Shown one piece after another: positions 1 through 64,000 of a stretch of 64,000 bases of DNA; the first letter of the stretch is position 1; each line of letters starts with the position of its first letter. The notes under the pieces were generated by a model. It worked only from the letters and a program-made list of their open reading frames with translations, was not told the DNA's origin and did not search any database. This DNA is from Marchantia polymorpha subsp. ruderalis (lineage: Eukaryota > Streptophyta > Marchantiopsida > Marchantiales > Marchantiaceae). The position numbers and the translations under genes are program-made. The stretch spans positions 1,050,001 to 1,114,000 of the forward strand of contig AP031359.1 in NCBI GenBank assembly GCA_037833965.1, given 5' to 3'.

Positions 1-396
1 AAACACATGAGAATCAAGTAATGTCACGAATTAACATTCTATGAAAAAGTTTTACTTCTTGATCACATGTCACTCTCAAAAGCAACTGCAATTTTTACGG
101 CTGAATGCGACACAATGCAAGGTGAAATCACATTCAAATCCTGAAATTCATCCAATAAATAGAATGTTAATGTGTGACACTACTTAGGTTCTCTCGTGTA
201 GTTCTGTCCTTGTGGGATTGAATCTTTACCATTATGCTCAATTTTGGTAATTGTTTGTTATAACAGCAAATTTCAACAGTAGGCTCTTTTTCTTCAAAGC
301 CGAACGTGTCTAAGCCAAAGTTTGAAGTCCGAATTTGCTATGGTCGAAGTTATTTCTTTGATCCATACCAACCACTTCCAACACCCATAACTCAAT
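1..396. other. AT-rich intergenic DNA, nothing recognised
   Basis: No ORF, RNA gene or clear repeat is visible. The stretch leads into a degenerate LTR module that starts at about 397, so it may be the decayed remainder of an old LTR, but too little similarity remains to show this. Confidence 0.4.
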
Positions 397-508
397 GATC
401 TTGTATCTGTTTCAATAATTCTTGGACTCGTTAGAACTAACATGCTGAGCTCTATCTATCAAGATAATTACTAAGTCAAATCACCATTAATTGAAAACGT
501 TATGAGGT
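397..508 (+). repeat. Degenerate copy of the shared ~110-bp LTR module
   Basis: The stretch resembles the module at 7951-8066 in the LTRs of element A. Shared landmarks in order are the start 'ctcaatgatct', 'ttcttggactcgtt', 'gagctct', 'actaagtcaaat', and the end 'ttgaaaacgttatgagg'. It is AT-richer than the other copies, as expected of an old decayed fragment. No complete LTR can be traced around it. Confidence 0.55.
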
Positions 509-1718
509 ATTTACTCTATTTGATCATAACTCATCTAATTTAATTTTATTGATTGCAAATAAAAATAGTAACTCTAACAGAAAAGTATCTAAATAGATTC
601 CAATACTCTTTGCTTGGCTTCTTCTCCAACATACTCTGTTTATTCTATTTCGTAGTATTCTTATCCTAAAAGTTTGAAATTCCTAGTCTTCTATATCTCA
701 AGTTTACTCTTTTTGAAAAAAAAATGAAAAACAACTATATCACATGTGGTTTGGGTGGTTGCTAGGTTGGCTTTCTTGGTGTTGTATCGATGTTTTCGAG
801 TCGTGTACAAAGGAGGCGTTTTGTTGGGAGTCAGGAGAGGTGGAGAACGAAGAAGGAAGGAGCGAATTGGTGTCATGACCTGCAGGTGGATAATTTCACT
901 ACTTTATTGCAATATTTTGGTTATTACACATATGTATTATTAACATTGTGACAAGCAGGAAGTATCTAAACATGCATTATCCCCTTGTTCTTGACGACGT
1001 TCATAGTCCTCTACTCGACGGAATTTGAAGTTTCTAATTTGCTGGCCGATGTATAAACTCATGACTAGAGAAAGCCAAGATCTAAGCTTCCAGCGTACTC
1101 GATGGTATGAACAATTTCTGCCATTGAGAATACATCAGCCAGTGCATAGTTGTTGTCAACGAACATGACACCGACTTGGTGAGTTTGGATCAGCACCCGT
1201 CAAGGTCCCTGAAGAGAACAGTCGAGATCGCTATTCTCAATCGCTAGCATGGTAGATTCCATTGATCGCCCTGTCAGTTCAACGTACAGTATACTAGAGA
1301 GTTATGAATACTCCAGTACTGCAATTTTATTCTTAGCCTTTAACATCGTAGAGAGATCAGGATACTATGTAACTAGAAGGATATTTTATGCATGGTTAGA
1401 TACCGAAAGGGGAAAAACACATCTTGGCTTATAGGTAGAGGGAGCCACCCTACTAACGTACTTCGACGATATCATGCCTGCACACATTTAGTAGTTAAAA
1501 TCTGTGCAGTTCAAAATAACTTCATTTCGGTGAACTGATTTGTCCTCAGACTCCTATAAATTCTCTTCGGACTTCCACTACGTCCTCTTCTCTGGGAGAA
1601 TCCCTCAATTCCTATTACAGACGTACTGCTGCTGTTTTATCCACTCCTGCTCTTCATTTACTCCAGGCGCTGGAATTATCGCACAACAAGGGCCATGGGT
1701 TACATGCGGCAGATATGT
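509..1718. other. Intergenic DNA, no supported gene
   Basis: Only short overlapping ORFs of about 60 codons occur here, with no family resemblance and AT-rich composition. Nothing is called. Confidence 0.4.
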
Positions 1719-2174
1719 CTATGAATGAAACTCATGGGCTGCGCGAATAGGAGGTTCGGGTAAGAAAAACAGCATGTCTATTTCAGGCCAGTATTTCGCC
1801 ACCTCAACGTCTTCACCTTCCTCCTCGAATTCGAAGAACATATCACTGCCTCCCGAAGCATAAATTTTGAAAGCTATGCCATCCTCCATACATCTCTTGT
1901 TCTCCTTATCAGAGATCCATACACTCTCCGAACCATTGGAAGGAGGAGGAAGTTGCCGTCGTAGCTCCTACGATCAAACTCTACATCAGTCCAATCCATG
2001 GCGAGTAACCACACACATCCTTCAGAACGCAACAATCTGAAGTGCACCTGGCTTGTCCTTTGACTTCCTCGGCCAAAACAATCCATGTTTTTTCTCTCAG
2101 ATCAAATATCAAAACAGTCTTAATCGTGACCCTTCTCATGTACAGAATATCATCGTGACCCTGGGATCCCATAC
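1719..2174 (-). pseudogene. F-box/kelch-type protein pseudogene, C-terminal part
   Basis: On the minus strand a kelch-like strand 'VLIFDLREKTWIVL' is followed in shifted frames by 'CVWLLAMDWTDVEFD' and then by an acidic tail with 'MFFEFEEEGEDVEVAKYW' that ends at a TAG at 1719-1721. This order resembles the C-terminal half of plant F-box proteins that act as substrate receptors of SCF ubiquitin ligases; the F-box pseudogene at 18120-18838 has the same 'FLIFDLEEGTW' strand. At least two frameshifts break the reading frame and no F-box is present upstream, because the sequence runs into a palindrome at 2129-2218. The F-box assignment rests on resemblance only and another kelch protein is possible. 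Confidence 0.5.
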
Positions 2175-2218
2175 ATGGTATCCCGGGGTCACGATGATAT
2201 TCTGTACATGAGAAGGGT
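2129..2218. repeat. 90-bp near-perfect palindrome
   Basis: The arms are 2129-2173 and 2174-2218. By hand 42 of 45 positions pair; mismatches are 2162/2185 (T opposite G), 2168/2179 and the central pair 2173/2174. There is essentially no loop. Both strands therefore encode the same 'DDILYMRRV' peptide. The left arm continues into the F-box pseudogene, the right arm into unrelated sequence. Confidence 0.9.
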
Positions 2219-3144
2219 TTTGCTTTCAAGAGAGGGGACTTCACTACCTGTTCACTTCCAGCTGCACGAGCACGCCTCTATTTTCGTCCACTATTTTTCT
2301 TGTATGGATTATTTTTCGCCGATGTTCTTGCTCCGTTATCTGCTTGCACTCGCCTCAAGTCAAGCTTCAGTGCTTACCTTAAACTCCTTTGGAAACAAGG
2401 CGTTTAAGACTTTACGAAAGAATGTCCTCATTAGTTCTTGCGAAGCAATCTTCCCGTTCCTACTGTAATACTCAATACGAACACCACCAACCACGCAGAA
2501 CAACGTCTCGGCCAGGAGCACCAGCATTACAACAATGCATCTTACAATCCTTGCCAAACCAAAGGCACACCGCTACGCCTGTCTCTAGCTGTACTAGCTT
2601 GTTCGATCGACCGACGGACATGCATCTTTTGCACCAGCAGGCCAATGCTCGCCATATACCGCTGTACCGTATGACCCCGACTTTTTTCGTTCCCTTCCCT
2701 TGAGTAACTACCTTTTCCCCAAGGTTCAAGTGGCTCGGTCCTAGTATCAAAGTCACTATGATCATCCAAAACTGCAGTCATCAGACGATCACCACGCATC
2801 TTCTTTAGTGGCACACACGGTCAAAATCATCAGTTAGGATAAGACTGAACTTCGAGCAATTTTCTTCTTGTAATGTGGAGCATCCGGTCCTCCAATGCAC
2901 TCCATCCATGACAAACCTTCACCTCGCACCAACACCAAACCAACCGTAACAGAGATAGTCTAAGGCGGTGTTCACGAACAAGGATGCAATATTTTTAAGA
3001 CGTGGTAACAAGAAGCACTGGGGCTTGTGTTCCTCAAGAAGACTTGCAAATTCACCTGTTGCCTCGACTTCAGGTCCTTCCAGAGAACCATTCAAATATG
3101 AGACAAAGACCGCTCAAATCTCTTAGCTGGTCTTCAATGCTTCT
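2219..3144. other. No recognised gene
   Basis: Several overlapping ORFs of 65-104 codons lie at 2360-2814 on both strands. One on the minus strand has a hydrophobic start ('MLVLLAETLFCVVGG') and ends at 2360. None resembles a known family and they overlap one another, so no call is made. Confidence 0.3.
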
Positions 3145-3243
3145 TGTAACACGTCAGCCGCCTGTTAATACTCATGTAACGCATAGTTTTCAATACATCC
3201 CGGAACAAGTCAGCCACTTGTTCATACTTATGTAACGCATAAG
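3145..3243. repeat. Imperfect tandem duplication, ~57-bp period
   Basis: Units at about 3145-3186 and 3202-3243 share the pattern 'aagtcagccacttgtt' (first unit 'cgtcagccgcctgtt') followed by 'atgtaacgcata'. It lies just past the recognisable part of the PP2A B'' pseudogene. Confidence 0.7.
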
Positions 3244-3264
3244 CAGTTCTCCCTGCCACCTAAG

Positions 3265-3760
3265 TTTGTCGATTTTCGTTATGCACTCCTCTTCGACTTA
3301 TTGTGGAGCTCGAGTACCATGAGGGAAGTAGAACTGCGGAATAATTTCTTTCACAGGTTCACTTGCCTTCTTCAATGGAGACAAGTGAACCTGTGTAGAA
3401 TGTAGCCGTTGATCCAGTTCGCTTCATGGGTGATTTTGGGGACAGAGGGGAGCCAGCAGCACTTCTGGGTGACAGTGGTGGGGAATTTCCTGCAGGAAAC
3501 ATTGATGGTAGCAATGATGCGGAGGCTCCCGTGCTCCCATTGCTAGGACCTCCGGGAACCGACAAAACTACTCCCGCTTTGACGTCATCTAGAAGCGATA
3601 ACACCAAACTCTGGGAATCGGGAAAAGAAAGCCATTGTTACAAAAGATCGTTCAGCCTGAGCTTGCACTGAAGAGGCTTAGTTGCCGGCATGGGAAGGTC
3701 AGTGAGCTAGAGAAGGTCTCGGTCAAGCACTTCAACTTCCACGGTCATGCTGGCGTCCAT
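3265..3760 (-). pseudogene. PP2A regulatory subunit B'' pseudogene, N-terminal exon
   Basis: From an ATG at 3758-3760 one minus-strand frame reads 'MDASMTVEVEVLDRDLL', a TAG, 'LTDLPMP', a TAA, then 'QWLSFPDSQSLVLSLLDD' and 'LLPSMFPAGNSPPLSPRS'. After a frameshift near 3380 it continues 'EPVKEIIPQFYFPHG' and 'EEECITKIDKL'. This order (acidic start, QWLSLP-like segment, SLLDDxKxG, MFPAG-PPLSPRS, then the KEIIPQFYF block) is that of plant B'' subunits, EF-hand targeting subunits of protein phosphatase 2A. Two stops and one frameshift kill it. The first stop, in DLL*L, sits where Gln is expected, so CAG to TAG is likely. The later EF-hand exons are not found in the window. Confidence 0.75.
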
Positions 3761-5066
3761 GTTCCCCCTACTCCACACAGCGAAAAGAAAACCCACCAAA
3801 TTCCTCCCGCTTTCTTGCACTTGGTTCGCTCCTGCTCCACGCAGCAGCCCTCGTCAACCCAACCTCGAAACAACACTTTCCTTTAGACCCAGCTCCTTTA
3901 GTGGCAATCTGCCTACCTCCTGCGCTAAAGCTCCTCCTCCTCCTGCAACACTGCAATGACTGCACTGCAACTACACTCCTATACACCACACCATGTCTGT
4001 AATCTGTCATAAGAATGATCATCTGCCGCAGTCAAGTACTCCGATACCAACGATAATCTTTTCCGTTCTTGGTCCTACGCTAATCTTGCCTGTCTGTCTA
4101 TTCAGCCCGATGAGAGTTGTGAGTTGTTGTCCCAGAGGCAAAGTTTTTCTCAAAAAATGGTCATGAGCGAGCGAGCAGCTGCAGTCTACCTCCTCCTTGT
4201 AGAGCTTTCGTCTTCTGTCGCCAAAAGCTGCTACTCATCCATTCGTCTATCTAACCTTCACTAAATCTTACTAGCACACTATCTTTTTGCTTTTCTATTT
4301 AAATGTTCTAATCCCCTATACTCATGTACTTCAAACAATTCTTACTACCTAGTCCTAACTTCAAATGTGAGCACAAAATTGAGCTCACACCTTTCCAGCA
4401 GACCAAGTTTCTCGGGCCTCGCATTGCTTAAGTGACTAACCTTGCAACCCAAATTCCAACAGACAATTCAATACAATGGTGGCAAATCTCCAACAGTAGA
4501 AGCAATACAGGTAGCCATAAAAGTGAGTTTCACACACGAGCACTGCATGCCTACCCCGCTCACTCTCTGAAAGAATCTGAACTGTTTTTATTCATATATT
4601 GCAAGATATGTTCGCAATTATTGCAATAAAGATAATATGCACATGGCCTACTAACTGCCGGCCTCGATCAAAATTCGTCTCCACATTTAAAAGTCTTCCT
4701 ACTTCTGCCGATATGTTTATGTAATTAAGCATTCGTATATATAGGCAGCTAGGCTGCACCCAGAAATATTATCCGTAATTTGACTCGGATATAGACATCT
4801 ACTCTCATCTGAAGACGCAGAAATTGCTGCACATGTAGCAAACCAAGCAGTATCCGTTATCGCGTACAGCAGTTGCTTCGAATCGGCTTATGGGGTTGGC
4901 CAATAAGGTAAGCCAACGCACTATCAAAAATTAGAAAACTCAATCCACGTTCTTCGAAACACCCATTGACGTCACACTTGCTTGATGGAATTAAATTGAG
5001 CGTAGTCCGCGTGTCATAGCACACAGAACAAAGTTCGATGGGGTGGATGGACTTGGATGTCGATCC
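3761..5066. other. No recognised gene
   Basis: Short ORFs only. The one item of note is the LTR-terminus-like hairpin at 4366-4389. AT-content rises towards 4800. Confidence 0.35.
4366..4389 (+). repeat. LTR-terminus-like hairpin
   Basis: TGTGAGCACA and a downstream GCTCACA form an inverted repeat. The same arrangement, TGTGAGCACA then TGTGCTCACA, forms the outer end of both LTRs of element A (8278-8301 and 16552-16575). This suggests a remnant of a related LTR end. The sequence upstream cannot be aligned convincingly by eye. Confidence 0.4.
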
Positions 5067-5450
5067 TCAGGCAGAGAATGAGATTCTTAAAAAATTCGAG
5101 CTCCATTTTCTCTCCTTGAAGGCATGGGTGGCAACAAGTCGTCCGAGGAGCCACTGCGGTTGCTTCTCGGGTTGTCGTAGTCCATGGTGGTGAACACGTA
5201 GATGCGAGTACGAGTAGAAAGGGGCAGCCTGCTTCTCGTCGCCGTTCTCGGGCAAATTCGTGGTGACCTCCAAGGACTTCTCCATGTCGAGAAGCAATCG
5301 ATGATAACCCGAAGCCTGAACCAAATGGAGGAAATTCTCAGCTCCCTGAGCTGCTTTCGTATCAAAGGCAACCAGCATACAATGGGCAAAGTAACTACAA
5401 TCAAAGGCAAGCAGGATACAAATACAGACTCAAACATTGTTTTTTTTTAA
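5067..5450 (-). other. Unassigned minus-strand ORF region
   Basis: Two overlapping minus-strand frames are open for 103 and 116 codons. One holds an ATG in a plant-like context (CACCACCATGG, near 5185) and reads 'MDYDNPRSNRSGSSDDLLPP' before a stop near 5087; the other reads 'SGYHRLLLDMEKSLEVTT'. The composition is more gene-like than its AT-rich surroundings, so it could be the start of a host gene fragment, but I do not recognise a family. Confidence 0.25.
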
Positions 5451-6456
5451 CTCTAAATTGCTCAGTGAGGTATTCCAAGCTAGTAGAAGTAAAGTATTTC
5501 ATATCAAATGAGTATCTAGATCAAGATAAAAGAAAAAAACGACTCTACTTCTTCTTCTTTACATAGGATAACCACTAGTATCAATCCTAGAGGTGACTGA
5601 TCATAAAGTCATCATCGATCTCACGATCTTATCAGCAATCACTTCTCGTCGACCAAGAACCAACGACCATGCTCTCTGAGCCTACAAATTGGGCACTGCA
5701 TTATACCCATGGCCACAAAGCTGAAGCAATGCAATCTTCAACAATTTGAAAAAACGTCAATTTTTTTTCCATAATTGTAATGCTGACTTTTGAACTAAGA
5801 AATTTATTACATACATTGAGGTCTGAACAACTTTATACTGATATGAATATGAATACAATGAATCAGATTGAATTATCATATTATATATTGTATTGATCTT
5901 TGTATTTGTTGACGTTTTTTAGAAATATTTATCAACATAAACATAGATTATTAAATTATGAAACTACATGTCCCAATGTCCCATTTCATAAGTTCACGTG
6001 TATTATACAGAATATAATTGAGCTTTTTTTATTTTTAATCATTGTTTCATGAATAAAAGATATATTGCATTTCAATTTTAAGCGATTTTTTTTAATTTAC
6101 ATGGCTATTTCACCAATGAAATAATCAATATCTCATGATTTTTTGGTCTAAATCCATTGGTTCTTTCATGTACGTTTTTCTTCCAATTATATAGAAAAAT
6201 ATTAGGATTATATTTCTGTGATTCACAATTATCTTAAATATTACAAAAAATGCACATTTCAAAATCAAAATATAGCATGTTTTGTTAAAAATGTGATAAT
6301 TTTATTGTAATTCACACCATTCTCTTTTATTAAATTACTAGCCAGCAATTCAACCTTCAAAGTAATAAATTCTTCATCAAATTGATGATCTTTCAGCTTT
6401 AGAATCCACATCCTATCAATCTAAGATTGATTATTATAGATTTCATCGTTTTCAAC
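5451..6456. other. AT-rich intergenic DNA, left target flank of element A
   Basis: Very AT-rich, no ORFs. It resumes in character at 16576, on the far side of element A, consistent with A having inserted into one AT-rich intergenic block. Confidence 0.6.
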
Positions 6457-6984
6457 TATGAGCCTAAACTCCCCACCCTTCAGCGTTTGTAGTCCAGGTG
6501 GGGGTTCGAGCTACCATAATCTAACTTCTCTGATCTCAACCATGTGATCAAAGTGTATTCAAGACAATGAGATCATAAACACTTGCTCTTTCACAGACAA
6601 ATTATCCAGAACTGAAAATAATAACTTGCTGTTTGCTATTTCCACAAGAGCAGCAGACAAGCTCTTTGTTACATAAAGATCTAACCCAACTCTGGGTGGC
6701 TTTCTCAATACCACAGCCGCTGTAGTCTATCCTAGCTCCGAGTCCCACTCCCAATTCCTACTCAGAATTCAATGTCGATTTCACTTCACTCTCAACTCCC
6801 ATTCTCAGGTCTTCCACTCTGATTTCAGCTCCCACTCACAGATTTTACACTTCAATCTCAGCTCCCACTTTAATTTCACTCTCAGATTCAACTCTCCCTT
6901 TTCAGTTTCAAATTCAGATCCCGACTGTCAGATTTCAGTATCAGATTTGGCTTCACTCTCAGTTCCCATTCTCAGGTCTTCCAC

Positions 6985-7195
6985 TCTGATCTCAGCTCCC
7001 ACTCACAGATTTTACACTTCAATCTCAGATCCCACTCACAGATTTACACTTCAATCTCAGATCTCACTCACAGATTTTACACTTCAATCTCAGATCCTAC
7101 TCACAGATTTTACACTTCAATCTCAGATCCTACTCACAGATTTACACTTCAATCTTAGATCTCACTCACAGATTTTACACTTCAATCTCAGATCC
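6985..7195. repeat. Tandem repeat within LTR, ~33-37 bp unit
   Basis: Five or six copies of a unit around 'cactcacagattttacac' plus 'ttcaatctcagatc'. The corresponding zone of the other LTR (about 14960-15450) is expanded differently, with a longer duplicated block at roughly 15000-15170 and 15180-15400, explaining the LTR length difference. Confidence 0.8.
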
Positions 7196-7950
7196 GACTC
7201 TCCACCCACGAGAGTTTGCTTCCTCCTACTTCGAACTCTCCACACTCCCCTCCTAATTCTCACTACTTCCTTGCAAAAAAAAATCACTCACGTCCACACC
7301 CGATTTCTTCTACAGATCCCACCAACGTCTCTAAACAATGGCACACCCCTCGATCCCAGCTCGCAGGCCGAATAATCCTCTCCAAAGTCCAAGGGCCGAG
7401 TCACCCACAGCCCGCGTGAAAGCCGTTCTCGCGATGATGGGCAACGGCCTGGTTCCCATGTGCGACTTTATGCCCCGCCGTCATATTTCCCACGCTTGAC
7501 TTCACGCCGCCACCACTGCCACACCTGTACAGTCTTCATTCATGACCACGCCAACATCCGCCGTCCGAAATCTTCTTCCGCGCACCGCCGAAAACACTCT
7601 TCCGCACATTTGCCTATCTATAACAATCATCCCCAACACTCATAACTCACAGATCCCTGCTTAGTTTCAAACATTCTTGGGCTCGTTGCAACGAGCATAT
7701 TGAGCTCTTTTCAACGAACCCCTAACTAAGTCAAACCGTTAAGAATTGAGAAAGTTATCACTGTTTTACTCTTCCGCCAAAGGCGTTTGCCTATGCATAG
7801 GCTTCCTACTCGCAACTCGCCTATGCGCAGGCTTCCTACTTGCAACTCCTTGGGCCGAAGGACCTTCCATCTGTTATCGCCAAAGGCCTCTCTATCTATT
7901 ATCGCCGAAGGCCTTTTGCCTAACAATATCAGCCGCTTCCGACGCTCATA

Positions 7951-8066
7951 ACTCAATGACCTTTCATCCGTATCAAGAGTTCTTGGTCTCGTTGCAACAA
8001 GCGTCGCGAGCTATTTCCAACAAGACGCTAATTGAGTCAAGGCGTCACACATTGAAAACGTTATGA
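7951..8066 (-). repeat. Shared hairpin module in LTR A
   Basis: The module is bounded by CTCATAACTCA and CGTTATGAG, which are mutually inverted, and contains an internal palindrome around the CTCGTTgcAACaAG core. The neighbouring copy at about 7640-7745 has the perfect 16-bp palindrome GCTCGTTGCAACGAGC. The same module occurs in the B-family LTRs (29815-29935, 41850-41975, 56938-57070), at 63770-63890 and degenerately at 397-508. Confidence 0.75.
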
Positions 8067-8358
8067 GGGTTTCACTGTTTCACCGAAGGCCTTTCCCCGA
8101 AGGGACTTCACAGAAGGCACTTCGCCGAAGACCTTGCCCCGAAGGCCCCCTTCCGCACCTTTTGCCCCCTAACCATCACACCAACTCCTAATCTTGCCAA
8201 AACTTTCAGAAAACCCCAAGCATAATTTTGCAAGAGCTTAAATCCACAATTTTAACTCTCATAATGGTGAAAAGACATGTGAGCACAGTTTTGTGCTCAC
8301 ATCATTGGCGACCATCAGGGGAAGATTCCAGAATCCTAGCTCTGCAGGCTAGATAGCT

Positions 8359-8995
8359 TCAAATCCGGTACTGCTTGCATCTACTTCCCGCAGTGCGTGT
8401 GGGGAAAACTTCTCCATTCAACGTTTCCAACTGCACTAAGTTGTTTGGAAATACCTCACGAATCAGATAAGGCCTTAACCATACTGCATCAAACTTTCCT
8501 GGGAACTCAAGCTTCCTACCATCCTGGAGCAGCACCATCATACCTGGCCTCAGCGTACTTTTCTTATGCTTCTTGTCAAAGGTGATTTTTCTCCTCCGTT
8601 GAATGACCTCAATATGTTGAGCACTCATTCTCCTCCTCTCATCAAGCTCTTCTAATGTCGTCAGCCTATTCATCAATGACTGTTTGTTTGTAAGCCGTGA
8701 CTGCACTGCAACTCGGAGTGATTCCACCTCGAATTCGATGGGAAGAGTAGCCTCCAATCCATACACTAACAAAAACGGCGTTGCCTGGGTCGTCACCTTG
8801 AAAGTTGTCCGATAAGCCCACAATACTGCTGTCAGCTTGGTGTCCCAATTTCTTTTTGAGTCAACCACCGTTTGCGAAGGATACTCACCAAAGTCCCATT
8901 GACTCGCTCTATCTAACCATTGGTTTGTGGATGATATGGAGTAGTACTTCTGTGATCTATCTGAAATCTATCAGTCATTTCTCGAATTAAAGAAT
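8359..8995 (-). pseudogene. pol: Element A integrase, C-terminal part
   Basis: The 169-codon frame ending at 8359 reads 'TKLTAVLWAYRTTFKVTT' and then a basic tail with 'VQLETLNGEVFP', the end of the Ty3/gypsy integrase catalytic core and its C-terminal GPY/F-like region. Just upstream (8870-8995) the frame shifts and reads 'YHPQTNG', a TAG, then 'IERVNGTL', the block that supplies the catalytic glutamate. A frameshift near 8996 separates it from the rest of pol. No chromodomain follows; the protein ends about 57 bp before the LTR. Confidence 0.85.
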
Positions 8996-10105
8996 TCAGA
9001 AAATGTGAGCCCTGTCACTCACTAAAATTTTCGGACATCCAAAACGGGAGATAATATTTTTGTACATAAAATTGGCAGCATGCACTGTTGTATTTGTCTT
9101 GACTGCTCTGGCCTCTGCCCATTTGGTCAGGTACTCCGTGGCCACTACAATGTAAGCCATGCCTTTAGAGGAGTGAGGATGGATCTCCCTCACGTAGTCA
9201 ATTCCCCATTTTTCGAAGGGCACAAGAGGCAATGAAACGTGCAGAGGCATCTTCATTCGAAGGTCATTCCTAGCATAACTCTGACAGGCATCACAGCGCT
9301 TCACATATTCATGAGAGTCCCTAAACAACCTAGGCCAGAAGTATCCCGCTCTAAGTATTTTCTGACCTGTAAGTTGGCCAGAGAAATGTCCTCCACAAGC
9401 ACTGTCGTGGCAAGCCTCTAAAATTGCGGGAACCTCCCCTTCTGACACACACCTTCTCAAAACACCATCAGCTCCCCTTCTAAACAATCTGTGGCCAATC
9501 ACTGCAAAATTTCTACTGTTGACTCTCACCTTCCTCCTTTCCTCCTTAGTCCAATCACTTGACAACTGCTGAGTCGTCAAAAACTCTACTATTCCAAAAT
9601 ACCATTCTGGCTGAGCTGTTACTACAAAAAGACTATCATCTATCAATCTATCATCTAATGGACTGGCCCCTACATCCTCCGACAACCTAGATAGATGATC
9701 GGCCTGCAAGTGCATGCGACCAGATTTATACTCCATAGTGTAGTCAAATTCCTCCAGCAATAAAACCCACCTGGCCAATCTTCCACTAAGCTCCACCTTG
9801 TTGACAAGATATTTGATTGCCATATGATCAACGAAAAAAACGACTGGATTACAGATCAGATAATGTCTAAACTTCTTGACTGAAAAAACCATGGCCAAGC
9901 ACTCCCTCTCGGTCGTAGAATAGTTCCTCTCCGCTGGATTCAACTGCCTACTGGCATAAGCGATTGGCAGGTCTTTCCCTTTCTCTCCTGTAGACTGACA
10001 CAACGCACTACCCACTACTACACTACTTGCATCACAGAAAACGTGAAAAGGCATGCTCCAGTCAGGAGGCCTCAACACCAAATAAGTACTCAACCTGGAC
10101 TTCAA
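8996..10105 (-). pseudogene. pol: Element A RNase H and integrase N-terminal/core
   Basis: An open frame of 369 codons. Residues ~10-140 are RNase H: 'FHVFCDASSVVVGSALCQ' with the first Asp, 'ERECLAMVFSVKKFRHYL' with the Glu, 'FFVDHMAIKYL' with the next Asp, and 'QADHLSRL'. Residues ~225-270 are the integrase HHCC zinc finger ending 'CDACQ'. The core follows with 'KWGIDYV' (first Asp) and 'ILVSDRAHIF' (second Asp). It is cut by a frameshift at its end and separated from RT by a TAG near 10150. Confidence 0.9.
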
Positions 10106-10150
10106 CTCTTCAAAGGCTTCCTGACAGGCATCTGTCCACTCGAACCTATT

Positions 10151-11419
10151 CTACTTCCTCAACAATTGAGTAATAGGCACTACAATCTTGGCAAAGTCAG
10201 GAATCAACTCTCTATACCACCCTACATGTTCCAATAACTTGGCTACACCCTTGGCATTCGTGGGAGTTGCCAATCCTTCAATGACTGCAATCTTATCAGG
10301 ATCCGGTTCTCTTCCCTTCTCACTCACAACATAACCCAAAAGAACTCCTCTCTGACCACCTAGAAAGGTCTTCTCAGGATTCAGAGCTAGTTGCATTCTT
10401 CTACATCTAATGAGAGCTTCTCTAACACACTACAGATGCTCACCAGCACTTGACTGAGTGCTAAAATCGTCCACAAAAACTGTCATAGACTTGTATAACA
10501 GATCCGTGAAAATATACATCACTAACCTTTGGAATGTGGCTGGTGCATTGCACAATCCAAAAGGCATAACAACCCATACAAAAGGACCCCCCGGAGTTGT
10601 GAAGGCTGTCTTATGAACATCTTGCACAGCTATGGAAATCTGATTGTAGCCAGCATATCCATCCATGAACGTGTACCTCACATGACCTCCAACTTCCTCC
10701 AAAAGCAGCGTGATAAAAGGTAAAGGAAAGTGATCCTTCTGAGTACATGCATTCAGCTTCCTATGATCCACACACACTCTAAGTTTCCCATTCTTCTTCT
10801 TGTCCAAAACCATAGGAGAAACCCAATCCGTGATCTCTACAGGCTTAATGAATCCAGCTTTGAGTAATCTCTCCAATTCTGCTCGAACTAACAACTGTAA
10901 CTGTGGGTTCATCCTTCTCTCCTTCTGTCTAATAGGCTTAGCTCCAGGGACCAAAGAAATCCGCTGCTCCACCATTTCACGAGGTACTCCCTTCAACTCA
11001 TCATACGACCAAGCAAAGGTATCACTAAATTCGTCCACCAACTCACCATACTTCCGTATCTCATCCTCTCCCAGCTTAGAACCCATCTTCATTTGCTTCA
11101 GCTCTCCTCCTCTGATGAACACCTCCACATATTTCCAGTCTTCCTCCGCCACATGAATTTGTTCCTCCGAGCTTTGATACCAATCTGGAGGGACCTGAGG
11201 ATAGTCCCTGACGTCTTGGCCCACCACTATTCCAGTTGATGTAGTCTTGAAATGCAAGGGTTCCTCCAACTTCGCAGTCTGCACAGTAGTCTCCTCCTCT
11301 TGAGTTCCATCAACATGCACCAACGCCACCTCAGTAACATCCAACTTGTCCAACCATGGAGTGAGACCTCCATGTATCCACTCTTCCTCCATAAGAACCT
11401 CACATGGTTCCAGCAACAT
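10151..11419 (-). pseudogene. pol: Element A reverse transcriptase
   Basis: The minus-strand frame holds the RT blocks in order: 'WVSPMVLDKKKNGKLRVC', 'DHRKLNACTQKDHFPLPF', 'FMDGYAGYNQISI', 'MPFGLCNAPATFQRL' and the catalytic 'MTVFVDDF'. The frame is cut by a TAG at 10430-10432 inside 'GEHL*CVREAL', then reopens at 10396 with 'MQLALNPEKTFLGG' and the thumb/connection 'LLEHVGWYRELIPDF'. Element F has a TAG at exactly the same codon (62530-62532). The first ~70 residues before RT are an acidic linker. Confidence 0.9.
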
Positions 11420-11431
11420 ATACTCTTCTCT

Positions 11432-12098
11432 CTATGAACTGACCACCTCATTCTTGAAAATTTCGTGATGAGAAATCATCATGGCGTCATAACCTGACTC
11501 AAGATAATCTCTCAACCACTGAGCAAACTCTCCATCATCGCTTCTGCTGTAAAAACTAGGACCTAAGCTACCTGACCCTACATCTAATCTATTTTTTCTG
11601 TCATTCGACTTAACCACTCCCACTAAAGTGTCATCACACTTGGCCTCGTTTTTCTCTTCTTCCTTCCCTGAAGATAACTCAGGATCCTCCCTCATCCTTC
11701 CACCTAAGGATTCTATTGACACCTTGACTCTGTTGAGGACCATATGTGATTGATGGCTTTAGTCCTCCCCAATCCACAATGGCATTAGCCATTCTCAACC
11801 AAGGTCTACCCAATAGAATAGGGAAAGTGTCCCTGTTCGAATGCATCTTAATCACATGAAATATGACAATGTACTCCTCACCACCAGTGGACAACCGGCA
11901 ATCTTTAATCATCCCCATTGGTACAGCCGAAGTCTGATTGGCCATATTGATAATGAAAGGTGAGGGGCCTGTCAGATTCAAACCTAACCTTTTCATGGTG
12001 TGTTCAGGTAGGATGTTCAAACCACTACCCCCATCAACTAATACATTGGGAATCACCTTGTCTACCACTACCACCTCTATCTCCACAGGTTTGACATC
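11432..12098 (-). pseudogene. pol: Element A aspartic protease and linker
   Basis: The frame 12086-11679 reads 'NVLVDGGSGLNILP', a retroviral-type aspartic protease active site with DGGS in place of DSGA/DTGA, and 'ILLGRPWLRMANAIVDW' downstream as expected. It continues out of frame into an acidic linker (11743-11432) that leads to RT. The protease is preceded in frame by a stop (12099-12101), a position also occupied by a stop in element F. Confidence 0.85.
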
Positions 12099-13532
12099 TT
12101 AACTTCCTTTTTGCAAATGAACTCTAGCAGCGACTCGAGTCTTCGTCTTTCCACTCCTTCTATGCACTGGAATGTCCTTCTTCAAAGTCTTACGAGCAGT
12201 GGGAGATATTTCCAGCAGCTGACCAAAAGTAATGTCTGCCTTCAGCGAACTCAGATCTGACCACAAATTGTACTTCTTCGACTCTCTCCTTCTCTGACAT
12301 CTCATGTCCTCCCACTCTTTTATGGGAATCCCCGGTCCTTCCCACTCTCTTGGTTCATTGCTTTCTGAATCTTGCGTGACAGATGGCACTTCTGCATCAT
12401 GCAGAACCTCAGCTCTTTTTTCCTCTGCCCTTGTAATTCTCCTTGCTCTCCTCGCCACTCTCTCAAGATAAGAGAGATGAGGAGGCTCCTCTGATGAAGT
12501 CTCCCCTTGCTCGTCCTCAGTTTTCTCAGTTTGCATCTTGCGATGCATAGCTCTGGTGGTGACAGTAAGGGCCGGAGCTTCATGCATAATCACATCATCC
12601 AAATTTTTCAACTTATAAGTAATCAGGTTAGCATGTGGAGGCCACTGATTCTGCCCTTGTTCGACTATCCCCTTACCAAGATCAGAACTACTACGCTGGA
12701 CATCTCCATCATCGCCATTTGCAAATCTAGCATCTTGAGAGTTTGAAGAACATGGATCTGCAAAAGAAACCTGTTTTCTGCTGTCACTACGAGGTTCATC
12801 TCGTGGTTCACTCTGGATGGGAATATATCTGTTCACAGTCTGCAGTTCAACAAGTGGATTGAATGTGTGCTTGCTGTTCTCATGATCATAATATAAGTTA
12901 GGAGGTCTAAGATTGTTAGAATGCTCATTCTGTGGTCTTGCACCCCTCGTATTTTCTCTAGCCTGGTGAGGACTAACAGCAGGCTGAGGCATCCTTATAA
13001 CTTTGTCTGGTTGCCGACATTGGTCAGAAGGATGACTACCTCCACAATTACTACACCCATTAATCCCAACTTCAGACCAACACTGACCTGGATAGTGCCA
13101 CCTACCACAAAAAGCATGCAATTCTTTTCTCTCCCCATTTTGACCAACCTGACCTCTAGGAGGCCCTCTGTACCCGCCTTGACCTTGGTAATTTGGTCCT
13201 TGGCCCCTTTGATGTTGCATAGGTGGGCCACCGCTCATTCTATTATCACGGTTCTGCACCACCCTACAAAACTGTTTGGAGTGCCCGGATTGACCACACT
13301 GGACACACCACAGGCTTGATGAATGTCTACCTGACTCGACTGGAAAAGAAGGCCCTGGCTGTTGACTCCTGATCATCAAGGTCATCTGATCTGTGATGCT
13401 CTGCATCTGTTTCATCATGGTCTCCTGAAAACCTGCCTGACTGGCATTCAATCTTTTCTCTACATCTGCCAGGTTAGGATCCACTGTAGGGGCTGGCAAT
13501 GCTAGAACAGGTGTTGGTTCTCTGGTCTGCAA
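12099..13532 (-). pseudogene. gag: Element A gag C-terminal region with zinc knuckles
   Basis: An open frame of 477 codons. A heptad-like N-terminal segment ('FQETMMKQMQSITDQM') is followed by a CCHC knuckle 'CVQCGQSGHSKQFC', a Gly/Gln-rich stretch, and a second Cys/His cluster 'CSNCGGSHPSDQC'. The rest is charged linker typical of the region between nucleocapsid and protease in large plant gypsy elements. It ends at a TAA directly before the protease frame. Confidence 0.85.
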
Positions 13533-13577
13533 AATTGACTCAATGAGAGAATGGGGAGCTTGATCCCTATGCCTACC

Positions 13578-14557
13578 TTAGTCTCCTTCAATTGCTCTGG
13601 GACGAATTGGAATGAACTGAAGAATGGATTCATCCTCCTTCCTCCACAATCTATCATAGTCCTTGTCAATGTTCTCTATCTCTCTGGCAGCCATCTTGGC
13701 CTCAGCAAGAGTTTGACGGCTTCTCTCTAACACACCTCTGATGGTCCCAGCTTTGAAAAACTCTTGGATAAAAAATTGTCTCAGCGTATCGTCATTGAGC
13801 ATTGTACCCACAAAACGCGCACAGACAAGATCAAATCTTCTAATGTAAGCTGAGATTTCCTCTTCCCTTCCCTGTTTTAATGATGCCAAAGCTCTCAATG
13901 CAGTACCCTGCCCCACCTCAGGCCTAAACTCATTCAAGAACTCCCTTTGCATCTGGTCCTATCCCTCAAAATGACCTTCAGAATGATCCCTATACCACTC
14001 ATACGCCTCACCTTTCAGGGTAGTAGGAAACCAGACCAAACAATACCCTGGATCTGTAATCAGAGAGCTGGCTAGCCTCTCAACATATCTTTCCATGTGC
14101 CTTGAAGGATCCTCATCCTTTCGTCCCATAGAACTTAGGCAGATTGGGTGGCATGACCACAGCTGCCAAATTCTGTGGCCTGAATAGGAAGGCCTCTTGG
14201 CCTCACGAGTGGGTCTATGGGAGGACTAGGAGGAGGGCCTGCTCTCCCTCCATCGTCAGCCATGCTGGCAGATTCCTCAACCGACTTCTCACTGTCAAGT
14301 TCTACAATCACTTTTCTCTTCGAGTAAATCTTTGCAGACGTTTGACAACCTACGCTTGCAGAGTGACCACTCTCCTCAAGGTTGCTAGTTTTCTCTAAAG
14401 CTTCTAACAAAGACTCATCAACACGGTCCACATTCAGAAATATCTCAAGTTTAATTTCTTCCTCGATTTCCTTATTCTCAGGTTTCTTCCTACTACGAAC
14501 GGGTTTCTCTAGTCCTGGCTTCAGGTTTGGTTTGTGCGATCTAGTCCTATTCTGCAT
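13578..14557 (-). pseudogene. gag: Element A gag N-terminal and capsid-like region
   Basis: 14557-14135 starts 'MQNRTRSHKPNLKPGLEKP' and ends 'IDPLVRPRGLPI' before a frameshift. 13952-13578 holds the conserved retrotransposon gag block 'FLNEFRPEVGQGTALRAL' followed by 'AYIRRFDLVCARFVG' and 'IRGVLERSRQTLAEAK'. Element F encodes the same protein at 53309-54528, where it is longer in one frame, which confirms the reading. Several stops and shifts interrupt it. Confidence 0.85.
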
Positions 14558-14570
14558 TTACAAGATCAGG

Positions 14571-14588
14571 CTCTCGGCGGACGCACCA
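14571..14588 (-). other. Candidate primer binding site of element A
   Basis: On the minus strand TGGTGCGTCCGCCGAGAG starts 5 bp after the LTR end, preceded by TAAAA. It begins with the TGG expected opposite a tRNA CCA end. Element F has a matching TGATGCGTCTTCCGGGAG at the same distance. I could not match it to a plant tRNA 3' end from memory. Confidence 0.5.
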
Positions 14589-14593
14589 TTTTA

Positions 14594-16575
14594 TGTGAGC
14601 CTAAACTTTCCACCCTTCAGCGTTTGTAGTCCAGGTGGGGGTTTGAGCTTTCATAATCTAACTTCTCTGATCTCAACCATGTGGTCAAAGTGTATTCAAG
14701 ACAATGAGATCATAAACACTTGCTCTTTCACAGACAAATTATCCAGAATTGAAAATAATAACTTGCTGTCTGCTATTTCCACAAGAGCAGCAGACAAGCT
14801 CTTTGTTACATAAAGATCTAACCCAACTCTGGGTGGCTTTCTCAATACCACAGCCGCTGTGGTCTATCCTAGCTCCGAGTCCCACTCCCAATTCCTACTC
14901 AGAATTCAATGTCGATTTCACTTCACTCTCAACTCCCATTCTCAGATCTTCCACTCTGATTTCAGCTCCCACTCACAGATTTTACACTTCAATCTCAGCT
15001 CCCACTTTAATTTCACTCTCAGATTTCACACTTCAATCTCAACTCCCACTTTAATTTCACTCTCAGATTCAACTCTCCCTTTTCAGTTTCAAATTCAGAT
15101 CCCGACTGTCAGATTTCAGTCTCAGATTTCGCTTCACTCTCAGTTCCCATTCTCAGGTCTTCCACTCTGATCTCGGCTCCCACTCACAGATTTTACACTT
15201 CAATCTCAGCTCCCACTTTAATTTCACTCTCAGATTTCACACTTCAATCTCAACTCCCACTTTAATTTCACTCTCAGATTCAACTCTCCCTTTTCAGTTT
15301 CAAATTCAGATCCCGACTGTCAGATTTCAGTCTCAGATTTCGCTTCACTCTCAGTTCCCATTCTCAGGTCTTCCACTCTGATCTCGGCTCCCACTCACAG
15401 ATTTTACACTTCAATCTCAGATCCCACTCACAGATTTACACTTCAATCTCAGATCCGACTCTCCACCCACGAGAGTTTGCTTCCTCCTACTTCGAACTCT
15501 CCACACTCCCCTCCTGATTCTCACTAATTCCCTGCGAAAAAAAATCACTCACGTCCACACCCAATTTCTCCTACAGATTCCACCAACGTCTCCACACAAT
15601 GGCACACCACTCGATCCCAGCTTGCAGGCCGAATAATCCTCTCCAAAGTCCAAGGGCCGAGTCACCCACAGCCCGCGTGAATGCCGTTCCCGCGATGATG
15701 GGCAACGGCCTGGTTCCCATGTGCGACTTTATGCCCCGCCATCCTATTTCCCACGCTTGACTTCACGCTGCCGCCACTGCCACACCTGTTCAGTCTTCAT
15801 TCATGACCACGCCAACATCCGCCGTCTGAAATCTTCTTCCGCGCACCGCCGAAGACATTCTTCCGCACCTTTGCATATCTATAACAGTCACCCCCGACGC
15901 TCATAACTCACAGATCCCTGCTTAGTTTCAAACGTTCTTGGGCTCGTTGGAACAAGCGTATTGAGGTCTTTCCAACGAGCCCCTAACTAAGTCAAACCGT
16001 TAAGAATTAAGAAAGTTATCACTGTTTTACTCTTCCGCCGAAGGCGTTTGCCTATGCATAGGCTTCCTACTCGCAACTCGCCTGCGCAACTCGCCTATGC
16101 GCAGGCTTCCTACTTGCAACTCCTTGGGCCGAAGGACCTTCCATCTGTTATCGCCGAAGGCCTCTCTATCTGTTATCGCCGAAGGCCTTTTGCCTAACCA
16201 TATCAGCCGCTTCCGACGCTCATAACTCAATGACCTTTCATCCGTATCAAGAGTTCTTGGTCTCGTTGCAACAAGCGTCGCGAGCTATTTCCAACAAGAC
16301 GATAATTGAGTCAAGGCGTCACACATTGAAAACGTTATGAGGGTTTCACTGTTTCGCCGAAGGCCTTTCCCCGAAGGGACTTCACAGAAGGCACTTCGCC
16401 GAAGAACTTGCCCCGAAGGCCCCCTTCCGCACCTTTTGCCCCCTAACCATCACACCAACTCCTAATCTTGCCAAAACTTTCAGAAAACCCCAAGCATAAT
16501 TTTGCAAGAGCTTAAATCCACAATTTTAACTCTCATAAGGGTGAAAAGACATGTGAGCACAGTTTTGTGCTCACA
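14594..16575 (-). repeat. 5' LTR of element A
   Basis: 1982 bp, homologous to 6457-8301. It carries the same order of CT-rich tandem repeats, two hairpin modules (about 15896-16020 and 16215-16340), GCCGAAGGC-type palindromes and the terminal TGTGAGCACA hairpin. It is about 140 bp longer because of an extra duplication at 15000-15400. Confidence 0.9.
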
Positions 16576-18119
16576 TCAAACTATTGGTATGAATTGATAA
16601 TTATATTTACACATTTTAGCAAAATCTCATTAAAATTTTTTAATAGAAATCTAAATATTCTGAATACAAGGTTATGTTATTTTTCAAGATCAATACATTT
16701 CTATCATCCTCATATGATTGGTTACACAAAATTAGAAATTACTGAATATAAAAATTGAACTTATTCAATTTTCATGAGATAAATTTTTTCTAGACAATTG
16801 TCATATTTCTTAAATATAAAAAAATTTTCAAAATAAAATTAGTCCACCTGAAAGTTAAATCAAGTGAGTTATTGTGAAATTAATCAACATTTCAATTCTC
16901 AAACAAAGTATTTTCCATATCTAGTTTCCATGATGAGGTTGGTTTTATTTATTTTCAGCTTTTATAGCTAAAATGGAAAAAACATACATTTATTTGCAAT
17001 AGATGCGAAGAAGTCAATTCAAAATTAATATATAAAATTTTGTGACTGAGGTAAGACATGTAATTTTGATTAGCAAAAATTATTAATAATATATAAAATT
17101 TAAAGAAAAACTCATCAAAACATGAAACACAAACTTAAAAAATGAAACAACATAAAATTCTCTTTCTCATCTAGATATTTTCAACATATATAAAAAAATA
17201 TGATCAAAACAAAAACAAAGATCTACATACCATTAGTACAAGAAAGGAAAGAAGGAAGTGAATCTCTATCGCGGAAAAATTGTCAGCGCAAGTCGCAAAA
17301 TCAAAACCAAGAGTGGTACCAAAGTCAATGCCGGTAACAAGGGCATGTACAAGAGATGAAAAGAGCGCAATTACATGAAATTTACAACTCTATGAGAGCA
17401 AGAAGGTGATGATACACGAGGCGGCGGTGGATGAGCTCTCTCTCAGCGTACGTGGCAGTGGGTGTAGGATTGAGGCTGGCCTAGAGAGGGCTTGTGGCTA
17501 TGGGACATAGCTTTTGCTGTTGCTGCAGAGGCAGGGCAAGGCTGAGGTGTGACGAGTCTGTTGATTTACTGTTAGATACCAATTGTATATCATACGATCA
17601 ATAAAACCGAAAGATATCCCAACGGAGTACTGTTGAGAGAATGTTTTTGAAGTTGTAAATAGTATGTTTATACTTCAAACTGTGAAATTGACAGTTAAAC
17701 GAACACCGAATCGAAAATGACATGCTGATATTACCGATGCACAAGTAACTGTCAACCGATACTTGTCGGTGTTACGGTCGATGACTTCATACTTCGGAGC
17801 CTTAGTGACGGGCAATTCTTTCCCGTTCACTGTCCTTTATCTGACAATGCACTGTTTCGTCAGTGTTATCGCAATTCTCTTGTCCACACTTCTGCAGCCA
17901 GCATTCTCAAGTTTGACAGCTGCTTCACACGTATATATGGAGATATTGAAGCACACAATTGTTTTCATTCGTGCCCATCCGTTTCAGTCCGCGTTAGAAT
18001 TTTTGTTGACGCTAACTCACAATTGACTTGACTGAGTAGTTTTTCCTTCTGAGATGTTGCAGATTGCAGATTCAGAGATGAACTCTTATGTATGATATTT
18101 TCAAAGTTCGTTCTTTAGA
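16576..18119. other. AT-rich intergenic DNA, right flank of element A
   Basis: 16576-17260 is extremely AT-rich and without genes. 17260-18119 is of mixed composition with only short ORFs such as 17763-18026, which has hydrophobic stretches but no recognised family. The end may include the promoter of the F-box pseudogene; no clear TATA box stands out. Confidence 0.45.
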
Positions 18120-18838
18120 ATGGAGCCTGAAAGAGATCAGCATCAACCGGAAGATGCATTGGAAAGTCTACCTATCGATTTGCTGATCAAGATTCTCAGA
18201 GATCATGATCTGCCAATTTCCACTCTTCTTGAATGTCGTTCAGTTTGTAAGAAATGAAAGGAAATCATAGACGGTCCTGAGTTACGGAAAAACATATGGA
18301 AAAAATCTGTTATTGGGTTTAATGCAAGTTGTGAAAATACGGCCTACTTCTGCTGTAGAGATTGATGGATCACAAGGAATCTTACATTTAGGCCCAATGA
18401 GCTGGTCGCTGCTGATGGAGGCCTACTGTGTTTCGGTGAACGATTTTCAACAGCATATATCATGTATAACCCAGTACCGGACAAAATCCTGCCTTTGAAC
18501 GTACCTCGTGAAATCGACGGAGAACATACGGTCATTGATGGTATGCTGGAGTGTAAGGTGGTGGGTTTAGTCGTGGACCAATCTACGAAAAACTTCAAGC
18601 TGGTTTTGGGAGGAATTCTAGTTACTTTGATTTACGACTCGACGACCGGTACATGGTCGTGGGGAATTCATCCGTCTCCTGAACGGATGAAAAATGTGTG
18701 GGGTAGTGGGAGAAGTGTAGAATGTAATAGTTGTCTGTATTGGCTCGTCTGGGATCCGTTAGGCGCAAGATGAAGGTTTTCTTGATATTTGATCTGGAAG
18801 AGGGAACGTGGAACGCCTTGGGAGACGAATCCATGATG
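18120..18838 (+). pseudogene. F-box protein pseudogene
   Basis: From the ATG at 18120 the frame reads 'LESLPIDLLIKILRDHDL' and 'LLECRSVCKK*KEIIDGP', an F-box (residues ~13-55), the module that binds SKP1 in SCF ubiquitin ligases. The usual Trp in KKWKEI is a TGA. A second TGA follows 'YFCCRD' where Trp also fits. The rest is a kelch-like C-terminal domain with 'GGLLCFGERFSTAYIMYNP', 'LVLGGILVTLIYDSTTG' and 'LYWLVWDPLGAR', then after a frameshift near 18770 'VFLIFDLEEGTWNALG'. About 240 codons remain against 350-420 in typical members. The same family is seen in pieces at 1719-2174. Confidence 0.8.
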
Positions 18839-19439
18839 TGAACTCAACTATGATCTCATTTATTTATTTAGCACTAGTTAGTATGATGTTGTGCAGCATT
18901 CAAAGAGAGAAAGAAGAAAAATAAAAATAATTGATGTTATAGTAAGATATTAGTAGCAGGACGTAAGTTATGTAGACGTTAACTATTTCTTGAGTCTATC
19001 AAGAATCAAGAACACTTAGGTCCGGCAAGAGCGGGCCTGGCAGGGGTTGCGTGGGATGCGTCAAAGGAGTTAAAAGCTCACAGCGGGATTCATGAGCAGG
19101 CGGGAACAGGGAGAAAGAAGGACTAGGGATAGGCGGGAGTGGATGCTTTACTAGGCCGGGGAGATAGAGAGATTGGGGGCTCCGAAGCGGGATGCGTAGA
19201 AGGAGAAGGGCTTGCAAGAGGGCTCAGTGAGGAAGCACCTGGGCAGGTAATGGGTATGGTGGAGGTATTTTTGCACAAGAGAGCTGTGTGACAGGCGAAG
19301 CTCATCATGGTGGCCTTTTCTTTGCCCTTTACAAGGGTTTTTCGTTCGTTCTTTTTTTATTAAGATGGGTGTGGAGAAAGCTGTGAAGAGTAGAGAGATC
19401 CGGGGAAGATGGAAGCGTGAATGGAGGTCGGAGAGGTGA
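18839..19439. other. No recognised gene
   Basis: The first 150 bp are AT-rich; 19000-19330 is purine-rich with only short ORFs. This stretch abuts the inner (3') end of the H1 LTR, but I see no primer binding site next to it. Confidence 0.35.
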
Positions 19440-22400
19440 TGCAATGACAGATAAATACCAAAATGGAGCATAATGGTAAAGATTCGATCCCACGACGACA
19501 GAAACAACACAAGAGTACCAATTGTCACGTTCTTAACAATCTATTGAGGAGTTTGAATTCTCAGGCTACTGTCCCTCCCAGAAGTACTTCAGGTGTTCGA
19601 CTCGGAGATCACTTAGAGTACACACAATACAGCGTAAGACACATACACACACCTGAAACAAGCAATTGCAACACTCAGAGGTTGATCGCAACCTCAACTT
19701 AAGATTCAGGGGGGGGAGGAATTTCCCAAGGAGTACACTCAGAGGATTTGCAAGCAGCTGCCAATTGCGAATTTGCTTAAATCCTGTCACTAGCCAATCG
19801 CTATTTCAGAACATTCGAATTGGGGCTCCTACTTTGGATGCGGTATCTTTGACAAACCGAAGTACCTCTCACGCGGTGATCAACACAACTCACAAACTCG
19901 CAAAGAATACAGAGATCCAAAACTGAGAAACTTGTTTGAGAAAAGACCCCGAAAGCCAATGCCTTGGACTACTTTATTTCTAACTACCAAAATTGTCACC
20001 TGCTGCGATGCGAGCACCGAACAAGTCTTACACCTGCGGAATCGGCAGTTGCCGCTCCCTCTAACCTCCGCTCTAAACCTAATCTTCTCAAAACGCCTGC
20101 TAATTCTAACTCCAGATTCGCTACCACGTCCCGCAATCTCGTAAGATACAACTCGAGCTTCTTGGATAATCGGCGATGCATTTGTCCGCCTCGCGCTATC
20201 AGTACGGCTGCACGATGCTCAATCTTGTGTAACCGAAGTCCGTTGTGTGATTTGATCTGCCACAAAACATACCCAAGCAAACACTGCTCCACTGTCGCAG
20301 TTCAGGCATCACGCGTCTCCTTTCATAATTGCTGATTCTTCCCCTCGGCCTCCGTCAATTTTGCTTCCACCTCGCATAACTGCTTCTCAGCTTGCGACCG
20401 TTGTGTCCTCAGTTTAGTGCACTGCACTTCTAACTTCTCGATTAGCTCTAGGTCTGAGATCTGCGCAGCTTCGTACTCAGTCAGCTTCTTCGCCCTCACC
20501 GCCAACTCGATTTAATACTCTTGCTCCTTCTCTTTCGCGGCAGCCGACATCTCATCCATCTTCAATGACTCGGTGTCATACGCGGTCCTACATGCCTCCA
20601 ACCTGCTAAAGAGGTCCACACTTGCGCACTTGGCTCTTTCCACATCCTCTCAAAGACCCTCGCAAACTTGCTCCGAGTGTCTTCGCTTCCCAACTTCCTC
20701 AGCCAACCTCTTCTAAAGTGTTTGGTACTTTGCTTCTGTTGGCTGACTCTTACGTTCCTTCGCGGCGACCTCAGCAGCCACCGCTACCTTCATCCGTGTC
20801 CGGTTACGGACTATCTCCACGTAGGACTTATTGGTGCGGCCGTCTACATACTTTTCCCGCTTTCAATCGAGGTACTGGAGCAAGGGAAGTACTTGCACAC
20901 ACAACATGTTGGCGGCACCCAAGACTAGCGATTGTGTCTCTTCCGATGAGGGTTCCTCACCCACATCTAGTATGACTGTGTTAGTGGAGATCCGGGATGA
21001 GGCTACCTCCTGCGGTTCACTGTTAGCTGCTGCTACGTCTTCTACGGCCTTCGCCGCAACTTGCTCCAATGCCACAAGGTCCTCCTCAGTATCTGATGAC
21101 ATCGTCAGTACCTCAGCGGCCCATTTCCGAGGAACCTTCATCTGGATGCTCTCCAAAGGAACCTCATTCTGCCTCAAGGGAACTTTCTCAATCAAGACCG
21201 CCTTCCCCTTGTCTTTCTTTGAAGGCTGTTGTTGTTTAACGAGCTTTGGCCGTTCTTCTATAATTCGAGGCTTCTTCCTCACCGATTTGTTCTTCTCTTT
21301 GGCTGCCATCACCGCTGGCCCTGCTTCCTGCACAAGACGACCTCTCAACATAGCTTTCCTACTTTCTGTGCTACTATCCTCTTCCAGAATCAACCTCCTA
21401 GCTCTCATCTTTGACCTGGCCCAAAATCCTGGTGATCGCATCTTAATGAGAGCTGTACGTTGTAACCGATCCTCTTCTGCGGCGGCCTCCTCAATTCTTC
21501 GTTTCTTCCTCGGCTGTGAGTCTTGCCGGCCTTGGGACCGCTTTTTCCTTTGCTGGGATGAGTTCCGCGGTTCGCCCTCAAGGTCTGAGTTGACCTTGTT
21601 AGCTGGCACCGCTTCTTCTCCTTCCCGTGATACTTCTCATGATGGAAAAGCTTCAATCTTTGCGTGAGTCAATAGTCCCATACCCTTATAGAAATTAATC
21701 AAAAACGGAGACAAATAACAGGCGGACCCTTCTTGAATCAGCCCGATGTGTTGTCGGGTGGCTTTTTTCTAGAAGATACGCGTCCAATGAATACGATCTC
21801 CTTGCAATGCTCTCTTGATGAACCTCACCTGCCAAGTCATCATATAGGTTGGTTGAGACAGGCAAAGAATCTGCATCAAAGCCATCGCGATGTTTCGCCT
21901 CATTCGGCCACGATACCACACTATGCGATAACCATTCTTCCCAGTGCGGAGATGCTTGAACAGGTCAACATAAGCTCTTTCCTCTTCTCTTATCACTCGC
22001 ACACTCTCACTATCGAATGTAAGATCACCGTCGTGACCTGCGCACCGAGCAAGGACCTTCTTCTAGTCCCAGATTTGCCAGGTATCGGGATTGCCTCAAT
22101 AGCCCGGTGGCTTCGGCAACCCATTGTTATTCCACTCCTAAATGATCGCGTCGCTCGTCCAATTCCAACCCCACAACAGGAAATTCATCTTTGTGATGAT
22201 CAAATCGCGGCGATAAGCTCGTAGTCCGACTTCAGGCACTTGCAGAGCATGCAATTTGATCGGTCGCGCCATCGCTGGTTTCCTGCGTTCTCGTTTCCGC
22301 GCCTCTATCCCGCGTTGATTGCGCAATGTGTTTGTGGAATGTGAGCCTTGAGCTCTTGGCTTCCTGGGTACACCCTGCCGTCGCAACGGTTTTTCATGCA

Positions 22401-22700
22401 TGTGAATTGAAGGTGCTGCCATTCAAATTCTTTCCCGTGCGGCACTATCTCTTACGTCCACGGTTGTCCTTCACCGTTCATGTGACCGTGAAGCTCCAAA
22501 GTCCTCATTCGTGCATGCCGAGTACCCTCTTCTGAGTACCTGTCTAGGTACTTAGAGAAGGTGAGTCTTCCTTCTTTCCGATCTGGCCCTCCGGATTCGG
22601 ACCTCACCGCCCTCCTGAAGGCCATCGTTGCGTCTGAGGGTCCCTCCAGATTGCTACTACTACCTCCTCTCCACCATAACAAAGCTATTCTACTCTAATC
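19440..22700 (-). repeat. H1: diverged giant LTR remnant
   Basis: The plus-strand left end TGCAATGACAG and the next ~300 bp (for example 'tattgaggagtttgaattct', 'cacacctgaaac', 'cctcaacttaagattcagg') follow the same order as the U5 end of the B-family LTRs (25389-25690). Farther in, the coding region is homologous to the LTR ORF of the B family. The start of the LTR (right end) is not defined; about 22700 is an estimate. Confidence 0.65.
19996..22272 (-). pseudogene. LTR-encoded two-domain protein, H1 version
   Basis: From an ATG at 22272 the N-domain reads 'MARPIKLHALQVPEVGLRAY' and 'NFLLWGWNW', then after frameshifts 'DLTFDSESVRV', 'LFKHLRTGKNGYRIVWY', 'RRNIAMALMQIL' and 'TYMMTWQVRFI'. A basic linker (21609-20863) with 'RKKRRIEEAA' follows. 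The C-part begins 'QVLPLLQYLD', a stop, then 'KREKYVDG' and 'SYVEIVRNRTRMKV', runs into coiled coil (20505-20323) and ends 'LLGYVLWQIK' and 'KKLELYLTRLRDVVANLE'. All these blocks have counterparts in the same order in the B-family LTR ORFs. Function unknown. The copy is broken by several stops. Confidence 0.65.
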
Positions 22701-22845
22701 TAATTACTTCTACCCTAAAAGGTTAAAAACGACCTCAATTTCCCAACCTACTATTCTATTTCCGAAAAAACAAAAAACTGACCTATCATAGGTGGACAAA
22801 TGAAAGGCGACAAAGGTGGAGTGTCTCAATGAAGCAGGGGTGACA

Positions 22846-23436
22846 AAGCACGAATAAAGGCCGAGGAGAAGCGACAGGCACGGCTTGAAAGGGAGCAACT
22901 TGAAGGTGAAGAGAGGAGGCAACAAGAAGAAGTAGCACGCCTTGTAGAGGAAAGACGAAGGCAACCAGATGAAAAGCTGGAGGCTGAGAAGGAGAATGAA
23001 CTAAAAGCTGCCGCTGAGCGTGCACGAGAACTTAGAAAAGAACGGGATGTAGAAATACAACGACTAGAAAAGGTCAAGAAAAAGGATAAGGAACTGGCAA
23101 AGAACAAGTCGAGGGACACCAACTCAGAAGATTCAAAGAATAAAAAAGAGAAGGATCACTCGGACAAGAAGAGTGATGGGGAGAAGCGTGTAGAGGTTGA
23201 AAGGAAGCCAAGGTAAAGAAACCTTTGAAAAGTTCAAGGGGAGGAGGGCCGGGGCCTTGCTAGGAGGAGGAGACGACAAGAAGCGGCTGGGGGTGAGAGT
23301 TGAGTGCACGAGTGCGTGCGAGGTTGAAGAGGAGGAGGAGCAGGAGAAAGAAAAGGAGGAGGAGCAAGGGGAGGAGGAAGAAGCAGAAGTCGCAACAGCT
23401 GTTGTGGAGGAATCCGGGTGTATGATGTGTAATTGA
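22846..23436 (+). pseudogene. Highly charged coiled-coil ORF fragment
   Basis: A plus-strand frame from about 22846 to a TAA near 23216 has no ATG and reads 'EEKRQARLEREQLEGEERRQ', 'LVEERRRQPDEKLEAEKENE' and 'DSKNKKEKDHSDKKSDGEKR', an Arg/Glu/Lys helix. The neighbouring frame 23197-23436 continues with a poly-Glu tract. This looks like an exon of a host nuclear protein (RNA-processing factors often have such RE/K-rich helices) lying between two LTR remnants, perhaps captured. The family is not identified. Confidence 0.4.
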
Positions 23437-23468
23437 ACAGGAGAACGCACGATATACCTACGGCGCCC

Positions 23469-25388
23469 TGTAATGACAGACAAATAACAAAATGCAGCAT
23501 AATGGTACAGAATCGATCCCACGAGAACAGAAACAACCACAAAAGTCACGATTTTTCACAGAATAGCATTCTATTAAAGAGTTTAACTTCTTAGGCCAAT
23601 GCCACTCCATCTACCCAAAAGACACTACCCAACTAGAGCCGAAGACCTGTAAGTAATGCATAACCACAACCACAGCCTGAAACTTTTCCAATCAACGCCT
23701 GTAGGAATCGCTTGCAATTCCACACTTATATTTCAAGGGGAAAACTTCCCAGCATTGCATACATCCCGACACACTAACCCGATTACTCAGACTTGAACTT
23801 GCTTAAATCTCGAGGAGCCTCAACTACTCAGAACATTCAAGCCGAATACACACAACTCCTCATGCGGTAACTTCGACAAACAGGAGCGCACAGTGCCCAA
23901 TGTCTAGATCACACACCAGCACACAGACACAGTGGATACAGATGTATAGTCAAGACAAGCCAATTGACAGAAAAGCCCCCCAAGGAAAGAGCCTTGGCCC
24001 TCTTTATTCACAATGGCAACCCTGGAATATCAACCGCCTGAGGCAAATCGGTCTCAAGGGCTGTGCCATCCGATTTAACGGTTACGGTGTCGTCTGAACT
24101 ACTCTCTACTCATAGTCTACGCAACACGATTACAATCTCTACTTCTACATTCTGGCGCGCCTCATTCAATCCCTCTAAAAATGTATTAACTAACTCTACA
24201 ATCTGTTCGTGTCCCGCGGATCCGCTGATCTTCGCGGTCATCAACCGTTGCTCAAGCGAATCAAGCTTCAACCACTTCACTGTTTGCAATCCCCACATTG
24301 CAAATCCGTTCAGACACTTCTCCAACCGCAACTTCAACTCGTCGGTTGACTCCTCCTGTAGCTGACGGTAGGCCTCCTCTACCTTCTCCAGTCTCCTTTG
24401 CGACTTTTGCGATCTCGACTCTGCCTTTCCTAACTGCTCCCGTAACCGTCGACAGTCAGATTCAACCTTTAATTCCTAACTGCTCCCGTAACCATCAACA
24501 GTCAGATTCAACCTTTAATCTACATTCGACCTCCGAAAACCTGGCCGATTCGCAATCCACCAATTTCTTGGCCCAATCCGCTAAGTCTTCTTCATGCTTC
24601 TTGTATCCCGCCGACAGACTTGCTGATAGCTCCTCCGCACGACGGAATTCCATGTTGCACTTCCCCTCAATCTCCAAAATTTTGCTACAAAGATCTTCTT
24701 TCGCCGTCTTCGCCTCTGCAATTTTGTCCTGAAGTTCTTCAGCGATACGAACTTCTTTGGCTCTTCGGGCCTCCAACTTAGCAAGTTCGTCAATGTAATT
24801 CTTCTCTCGCTTCTCCGCTGTGATGATCAGCCGCTCCGATCATTTGACTGCTTCATCGTAAGCTTCTCTAGATTTCTTCAACCTCGCAATCAAATCCACT
24901 GTCACTTTATGGGCATTCTCATTTGACTTACGAAGTCCACCACAGGTTTCTTCTAACTATGTACATTGCCGGGACTCCTCCGCTAGATTCAGCTGCAACA
25001 CTTCACACTTAGTTTTCTTCTCCCGAAGCTGGGCTTCTCGCTCCTGCAATGTCGCCTTCAGTGCCGCCCACTTGGTTGACAAGGTTGCAGCTCGCTCCCG
25101 TGCCAATGCTGTCGCGGAATCCCACTCCCTCTGTACTGCAATTGCTCTCTTAAGCTTTGTATTGTTCCTAATCAACTGTACGTAGATTCCTGGCTCCTTC
25201 GATACAACATATCTCTCTCTCTTCCCATCCAAGTACTTCAACAATGGAACTACATTACCCTGTAAGAAATCAAGAAATGTAACTTCCAATACCTTCGCAT
25301 CTTCGCCCGAAGCTTTCTTCTCTTCTTCGGGTCTCACCTCTTCCACCGGAGATGTTGGCAGTGTAATGCCATCGGCCTCTACCACCGC
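23469..25388 (-). repeat. H2: second diverged giant LTR remnant, cut by element B
   Basis: The plus-strand left end TGTAATGACAGACAAATAAC resembles that of H1 (TGCAATGACAGATAAATACC). The following ~400 bp keep the U5 landmarks of the family in altered form. The coding part runs right up to 25388, where element B interrupts it. The upstream half of this LTR is not found beyond element B. Confidence 0.65.
24110..25388 (-). pseudogene. LTR-encoded protein, H2 version, C-terminal half
   Basis: The frame entering at 25388 reads an acidic leader, then 'QGNVVPLLKYLDGKRERYV' and 'IYVQLIRNNTKLKRA', matching 'VVPLLRYLDRKVEKYA' and 'SYVELVRRRTRTKV' of the B-family LTR ORF. Coiled coil follows ('KWAALKATLQEREAQLREKK', and 'DKIAEAKTAKEDLCSKILEI' at 24495-24776). 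The end, 24337-24110, reads 'KLRLEKCLNGFAMWGLQTVK' and corresponds to the 'HCLRGYxxWEV' C-terminal block. It is interrupted by stops at 24957 and elsewhere, and truncated upstream by element B. Confidence 0.65.
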
Positions 25389-26481
25389 TGTAATAACCCA
25401 CCAAAGGCTAAAACTGCAGTATAGCAGCAAAAAGGTCAAACCCACAAGGACAGGGGCAACACACAGAGTACAAAGTGTCACGTTTAACAGACTATTGAAG
25501 AGTTTGAAATCTCAGGCGACTACCACTCCCAGAAATACTGCAAGTGCTCAACTTGGAGGTCATTTGGAGGACGCACAGTGCAGCGTAGTTCACCCCAACA
25601 CACACCTGAAACTATAGAAACACAACTCAGAGGTCGGTTAGAACCTCTACTTAAGATTTCAGGGGGAAAGTCTCTCACGAGTACATTCAGCGAATCTGCA
25701 GGTAGTGACTCCCAACTCCGGCTTTTACAACCCTTCCACTAGTTTTTGCTAGCACAGGGCACCTGGTTTGGACTTCCTGCTTTGGATGCGGTATCTTTGT
25801 CAAACCGAAGTCACTCACACGCGGTGAACAACACACTTAACTCACAAAACGCGTAGAGAATACAGGTCCGAACTAAGAAACTCAACTGAGAAAAGATCCA
25901 GTGGCACACCATAACAGTCTATTGACGAGTTTGAATTCTCAGGCACTAGTCATTCCCAGAAATACTACAGAGGTTTGCCCCGAGGGCGCCTTCTACAGCG
26001 TAACCTGAATTACAACCAAGGCTTACTCGAAGTAACAAAACTTCACTTTGGCATTCAGGGGAAACATCCCGAAGGAGTACAATCAGGAACAATCACCTGA
26101 AGGTGCAGGGACGAACTGTTCAAGTATCTAACCAGTTACTAGCTCTGAGCATTCAACAATCACCCGCATGTGTAGATCCAAACTGCTCAAGTATCTAACC
26201 AGTATACTAGCTCTGAACATTCGGGCGAAGGCCTTCAACTACAAAATGCGGTTTCTTCGTCAAGTTGTAGCTCCTCTTGCGCGGTGACAGAACTAAGGAC
26301 ACAAACACGCTGAGAAAATGAGTTCCTGATCTGCACTTCCGAAACTGGAAGAATCCCAAGGCAAGACGCCTTGAACTACTTGATACCTTCTAAGTCCTAA
26401 CTAACACTACACTACACTGTAGCACACTGCAGCACACTACAGGTCATCTACTGTGCCTCCTGCGCGACGGACTGCCGCACG

Positions 26482-28890
26482 CTAACTCCCTACCCGACCG
26501 GTCTTCGGCTCGATTGCGCAACTCCAGCCGCCACAACACTGAGTCACCTTCGCCTCGAGGTTCGCAATGGCGTCCCGTGACCTTGACAGAAACGAATCTA
26601 ACTTCTGCGCCACTCGCCGTCGGCTCCGACTTTCACCCAACATCAAACTCGCCGCACAAAGCTCTAACTCGCGCAATGTGATCTTCTCCTGCGCAGCCAC
26701 TTCCCAAAGGATGTAACTTCTGAGACAGTGGTTTACACGCTCCATCAATTCTTCTTTCGTGCGATCTGCCTCCCGCTGGCGATTGTCTTCAACCACCACC
26801 AGCTGCAACTTTGCCTCTAGACGCTGCGCTCTCAATTCGCCGCACTACGATTGTAGTTGGCAGATTAAGTCCTCATCTGCCTGGCGTGCGAGCTGACACT
26901 GTTCTAGCAACCGTGTCTGCCGCAAGAGCTCCTCTGACAAAATGCTTTTCTAAGTTTGCTCAGAATCCAGCTCATCTGCGAGCTTCGCCTGCTCCTTGGC
27001 GAACTCCCTCTTCGCCTCCTCGAACTAATCGTCTTGCGTCTTGTTAACTGCCTTGTGCAACTTCCGCACGATTGCGAGGTGTCCGCGGAGGGCCTCGTTC
27101 TTCAACCGTAGGTCCTTGATGTCCTCATCCAAGGAAGCCAACAATTTACTGGTTTCAGACTTTGGTGCGAGTTAGCCTGCGCACCAATTCGACGTGGGAT
27201 CCAGGGTGGCGGGGGTCAGCATACTTCGCCACCTTGTGATCGAGATACCTCAATAGAGGTACCACCTGTTCGCACAGTGCCGTCGTTGGCGTGCCTTTCA
27301 CCAACTGCTCCTCCTCCTCGTCCGAGCCCGATTCATCTCCGTCATCCTCTTAATCGAGGATTTCGGTTGCCACGGAATTTCCTGGCGATTCTCGGGAGTT
27401 GGGCTGTGTAGCTTCTGCTTCTGCTGTTGCCGCCGCCGCACTGCTCCCTGCCAAAGTGTCTAAGGCGGTGGAGGATCTAGTCTTTGACAAACCCGCACCG
27501 TTTGTCCGATCTGTCGCTACCGAAGCCGCAGCGCCGAAGGCGTCCACCGCCGAAGGCGCTTGATCCAAAGGCGGCTGTGCCGAAAGCACACGTGTCTTCC
27601 CCTTCTCTCCGTCGTCTTGCTTCTCGCATTGGGCTTCCGTCGAAGGCGGCTCGCCTTTGAGCCGAAGGCGCATCGTCCGGCGGTGCTTCCGCCGAAGGCT
27701 CCCTACTCACAAGCTCTTGAGCAGAAGGCCCTTGAGCCGAAGGCGCCTTATCCGCCGGCTCCTTCCCACTTCTCCGCTGCGCCGAAGGCTCCTGCCACGA
27801 GGGCGAGACAGCGAACGGTGTTTTCTCGGAGCACCTATCCGCCGCCGGCACGTTCGTCGGTGCCGCGTGTTGTCTCTCCTAGCCCGAAGGCCGTCTTGCT
27901 TCCGCCGAAGGCGTCCGTGCCTTCGGCGCAAGGAGGTCTGCTGACCTCTCTGCAATCCGCGCGCTCATATCCTCCTCCGAGTATGGTGAGTCCTTCCCTT
28001 CTGCGGCACGCCCCGTCTCCGCGCTACTTGCAGGCAACACGAGCCTGCGTGCCTTCTGCTTAGGCCGACTGCAGAGCTCTTGCAGTGGCCGCTTCCGTTT
28101 GAGAGCAGCCGAATCGCGGTGTTGGCCCTTCTATGCTCCTCCTTTCCATCTTCGCTTCCGCGGCACTCGTGCTGCGAGCGATTCTCCTTCAGCTCTCAGT
28201 TGGGCTGGTGGCGTGCAGGCAAGAGTCTCGTCTTCGTCGGTGTCAACCTCGACATCCTTCACGTACCGCCCCGGATTGCTGCGTGACAGCAATGGAAATT
28301 GCCCTCGCTCGGTCACGGTCAGACAATCCATCGACCGATAAAAATTGATCAAGAAGGGGGAGAGGTGATTGATCGATCCACCCTTCTTCTTAAACGCATG
28401 CTGCCTCGTTATTTTCCACAGGATGCGAGCCCAATGAATTGGAGCTCCGTCCAACGCCAGCTCCACGAATGTCACCTGCCAAGAAGTGATGTAGGTGGTC
28501 CTGTGCGGCTGGAAGAGCTGGAAAAGTGCTACCGCGACATTTCTGCGTTAGCGATCCTTGTAGTCCCGGGTCTTGTACCCGTTCTTGCTGGACTTGCTGC
28601 TCTTGAAAAGGGCCGCGAAGGAAATTTCCTCCTCCTTCGTGACCTTCATGCTTTCGCCATCGAATAGGAGATGGCCGTCCTCTCCTGCGCATCTTCCCAA
28701 CACTTGTTCCAAGTCCGTGATGACCCATCGCTCTACGTGCGGTCGAAATCCGCGCACCTGTCCTGGCATACCCAATTCCATCCCACAAGAGGAAATCGAG
28801 GTTTACCGCAGTCAGCTCTTGCTAGAAAGCGCGCAACCCAATTTGCGGTAGCTTCAGCGGAATCATCCGCAGCTGCGTCGCCTTCGACAT
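26482..28890 (-). pseudogene. LTR-encoded two-domain protein, element B 3' LTR
   Basis: The N-domain starts at an ATG at 28890 in the same context as in E2 and E4. A TAG soon follows in 'RAF*QEL' where the 5' LTR has CAG (AFQHEL). It then shows a deletion, and blocks 'HLLFDGESMKV', 'LFKSSKSSKNGYKTRDYKD' (28781-28548). The linker 28063-27350 is rich in Pro-Ser-Ala-type repeats encoded by GCCGAAGGC palindromes. The C-part includes 'DRKTKEELMERVNHCLRSY'-like sequence at 26835-26482 with 'KLDSFLSRSRDAIANLEAKV'. It is broken by many stops and shifts; the equivalent ORF is less damaged in E4 and in 48214-50718. Confidence 0.65.
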
Positions 28891-29299
28891 TGCGTTCTTG
28901 AAATTTCCGACCGCACTTCAGAAGTCCGTGACTTTCTTCCGCTAGCTCCTCGCTTCTAGTACGCGGACGCGATCTCTCCACAAACTCTCATTATCAAGCA
29001 ATTCCCCCGATCGCGCACTCAGCTCTCGCTCAAACATGCAATTCTCCGCGCGTCGCCTTCTTCTCTAATTTCTCTTTGCCAATTTGTGTGCGCGCTTAGC
29101 TCTCGCGAGAAATTGAAATTGCAATTCCAAGAATGAGTCGTCCGACTTCGGCTCACAAGATTTCATCTTCGACACTTGGCGTGGGGATCGATCCACTTGA
29201 TTGCTGCGCCGGCTTGGAGGCGCAGCAACGGCGTAACGGCCCCCCTCTCGCACGCTCGGCTTCACGGTCAGCCGTTGTGCGGGCTCACACGCTCAAAAA

Positions 29300-29990
29300 T
29301 TGAATTCGATTTCACCCATTGTCCGTTGACGTAGCCCTGTTCGCGCAGCGTCGAAGGCGTATCGCCGAAGGCGCGGCGACGGAGGCCTTCGCCTCTGGCC
29401 GATTCTCGACTTTGTCCATTCCCGCACCGCCGAAGACGTTGACCCGCAGCGCCGAAGGGGTTCCCTTGAAGACGTCTGTCGACGTAGGTGCATCGCCGTA
29501 GGCATTGACCGTAGTCAACTGGTCTTGTCCTTTCAATTGATCTCTCTTGTCTCCCCAAAGGCGCTTTTGCCGGAGGTGTTCCGTTCCGCCGAAGGCGCAC
29601 GTGTTCGTACCGCCGAAAGCGTTCGTCCGAAGGCGGACCGTACGGAGTCGCTTGCCCCAAAGGCATTGACCTAATATTGATGCGCTCGCGCCAAAGGCGC
29701 TCGTACGAAGGAGTTTATCGCCGAAGGCGTTGACCCTTGGGCCGAAGGCGGCTCGTCCGTCGACGTAGCCCTTCCGCCGAAGGCGCTTCCTCTCAGTAAC
29801 TTCCGACACTTGTAACTCATTGATCTCTCATCTGGTCCAAGCGTTCTTGGGCTCGTTAGAACAAGCGCGTTGAGCTCTTCCTAACAAGACCCTAAGCAGA
29901 TCAAGGCGTTACAAATTGAGAGAGTTATGAGGGATTTCCCTAGCGCCAAAGGCGAATTCTCCCGCTTGCGCCGAAGTCGTCTCCTCAGAA
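29300..29990. repeat. Cluster of GCCGAAGGC palindromes and hairpin module
   Basis: At least fifteen copies of GCCGAAGGC or one-base variants (GCCAAAGGC, GCCGTAGGC) occur here at irregular spacing of 10-60 bp, separated by otherwise unrelated sequence. The shared hairpin module lies at about 29815-29935, with 'gttcttgggctcgttagaac' and the closing 'gagagagttatgaggg'. Confidence 0.8.
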
Positions 29991-30186
29991 CCGTTCATTC
30001 GGGCCGGGGCGCGTGTCCAGGACATTGCGCCCAACTCGATGATTCTACAAGATTCTACGAGATCCGCGATCATCCATTTTCACTCTATTTAAGTGTACCG
30101 ATTACTATTTACAGTCGCTGTTGCGGTACTGTTTTCCAAAAATGTTTAAAATTTGCACAAAAATTCAAAAAGTGGGAAACCACATG

Positions 30187-30197
30187 CTCTTCTCTTC
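30187..30197 (-). other. Polypurine tract of element B
   Basis: GAAGAGAAGAG on the minus strand, followed by CA and then the LTR start TGTGG. Its place between integrase and the 3' LTR is that of the plus-strand primer in LTR retrotransposons. Confidence 0.7.
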
Positions 30198-30221
30198 AAT
30201 TGTGAGCGCCCACGCGAACAC

Positions 30222-31181
30222 TCATACGTGATATTTCTTTAGACGCCACCCATTTACTCGGGTTTCCAGCATCGATCCTGTCAAGTCCTTGAGTTGGATT
30301 GATCCATTTGGGAAGACCTCGATCACCCTGAAGGGTCCCATCCATCTCAAATGCAGCTTGCTTGGAAATCGAGCGTGTCTACTATCATAGAGCAGGGCCA
30401 AATCGCTCTTCTGTAGTAACACCGGTTTGACCTTTTTATCATATCTCTCCTTCCTTCGGAGTTGGATTTGTCTGGTGCGTTTTTCTGCTTCTCGACGTCT
30501 TTCTTCCAGCACCATGATCTCCCGCAACCTGTACAGCTGACTCTCCTAAGCACCCATCCGCCTCGTATTCAAGGTTCGTTGGGTGGGTACTTTGAATTTG
30601 ATTGGTAAGATCGGGTGTTGTCCATACACCAGGAAATAAGGTGTCTGCCGGGTGATGATCTTTTCTACAGTCCGGTATGCCCACAATGCGGCTGCCAACT
30701 TCGTGTTCTGGTCGTGCGCGTGATTCACTCTTACTTTGAGTAGGATTTTGCACAACAATCCATTGGACTTCTCAGTCAGACCATTTGCCTTGGGGTTGTA
30801 CGGTGTAATCTTCCGATGCTTAATCCAAAAGTGCTGCGTCAGATCTTCAATCATCTTGTTCAGATAATGTGTGCCCCTATCACTGACCAGCTCCAGCGGA
30901 CATCCGTAACGCGTGATGATAGATTCGAACAGAAAGGTTGCCACTGTCGCTACATCGTCCCTCCGAGTAGCTTTGGCCTCCACCATTTTGGTTGCATAGT
31001 CCGTTGCTACCAGAATGTAGCGTCTTCGTGTGTTTCTGGTGAAGGGCTGTTTTGGTCCTACGAAGTCGATTGCCCATTTTTCAAAGGGTGCCAAGGGCAT
31101 GATGGGAGTCAGGGGCCATCGCGTTGTAGGCGTTGGTCGCCCTGTCCTCTGGCAACTGTCGCACCTCCACACGTATTCGTG
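30222..31181 (-). pseudogene. pol: Element B integrase core and C-terminus
   Basis: After the insertion point the frame reads 'EYVWRCDSCQRTGRPTP' (last Cys pair of the zinc finger), 'KWAIDFVGPKQPF' (first catalytic Asp), 'ELVSDRGTHYLNKMI' (second Asp) and 'YNPKANGLTEKSNGLL' (Glu region). After a frameshift near 30540 it ends with 'LRWMGPFRVIEVFPNGSIQL', a GPY/F module typical of Ty3/gypsy integrase C-termini. The first half of the zinc finger lies at 36603-36974, on the other side of composite C/D; the join DVH/EYVWRC is exact apart from the target duplication. Confidence 0.9.
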
Positions 31182-31285
31182 TGTTGTGCGACTCAGTATC
31201 GCCATACATCATACATCGCTGACATGCTCTACTCACAACTCACACATACATACACAAGGAACAAGAGTGTCCACACACACGCCGT
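31182..31285 (+). repeat. Terminal repeat L of composite C/D
   Basis: About 104 bp, starting TGTTGTGCGACTCAGTATCG. Its reverse complement is at 34818-34921 with only a few differences (TGTT versus TGTC at the very end, then scattered changes past 31270). It lies about 230 bp before the pol frame. Confidence 0.85.
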
Positions 31286-31519
31286 TTGCGTGCAGATTTG
31301 GTGGTTGTTACACCACTTATTAGCTCATTGCCTACCGGGACGGTAGTGGCAATGGCTGGGGGCGACTTGCGAGATATTCGTCATCCTTGGAGTTCATGGG
31401 ACGTGACGAGAGGACTTGCGAGAGTAGACGCCCATGCAGTTGGAGATGTTGGTCACGGGGAGGTTACTACGAAGGAGGGTACGGAGAACCCTCCTTTGGA
31501 GGAGGTGTCATAGCAACCA

Positions 31520-33139
31520 ATGACAGTATTGCCTCCCTCTTGTGGGTCCATGGGGGAGGAGTGGGAGCCATCAATTGATTCTCAGATCACCGGAGGAGAG
31601 AGGCGACGGTTGATACAATTCCTATGTGACTATAGGAGTTGTTTTGCCTTCAGTATGAAGGAGTTGGGTACTTTGATTGGATCCGGCATACGGATAGAGT
31701 TGGCTAGTGATACGCCAATCTTCCGTCGTCCCTATCGATATAGTGATATGGAAAGGGACTTGATTAAGAGTCGGACGTTGGAGTTATTGGAGGCTGGGTT
31801 AGTGGAGTTGTCGCATGGTGAGTATGCTTCAGCCACTGTTATGCCTGCGAAGAAGGATGTACATGGCAACTACACGGATAGGCGGATGTGTGGGGATTAC
31901 CGTCCTATCAATCGGAAGACGAAGGCCGATAAGTATGCCATGCCTACACTTGAGGAGATCTTCGATGTGGTGGGACATGCGAAGATTTTTAGTACTTTGG
32001 ATCTTCGGGCGGGATACCATCAATTGCCGATTCGGGAGGAGGACAAGGCCAAGACAACGTTTTGGGGTGTCAACTCTCACGGCAAGGATTGTTTGTATCA
32101 GTGGCGATTCTTACCCTTTGGGTTGAAGAATGCACCTGCCGAGTTCCAGAGAGTGATGGACAGGATTCTAGCGGGACTAGATTTCGTCAGATGTTACATT
32201 GATGATATCTTGATGTTTAGCGACACGGTGGAGCAACACCAGATACATTTGCAGATTGTGCTTGAGCCGTTGAGGGCTCATGGTCTGCGGTTACATCCTG
32301 GGAAGTGTAGGTTCTTCCAGGAGAAGGTGGAGTACTTGGGTCATGTGATCTACCCAGGTGGTTTGGGAGTTCATCAAGCAAAGGTGGAGGCTATTGCACG
32401 CATTCCTCGTCCAGCGGATGTGAGTAGAGTTCGTGCATTCATGGGTTTGGCGAACTATTACCAAAGATATGTGAAGGGATTCAGTGCTATAGCGAAGCTT
32501 TTGAACCAATTGCTGAAGTCGGATCAGGAGTGGCAATGGGGAGATGAGCAGGAGAGAGCTTTTGTTGAGCTCAAGGCCAAGTTGGTGGCCGCTCCCATCT
32601 TGAGGAAACCTATCAGAGGTCGACCATACCAGTTGCACACTGATTGGAGTATGTTGGGACTTGGAGCGGTGTTGACGTAGTGTGATGATGAGGGCAAGAA
32701 GTTTGTGATTGCGTACGCTAGTCGTTCGAACAATACAGCAGAGTCGCGGTATAGTTCGTACGAGGGAGAGTGTTTGGCAGCGGTGTGGGCTGTGGCACAC
32801 TTCAGGTGTTACTTGTTTGGTACGCAGTTTACCCTTGTTACCGATCATCAACTGCTCAAGTGGTTAATGGAGTCTGACAAGCTCACAGGGAAGCTTGCAC
32901 AGTGGGCTCTCATCTTACAGGAGTACAACTTTCAGGTGGTGCATAGGCCTGGAGTTGCGAACCTGGATGCCAACGGTTTGAGTCGGAACCCATGCACTAG
33001 CCAGGAGGATGACACTGGAGCTAGGTGGCATGGTGAGGTTGATGAGGAGATGGTGCCCGGTTGGCATGCATCGGCCTTCATGTGTTGGTTTTGTGGAGCC
33101 TCTAGCAGTGAGGACCACTTGACATCTTACTCTAGTTAG
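31520..33139 (+). pseudogene. pol: Element C reverse transcriptase and RNase H
   Basis: One frame of 386 codons starts just after L with no gag or protease before it. RT blocks: 'RRMCGDYRPINRKTKADKYA', 'FSTLDLRAGYHQLPI', 'LPFGLKNAPAEFQRVMDRIL', catalytic 'CYIDDILMFS', then 'VEYLGHVIYPGGLGVHQAKV' and 'FMGLANYYQRYVKGFSAIAK'. A TAG at 32678-32680 in 'GAVLT*CDDEG', where Gln is usual, precedes RNase H (32705-33139) with 'SSYEGECLAAVWAV', 'LVTDHQLLKWL' and 'DANGLSR'. Type Ty3/gypsy but clearly distant from A, B and F. The frame ends at a TAG at 33137-33139. Confidence 0.9.
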
Positions 33140-33184
33140 AGAGTAGATAGTCAGTCTTCAGATCCTGAGGTTGAGGATGGTGGT

Positions 33185-34507
33185 GTGGACCAGCGTGATG
33201 TTCACGATGATGCGTTGGTGTTGGAGTTCCTACGGACCAGTATGGTGCCAGGCACAGTGGGTGCCAAGGAGCGAGATCGTGTTCTCCAGAGGGCGAAGAA
33301 ATACCGATTGGAGGGAGCACATGTTCTCCGAGTGTGGGAGGACAGTAGGGTACGGGTAGTACCGCATCCAACTCAAAGAGCACGCATTGTGAAGCATGCT
33401 CATGAGGAGTTGGGACATTTTGGAGTGAAGCGTACGTACAGCTTACTCCTAGGTCAGTATTGGTGGCGTGGTATGCATACGCAGGTGCAGCAGTTGGTAT
33501 CACGTTGCATGGTTTGTGATCGAGTGAGGGCATCGTTCAATGCCCCGACACCAGAGTTACATCCCTTACCTATCATGGGATTGGATTACCGTTGGAGTTT
33601 GGACTTTACTAGACCACTACCTTTGACTACACGACATCATCGGTATGTGTTGGTGATGGTGGAGCATTTCTCCAAGTGGATTGAGTTGGTGGCATTACCT
33701 GACAAGGCGAGTGAGGGAGTAGCATATGCTTTTCTTGACAGGGTGCTTAGTCACTTTGATGCACCAGCTGAGGTGTTGACCAATTAGGGGACAGAGTTTC
33801 AGGGTGAGTTTTAGGTCTTGTGTGACAAGACGCTGATTGATCACCGGACTACTTCCCGAGATCATCCAGAGGCGGATGGTTTGGCTGAGCGGATGGTACA
33901 GACGGTGAAGAGAGCGTTGCGCAAGTATGGTCTACAGAAGGGGCATCTTGGAGACTGGGATATTTAGTTACCATGGTTGGCCATGGGATATCGATTCAGT
34001 CGTCAAGCATTCTTGACTTCGTTTTCACCATATTTTCTATTGTATGGCCGAGATTCAGACTTGCGTGCAGCGATTCGTCGTGAGTCTAGCGAGGTGGTGA
34101 ACCTTGATGATCCAGATATGTGGGTGAGAGTGTGTTCTCAACGTGCAGTGCTCTTTCGGAGAGTTATGCCTGCAACGTTTGAGAACCTTGCGATTGCTCA
34201 GCACCGGGATACGTTGCGGTATGCAACTATTCGAGGAGGAGGTTATCGACCATCGATTCGTAGGTTCCGCGTGGGAGACTACGTCTATCTACAGCAGACT
34301 GCACCGACTACGTTGGATGTGACGGCAGGACGCACTATCTTGCGAGTGCGAGAGGTGTTATCTTCTGGAGTTCTCATGTTGGAGGGTCGTGACGGTGTCG
34401 TTTGGAAGGATCATGTGCGCAACTGTGCGCCATGCCACCTCCCAAACGTGGATGGTACTATGGACCGAAGCTTGGCGATTGTACGTGCCGGCTTGAGGTG
34501 CATGTAA
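33185..34507 (+). pseudogene. pol: Element C integrase
   Basis: The frame reads an HHCC zinc finger ('IVKHAHEELGHFGVKRT' to 'SRCMVCDRV'), 'WSLDFTRPLPL' with the first Asp, 'DAPAEVLTN' where the second catalytic Asp is now Asn (33782-33784), a TAG in 'N*GTEF' (33785-33787, NQGTEF expected), a TAG in 'GEF*VL' (33812-33814), 'HPEADGLAERMVQTVKRAL' with the Glu, and a TAG in 'WDI*LPW' (33965-33967). The C-terminal module (to 34440) includes 'FRVGDYVYLQQ'. Four of the stops are TAG at likely Gln codons. The frame leads directly into a PHD finger. Confidence 0.9.
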
Positions 34508-34651
34508 TGTGGGTCAACTGATCATGCGGCCCATATGTTGGTGTGTGATAGGTGTTCTAGGGGATGGCACATGTCGTGCTTGACTCCACCTATCGATGTT
34601 GTTCCTACTGGACGGTGGGTTTGTCCTCGATGTACTTTAGAGGGTAGATGA
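34490..34651 (+). pseudogene. pol: PHD finger at the integrase C-terminus of element C
   Basis: In frame with integrase: 'RCM', TAA, 'CGSTDHAAHMLVCDRCSRGW', then 'HMSCLTPPIDVVPTGRWVCP' and 'RCTLEGR', ending at TGA 34649-34651. The spacing C-x2-C-x10-C-x2-C-x4-H-x2-C-x14-C-x2-C, with Trp before the His and before the last pair, is a canonical C4HC3 PHD finger, a reader of histone H3 tails. It occupies the place where chromoviruses carry a chromodomain, so a role in targeting integration to chromatin is likely. The stop lies between the first two cysteines (CAA to TAA would restore a Gln). Confidence 0.85.
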
Positions 34652-34817
34652 CTTGATCTTCACATGTTATGAATTGCAGATAGGCGACTAACGATGGGGC
34701 GACATAGCACCCGGCCTACTGGTTTGCGCACCCACGAAGGTGCATAGCATGTAGTTGTAGATAGGGCTACCTTGGAGTCAGAGGGACCTGACCGCCAGCT
34801 AGGGGGGCGAGTTGTGA

Positions 34818-34921
34818 TACCTTTGTGTGGGGACACATTCGTTCCTTGTGTATGTATGTGTGAGTTGTGAGTAGAGCATGTCAGCGATGTATGATGTATG
34901 GCGATACTGAGTCGCACGACA
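34818..34921 (-). repeat. Inverted copy of L inside composite C/D
   Basis: Ends 'GGCGATACTGAGTCGCACGA'+CA at 34921 and is the reverse complement of 31182-31285. It is followed by GC and then by repeat R. Confidence 0.85.
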
Positions 34922-34923
34922 GC

Positions 34924-35205
34924 TGTCATGGCTCGAGATGTTAGTGTGGAGGTGAGTTCAGACACATTATATTTGAGTTTGAGGGTAGATACAAAAAAGG
35001 GTTGGGACGCCCTGCACGTTGGGACGCCATGCACGTTGAGGTGGTCGACCGTGGGTTATATTCGTGGCGAACTCGAAGAACTGACAGTTCTTCGAGTTGA
35101 GCCTTACGCGTCGGGATTTTTCCCCTTAGCTTCGACTTTTAGTCTACCTACGAGTAGTGAGTTTGGCTTGACTCTTTGTGTAGTTGTGTTTCGACATTTT
35201 TAGTT
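34924..35205 (+). repeat. Repeat R of composite C/D
   Basis: Begins TGTCATGGCTCGAGATG. Its inverted copy at 36319-36598 ends the whole insert. It contains a ~17-bp tandem repeat around 'cacgttgggacgcc' (two copies here, three in the other copy) and a perfect 29-nt palindrome at 35070-35098 (arms AACTCGAAGAACTG and CAGTTCTTCGAGTT about a central A). Confidence 0.85.
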
Positions 35206-35390
35206 CGTCTCCGGCCGAGGTAGCACTGGAGTGGCTCACCGGACAACAGTAGGCAATTGATGGCAGACTTAAATGCTGCGCGTCATTGGACAGCTCTGAG
35301 CGAGGGGGACATCGACCTTGCAAATCCGTCGGTCGAGACTTGAATAATTCAGCATGTCTATGATTGACCGAAACCATATGGCCGTGATTG

Positions 35391-35398
35391 TATATATG
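35391..35398 (+). promoter_or_regulatory. Putative TATA box of captured GDSL promoter
   Basis: TATATATG within 'gtgattgtatatatgggg', about 440 bp before the GDSL start codon. The 35210-35833 stretch has gene-flank composition and an ATTGG (CCAAT on the other strand) at about 35284, so promoter and 5' leader appear to have been carried along with exon 1. Confidence 0.4.
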
Positions 35399-35833
35399 GG
35401 GCAGGGCAGCTGCTCGGTAGTCTGTCTCACCATTCCTCGCAGCCTTCTCCCACTTCTAAGTTCTCACTCGCTCGCTCTCTTGCCAAGGGTGAGGCTGAGA
35501 GCTGGTTGCACTTGTCGTCCCCGTCCCTCGACCTTGGCACGTGGGTCTGCTTCTGTCTCCTAGGCCTAGCGAAGTTGAGATCACAGCTAGCTGCTCATCC
35601 TCAAGGCTCGATCCGTAGAGCTCAGATTTGACAGATCGTGATATGAAACAATGCGTGTAGTCTTTGTGCATGGACAGTAGGACTCCTCTCAAAGGGATCC
35701 CGGCTGACGACTGGCTGATTGGAGCAGAAGATTCTTTTAGAAGCCCAATTTAGCAGCGAGGCCGGGTGCGAGTGCAGAGCTCTCCTCGATCGGCGAGTAC
35801 GTTCAGCAGCTGAGCTCGTCCAAGATCTCCGCC

Positions 35834-36070
35834 ATGGCGTCTCAGATATTGCCGATGGTTGCAGCTGTGATCCTTGTCTCGCAATCTCTGTGGGCTCAGC
35901 ATGCACTCGCTCAAGCTGAAGAGCCCTTAGTCCCGGCTCTCATTATCATTGGAGACTCGACCGTGGATGTGGGCAACAACAATGGCCTCGTGACTGTGAT
36001 CAAAAGTAATTTCGGCCCTTACGGACGTGATTTTAGTGCTGGACCTACAGGACGGTTCTGTAATGGGAAG
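35834..36070 (+). pseudogene. GDSL esterase/lipase, exon 1 fragment
   Basis: 79 codons from the ATG at 35834. Residues 1-27 are a signal peptide ('[19 protein letters not shown]'). Residues ~36-50 '[15 protein letters not shown]' are block I of plant GDSL lipases with the nucleophile Ser in GDS. '[19 protein letters not shown]' is the next conserved stretch. The usual continuation is replaced by 'IIIIIF', so the copy ends at or just past the first exon border; the catalytic Asp-His blocks are missing. Such enzymes are secreted hydrolases of about 350 residues. The fragment lies between the inverted R repeats, which suggests capture by the mobile element. Confidence 0.8.
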
Positions 36071-36318
36071 ATCATTATTATTATTTTTCTGAGATGCTTC
36101 GGGCAAATCTATCCGTAAGGTATTACACATAACAAAACGCGAGAGGGAACGACAGGAAACACTTTGTTCGAATCGAACCACGAACAGAAAACCGAAAAAG
36201 CACGAACAAAAACCTGCAGACAAGAACAAAATCATGAATAGAAAACTGAGAAAAAACACAAGCAAAAATCTGAACACACTACACTAACTTCTTCCCTGTA
36301 CTGTCAGTTCTTCGAGTT

Positions 36319-36598
36319 AAAATGTCAAAACACAAAGAGTCGAGCCAAACTCACTACTCGTAGGTAGACTAAAAGTCGAAGCTAAGGGAAAAAACCCCGA
36401 CGCGTAAGGCTCAACTCGAAGAACTGACAGTTCTTCGAGTTCGCCACAAATATAACCCACGGTCGACGACCTCAACGTGCATGGCGTCCCAACGTGCAGG
36501 GCGTCCCAACGTGTACCGCGTCCCAACGTGTATCTACCCTCAAACTCAAATATAATGTGTCTCAACTCACCTCCACACTAACGTCTCGAGCCATGACA
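36319..36598 (-). repeat. Inverted copy of R, right end of composite C/D
   Basis: Reverse complement of 34924-35205, with an additional copy of the ~17-bp tandem unit and the same 29-nt palindrome at 36413-36441. A further half palindrome (CAGTTCTTCGAGTT) sits at 36305-36318 just inside. It ends CCATGACA, followed by the target duplication CGTG. Confidence 0.85.
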
Positions 36599-36602
36599 CG
36601 TG

Positions 36603-36974
36603 GACATCCTTGAACATTGTTGGCCACCAGTACCCTGCGTTCACAATCTTGGTCACCGTATTTCTGATGGCATAGTGGCCACCGGCATCTTCCGTATGCA
36701 TCACACTTACTACCCGTGGAACCTCTGATTCCTCCAAGCATCTACACAGTCTTTCGTCTGCCATCTTCTTGAACAACACCCCATGTTGGAGTTGGTAAGG
36801 ACCAGCCTTATGTATGAAGACAGTCCGTTGCTCAACATCTATCCCCTCTGGGCATTGGAATGTTAGCAAGTACTTGTACAACTCTGCATACCTCGACTCA
36901 TTGCTGGCGAACAACTGAAAAAGTTGTTTGTTGGGGAATCCTCCACCAGCTCTTCCTCTGTTGGTTGGGTCCAT
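36603..36974 (-). pseudogene. pol: Element B integrase zinc-finger half
   Basis: Reads 'LFKKMADERLCRCLEESEVP', 'VMHTEDAGGHYAIRNTV' and 'NAGYWWPTMFKDVH', the His-His half of the integrase HHCC finger. It is cut at GATGTCCACG by composite C/D; the other half continues at 31181 on the minus strand. Confidence 0.85.
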
Positions 36975-38421
36975 AATATGGAGAGGTAGTGTGCATTTTT
37001 GTGGTGAACACCCTCCTTGTCTGCATAGTATATGTGACTATAGGACCCACCTGGCTATGCGTCCGGACAGATCTGCCTTCTTCACTAAATGCTACAAGGC
37101 GTAGTGGTCTACATGGAACACGAACTCGTAGCAGATCTAGTAGTGCCTGAATTTCTTGCAAGAGTACACCATCCCCAACGGCTCTCTCTCAGTCGTGGTA
37201 TACTTCCTCTCTGCTAGCAATAACTGACGGCTCGCAAAATAAATTGGGTAGTCCTTTTTGTTGTCATCCTTTTGACTGAGAACTACACCGATAGCGAATG
37301 CCGACGTGTCGACGTAAACATGGAAAGGTCTGTCCCAGTCCCGACTCCTTAGTATTGGAGCGGTCGTAAGCTTGGATTTGAGGGCCTCAAACGCCAACTG
37401 TTGCTTTTCGCCCCACTCGTAGGGTTCATCCTTCTTCAACAACTTGGTCAGGTCGGCTGCCAAGATTGCATACATATGTATGAATCTTCGGTAGTACCCC
37501 ACATGACCAAGAAATGCCCTCAACTCTCGCAAGTTTGTCGGCGGCTCCAGTTCGAGAATGACTTTGACCTTCTCTGTATCTACTGCAATGCCGCTAGACA
37601 AAACTCGGTGACCCAGCAGGATCCCGCTGGTCATGAAGAAAAAACATTTTTCGGGATGCAACGATAAACTACTCTCCCGACATCGATCAAAAGTTTGTCG
37701 AAGGTGTCCCATGTGCTCCGACTGTCTTCCGAAGACACACCAGTCATCTATAAATATCTCTAGAAACTTTCTCAGTTGCTCTTGGAAGATGTTTGTCATC
37801 ATCCGCTGGAAAGTAGCCGGCGCGTTGCACAAGCCAAAAGGCATTTTGTGGTACGCGTAGGTCTCCCAGTCGGTCGTGAAGGTCGTTTTGTCCTTGTCTT
37901 GTTCCCGGATGGACACCTGATTGTATCCTGAGAACCCGTCGAGAAAACTGTAACACTCATGTCCCGCGACATGATCCAAAATGGCATCCGTGAATGGAAG
38001 GGGGTGATAGTCTTTCCGCATTGCCGCGTTTAATTTCCTGAAGTCCTGGCACACCCGGATCTTACCCGTCAACTTCTTCGGCACGATGACGATCGGGGAT
38101 ACCCATTCAATACTGAGTACTGGGTATATGATCCCCGCGCTGAGGTACTTGTCGATTTCCTCCTTAACCAACAAGGAGTATTTCGGGTTGAGTCTGTACT
38201 GGCGTTGACGAATCGGAACTGCATTGTCCAACAAGTCAATCCGGTGTTCCTTTATACCGCGCAGGTATACCTTTCATGTCTTCAATCTTCCAGGCGAAGA
38301 CATCTTCATATTGGCGAAGGAACGCCTGTACCTCCCTCAACTCTTCTCCCTTCACCTTGCTTGATACCTTGAAGCTCTTCTCAAGACTTAGCTGCACCTC
38401 ACGACAGTCACTAGGATCCAC
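36975..38421 (-). pseudogene. pol: Element B reverse transcriptase and RNase H
   Basis: 38421-38236 is the pre-RT segment with 'QYEDVFAWKIEDMKGI'. The 365-codon frame 38234-37137 holds 'WVSPIVIVPKKLTGKIRVCQ', 'FLDGFSGYNQVSI', 'MPFGLCNAPATFQRMM', catalytic 'FIDDW', 'LRAFLGHVGYYRRF', and the first half of RNase H ('FHVYVDTSAFAIGVVLSQ' and 'TTEREPLGMVYSCKKFRHY'). A TAG follows; the rest of RNase H (37161-36898) is in another frame. FIDDW and the fused RNase H resemble element A, so both belong to plant Ty3/gypsy, but B has its own gag and LTRs. Confidence 0.9.
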
Positions 38422-38595
38422 AATGCCCTCCGTGTGACTCCTTTCGCTACTCCTCAGTCCTACCGTTAATTGCTAATCATCGTCCGGTAGAATATCATCT
38501 AGTTACTCTTCGACAGAACAGCAGGCGACGAATCCCACGAACTCGTCCGTCACATCTATGTCTTCATGCGACGAGCAGCTTTCCACCTCCGAGGT

Positions 38596-38967
38596 TTAAC
38601 CCAAGCTGGTCGATTGTGTCTCGCCTTCATGAGGTACCTTGCTCCATGGAACGGTGATGGTCTTCAAAGGATCTCTGGAGTTTGGAAACCGTAGTCGCTT
38701 CCTCTGCCAGTCACACCGCACTTGTGCACCGTACAGCCATGGTCGCCCAAGTAAGATCTTGTATCTTCTCTTCATCAAAGGCTGCAGAATGATGTAGGTC
38801 AGTTGAAAATCCGCGCCACCGATATTTGTTCTGATATTGCGCAACATGCCCAGCGGCATTCTCCGTGTTTGGTCCGCCAACCTCAACACTCGCGTAGTAG
38901 GCTCAAAAGTTCTAAACCCTAAGCAGCGCGCAATATCCTCTGTCATTATGTTAACTCCTGATCCTTA
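38596..38967 (-). pseudogene. pol: Element B aspartic protease
   Basis: The catalytic region reads 'VPVD', TAA (38965-38967), 'GSGVNIM', so the stop follows the catalytic Asp directly. The rest is intact: 'RCLGFRTFEPTTRVLRLADQ', 'PLGMLRNIRTNIGGADFQ' and 'ILLGRPWLYGAQVRCDW', the second hallmark of retroelement proteases. Confidence 0.85.
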
Positions 38968-40102
38968 GTCCACCGGTACCTTGCGAACGTAGCACCCACC
39001 AATCTCCACATCAATCTCAGGAGGTCCCAAGTCTTCGCTGGTTACGTGGTACACCTCGGGAAGTTTGACCGCACGGGGCTTCCGCGGACGGCGTAGCGAA
39101 AGCATTAACATCTTTCGATACGTCTTGTTATCTTCTAGCAGCTGGTTAAGGGTAATGTTAGCCCGCTGATTTCCTATGTCTTCCACTACATCGTAGTGGG
39201 TGTGTTGGCGTGCCGCCACCGTCTTACGCTGTTCCGAGGTTGCAGACGGGTGAGTGGCAGAAGGACCCGAAGTGTTCCGTCCTTCCGACTGCGTCTGATT
39301 ACGGAGTGCTTCCTTGAGAAGTTCGGTGACTTCGTCCTTGATGTCCGGGACGTACTCCTGTCTTAACACAAGCATTGCTTCCTCTTCAGTCTTTGTATCA
39401 GGCCGCGCCGAAGGCGTTTCGCGCATAGCCGAAGGCCTACCTGCAGACCTCGAGTCTGCCTTGTTACTTGCCTTCTCTTCTCCTCTCATCTTCCGGTCTT
39501 CGGACTTGCAACTGTGCTTGCGATTATCCCTTTCATCATCTTTCAATCTCTTCGAGCTGCGGGTCTCCATCTTGCCGCACATAATTTCTTCTTCTGGCCA
39601 TTCCTCCTCCTCGTCATTCTTGTCCGAACTCAAATCGACTTGATTGACCTGAACATCTTTCTTCGCAGGGGGCGTCACAAAGAGCACATTAGGTCGGCCT
39701 GCTGGGGTCACATTCTACTGAGGTATGCCCAGATTTTTGGCAGTTGCTACAGGTCGGAACATACCCTGTCTGTATTTTTGGGTGAGGGCATTGGGGAGAG
39801 TAATGCCTCACCTCTCCACAATTGAAGCAGGCCCGCGGTGGCGGTTGATTATACGTCCCTGGAGGTGCCATGCGCCTCTGGGGTAACCTAGTTGCCATGT
39901 CCCTCAGAGCATACCGCGGTATATGTACTGACTGAATAGGAGTCGTAGCTGGGGTCGACTGGATGGCATAAGCCGCATCTTCACTCGCCTCGGCATAATA
40001 CGGGGGATTTTTCCACTGACGTGCCCATTCGACTGCGTTCACTGGGTAGGACGGCCGAGTGGTGAGACATTCGGTATTAGCATGTCCCACTTGCCCGCAC
40101 AT
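38965..40102 (-). pseudogene. gag: Element B gag C-terminal part with zinc knuckles
   Basis: 40102-39689 has three CCHC-type knuckles: 'CGQVGHANTEC' (preceded by C-T-M across a stop), 'CFNCGEVRHYSPQC' and 'CSNCQKSGHTSVEC', which bind RNA. 39711-38965 is an acidic/basic linker that leads straight into the protease; it contains 'ADSRSAGRPSAMRETPSARP', where GCCGAAGGC palindromes encode PSA repeats. Confidence 0.85.
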
Positions 40103-40108
40103 AGTACA

Positions 40109-41284
40109 TCATAGGTTCGCCCGCAACCTCCATGGAGACTTCCGTCGGTCTTGGCCGCCCACCACGTGGACTTTCAAGTCCGCGAAGTCCTTCACCAGGG
40201 TTTCTACATTGGAGGCAATGTCTCCCGAACCTTTGTCCGTATTAGCCATTCTATGGCCCTTCTTCTTTGCCGCTCCACGCTTCTTCTTCTTCCTATCTTC
40301 CTCCGACGAGGATGTCTCCTCCTCTTCCGATGAAGCACTGCCTTCATCCGAGGACAATTCTTTCGACAAAGGCGTAGCTCCTCGGCGTTTCCTTCGTCCT
40401 CCTTTCGGCTTTCGTCCCACCGAGTCCCGTCGCTCTCTTCCTCTTCGGTTAAGAGTGGAGGTCTCAAAGGCTTCTGCCGATGCGATGACATCTTCGATGG
40501 TGTCGCACTTCCCACGTCTGCAGAAGGTTTCCATCTCCCTTGTTGACCCGGTCACGTACTAGTCCACCGCTTGCTATATTGAGAAAGGGGATCCTGGTCC
40601 CGTCTTCGGAATTCTGTTGAGAAGGTCTTAGAACCTCTCCGTGTAGTCACGAAGGTTCTCCTTCCGTTCTCGTTGGAGGTTACGCAGTTTGATTAGCACC
40701 CGACTGTCGTAGCCAAGCTGGCGGAATCGTCGAAGGAACTCTTCCTTTAGCTGAGCCCACGTTTGCAAACCATTCGGGTCGGTACTCTCGTGGTTGTACC
40801 AGCTGCGCGCCTTCTTGCGCAGTAGGCAAGGAAATATCCGCAGTCTATCGTCATCGCTGATCTCTCGGTTGGTGACCGATAGTGATTCGAACAGCTTGAT
40901 ATATGAGTCGGCATCATCATCATCCCCGCTCTCCTTGTACTTCAGATATGAATGTTTCGTAAAAGGTTGAGAGTACGTCGGGCGAGGGTTGGCTGGTTCG
41001 TCCGCCATTGGGTCGTCTGTCGACGGCTTCTGGGCGGTCTGATCTAAGTTTAGGGAAGATTCTGTGGAGGGTATTTCTAACAGCACCGTGAGCATGAAGT
41101 TCGATTCAGACGCACTGGTTGTCTCTTCCCAAGTGGTGCTGGTCAAACTGGGCTTGGGTAATGTTTCCGATGTTTTAGTTTTCTCCTTCTGACGCCGTTT
41201 TTCTTCCACGGCTTTCTCTGAATCTCGACGGAGTTTGCGGGTAGCTCGCGCACTTAGTTTGCTCCCACCTGCTCCTATCGACAT
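40109..41284 (-). pseudogene. gag: Element B gag N-terminal and capsid part
   Basis: The start codon at 41284 lies about 40 bp past the primer binding site. The frame 41284-40628 ends with the retrotransposon gag block 'ARSWYNHESTDPNGLQTW' and 'LKEEFLRRFRQLGYDSRV'. After a break it continues in 40555-40109 with 'CDTIEDVIASAEAFE' and a Ser/Glu/Lys-rich stretch ending before the zinc knuckles. Together with the next feature this is a roughly 600-residue Gag in pieces. Confidence 0.85.
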
Positions 41285-41327
41285 TCACCGAGCATTGTTG
41301 CTCACGTACTCCGGTGTTGACGCATTG

Positions 41328-41345
41328 TCCCCGGCAGCGGCGCCA
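41328..41345 (-). other. Primer binding site of element B (tRNA-Asp type)
   Basis: The plus strand reads TCCCCGGCAGCGGCGCCA, the 3' end of plant cytosolic tRNA-Asp with one difference (AACGG in the tRNA, AGCGG here). On the minus strand it follows the LTR end TTATTACA by 22 bp. Confidence 0.8.
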
Positions 41346-41672
41346 AAAAGAAGTCGTCGGCTCCTTATGTAATAACCCACCAAAGGCTAAAACTGCAGTA
41401 TAGCAGCAAAAAGGTCGAACCCACAAGGACAGAGGCAAACCACATAGTACAAAGTGTCACGTTTAACATACTATTGAAGAGTTTGAATTCTCAGGCGACT
41501 GTCACACCTAGAAATACTGCAAGTGCTCAACTCGGAGGTCACTCGGAGGACGCACAGTGCAGCGTAGTTCACCCCAACACACATGTGGTAACCCACATTT
41601 TGTTTTTGTGCGGAAATTAAAAACAATTTTGGAAAACAGTACCGCAGCAGCTGTGTAAATGGCGATCTGTAC

Positions 41673-41682
41673 ATTTAAATAG
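41673..41682 (+). promoter_or_regulatory. First TATA-like element of the B-family LTR
   Basis: ATTTAAATAG about 90 bp from the LTR start, followed by AGTG. The same site is seen in E4 (56764-56772, TTAAAATAG) and in the 3' LTR of B (30081-30094, minus). Its place about 1.25 kb upstream of the LTR ORF start would suit a dedicated promoter for that ORF. Confidence 0.4.
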
Positions 41683-41999
41683 AGTGAAGATAGATAATCG
41701 CGGGTCTCGTATGATCTTGTAGTATCCAAAAGTTGGGCGCAATGTCCGGAACAGCTGCCCTGACCTGAACGATCAATTCTGAAGGAGTTCTCCTTCGGCG
41801 CAAGACGCATAATCCGCCTTCGGCGATACGCCTTTGGCACTAGGGAAATCCCTCAGAGCTTATGCCATTCACAACGCCTTGACTTGACTAGGGTCTCGTT
41901 GAAAAGAGCTCGACACGCTCGTTCTAACGAGCCCAAGAACGCTTGGGACGGATGAGGACTCAAGGAGTTGTGACTGTCGGAAGATGCAAAGACGGACGC

Positions 42000-42460
42000 C
42001 TTCGGCGGAAGGAGTTCGTCGTCGGCGGGAATTCCGCCGGGAAATCCGCCTTCGGCGGAAGGAGTTCGCCTTCGGCGTAGGCACTTCGCCATCGGCGGAA
42101 TATCCGCCTTCGGACCTAGATGTTTGCCTTCGGGGGTGAAGTTTGTACGGCGCCTACGGCGCCAGCGCATCAAGATTAGGTAAGTACATACGGGGTAGCG
42201 ACTCCGTACGGTACGCCTTTGGCTCAACGATTCCGGCGGAGCAAACAGGTGCGCCCTCGGCGGGAGAGAACTCCGACGGTGAGTTCGCCTGCAGAGGGAC
42301 AAGAGGGATCGACATAAGAGATGAAATCCATTGACCACGGTCTACGCCGACGGGCATCTTTAGGGAGATACGCCGACGGACATCTTCGGCGGTAGGAACG
42401 CCTTCGGCGCTGCGGGTCAATGCCTTCGGCGGAACGCCTTCGGCGGTGCGGGGTGGATGC
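42000..42460. repeat. Palindrome cluster GCCTTCGGC in E2
   Basis: About fifteen copies of GCCTTCGGC or close variants (GCCATCGGC, GCCCTCGGC, GCCGTAGGC) lie here, often as CGCCTTCGGCG, at irregular spacing. The matching zone of E4 (57050-57620) has partly different units, GCCTACGCATAGGC, at other positions. Confidence 0.8.
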
Positions 42461-42927
42461 GAGTAGCGCGTCGGCCAGAGAGACGCCTTTGGCGCTGCGC
42501 GACCATGGCCGCGGCGAAGTACGATGGCGGAACTCAAATTGAAATTTTGAGCGTGTGAGTGCGCGCGACGGCGGAGCATGAAGCCGCGCGTGCGAGAGGA
42601 GGGCTGTTACGCCTCCAAGCCGGCGCAGCCATCAAGTGAGTCGACATTCACGACCAAGTGCCGACCATGACATCCTGCGAGCGGAGAACGGACACTTCAT
42701 TCTTGAATTTGCGATTTCAATTTCTTGTGCGAGCTGCGCGCGTCCACCTTCTAGCCGAGAGAAATTCGAGACACCGACGCGCAGAGACTCGCAAGGTGAC
42801 AGAGAGAGAATTGAGTGCGCAACAATCGGAATCGAGAGAGATTAGAGTTTGCAGGAGAATCGCAGTCGCGGGCAAGAAGCTTGAGTGTAGCAGAGGAAGG
42901 TTCACGAAATCCAATTTCAAGAACGCG

Positions 42928-45665
42928 ATGTCGAAGCCCACTCAGCTGCGGATGATTCCGCTCAAGATCCCGCAGATTGGGTTGCGCGCTTACTAGGACC
43001 GGCTGTTTGCAGTGAAGCTCGATTTGCTCCTGTGGGGATGGAATTGCGTGTGCCAGGACATGGTGCGCGAATGGCAAAGGGATAGACACCAACCTACGCG
43101 CGGATTCCAACCGCACGTAGAGCGTTGGACTGTTCAAGATTGAGGACAAGTGCTAGAAAGATGTGCAAGCGAGGACGGGTTTCTCCTATTTGATAGTGAG
43201 AGCGTCAAGGTGACGAAGGAGGAAGACGCCTCCTTCGCGGACTTGTTCAAGAGTGAGAAGTCCAGCAAGAACGGGTACAGGACCCGTGACTACAAGGATT
43301 GCTACCGCAGAAATGTAGCGGTGGCACTTCTGCAACTCTTGCAGCCGCACCGAACAACATACATCACTTCTTGGCAAGTTTCTTTCGTGGAGCTGGCGTT
43401 GGCCGGAGTTCTGATTCACTGGTCGCGTATCCTGCATAAGATAACGCGGTAGCATGCATTTGAGGAGAGGGGGGGATCGATCAATCATCTCTTCCCCTTC
43501 TTGATAAACTTTTATCGGTCGATGGGTTGCTTAACAGCGACCGAGCGTATTCGGTATCCGCTGCTGTCACTCAGCAATCCCGGGAGGTGTGTGAGGGATA
43601 ACGAGGTCGACTCCGTCGCGGAAGACACTCCGACCTCCACGCCACCAGCTCAACAGGATGCGGAGAGGGAAACATTCGCAGCACTCGTGCCGCGGAAGCG
43701 GAGATGGAAGGGAGACCCGGAGAAGGAGCCACGTCGAGATTCGACGGCTCTCAAACGGAAGCGGCCACTGGAGGAGATTTGCAGTCGGCCGAAGCAGAAA
43801 GCGCGCCGGCTTGTATTGCCTGCAAGTAGCGCGGAGACAGCGCGGGCCGCCGGAGAGAAGGAGACCCCATCCTTGGAGGAGGATGGGAATGCACGGACGG
43901 CAGAGGGGTCAGCGGACCTCCCTACGCCGAAGGCACGGACGCCTTCGGGATAAGCAAGACGACCTTCGGGTCAAGAGAGACAACACGCGGCACGGATGAG
44001 TGTGCCGCCTACGAATAGGAGAACTGCTACGGATAGGAGTGACTCGCCTTCGGGGTTGGGGCCTTTGGCACGTGCGCCTTCGGCGCAGTCGCCTCCGGTG
44101 CAGCGCAGGAAAAGAAAGGAGCCGGCGGAGGATCCGCCTTCGGCTCAAGGGCCTTCGGGGCTAGGTCCTTCGGCGGTGAGACCGCCGGAAAATGCGCCTT
44201 CGGCGCAAGGGCCTTCGGGCCACAGAGTTGCAAGTAGGGAGCCGGCGGGAAATGCGCCCTTGGCGGGAAGTCCGCCGGAAGGTGCGCCTTCGGGCCAAGG
44301 GACATCAGGTGAGCCGTCTTCGGCTCAACGGCCTTCGGCATAAGCGCCACCGACAATTGTGCCTTTGGCGGAGGCACCTCCAGCGCAGGACCTATCGAAG
44401 GAGCGGGAGCTAACGGAGGACCGGATTGACAGTTGGAAGGAGTAAACACGTGTGTGCAATGCACAATTGCAATCCGCGTAGACACCTTCCGCACAAACGC
44501 CTTCGGCGGTGAACGCCTTCGGCGATGCGGAGTTAGCAAAAGCCGGTCGGGCGGGCGATGCGAATTTGGCACAACTCCACTCTCCCACCGCCTTGGACAG
44601 TCTGGCAGGAAGCAGCGAGGCTGTAGCGGCGACAGTGGTGGCAGACGACGCAGACATCTTGAAGCCACACTCACGACAGTCGCCGGAGAATTCAGTGGCG
44701 ACTAAAATCCTCAATTCGGAGGATGACGAAGAAGGAGGATCGACGAAATCAGCGTCGGGATTGGAATCGAGTGAGGAGGAGAGACAATCAGTGGTAGGCA
44801 CGCCAACGGCGACACTCTGCGAGCAGATGGTACCTCTGTTGAGGTACCTTGATCGCAAAGTGGAGAAGTATGCAGACCCGAGCCAGCCTGGGTCCTACGT
44901 CGAATTAGTGCGTAGGCGAACTCGCACTAAAGTCCACACCAGCAAGTTGTTGGCCCGTGTGGATCGGGAACTTAAGGATGTGCGGGAGAAGTATGAGTGC
45001 TTGTGGGGCCACCTTAATCTCACTCGGAAGATGCACAAGGTCCTCGACAAGTCGAACGACGATAAGATCGAAGAGGCGGCAAAGGAGTTTGCCAAGGAGA
45101 AGGCGAAGCTCATAGAGGAGCTGGATTCTGAGCAGGCTCAGATTCGAATTTTGTCAAAGGAGCTGGTGCAACAGACACGGTTGTTAGAGCAGTGTCAGCT
45201 CGCACGGCAGGCGGATGAAGAATTAATCCGCAAACTGCAATCCGAGTGCGGGGAATTGAGAGCGCAGCGTGCGGAGGCCAAATTGCAGTTAGTTGTAGTT
45301 GAAGACGATCGCCGGCGGGAGGCAGATCGCACGAAGGAAGAGTTGGCGAGGCGAGTCAACCACTGTCTCAGAGGTTACGCCCACTAGGAAGTGGCAGCGC
45401 AGGAAAAACTCACACTGCGCGAGATAGAGCTTTGTGCGGCGGGTTTGATGTCAGGTGACAGTCGGAGCCGGCGGCGAGTGGCGAAGAAGCTGGATTCGTT
45501 TCTGTCAAAGTCGCGGGACGCCATGGCCACCCTCGAGACAGAGGTTTCTGCGGTGTTGCAGCGGTTGGGACTGCGCAGTCGAGCTGAAGACTGGCAGGGT
45601 AGGGAGTTAGTGTGCGGCAGTCCGTCGCGCAGAAGGCGAAGCACCGGCTTCCGTGCAGGCGCGTA
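42928..45665 (+). pseudogene. LTR-encoded two-domain protein in E2
   Basis: The ATG at 42928 starts 'MSKPTQLRMIPLKIPQIGLR', stopped by TAG at 42994-42996. Next come 'LLLWGWNCVCQDMVREW', a TGA for Trp, 'GFLLFDSESVKVTKEED', 'KNGYRTRDYKDCYRRNVAVA', 'TYITSWQVSFVELALAG', a TAG in 'ITR*HAFEE', and 'FLINFYRSMGCLTA'. The linker has 'PRKRRWKGDPEKEPRR' (nuclear-signal-like) and Pro-Ser-Ala repeats (43996-44343). 44509-45387 is an intact 292-codon frame: 'CEQMVPLLRYLDRKVEKYAD', 'SYVELVRRRTRTKVHTSKLL', long coiled coil, 'RVNHCLRGYAH', TAG for Trp, then 'VAAQEKLTLREIELCAAG' and 'RRVAKKLDSFLSKSRDAMAT'. Full length would be near 900 residues. Confidence 0.7.
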
Positions 45666-45702
45666 GCGTAGTGCAATGTAGTGTTAGTTAGGACTTAGAG
45701 GG

Positions 45703-45709
45703 TATAAAG
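45703..45709 (+). promoter_or_regulatory. Second TATA-like element of the LTR (U3/R promoter)
   Basis: TATAAAG just after the end of the LTR ORF, about 970 bp before the LTR end. It is conserved in E4 (60781-60787) and in the 5' LTR of B (47271-47277, minus). The position suggests that U3 ends here, which places the ORF inside U3. Confidence 0.5.
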
Positions 45710-46458
45710 TAGTTCAAGGCGTCTTGCCTTGGGATTCTTCCAGTTTCGGAAGTGCAGATCAGGAACTCATTTTCTCTGCGTGATTGTGTCCTTAGTTCTT
45801 TCACCACGCAAGAGGAGCTACAACTTGGCAATCCGCATTTTGTAGCTGAAGGCCTTCGGCCGAATGTTCAGAGCTAGTGTACTGGTTAGAGACTTGAGTA
45901 GTTCGGATCTACATCTGCGGGTGATTGCCGATGCTCAGAGCCAATTACTAGTTAGATACTTGAATAGTTGCCCCTTACACTTTCGAGTGATTGTTCCTGA
46001 TTGTACTCCTTCGGGATTTTTCCCTTGAATACCAAAGTGAAGTTTTGTTACTTCGAGTAAGCCTTGGTTGTAATTCAGGTTACGCTGCAGCAGGTGCCTT
46101 CAGGGCAACCCCTATAGTATTTCTGGGAATGACAAGTGCCTAAGAATTCAAACTCTTCAATAGATTGTTATGGTGTGCTACTAGATCGTTTCTTAGCTGA
46201 GTCTCTTAGTCAGACCTGTGTTCTTTGCGCGTTTTGTGAGTTGAGTGTGTTGTTCACCGCGTGTGAGTGACTTCGATCCGAAGTAGGAAGTCCAATCCGG
46301 GTTCCTTGTGCTAGCAGAAACTAGTGGAAGGGTTGTAAAAGCCGGAGTTGGGAGTCACTACCCGCAGATTCGCTGAGTGTATTCGCGAGAGACTTTTCCC
46401 TTGAAATCTTGAGTAGAGGTCCTAACCGATCTCTAGATTGTGTTTCTGTAGTTTCAGG

Positions 46459-46481
46459 TGTGTGTGTGTGTGTGTGTGTGT
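46459..46481. repeat. (TG)n microsatellite in U5
   Basis: About eleven TG units; shorter in E4 (61540-61561, with one interruption). It sits at the position where the other LTRs have 'cacacctgaaac' reverse complement. Confidence 0.8.
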
Positions 46482-47335
46482 CACGCTGCACTATGCAACC
46501 TCCGAGTGAGCTCCGAGTGAACACTTGCAGTATTTCTGGGAGTGACAGTCGCCTGAGAATTCAAACTCTTCAATAGTCTGTTAAATGTGACACTTTGTAC
46601 TCTGTGTGTTGCCTCTGTCCCTGTGGGTTTGACCTTTCTACCACTATATTGCAGTTTTAGCCTTTGGTGGGTTATTACAACACACCTGAAACTATAGAAA
46701 CACAACTCAGAGGTCGGTTAGGACCTCTACTTAAGATTTCAGGGGGAAAGTCTCTCACGAGTACATTCAGCGAATCTGCAGGTAGTGACTCCCAACTTCG
46801 GCTTTTACAACCCTTCCACTAGTGTCTGCTAGCACAGGGAACCCGGTTTGGACTTCCTACTTCGGATGCGGTATCTTTGTCAAACCAAAGTCACTCACAC
46901 GCGGTGAACAACACACTCAACTCACAAAATGCGTAGAGAATATAGGTCCGAACTAAGAAACTCAACAGAGAAAAGATCCAGTGACACACCATAACAGTCT
47001 ATTGACGAGTTTGTATTCTCAGGCACTAGTCATTCCCAGAAATACTACAGAGGTTTAGTAGGTGTAGATCCAAACTGCTCAAGTATCTAATCAGTACACT
47101 AGCTCTGAACATTCAGCCGAAGGCCTTCAGCTACAAAATGCGGTATCTTTGTCAAGCTGTAGCTCCTCTTGCGCGGTGACAGAACTAAGGACACAAACAC
47201 GCAGAGAAAATGATATCCTGATCTGCACTTCCGAAACTTGAAGAATCCCAAGGCAAGACGCCTTGAACTACTTTATACCTTTTAAGATCCTAACTAACAC
47301 TCTACACTACACTACGCTGCACTACACTGCAGGTC

Positions 47336-48195
47336 TGTAAGACCGGGTGTTGCACATATGTACTAAGTCTTAGAAGTGGTCAAGGGAATAAGGATGATTA
47401 GCCAAGGCATAGCTAAGACTAGCTAGTTATGACTAAACTAGTTAGTTATAACTAAGTTTATCTAGTCATGACTAAGTTTAGCTACAATGTCTATAGTTGG
47501 CGGAGTAATTAGCGGAGTTCTAGAAGAATGGAGTGAGCACTTCTATTTTGTCTTTTACAAGGAGTGAGCACTTCTATTTTGTCTTATACAAAAGTTCTAG
47601 ATTCCAAGGGATTAGATATTTGACTAGAAGCTTGGATTTGATTGGTTTGACTAAATGTATGAAAGATGATTGGCTAGACTAAGTCTAATGTTGACTTAGT
47701 GGCTAGGAAGCTTGTAGAAGTTTAAAAGCTTCCAATGGCATGTCGCCACCTCAACCTTGGATTCCGGAAGCTTCTAGAAGGTTTAGGTAGGCCAATGGCA
47801 TGTTGCCACGTAGAGAAGGTTAGTCAAACTTACCTAGGTAAAAGTAAGTTAGGAGAAATTACCACATGTTACTATGGTAACTTCTCAAGTAGTATAAATA
47901 GAGAGGTAGAGTAGCACCTCTCAAGCAAGTTTGGAGAGTCATGTGTGAGGACTTGTTTCAGTAATGAGGAGTGAAGTTTTCGAGTATCTTGGAGTATCGA
48001 CGTGTGTTTGCGTTTATGTGAAGAGGGTGATGTGAGGAGAGTTTGTGTGTGTGAGTTGGAGTGATACATGAGAGTTTGTGAGAGAAGGTGTTTGTGACAT
48101 GAGTGAGAGTATGAATCCTAGTCTTCTAGAACCATGATGCGCTACCACAAAGCCATCAGAGGTAGACCTGAGTGAGAGTCAGCCCGGAGGTTGCA
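47336..48195 (+). mobile_element. G: 860-bp LTR-like insertion
   Basis: Starts TGTAAGACCGGGTG, ends GGAGGTTGCA and is flanked by GGTC (47332-47335, 48196-48199); the uninterrupted site is present in the 3' LTR of B near 26435. TG...CA ends, a TATA box (TATAAATA, 47893-47900) and no ORF suggest a solo LTR. The interior has short inverted and direct repeats around 'ctagttatgactaa' (47410-47480) and a duplicated 'ggagtgagcacttctatttt' (about 47539 and 47562). The strand is taken from the TATA box. The flanking 'GCAGGTC' matches on both sides, so the duplication could be 4 to 7 bp. Confidence 0.7.
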
Positions 48196-48213
48196 GGTCA
48201 TCTACTGTGTCTC

Positions 48214-50718
48214 CTACGCGACGGATTGCCGCGCGCTAACGCCCTTCCCAACCTGTCTTCGGCTCGACTGCGCAACCCCAGTCGCCGCAACACCGCAGTC
48301 ACCTCCGCCTCGAGGTTTGCAATGGCGTCCCGCGACCTTGCCAGGAAGGCATCTAATCGCTTCGCCACTCGCCGTCGGCTCCGACATCAAGCCCGCCGCT
48401 CGAAGCTCTAACTCGCGCAATGTGATTTTCTCCTGCGCAGCCACTTCCCAGAGAGTGTAACCTCTTAGACAGTGGTTAACACGTTCCACCAACTCTTCTC
48501 GCGTGCGATCTGCCTCCCGCCGGCGATCGTCTTCAACTACTACCAACTGCAACTGTGCCTCCGCACGCTGCGCTTTCAATTCGCCGCACTGCGATTGCAG
48601 TTGACGAATTAAGTCTTCATCCGCCTGACATGCGATCTGACACTACTCTAGTAACCATGTTTGTCGCACGAGCTCCTCTGACAAGATGCGATTTTGAGTT
48701 TGCTCAGAATCGCGCTCATCCGCGAGCTTCGCCTGCTGCTTGGCGAATTCCTTCTTCGCCTCCTCGAACTTCTCGTCCCGCGTCTGGTTAACTACCTTCT
48801 GCAATTTCCGCACGATTGCGAGGTGTCCGCGGAGAGCCTTGTTCTTCATCCGCAAGTCCTTGATGTCCTCGTCTAAGGAGGCCAACAAGCTACTAGTCCT
48901 GACTTTGATGCGCGTTCGCCTGCGCATCAATTCGACGTAGGACCCAGGGTGGCGGGGGTTAGCATACTTCGCCACCTTGCAATCAAGGTACCTCAATAGA
49001 GGTACAACCTGTTCGCACAATGCCGTCGTCAACGTGCCTTTCACCGACTGCTCCTCCTCGTCCGAGCCTGATTCATATTCATCATCCTCCGAATTGAGGA
49101 TTTCGGTCGCCACGGAATTCCTTGGCGATTTCCGGGAGTTGGGTTGCGTAGCTTTTGCTGCTGCTGCCGCCGCACTACTCCCTGCCAAAATGTCTAATGC
49201 AGTGGGAGATCCTGTTCCCGACAAGCCCGCACCGCCCGTCTGATCAGTCACTACCAAAGGCGTAGCGCCAAAGGCAACTTAGCCGAAGGCACACGTGCCT
49301 CCTTCTTCTCCTCGTCGACCGTCCTCTCGCATGGGGTCTGTGCCGAAGGTACTTTTGCCGGCGGCGCTTCCGCCAAAGGCATCTATCGCCAAAGGCAGTT
49401 GAGCCGAAGGCGGCTCACCTGAAGGCCGTTGACCCGAAGTCCCTTGGGCCGAAGGCGCTTCAGCCGAAGGCTCTTCAGCCAAAGGCTCCTTACCCAAAAG
49501 CTCTTGGGCCGAAGGCCCTTGAGCCGAAGGCGCCTTACCCGAAGTCTCCTTCCCACTTTTGTGCTGCGCCGAAGGCTCCTGACCCGAGGTCGAGTCATCG
49601 AACGGTACTTGCTCGGACGCGAAGCACCTGTCCGCCGCCGGCACATTCGTCGGTGCGGCGTGTTGTTTCTCCTGAGCCGAAGGCCGTCTTGCTTACGCCA
49701 AAGGCGTCCGTGCCTTTGGCGCAGGGAGGTCCGCTGACCTCTCTGCAGTCCGCGCGCTCACATCCTCCCCCGAGGATGGTGAGTTCTTTCCCTCTGCAGC
49801 ACGCCCCGTCTCCGCGCTGCTTGCGGGCAACACGAGCCTGCGTGCTTTCTGCTTAGGCCAACTGCAGAGCTCTGTCAGTGGCCGCTTCCGTTTGATAGCA
49901 CCATCCTCGCGTTGCTAGCCCTTCTCTGCTCCTCCTTCCCATCTTCGCTTCCGCGGCACTCGTGCTGCGAGCGATTCTCCTTCGGCCCTCGGTTGGGCTG
50001 GTGGCGTGCAGGCAGGGGTCTCGTCTTCGTCGGTGTCGACCTCAACGTCCTTCACATACCGCCCCAGATTGCTGCGTGACAGCAATGGAAATTGCACCCG
50101 CTCGGTCGCAGTCAGACAACCCATCGACCGATAGAAATTGATCAAGAAGGGAGAAAGGTGATTGATCGATCCGCCCTTCTCCTCGAACGCATGCTGCCTC
50201 GTTATCTTCCACAAAATGCGAGCCCAATGAATCGGAGCTCCGGCCAAAGCCAGCTCCACGAATGCCACCTGCCAAGAAGTTATGTAGTTGGTGCTGTGCG
50301 GCTGCAAGAGTTGAATAAGTGCTACCGCGACATTTCTGCGGTGGCGATCCTTGTAGTCCCGGGTCTTGTACCTGTTCTTGCTAGACTTGCTACTCTTGAA
50401 TAGGATCGCAAAGGAAATCTTCTCCTCCTTCGTGACCTTGATGCTCTCACTCTCAAATAGAAGATGACCTTCCTCTCCCGCGCATCTTCCCAACACCTGC
50501 TTCCAGTCACTGACGTCCCATTGCTCTACGTGCGGTCGAAACCCGCGCGTAGGTTGATCCTTTCCCTTCTACCACTCGCGCAACATGTCTTGACACACCC
50601 AATTCCATCCCCACAGGAGGAAATTGAGTTTCACTGCAGTCAGCTCGTGCTGGAATGCGCGCAACCCAATCTGCGGTAGCTTCAGCGGAATCATCCGCAG
50701 CTGCGTCGCCTTCGACAT
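48214..50718 (-). pseudogene. LTR-encoded two-domain protein in the 5' LTR of B
   Basis: ATG at 50718. The N-domain reads 'MSKATQLRMIPLKLPQIGLR', 'AFQHELTAVKLNFLLWGWNW' and, in the 193-codon frame 50496-49915, 'LLFESESIKVTKEEKISFAI', 'KNRYKTRDYKDRHRRNVAVA', 'NYITSWQVAFVELALAGAPI', 'INHLSPFLINFYRSMGCLTA' and 'ARVPRKRRWEGGAEKG'. The linker 49644-49279 is a run of PSA/PSG repeats. The C-part 49257-48643 has 'CEQVVPLLRYLDCKVAKYAN', 'SYVELMRRRTRIKVRTSSLL' and coiled coil; 48579-48214 ends with 'RVNHCLRGYTLWEVAAQEKI'. This is the pair of 26482-28890 and is less damaged. Confidence 0.7.
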
Positions 50719-51095
50719 CGCGTTCTTGAAATTCCCCGCGCACTTCAGAAGTCCGCAACTTTCTTTTGCTAGCTCCTCGCTTCTAGCACGCGGATGCGAT
50801 CTCTCCGCGAGCTCTCACTCTCACTCCCTAGCAATTCCCTCGGCCGCGCACTCAACTGCTTTGCTCTGTCCTGCTCGTGTCGCAGCTCTCTCCGATTTCT
50901 CTCCGCCAATTCGTGTGCGCACTCAGTTCTCGCGAGAAATTGAAATTGTAATTTCAAGAATGAGACGCCCGCCTTCGGCACACAAGATTTCATCGTCAAC
51001 ACTTGGGCGTGGGGATCAACCCTCTTGATTGCCGTGCCGGCTTGGAGGCGTAACGGCCCCCCTCTCGCACGCTCGACTTCAGGCTCCGCCGTTGT

Positions 51096-51134
51096 ATTTT
51101 TGGAAATTGTATGCCGGGCTTTTTCGGAGATTAG
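51096..51134. other. Breakpoint between truncated LTR B and chimeric DNA
   Basis: LTR homology ends at 51095 and unrelated sequence begins ('atttttggaaattg'). No duplication or terminal motif marks the junction, so a deletion or rearrangement is likely. Confidence 0.5.
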
Positions 51135-51356
51135 ATGGCGGGATTACGGTCAAAGTCCTTACAAGCTGCCCGCAGGCACAGCAAAACGAGGGCAGGTAAA
51201 GCAGTTGCCATTGCCGTCCAACCAATCAGAGAAACTTTGGAGAAAAAGAAATTGGCCACAAAACCAAGGAGGGTGGTTGTCATTGGAATGGGGGTGGTTT
51301 CTCCACTCGGACACGATCCCGACAGTTACTACAAAAATCTTCTTGCAAACCATTAG
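51135..51356 (+). pseudogene. KAS II-like beta-ketoacyl-ACP synthase, N-terminal fragment
   Basis: 74-codon frame from ATG 51135. The first ~45 residues are basic and Ser/Ala-rich like a plastid transit peptide region. It then reads 'KPRRVVVIGMGVVSPLGHDP', 'DSYYKNLL', the first beta-strand and loop of the FabF/KAS II thiolase fold, which extends fatty acids in plastids. The catalytic Cys-His-His lie far downstream and are missing. After 'ANH' a TAG ends the frame and similarity stops. This is a captured or stranded gene fragment. Confidence 0.75.
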
Positions 51357-51472
51357 GAGATATTCAGCCTACAAATGGTGTTGGATCAGTTCAGGAGGTA
51401 TCTTTGAATCAAGAAGCTCACGAGGATGGGGTGGAAGGCGCTGACCTGAAAGATGAGGGTGGATAGGAAATA

Positions 51473-51970
51473 ATGCATGGGCTGAAGCACCGGCCGGTGT
51501 GGGATGGAGAAGCGCAAATGGTTCTTGGGATGCAACTAATTGGCCGGGATGGAGTTGGGCAGGTGCAGCATATTGGGAAGGAGGAGCAAGGGGTCCGGTT
51601 GGTGGTAGAGTATGACGAGCTTTTGACCGAAGACCTTCGCAGGAAACTTACTAAGATCATACCTGTAGGTAGAGGGGTGGATGGAGTTAGAGGTCCTTCG
51701 CGGTCATCTTTGAAGTCTCCTCCCAATCGGCTTCGCGCTCTCATTAGGCCATTGCCACCTTCTACTCCGGATGCTACCGAACTCACCTGGAAATCTGGGT
51801 TATGGGTCGACGTTCGTCACAATGATGGCGTGGATCCTACTGCGTTTGGTAGGTTGGGAGAGTCAAAACCAGCAGCAGTCGGTGTGCAATATCCGCCAGA
51901 TGCAGGAGTAGAATACAAGGAGAGGGCTGAAGATACTCCTCCATTTGAATCAGGACTTGGTGATGAGTAG
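51473..51970 (+). pseudogene. Unidentified ORF with YPPD-type repeats
   Basis: 165-codon frame with gene-like codon usage: 'LKHRPVWDGEAQMVLGMQLI', 'VRLVVEYDELLTEDLRRKLT', 'ATELTWKSGLWVDVRHNDG' and 'VQYPPDAGVEYKERAEDTPP'. In shifted frames downstream to about 52240 similar units recur ('SSYPPGREN', 'PIPPDEEYKDDDA'), so the protein seems to have had a short Tyr-Pro-Pro acidic repeat. I do not recognise the family. It follows the KAS II fragment directly and may be part of the same chimera. Confidence 0.35.
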
Positions 51971-52249
51971 CTCAAATATATAGGACGCGGTACTTCATAT
52001 CCACGGATGGCGGAGGAGAGTAGGACGATGAAGGCCATATTGTTTCTCTGCAAGCTCCTATAACTAGTGGGAAAAACAAAGAACACTATTCTTCATATCC
52101 ACCAGGAAGAGAGAACAAGGATACTGGCAGAGATAATAATCCAAGTGTGCAGTGAACTGTAGTCGGGAAGGAGGGAGGAGAACTCAAAACTCCAATTCCA
52201 CCAGACGAAGAGTACAAAGACGATGATGCATATATACTACATATGCGTT

Positions 52250-52988
52250 ATCATATGGAGGTGAGAATGAGGAAAGAGAATTCTGAGCTCCATATGCACG
52301 AGGTGGAGAGTAGGAGGACGACACTGGATCATCGTTCACACGTTTCTTCATCTAGAGAGGAGAAGGTCAAAGTAGTTCTTAAGAGCTCCATATCTATTCT
52401 CTGCAGGAGGAGAGTACCAGCAAGATGGCATGAAGGTACATTCCAAGCTGCTACTAAGAGTATTATTGGCAATGGATTAGGGTTCACGGACCATCGGCGG
52501 CTGAAGATTGGACTTGATGGAGTTGTAGGTGCGCAGGATGTGTAGGTGGATAAGGTTAGCCAAGTGGATAGGATAGTGAGGCGGGATAAGGTGACAGGTG
52601 TTACTTTGTTGGTAACTCTCAAGATTTCCGGGGTACCACGGCGTGCGATTCCTTTTGCTTGAAAGGCACTCTCGTGGAGGGTTTGCCACATTCAACATTA
52701 AGAGGGTAGGAACTTAGTTGTTGTTTTGAAAGTTGGTTTTTGGTGGATTTGGATTGTATGTACTCTCGATAGTTGGTGTGTGTGGATTCTGAGTGTTGGA
52801 GAGGAGCTGTACTCTCGATAGTGAGTATTGTGTGAGTTCAGAGGGACCCTCGATAGTGACGTCTAGACAGTGGTGCTTTCTTGAGTTTGGTAAAGGAATC
52901 GAGAGGTTTGGTGGCTAGGGTTGCTAGATATGTAGGCTTGGATCTTCACTCGGACTATAACGTTAAGGATGGGAGTTAAAAGCTCACA
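52250..52988 (+). repeat. End of the 5' LTR of element F
   Basis: The sequence ends in GCTCACA at 52988 followed by TAAAA and a primer-site-like motif, exactly as in element A. It has three copies of 'ctcgatagt' at about 52765-52855. The start of this LTR is not identifiable; no TGTGAGC lies upstream, and the KAS II chimera may lie within or beside it. Confidence 0.5.
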
Positions 52989-52993
52989 TAAAA

Positions 52994-53011
52994 TGATGCG
53001 TCTTCCGGGAG
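52994..53011 (+). other. Candidate primer binding site of element F
   Basis: TGATGCGTCTTCCGGGAG, 5 bp after the LTR end, aligning with TGGTGCGTCCGCCGAGAG of element A (14 of 18 the same). The first three bases TGA instead of TGG would be a mutation. Confidence 0.5.
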
Positions 53012-53308
53012 TGAAGCGGGAAAAAGTTCAAAAGTTGCAAGCAAGATTGGAGGGGGCGTTGCAAGGTGAGTAACTAATCTAATTTTTAGTTTTACGGTCG
53101 ATAAGCTTGTTGAATTTTATTTTCTTTTGATGAATGGCAATATCGTTTGGATTTGTTTGCTTTGTAAGATGGTGTGAATTGCAGGTTTGAGACTTCATTT
53201 TTACAGGTTTATATCGATGTTTAGATAGGTGAAAGTTCTAGACTAGTACAGTTAGCAATGGTGTGGATGTTGGGGTTATGTGGGGTTGATGTGCTTAGAT
53301 AAGGGTGA

Positions 53309-54528
53309 GTGACTATTCTGTTAATGCAAGGTAGTACAAGATCCCATAAGCCGAATCTAGAATTAGGGTTGGCAAAGATTGCACGTAAGAATAGATTTCC
53401 AAAAATTAGTGAACATGGGAAAGAATCTGAGATAAGTATAGAGGTTTTTTTAAACATAGATCCTTTTGATAGTCTGTTCACAGAAAACTCCAAAATCAAG
53501 ACTACATGAGAAAAGCAAGTATTTCTTTCCAAGGCACTTTCCAAGACTAATAGTAGTAGAAAAAGAAACCTGTAGAAGTTGATAGAGAAACAAAAGTAGA
53601 TCTTTCATCCATCATGAATCGTGATGGAGAGAGAGAGACTCCTCCTCCCATCTCACTCATTGATCCATTGGTTAGGCCGAGAGGTCTCCCAATCTTAGTT
53701 CCTCAGAACTTGACGCCATTAAACATGCCGTCTAACCTTCCTAAGTTTTGGGGGTCTAAAGACGAAGATCCATCGAGACATATGGAGAGATACGTAAAAA
53801 GATTTGCTAGCTCACTCATCACAGTCCCCGGTAACTGCTTGGTGTGGTTTCCTGCCACTTTAGAAGACGAAGCCTATGAGTGGTACAGGGATCATTTGGA
53901 AGGACATTTTGTGACTTGGGAACAAATGCAACAAGAGTTTCTGAATGAATTCAGACCTGAGGTAAGACAGAGCACGGCCTTGAAAGCATTAGGTTCCTTG
54001 AAGCAAGAAATGGATGAGGAAATTTTTGCTTACATTAGAAGATTCGAATTGGTGTGTACACGATTTGTTGGCACAACGCTTAACGACAACACATTAAAAC
54101 AGTTCTTTATTCAGGGATTTTTCAAGGCGGGTACGATACGAGGAGTGTTAGAGAGGAACCGCCAAACTTTAGTAGATGCTAAGAGAGCTGCTAGAAAAAT
54201 GGAGCATATTGACAGGGATTATGAAAAATTATGGAGGAAGGAAGATGAGTCAATCCCTCAATTTATCCCCATCCGTCCCAAAGAATTAGAAAGAGAGTTG
54301 GGTAAGAATGTGAATCAGATTTCACCATCATCCATGGATCTCACTCCCAACACATTGGCTATAAGAGATCCCGTGCCGTCGCTAGCATTATCTGCTCCTT
54401 GTGGAGACCCTCAACTTGAAGACGTAGAAAGAAGATTAGATGCAAGTCAATTAGAATTTCAGGATGCCATGATGAAACAGATTCAGAGTTTGACAAATCA
54501 AATGTTGTTGATGATTAGGAGTCATTAA
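53309..54528 (+). pseudogene. gag: Element F gag
   Basis: 53309-53509 is the N-terminal part ('RSHKPNLELGLAKIA'), interrupted by a TGA and further stops. From the ATG at 53614 a 304-codon frame reads 'LIDPLVRPRGLPI', 'MPSNLPKFWGSKDEDPSRHM', 'YEWYRDHLEGHFVTWEQMQQ', 'EFLNEFRPEVRQSTALKALG' and 'IRGVLERNRQTLVDAKRAAR', the whole capsid-like retrotransposon gag domain. It ends at a TAA where element A continues with Gln-Gln (MIRSQQPGP), so CAA to TAA is likely. Confidence 0.9.
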
Positions 54529-55768
54529 CCTAGTCCTCCACCTCCTGTAGAATCCGGAAGACACGCGTCGGGATTGTGGTGCGTCCAATGTAACCAACCT
54601 GGACATACAAAACAATTTTGCGGGTTGGGACAAAATCGTGATCGGAGAGTGGCAGGTGGACCATCTTCACCGACTCATGGAGGTCAAGGAAAAAAATTTT
54701 CTGGCCAAGGTAACTTTAGGGAACCTCCAAGAGGACAAGGAGGGTATAATGGCGCTAGAAAAGAATTTCATTCTTTTTGTGGGAGGTGGCATTTTCCGAG
54801 ACAATTTTGGTAAGAAAGGTAGGGTTATAATTGTAGCAACTGCGGAGGTAGTTACCCTTTTGACAAATGTAGCCAACCTGACAAGGTCATCACATTACAT
54901 CATCTTGTGACAAATCCCCATCAGCAAGCCATAGACAATTTGAAAGGTGCTAGACAACAAGGACAACCTCAAAATGAACTAAGTCCATCAAATCTCTATA
55001 TAATATGATTATGGAAACGCAAGACAGATTGGCCATTCGCCGGTAGGTTTACAGACGGCAAATGGTTACATTCCAATACATGATAGAAACCGAGATCCAC
55101 AGTCTCATCAAAACAGAGCGCAAGGCCCGTCAACCTCTCAAGATGTTAGATACATGGATGTGATCACACCTATAGATCCTACCAAGTCTATCCCTCCTCA
55201 ATCTACACTTGTAGATGAACACAACAATTGGCCCCAACATGCTAATGTTATAACTTTTGAGCTGAGAAACTTTCAGGAAAAGCAAGAAGCTCCAGCATTT
55301 GCAGTCACCACTAGGTCGATGCGTAACAAACTTCAGGCCATTGAAGAAATGGAGGAAGAAGAGGAATACTACTCAGATGATGGTCCTCACCTCTTGGACT
55401 TAGAAAGAGTAGCAAGGGCAGCTACGAAGAGTGCCACGGTTCTGAAGCACAACAATGAGGTATTGCAAGATGAAGGGAAGTCAGGTTTAAATTGTGATTT
55501 AAAAACTAGTGAAGGGGGTGCGTGGGAAGAACGTGGTATTCCTGTCAAAGAATTTGAGAAAAATAGAGCCACAAAAATGAGGAAGGAAAGCGAATATGAC
55601 TTATGGGCCAATCTTAGTATCCTCAAGGCTGATATCAACTTTGGCCAACTACTGGAGAGCTCACCAATGGCTCGTAAGAAATTGAAGTAAGGTTTGCTTG
55701 TAACACAAAGAACAAGGAAGGTGAAGACTAGGGTGGCAGCAAGAGTGCAACTACAAGGAAAAATTTGA
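54529..55768 (+). pseudogene. gag: Element F gag zinc knuckle and pre-protease linker
   Basis: 54574-54813 has the CCHC knuckle 'CVQCNQPGHTKQFC' and 'CGRWHFPRQFW'; a second cluster 'NCGGSYPFDKCSQPDK' follows in the next frame. 55154-55690 is the acidic linker with 'EEEEYYSDDGPHLLDLERVA' and 'YDLWANLSILKADINFGQLL', matching element A. The frame ends in 'LQGKI', TGA (55766-55768), at the position of the TAA in element A. Confidence 0.85.
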
Positions 55769-56674
55769 GATGTGAAGGCGGTAGAGATAGAGGCAATTAT
55801 AATCGATAAGGTAGTGCCCAATGTGTTGATCGACGGGGGAAGTGGGTTAAATATCTTGCCGGAACAAACGATGAAGAAATTGGATCTAAACTTGACAGGA
55901 CCATCACCTTTTATTATCAACATGGCCAATCAGAGCTCTGCGGTACCTCTTGGCAGGATTGTAGAATCACTACAAGAGGAGAGGAGTATATAGTCACTTT
56001 CCATATTATCAGGATGCATTCGACCAAGGATACTTTTTCCATGTTATTGATTAGATCTTGGTTGAAAATGGCGGATGCCATAGTGGATTGAGGAGGAGCT
56101 AAGCCTTCTATTACATATGCGCTAAGGAAAAACTGTGCCAAGGTTAGAATAGGTAGCTTGACAAGCGCAGAAGTCACTACTTCTTTAGATGAACAGGAGG
56201 AAAGGAATGAAAAGGTGGAGAAGAACGACACATTGGTGGGAGTTGTCAATTCAGGTGGCAAGAGAACTACAGTATATTTGGGGCTAAGCAATCTAGGTTC
56301 TAAGTCCTAGTTCCTACCACTGAGATAATGATGACGAGTATAGCAAATGGTTGAAGGAATATCCTGATTCAGGATGTGATATAATGATGATGTCACATTG
56401 CGAATACAAGAAGGATGAAAGTGGTGGGTTAGCAAAGGAGAGATGGTCACTGTTGGAGCCATATGAGATGGTCACAAAAGAAGAGTGGGTACATGGAGGA
56501 TTAACTCCGTGGATAGATGATCTAGAGGAACATGAAGTGGCAACAGTGCACGTAGACGGAACTCGGGGTGACAATGACATGCTTGAGGCCTCAAAACTAG
56601 AGGAGCCATTGCACTTCAAGACCACATCTACAAGGATTATAGCAGGGCAGGATGTCAAGGATTATCCAAAGGTA
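55769..56674 (+). pseudogene. pol: Element F protease and pre-RT linker
   Basis: Directly after the TGA: 'DVKAVEIEAIIIDKVVPNVL' and 'IDGGSGLNILP', the protease active site, then 'GPSFIINMANQ'-type sequence before a frameshift at about 55970. 56351-56674 is the linker with 'SGCDIMMMSHCEYKKDE' and 'EEWVHGGLTPWIDDLEEHEV', ending 'VKDYPKV' at the E4 insertion; the sequence resumes at 61766 with 'PLDWY'. Confidence 0.85.
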
Positions 56675-57079
56675 TGTAGTAACCCACTTTTGGTATTTTT
56701 GCGGAATTTAAAACATTTTTGGAAAACTGTACCACGGCAGCAGTGTAAATAGCCATCGGTACATTAAAATAGAGTGAAACTGGATGATCTCGGAGAATCT
56801 CGTAGAATCTCATAGAATCCAGGAGTTGGGCGCAATGTCTAGAACAGGCGCCGCCCTAAACGACGGGCTTTGAAGGAGTACCCCTTCGGCGCAAGGCGCA
56901 TAATCCGCCTGCGGCGCTACGCCTTCGGCGCTAGAGGAATCCCTCAGAATTTATGCAATTTCCAAACGCCTTGACTAGGTTAGGGTTTCGTTAGAAAGAG
57001 CTCGACGCGCTGGGTCCAACGAGCCCAAGAACGCTTGGAACGGATCAGGACTCAGGGAGTTGTGACGGTCGAAAGATAC

Positions 57080-57620
57080 AAAGACCTGCGCCTACGCATA
57101 GGCGAGAGAAGTTTGCCTACGCATAGGCAAAATAGGGTTTGACGACGGCGGAGAGACCACCGAGAATGCCGCCTACGCATAGGCGGGGAGGACTTGCACC
57201 TACGCATAGGCAAACGGAGATCGCCTACGCATAGGCGCTTCGGCGTCGGCGGGAAGTCCGCCTTCGGCCCTAGAAATCCGCCTTCGGGGTTGGAACTTGT
57301 ACGGCGCCTTCGGCGCCAGCGCATCACGGTTAGGTGAGGACCCAACGGAGAGGCAAAATCCGTACGGACTGTACGGACTGTACGGACGAGTGCGCCTTCG
57401 GCCGGTCGGGATTTCGGAGACAAGAGCACCGACGGAGAGGCGAGAGAGATAGACAGACTTGACGGAGTCCGTAGACCGCGGACGAGCGTCTTGTGTGCGG
57501 ACGGATTTTGCCTACGCATAGGGGAGCGCCTACGCACAGGCGGATGAAGTTCTTCCGCCGGCGGAAGCTTCGCCGGGGATTCCGCCTACGCAGAAGAGAG
57601 TTCGGCTTTTGTCCTATGCG
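57080..57620. repeat. Mixed palindrome cluster in E4
   Basis: About eight copies of GCCTACGCATAGGC-type units (for example near 57090, 57115, 57175, 57200 and 57225) alternate with GCCTTCGGC units (57255-57400). E2 and the B LTRs have only GCCTTCGGC units in the corresponding zone, so units have been exchanged or inserted after the copies split. Confidence 0.8.
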
Positions 57621-58139
57621 CGGATGAACGCCTTCGGCGGAGCGGGACTAGCCAAGTTGAAGTACGGAGGAATGCAGCTCGTCGGCAAGAAATCCGCCTT
57701 CGGCGCTGCGCGACCATGGCCGCGGCGTGGTACGGTGGCGGAGTTCAAATTGCCAATTCGAGCGTGTGAGTGAAGGCGCGTCGGCGGAGCGTGAAGCCGC
57801 GCGTGAGAGAGAAGGCCGTTATACCTCGGAGCCGGCGCAATCATCAAGTGATTCGGCTTTCACGACCGAAAGCCGACCATGACCCCCTGCGAGCGGACAG
57901 AGTACACCCCATTCTTGAATTTGTGATTTCAATTTCTTGTGCGAGCTGCGCGCGTCCACCTTCTAGCTAAGAGACGTTCTAGACACCACCGCGCGGAGAG
58001 TTACCCGGTGGCAGGGAAAGAATTGAGTGCGCGACATTTGGAATTGAGAGAGATTAGAATTTGCAGAGGAAACAGATGCGCGAGCAAGAGGCTCGGGCAT
58101 AGCAGAGAGAGAGGTGCGCAAACCAATTTCAAGAGCGCG

Positions 58140-60744
58140 ATGTCGACATCGGTGAAGCTGCAGATGGTGCCACTCAAGCTCCCGCAGAATGGATTGCGTG
58201 CTTTTGAGGACCGGCTGATTGCAAGGAAACTCGAATTCTTGCTGTGGGGATGGAATTACGTGTGCGCAAAAATGGTGCGCGAATGGCTGGACGAGGAACG
58301 ACAACCTACGCGCGGATTCCGTCCGCACGTAGATCGATGGACTGTCCGCGATTGGGGACAGGCATTGGGGAGGTGCACAGGTGAGAAAGGGTACCTCCTG
58401 TTCGACAGTGAGAGCGTCAAAGTATCAAAGGCGGACGAAGCCTCCTTTGTGGAATTGTTCAAGCGGGAGAGGTCTTCCAAGAACGGGTACAGGACCCGGG
58501 ACTACAAAGATCGTTTCCGCAGGACCGTAGCGATGGCGCTGCTGCAACTGTTGCAGCCGCACCGCACTACGTACATCACGTTGTGGCAGGTATCCTTCGT
58601 GGAGCTCACATTGGCTAGAGCTCCAGTTCACTGGTCGCGTATCTTGCATAGGGTGATGCGACAGCATGCGTTTGAGGAGCGGGGAGGAACGCTCAATCAC
58701 CTCTCCCCCTTCTTGATAAACTTTTATCGGTCGATGAACTGTTTAACCGCGGCCGACTGTGCTCGATTTCCGCCATTGTCAGTCAATCATCCCGGGAGGT
58801 ATTTGCGGGATAACGAAGTAGACACCGACGCGGAGGATTCACCGACTTCCACTCCAGTGGGTCAACAGGATGTGGGGAGAGACACACCCGCAGCGCGAGT
58901 GCCGCGGAAGCCACCCTACGCCTTCGGCGGAGGAGAGACGACCTTCGGGTCAGGAGCTACCACGTGCGGCGCGGATGAGTGTGCCGCCTACGCATAGGCG
59001 ACTCCCTGTGGATAGGCGACCTCTTGCGGACGTAGACTTGTGCCTACGCATAGGCAAAGAAAGTTCGCCTACTCATAGGCGGGTGCCTACGCATAGGCAG
59101 GACTCACCCCCGTTGCAACGCAGGAAGAGGAAGGAGCCGGCAGAAGATCTGCCTTCGGTTCAAGGGCCTTCGGGGCAAGGCCCTCCGGCGGTGAGATCGT
59201 TGGGATATGCGCCTTCGGCGCCAGGGCCTTTGGGCCACCGAGCTACAAACAGCCGCCAGGAGCCGCGCCTTCGGCGGGAAATCCGCCGGAAGGTGCGCCT
59301 TCGGCGGAAGGGCCTTCGGGCCAAGGACATCGGGCGGGCCGTCTTCGGCTCAACCGCCTTCGGCGGTCGACGCCTTCGGCGCTGCGCCCTCGGCGGAAGA
59401 AGCGCCGGGAATTGCGCCTACGTGTAGGCCGGACGCATCCCTGGCGCAGGACCTAAGGGTGGAGCAGGACCGATCGGTGGAGCGGATTGACTGTCCGCGG
59501 GGCGAAATTCGTGCGCGCGATGCACAATTACACTCCGCGCAGGTACATTTCGCACGATCGCCTTCGGCGGTAGACGCCGGCGGCAAAGAGGTTACAGTCG
59601 CGGCGGGACAGGGACAGGCGGACGATGGGAATTTGGCACGGCCGCATTCACCCACCGCCTTGGACATTTTAGCAGGGAGCAGCGAGGCTGCATGAGCGCC
59701 AGCGGCGGCTGAGCACGCAGACATCTCGCAGCCCCGCACAGGCCAGTCGCCGACGCATTCAATGGCGACCGAAATCCTCAATTCGGAGGATGACGAAGAA
59801 GGAGGATCCACGGAATCAGTGTCGGGATCGGGATCCACCGAGGAGGAGGAGGAGGAAATGGTAGGCGCGCCGACAGTGGCGCTCTGTGAGCAGGTAGTAC
59901 CTCTGCTGAGGTACCTGGATCGTAAGATGGAGAAGTACTCGGACCCTCGCCAGCCTGGGTCCTACGTCGAGTTAGTGCGTAGGCGAACTCGCACTAAAGT
60001 CCACACCAGCAAGTTGCTGGCCCGTGTGGACCAGGAACTTAAGGATCTGCGGGAGAAGCATGAGTGCCTGTGGGGTCAGTACAACCTCAATAAGAAGTTG
60101 TACAAACACTTCGACAAGGTGAAGGAAGAGAAGCTGGAAGAGTTCGCCAAGGAGAAGGCGAAGCTCATAGAGGAGCTGGATTTTGAGTAGGCTCAGAATC
60201 GAATGTTGTCAGGAAAGCTCGTGCGACAGACACGGTTGTTAGAGCAGTGTCAGCTCGCACGGCAGGCGGATGAGGAATTAATCCGCAGACTGCAGTCCGA
60301 GTGCTGGGAATTGAGAGCACAGCGTGCGGAGGCCGAATTACAGTTGGTTGTAGTTGAAGACGATCGCCGGCGGGCGGCAGATCGCACGAAGGAAGAGATG
60401 GCGAGGCGAGTCACCCACTGTTCAGGGGCTACGCCCACTGGGAAGTGGCGGCGCTGGAAAAACTCACATTGCGTGAGTTAGAGCTTCGTGCAGCCGGGTT
60501 GTTGACAGGTGACAGTTGGAGTCGGCGGCGGGTGGCGAAGAAGTTAGACTCTTTTCTATCAAAGTCACGGGACACCATGGCCACCCTTGAGACGGAGGTT
60601 TCCGCGGTGTTGCGGCATTTGGAACTACGCAGTCGAGCTGAGGACTGGCAGGGTAGGGAGTTAGTGCGCGGCAGTCCGTCGCGCAGGAGGCGAAGCACAG
60701 GTTCTACGGAGTGTAGTGTAGCGTGGTTCTGTGCAGGCGCGTAG
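58140..60744 (+). pseudogene. LTR-encoded two-domain protein in E4 (best N-domain)
   Basis: From ATG 58140 an unbroken 286-codon frame: 'MSTSVKLQMVPLKLPQNGLR', 'FLLWGWNYVCAKMVREW', 'GFRPHVDRWTVRDWGQALGR', 'GYLLFDSESVKV', 'KNGYRTRDYKDRFRRTVAMA', 'TYITLWQVSFVELTLARAPV', 'HAFEERGGTLNHLSPFLIN', then an acidic segment and 'AARVPRKP'. It ends at a TAG created inside a GCCTACGCATAGGC palindrome (58995-58997). The linker (58870-59695, shifting frames) is Pro-Ser-Gly rich. The C-part 59762-60190 has 'ILNSEDDEEGGST', 'CEQVVPLLRYLDRKMEKYSD' and 'SYVELVRRRTRTKVHTSKLL', stops at a TAG (CAG in E2), and continues to 60744 with coiled coil and 'HWEVAALEKLTLRELELR'-like sequence after a 2-bp deletion. Confidence 0.7.
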
Positions 60745-60780
60745 CATAGTGCAGTGTAGTGTTAGTTAGAACTTAGAAGG

Positions 60781-60787
60781 TATAAAG
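60781..60787 (+). promoter_or_regulatory. Second TATA-like element of E4
   Basis: TATAAAG at the position equivalent to 45703-45709 in E2, followed about 15 bp later by the near-palindrome 'aaggcgtcttgcctt'. Confidence 0.5.
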
Positions 60788-61859
60788 TAGTTCAAGGCGT
60801 CTTGCCTTGGGATTTTTCCAGTTTCGGAAGTACAGATCATGAACTCAATTTCTCTGCGTGTTTGTGTCCTTAGTTCTTTCACCACGCAACAGGAGCTACA
60901 CCTTGGCGGTCCGCATTGTGTAGCTGAAGGCCTTCGGCCGAATGTTCAGAGCTAGTACATTGGTTAGAGACTTGAGTAGTTCGGATCTACACCTGCGGGT
61001 GATTGCCGATGCTCAGAGCCAGTGACGAGTTAGATACTTGAACAGTTTTCCCCTTACCCTTTCGAGTGACTGTTCCTAATTGTACTCCTTCGGGATTTTT
61101 CCCCTGAATGCCAAAGTGCAGTTTTGCTACTTCGTGTAAGCCTTGGTTGTAAATTCAGGTTACGTTGCAGCAGGTGCCTTCAGGGTAACCCCTGTAGTAT
61201 TTCTGGGAATGACAAGTGCCTAAGAATTCAAACTCTTCAATAGACTGTTATGGTGTGTTACTGGAACGTTTCTCAGTGAGTTCTTCCATGCGGACCTGTG
61301 TTCTCTGCGCGTTTTGTGAGTTGAGCGTGTTGTTCACCGCGTGTGAGTGACTTCGATCCGAAGTAGGAAGTCCAACCCGGGTTCCCCACGCTAGCAGAAA
61401 GCTAGTGGGAGGGTTGTAAAAGCCGGAGTTGGGAGTCACTACCCGCAGATTCGCTAAGTGTACTCACGAGAGACTTTCCCCCCTGAAATCTTGAGTAGAG
61501 TTCCTAACCGATCTCTGGGTTGTGTTTCTGTAGTTTCAGGTGTGTGTGTGTGTGAGTGTGTTGTACGCTGCACTGTGCGACCTCCGAGGGAGCTCCGAGT
61601 GAACACTTGCAGTATTTCTGGGAGTGACAGTCGCCTGAGAATTCAAACTCCTCAATAGTCTGTTAAATGTGACACTTTGTACCCTGTGTGTTCCTCTGTC
61701 CCTGTGGGTTCGACCTTTCTACCACTATATTGCAGTTTTAGCCTTTAGTGGGTTATTACAAGGTACCTTTAGATTGGTATTGAAATACTGAAGAACAAAG
61801 TCATGTGACTGAGAAAGATTGGAAATATGTGGATGTGAAGATGCACACAGGTGCCGTTA

Positions 61860-62943
61860 GAATCTTCAGTTAAAATGGGATCTCAGTTGGGAGATCATGA
61901 GATCTGGGAGTACGGTATACTCGTAGATGAGTTTAGTGACACATTCGCTTGGTCGTATGATGAGCTCAAGGGAATTCCCCGTGAGATGGTTGAACATCAT
62001 ATTCCTTTGATTTCAGGTGCTCTACGAGTTAGACAAAAGGAGAGACATATGAATCCACAACTGCAGCTACTGGCTAAAGCTGAGTTAGAAAGATTGTTGC
62101 AAGCGGGATTTATCAAACTAGTAGAAATTACGGATTGGATTTCCTCTATGATTTTGGTGAAGAAAAAGAATGGAAAATTGAGAGTTTGTGTGGGTTTTAG
62201 GAGATTAAATGCTTGCACGCAAAAGGATCATTTTTCCTTGCCTTTCATTACATTAATTTTGGAGGAAGTGAGTAGACATGCTAAATATAGATTTATGGAC
62301 CAATATTCAAGTTACAATCAAATCTCCATAGCATTACAAGATGTGCACAAAGATGGCTTTCACGACTCAATGGGGGACCTTTGTGTGGATGGTCATGCCG
62401 TTTGGATTGTGCAACGCTCTAGCCACTTTCCAAGGATTAATTACGTATATGTTTTCCGATCTTTTGTTCAAGTCGATGATAGTCTTCATTGACAACTTTA
62501 GCACGCAATCAAGCATAACTGAACATCTATAGTGTGTGAGGGAGATTCTGATCAGATGTCGTAAAATGCAGTTAGCTTTGAATCCCAAAGAAACCTTCTT
62601 GGGTGTTCAGAAAGGAGTTCTACTAGGTAACGTGGTCAACAAGAAGGGACGGGAACCAGATCCGGAAAAAGTTGCAGTCATAGAGCAATTGGCAGCTCCA
62701 ACCAATGCTAAAGGAATAGCAAAGTTATTAGGTCACGTGGGATGGTACCAGGAATTAATTCCAGATTTTGCTACGATAGTGATTGCCGTCACTCAACTGC
62801 TCAAGAAGGATTCTAAGTTTGTATGGACAAAGGCTTGCAGAAGAGCATTTCGGGAGGTGAAGTCTAAGTTGAGTACCTATCCAGTGTTGAGACCACGGAT
62901 TGGAGCAATCCTTTTCATGTTTTTTGTGATGCTAGCAATGTAG
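61860..62943 (+). pseudogene. pol: Element F reverse transcriptase
   Basis: 61851-62492 reads 'VDEFSDTFAWSYDELKGIPR', 'DWISSMILVKKKNGKLRVCV' and 'FMDQYSSYNQISIALQDVHK'; after a frameshift 62341-62532 gives 'WMVMPFGLCNALATFQGLI' and 'SMIVFIDNF', where the second catalytic Asp has become Asn. A TAG at 62530-62532 (EHL*CVRE) coincides with that of element A. 62536-62943 supplies 'MQLALNPKETFLGVQKGVLL' and 'LLGHVGWYQELIPDFATIVI'. The enzyme is dead in several ways. Confidence 0.9.
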
Positions 62944-63410
62944 CAGTTGGTGGTGCACTATGTCAATCAACAGGCGAGAAGGGCAAGGATCAACCCATTG
63001 CTTATGCTAGCAAACAACTAACGCCGGCAGAGAGAAATTACTCTACGACTGAAAGGGACTATCTGACTATGGTGTTTTCAGTCAAAAAGTTTTGCCATTA
63101 TCTCATGTGTAATCCGATGGTGTTCTTTGTTGATCGCATGGCTATCAAGTATTTAGTCAACAAGGCAGAATTGAGTGGAAGGCTAGCTAGGTGGGTCTTG
63201 TTGCTAGAAGAGTTTGACTACAGTGTAGAGTACAAAGCTGGTCCAATGCATTTACAAGCTGATCATTTGTTGAGGCTTTCAGAAGAGATAGGAACCCATC
63301 CGATAGATGACAGGTTGATAGACAAAAGTCTCTTTGTGGTTACGGCACAACCAGAGTGGTATGCAGGTATTGTAGAATTTTTGACCACTCAGAAATTATC
63401 AAGCGACTAG
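62944..63410 (+). pseudogene. pol: Element F RNase H
   Basis: After a frameshift the sequence reads 'VAVGGALCQSTGEKGKDQPI', then 'TTERDYLTMVFSVKKFCHYL' (the Glu of this block is now Asp), 'VFFVDRMAIKYLVNKAELSG' and 'LQADHLLRLSEEIG', matching element A. It ends at a TAG at 63408-63410. Confidence 0.85.
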
Positions 63411-63422
63411 ACGAAGGAAGAT

Positions 63423-63665
63423 ATGAGAAAAGTGAGAGTCAACAGTAGACATTTTACACTGCTAGGTCAAAGGCTGTTCAGAAGAGGTGCAGATGGGCTA
63501 TTGAGGAGATGTGTGTCAGAAGTCGAAGTCCCAGCAATCCTAGAAGCTTGTCATGACAGCGCATGTGAGGACATTTTTTGGGCAAGCTCACAAGTCATAA
63601 GGTTCTTTAAGCAGGTTTCTTTTGGCCTAGCTTATTCAAGGATTCTTATAATGACTAAGTTATGA
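63423..63665 (+). pseudogene. pol: Element F integrase, truncated N-terminus
   Basis: 'LGQRLFRRGADGLLRRCVSE', 'EVPAILEACHDSAC' and, shifted, 'GFFWPSLFKDSY', the first half of the zinc finger. It stops at about 63655 at the border with an A-type LTR fragment. No core follows in the window. Confidence 0.85.
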
Positions 63666-64000
63666 GTGTCAAAAGTGACTGATATGGATAGGCAAAGTTG
63701 CGGAAGAGTGTCTTCGGCGGTAGAGTGCCTTCGGCGGAAGAGTGCCCTTGGCAGAAGAGTAAATCCCTTGAAACTTTCTCAATTCTTAACCCCTTGACTT
63801 TTTTTAGGGTTTTGATGAATAGAGCTTGACACGCTCGTTCTAACGAGCCCAAGAACTCTTGAAACAGATAAGGGATCCCGGAGTTATGAGTGTTGAAAGT
63901 GACTAATATGAATATGCAAAGTCGCGGAAGAGTGCCCTCGGCGAAAGAGTGCCACGCGGAAAAAGATTTCTGACGGCAGAAGTCGGCGTTGTCATGAATG
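63660..64000 (+). repeat. Tandem fragments of A-type LTR
   Basis: A ~223-bp unit starts at about 63659 ('agttatgagtgtcaaaagtg') and again at about 63882 ('agttatgagtgttgaaagtg'), running off the window. Each holds GCCTTCGGC-type units ('cttcggcggaagagtg') and the first also the full hairpin module (63770-63890, 'gctcgttctaacgagcccaa'). It resembles the reverse complement of 7640-7770 in LTR A. Confidence 0.75.

What the first reader, a model, noticed from the sequence alone, without database searches (positions are those of the whole stretch)
41584..46679. Giant LTRs carry a conserved protein-coding gene of their own
Four B-family LTRs (25389-30184, 41368-51095, E2 41584-46679, E4 56675-61760) of about 5 kb each carry an ORF in LTR sense orientation with the same order: N-domain (LLWGWN, FDSESVKV, KNGYRTRDYKD, SWQVSFVEL), a basic nuclear-signal-like patch, a PSA-repeat linker, an acidic patch, VPLLRYLDRKxEKY, coiled coil, and a CLRGYxxWEV C-terminus. 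The LTR limits are fixed by target duplications, a tRNA-Asp primer site and a polypurine tract, so the gene lies inside the LTR, upstream of a TATAAAG that would end U3. Coding LTRs are very rare in plant retrotransposons. The function is unknown; nuclear location and self-association are inferred from the basic patch and coiled coil.
Basis: partly seen in the sequence, partly recalled or inferred. Interest (0 to 1): 0.88.

Follow-up and report, generated by a model that had tools for sequence, protein, structure and literature searches.

The report
Jumping element's repeat ends encode protein
An abundant jumping DNA element, most likely of a liverwort, carries inside each of its giant end repeats a long protein gene that selection has conserved, an arrangement known from a mouse virus but not found in plants by these searches, so that even leftover lone repeats can keep a whole gene.

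Summary
E2 (41584-46679) and E4 (56675-61760) are solo LTRs with 5-bp target duplications, each with a broken copy of one gene. Elsewhere in the genome (most likely Marchantia polymorpha, from protein names) the same LTR, 5,385 bp in one near-identical pair, holds a 1,049-codon stop-free frame that lies wholly upstream of the U3 TATA box. The frame is full length in 44 of 44 scored copies (of 13,250 candidates), 32 without stops. Of ten stop-free copies examined, five are solo LTRs with matching duplications, three follow a polypurine tract and two precede the primer site, so the gene lies in the LTR. Median pairwise dN/dS is 0.22 (N-domain) and 0.29 (C-domain), against 0.57-0.74 for noncoding LTR read as codons. 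The internal region is Ty3/gypsy gag-pol. Searches gave no Pfam or PDB relative and no named relative outside Marchantia. Best reading: a U3-encoded accessory protein, last ORF of the genomic RNA, placed like sag of MMTV. Function and expression are untested.

The parts
41584..46679 (+). E2: solo LTR (U3-R-U5), inserted in another LTR of the same family
   Evidence: TG...CA ends, ACACA both sides; aligns nearly end to end with an LTR elsewhere (L043)
41579..41583 (.). left target duplication ACACA of E2 (right copy 46680-46684)
   Evidence: read from sequence
42667..45666 (+). E2 copy of the LTR gene: N- and C-domain in one frame, eight in-frame stops before the terminal stop
42928..43698 (+). 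E2 N-domain
   Evidence: tblastn 61% to the 1049-codon frame, 3 stops
44884..45636 (+). E2 C-domain (behind VPLLRYLDRK, through CLRGY)
   Evidence: tblastn 74%, 1 stop
45703..45709 (+). TATAAAG downstream of the gene, presumed near the end of U3
   Evidence: sequence; counterpart TATAAAA at LTR position 4407 of the whole copy
56675..61760 (+). E4: solo LTR inserted in the internal region of another element
   Evidence: AGGTA both sides; its two flanks are contiguous in the related element at 9311-14254
58140..58910 (+). E4 N-domain, stop-free over 257 codons
   Evidence: 75% identity to the 1049-codon frame; dN 0.169, dS 1.208
59951..60666 (+). E4 C-domain, broken by a frame shift and a stop
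   Evidence: two tblastn pieces, 77% each
25389..30184 (-). LTR of a minus-strand element, 3' by its purine tract, with a broken gene copy (N-domain 28155-28754, C-domain 26542-27162)
41368..51095 (-). opposite LTR, truncated, interrupted by E2 and by an insert at 47336-48193; gene pieces 49948-50718 and 48367-48951
41338..41345 (-). primer-binding site TGGCGCCG, 22 bases past the LTR end
   Evidence: 1220 LTR-end-to-TGGCGCCG junctions genome-wide, 0 in the reversed control
30185..41367 (-). internal region between the two minus-strand LTRs (reverse transcriptase 37137-38234; a plus-strand RT at 31520-32680 belongs to something inserted)
   Evidence: Pfam RVT_1; aligns in two blocks with the internal region of the whole copy
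19999..22422 (-). third, divergent lineage of the same gene (N-domain 39% identical, 5 stops)
24113..25388 (-). second lineage of the gene, C-domain side, next to the 25389-51095 element and probably cut by its insertion
   Evidence: in part by eye; weak tblastn match 24089-24469

Best explanation
This is a Ty3/gypsy retrotransposon family whose polypurine tract sits directly behind pol, so that everything downstream, including a protein gene of about 1,040 codons, is U3 and is copied into both LTRs at each round of reverse transcription.

Shown: the gene is in the LTR, upstream of the TATA motif. It is present in 5', 3' and solo LTRs. It is open in many copies and under purifying selection.

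Inferred: in the genomic RNA the gene is the last ORF after gag-pol. It is expressed either from a spliced RNA that starts at the 5' LTR or from a promoter in the first 1.2 kb of U3. The protein acts in trans for the element as a nuclear, self-associating accessory factor, most likely a regulator of expression or silencing. Because both LTRs descend from one template, each new insertion carries two identical genes. Solo-LTR formation, which removes gag and pol, leaves the gene whole.
For: Near-identical LTR pair (99.98% over 5,617 bases with short flanks) around 5.8 kb of internal sequence; each LTR has a 1,049-codon frame, and the pol frame ends 40 bases before the LTR. ATG at LTR 1248, stop ends at 4370, TATA motif at 4407. 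Full-length match in 44 of 44 scored copies, 32 stop-free. Ten examined copies: five solo, three 3', two 5'. 5,361 exact LTR 3' ends and 1,220 LTR-primer-site junctions, controls 0. Tree-wide omega 0.31 (N) and 0.37 (C) by MGK; omega = 1 with the best kappa of a grid is worse by 243 and 101 log units. N-domain pairs drift from 0.71 at dS < 0.1 (6 pairs) to 0.18-0.21 at dS > 0.4. Internal gag, CCHC, RT, RNase H, integrase, and a protease match just under Pfam's cut-off. LTR 1126-1275, around and before the first ATG, is conserved while 451-600 is not.
Against: No transcript, protein or transposition evidence was available. The stretch after the first ATG (about 85 codons) has dN/dS 0.59, no different from noncoding LTR. 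No relative of known function and no usable structure model. The linker is poorly conserved. The near-identical pair used for anatomy lies in a tandem LTR-internal-LTR array, and so, by its flanks, does the second pair that I probed. I did not close a single element with matching duplications at its two far ends: tries at two elements failed.
Confidence: 0.8

Rival explanations
1. The gene is its own transcription unit: a promoter in U3 positions 1-1250 drives it and the LTR's own polyadenylation region ends it, so that solo LTRs are thousands of potential stand-alone genes.
For: Conserved blocks at LTR 1-375 and 1126-1275 flank a variable stretch. Whole frames are found in solo LTRs, 5 of 10 examined.
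Against: No transcript evidence. Conserved U3 blocks may be enhancers of the genomic promoter, and whole frames in solo LTRs can simply be young.
Confidence: 0.4
2. The gene is read from a spliced RNA that starts in R of the 5' LTR and joins to the U3 of the 3' LTR, as recalled for sag of MMTV.
For: The gene lies in U3, directly behind pol and the polypurine tract, so a genomic RNA carries it only at its 3' end (inference from the copying scheme).
Against: No splice site was tested; a conserved block before the ATG is also what a promoter would look like.
Confidence: 0.4
3. A host-gene fragment was captured once and rides along without use; open frames reflect youth only.
For: The youngest copies are 98-100% identical in protein, so youth alone would keep them open.
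Against: Pairs with dS above 0.8 still show medians of 0.18-0.27, against 0.57-0.74 in noncoding LTR and 0.88-1.80 in four of five off-frames. A lineage with a 39% identical N-domain keeps recognisable N- and C-domains.
Confidence: 0.05
4. The 5-kb unit is not an LTR but a separate transposon or an internal region.
For: E2 and E4 stand alone in the window, and their short inverted end repeats could suit a DNA transposon.
Against: A pair around gag-pol, polypurine tract on one side, primer site on the other.
Confidence: 0.01

Closest known systems
sag gene of mouse mammary tumor virus (accessory protein encoded in the 3' LTR; PMC3026287, passages seen)
   Same: A protein gene inside the LTR makes the LTR unusually long.
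   Different: MMTV is a retrovirus of mice with an LTR of about 1.3 kb. Here the host is a plant, the LTR is 5.4 kb and the frame about three times longer (length of sag recalled). Sequence relation to sag was not sought as such; the Pfam scans showed none.
Extra ORFs (eORF, aORF) of plant Ty3/gypsy elements: Ogre, Retand, Athila, Grande (PMC6317226, PMC7264820, PMC11963269; passages, one section)
   Same: An additional ORF downstream of pol in a large Ty3/gypsy element; long LTRs up to about 5 kb occur; function unknown; the Grande product is reported as nuclear.
   Different: PMC7264820 and PMC11963269 place aORFs in the internal region; [quoted passage not shown] The Grande aORF is antisense. 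Here the frame is sense and behind the polypurine tract, hence in U3 and in both LTRs. No PMD, Transposase_28 or Athila ORF-1 match was found.
ORF0 of Retrosat2, RIRE3, RIRE8 in rice (PMC3485330, passages seen)
   Same: Large element, LTRs of about 3 kb or more, an extra gene of unknown function with Ka well below Ks.
   Different: ORF0 lies upstream of the gag-pol ORF.
ORF3 of bdelloid rotifer LTR elements (PMC5408684, passages seen)
   Same: Extra genes added to gag and pol.
   Different: Not described as LTR-encoded in the passages seen; several have known enzyme or env-like domains.

Membership tests
Ty3/gypsy LTR retrotransposon | gag, protease, RT, RNase H, then integrase in this order | tested here: met
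   Pfam on the internal frames of the whole copy; the protease match (E 1e-4) is just under Pfam's cut-off
Ty3/gypsy LTR retrotransposon | paired LTRs with TG...CA ends, primer site, polypurine tract, short target duplication | tested here: met
   duplications seen on solo LTRs, not on a complete single element
Ty3/gypsy LTR retrotransposon, tRNA-Asp primed | primer site complementary to tRNA-Asp | tested here: inconclusive
   likeness to tRNA-Asp is recalled; the tRNA request did not complete and one search found no tRNA in four loci
Chromovirus branch | chromodomain after integrase | tested here: not met
   no chromodomain at E <= 1 in the pol frame
Plant OTA superclade (Ogre, Tat, Athila) | RT-based placement; second RNase H for Tat | not tested
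   no reference RT set on hand; Pfam showed one RNase H region
Plant OTA eORF proteins (PMD PF10536, Transposase_28 PF04195, Athila ORF-1 PF03078) | match to one of these domains | tested here: not met
   not among the matches for P0001-P0004 and two further window pieces, for P0006 or for 14 N-domain rows; HMMER's filters drop most matches above E 0.1
U3-encoded accessory gene (MMTV sag-like position) | whole frame within U3, upstream of the TATA box | tested here: met
   ATG 1248, stop ends 4370, TATA 4407 in a 5,385-bp LTR; the U3 end is by motif, not by mapped RNA
U3-encoded accessory gene (MMTV sag-like position) | expressed from the 3' LTR by splicing | not testable with these tools
   no RNA data

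The most novel reading that the evidence does not exclude
Every LTR, solo ones included, is a self-contained gene for a trans-acting protein. The element has thereby turned its own decay product (thousands of solo LTRs) into a dispersed gene family that keeps supporting, or regulating, the remaining full-length copies. This would be a plant counterpart of U3-encoded retroviral accessory genes, arisen by a shift of the polypurine tract.
Probability: 0.35. Interest if true: 0.92.

Novelty: new variant of a known kind. Interest (0 to 1): 0.82.

Why it matters
Solo LTRs are usually taken to be dead ends without coding power. Here five of the ten stop-free copies examined are solo LTRs, so LTR-LTR recombination does not remove the gene. 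The family is large in what is most likely a model plant with easy genetics, which makes the role of a plant retrotransposon accessory gene directly testable. It also suggests that dozens of 'hypothetical protein' gene models of Marchantia are pieces of one transposon gene, and warns that annotation which takes LTRs as noncoding can miss such genes.

Tried and rejected
Internal-region reading: rejected by junctions. Chance frame: rejected. Pfam, PDB sequence and PDB fold searches gave nothing useful. The weak CENP-K match of P0008 (E 0.0018, below cut-off), the FliJ match of P0004 (E 0.0054), two N-domain matches at E 0.099 and 0.21 and one PDB match at E 0.57 look like background. Two structure models were of low confidence (mean pLDDT 44 and 53); Foldseek gave no match at E <= 0.001 and I draw nothing from it. 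I recall a loose likeness of the N-domain to plant transposon-protein domains (Transposase_32 type); this is memory only and found no support in Pfam. CpG decay as the cause of the uneven divergence between 25389-30184 and 41368-51095: CpG transitions are 88 of 389 differences in the gene part and leave 11% non-CpG divergence there against 3-7% elsewhere, so it explains only part. To close single elements I fetched the expected far ends of two elements and found no LTR end. The tRNA gene for the primer was not found.

Limits of the counts. The pairwise N-domain set (43 rows, 903 pairs) contains copies seen twice (L030/L042, L032/L044) and a threefold segmental repeat (L034-L036). Of the pairs, 840 of 903 (N) and 298 of 325 (C) entered the dS bins; those with dN = 0 or saturated dS were dropped. 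Identical or short rows were removed for the tree (39 and 21 rows left), and stop codons were treated as gaps. The noncoding control (19 fragments and one reference row, 187 pairs) is shallower (median dS 0.14-0.17) than the coding sets; at dS 0.1-0.2 the coding medians are 0.37 (N, 90 pairs) and 0.40 (C, 13 pairs), still below it. One antisense frame also gave low ratios (0.32 and 0.41); its third positions are the third positions of the sense frame. One search scored 44 of 13,250 candidates and one search scored 150 of 7,771; both are the nearest copies, not a random sample. The ten copies were chosen among those without stops. Five of the 44 copies lie in one tandem array. In one search two of eight rows are truncated, so the R-U5 value is too low. 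The paper lists were capped (15 of 328, 15 of 27, 10 of 20, 10 of 24).
Full report
WHAT IS IN THE WINDOW. The window is C1:1050001-1114000 of a 241.5-Mb assembly in nine contigs. It is a nest of retrotransposons. E2 (41584-46679) and E4 (56675-61760) are both bounded by TG...CA ends and the same 5 bases on each side, ACACA and AGGTA, and neither has a partner LTR of its own within its duplication: they are solo LTRs. E2 sits in another LTR of the same family. E4 sits in the internal region of another element, whose two halves are contiguous in the related element at 9311-14254. On the minus strand, 25389-30184 and the interrupted 41368-51095 bracket an internal region with a reverse transcriptase. 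A purine tract lies before the first and TGGCGCCG after the second.

THE GENE IN THE WINDOW IS BROKEN. E2 has its N- and C-domain in one frame, from an ATG at 42667 to a stop at 45664, with eight in-frame stops between. The E4 N-domain is stop-free over 257 codons, while its C-domain is split by a shift and holds a stop. The two minus-strand copies are also broken. Two more lineages of the gene occur at 19999-22422 (N-domain 39% identical, five stops) and 24113-25388 (in part by eye).

ELSEWHERE IT IS WHOLE, AND IT IS IN THE LTR. A genome search with an N-domain piece gave 7,771 candidates; 150 were scored, and most of the listed matches cover the piece from end to end. A stretch on C2 holds two LTRs, 99.98% identical over 5,617 bases including short flanks, around 5.8 kb of internal sequence. 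Each LTR carries one stop-free frame of 1,049 codons. Its first ATG is at LTR 1248, the stop ends at 4370, and TATAAAA begins at 4407 of 5,385. The pol frame ends 40 bases before the next LTR, which leaves room for little but its stop codon and the purine tract. With this protein as query, 44 of 44 scored places (of 13,250 candidates) match over all 1,049 residues at 98-100% identity, and 32 have no stop. For ten stop-free copies I read the LTR ends: five are solo with GGATT, ATCCA, TGAGT, CAAGT and GGCCG on both sides; three follow the purine tract (one by eye); two precede the primer site. Genome-wide there are 5,361 exact matches to a 30-base LTR end and 1,220 junctions of the last 11 LTR bases with the primer site; reversed controls gave none.

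SELECTION. Pairwise dN/dS has a median of 0.22 for the N-domain (43 rows, 903 pairs) and 0.29 for the C-domain (27 rows, 325 pairs). It falls from about 0.7 at dS < 0.1 (6 and 4 pairs) to 0.18-0.21 (N) and 0.18-0.29 (C) at dS > 0.4. That is what purifying selection during activity followed by neutral decay predicts. Codon-model omega over the tree is 0.31 and 0.37 (39 and 21 rows), and omega fixed at 1 loses 243 and 101 log units. Noncoding R-U5 sequence treated as codons gives 0.57-0.74 (187 pairs), so the neutral baseline of the pairwise estimator is below 1; that control is shallow, and coding pairs of the same depth (dS 0.1-0.2) give 0.37 and 0.40. Four of five off-frame readings give 0.88-1.80; the fifth, whose third positions are those of the sense frame, gives 0.32 and 0.41. 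The stretch of about 85 codons after the first ATG gives 0.59 (27 rows, 339 pairs), which is no evidence for constraint, although 23 of the 24 rows that reach the start have the ATG. Across eight LTRs the N- and C-domains (mean identity 0.76 each) stand out from the linker (0.50); a block around and before the first ATG is also conserved.

WHAT THE PROTEIN IS. By composition: an N-terminal domain of about 250 residues; a basic patch with RKRR; a linker rich in P, S and A; an acidic patch; a C-domain with a modest heptad signal (z = 2.9; N-domain -0.2, linker -1.6); and a basic tail with RRRR. No Pfam match was reported for the whole protein and none below E 0.05 for 14 N-domain rows; no PDB sequence matched below E 0.5; the models are of low confidence. 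The three protein searches found 4, 3 and 120 proteins. All of these that bear a species name are from Marchantia polymorpha subsp. ruderalis (hypothetical proteins AXG93_...); the rest are unnamed, mostly short contigs. The first search scored only the 7,991 candidates sharing most words. I infer that the genome is M. polymorpha or very close; that C1 (5.6 Mb) may be a sex chromosome is a guess.

MECHANISM. Because the polypurine tract primes plus-strand synthesis (established knowledge; also PMC7264820), whatever lies between it and R becomes U3. Here the tract follows pol directly, so the gene is U3. It is then the last ORF of the genomic RNA and is copied into both LTRs. An ancestral extra ORF between pol and the 3' LTR, a frequent place for extra ORFs in plant elements (PMC7264820), could have become LTR by a shift of the tract upstream; this is inference. 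How the protein is made (spliced from the 5' LTR, or from a U3 promoter) cannot be settled without RNA. The best guess for function is a nuclear accessory factor acting on expression or silencing of the element (inference; a parallel seen in print is the nuclear product reported for the antisense ORF of Grande in PMC11963269).

WHAT IS KNOWN. I saw passages of PMC6317226, PMC11963269, PMC3485330, PMC5408684, PMC9985172 and PMC3026287, and of PMC7264820 passages and one section. [quoted passage not shown] MMTV sag is the clear precedent for an LTR-encoded protein. Searches for LTR-encoded genes in plants or for Marchantia LTR elements listed no report of one, judged from titles and abstract starts of capped lists; subscription papers and preprints are not covered.

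Noticed in passing
41368-51095 against 25389-30184: The two LTRs that bracket one internal region differ by 4-8% in R/U5 pieces but 14% in the gene part; CpG decay explains only part of this, so gene conversion or a mixed origin is possible.
   Followed up: partly
C2:31340956-31388838 (L055, L056 cover part) and C7:18997548-19011485: Tandem LTR-internal-LTR arrays of near-identical units; spacing of primer sites on C2 is 11,184 bases.
   Followed up: partly
L055:5532-8369 and the frame before it: Gag-protease and RT-integrase frames are in the same reading frame, separated by a single stop codon, in the one copy seen; whether this is regular or a mutation was not checked.
   Followed up: no
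47336-48193: 858-base insert in the minus-strand LTR, with short ATAACTAAGACTAGCTAGTT-like repeats and contiguous LTR on both sides.
   Followed up: no
C1:2.44, 2.85 and 3.19 Mb: The same LTR-gene copies recur three times with identical scores: segmental repeats on the 5.6-Mb contig.
   Followed up: no
AXG93_ gene models of Marchantia polymorpha: Many 'hypothetical protein' models match this LTR gene; two (P0078, P0123) carry a name beginning 'Integrase c' in another source.
   Followed up: partly
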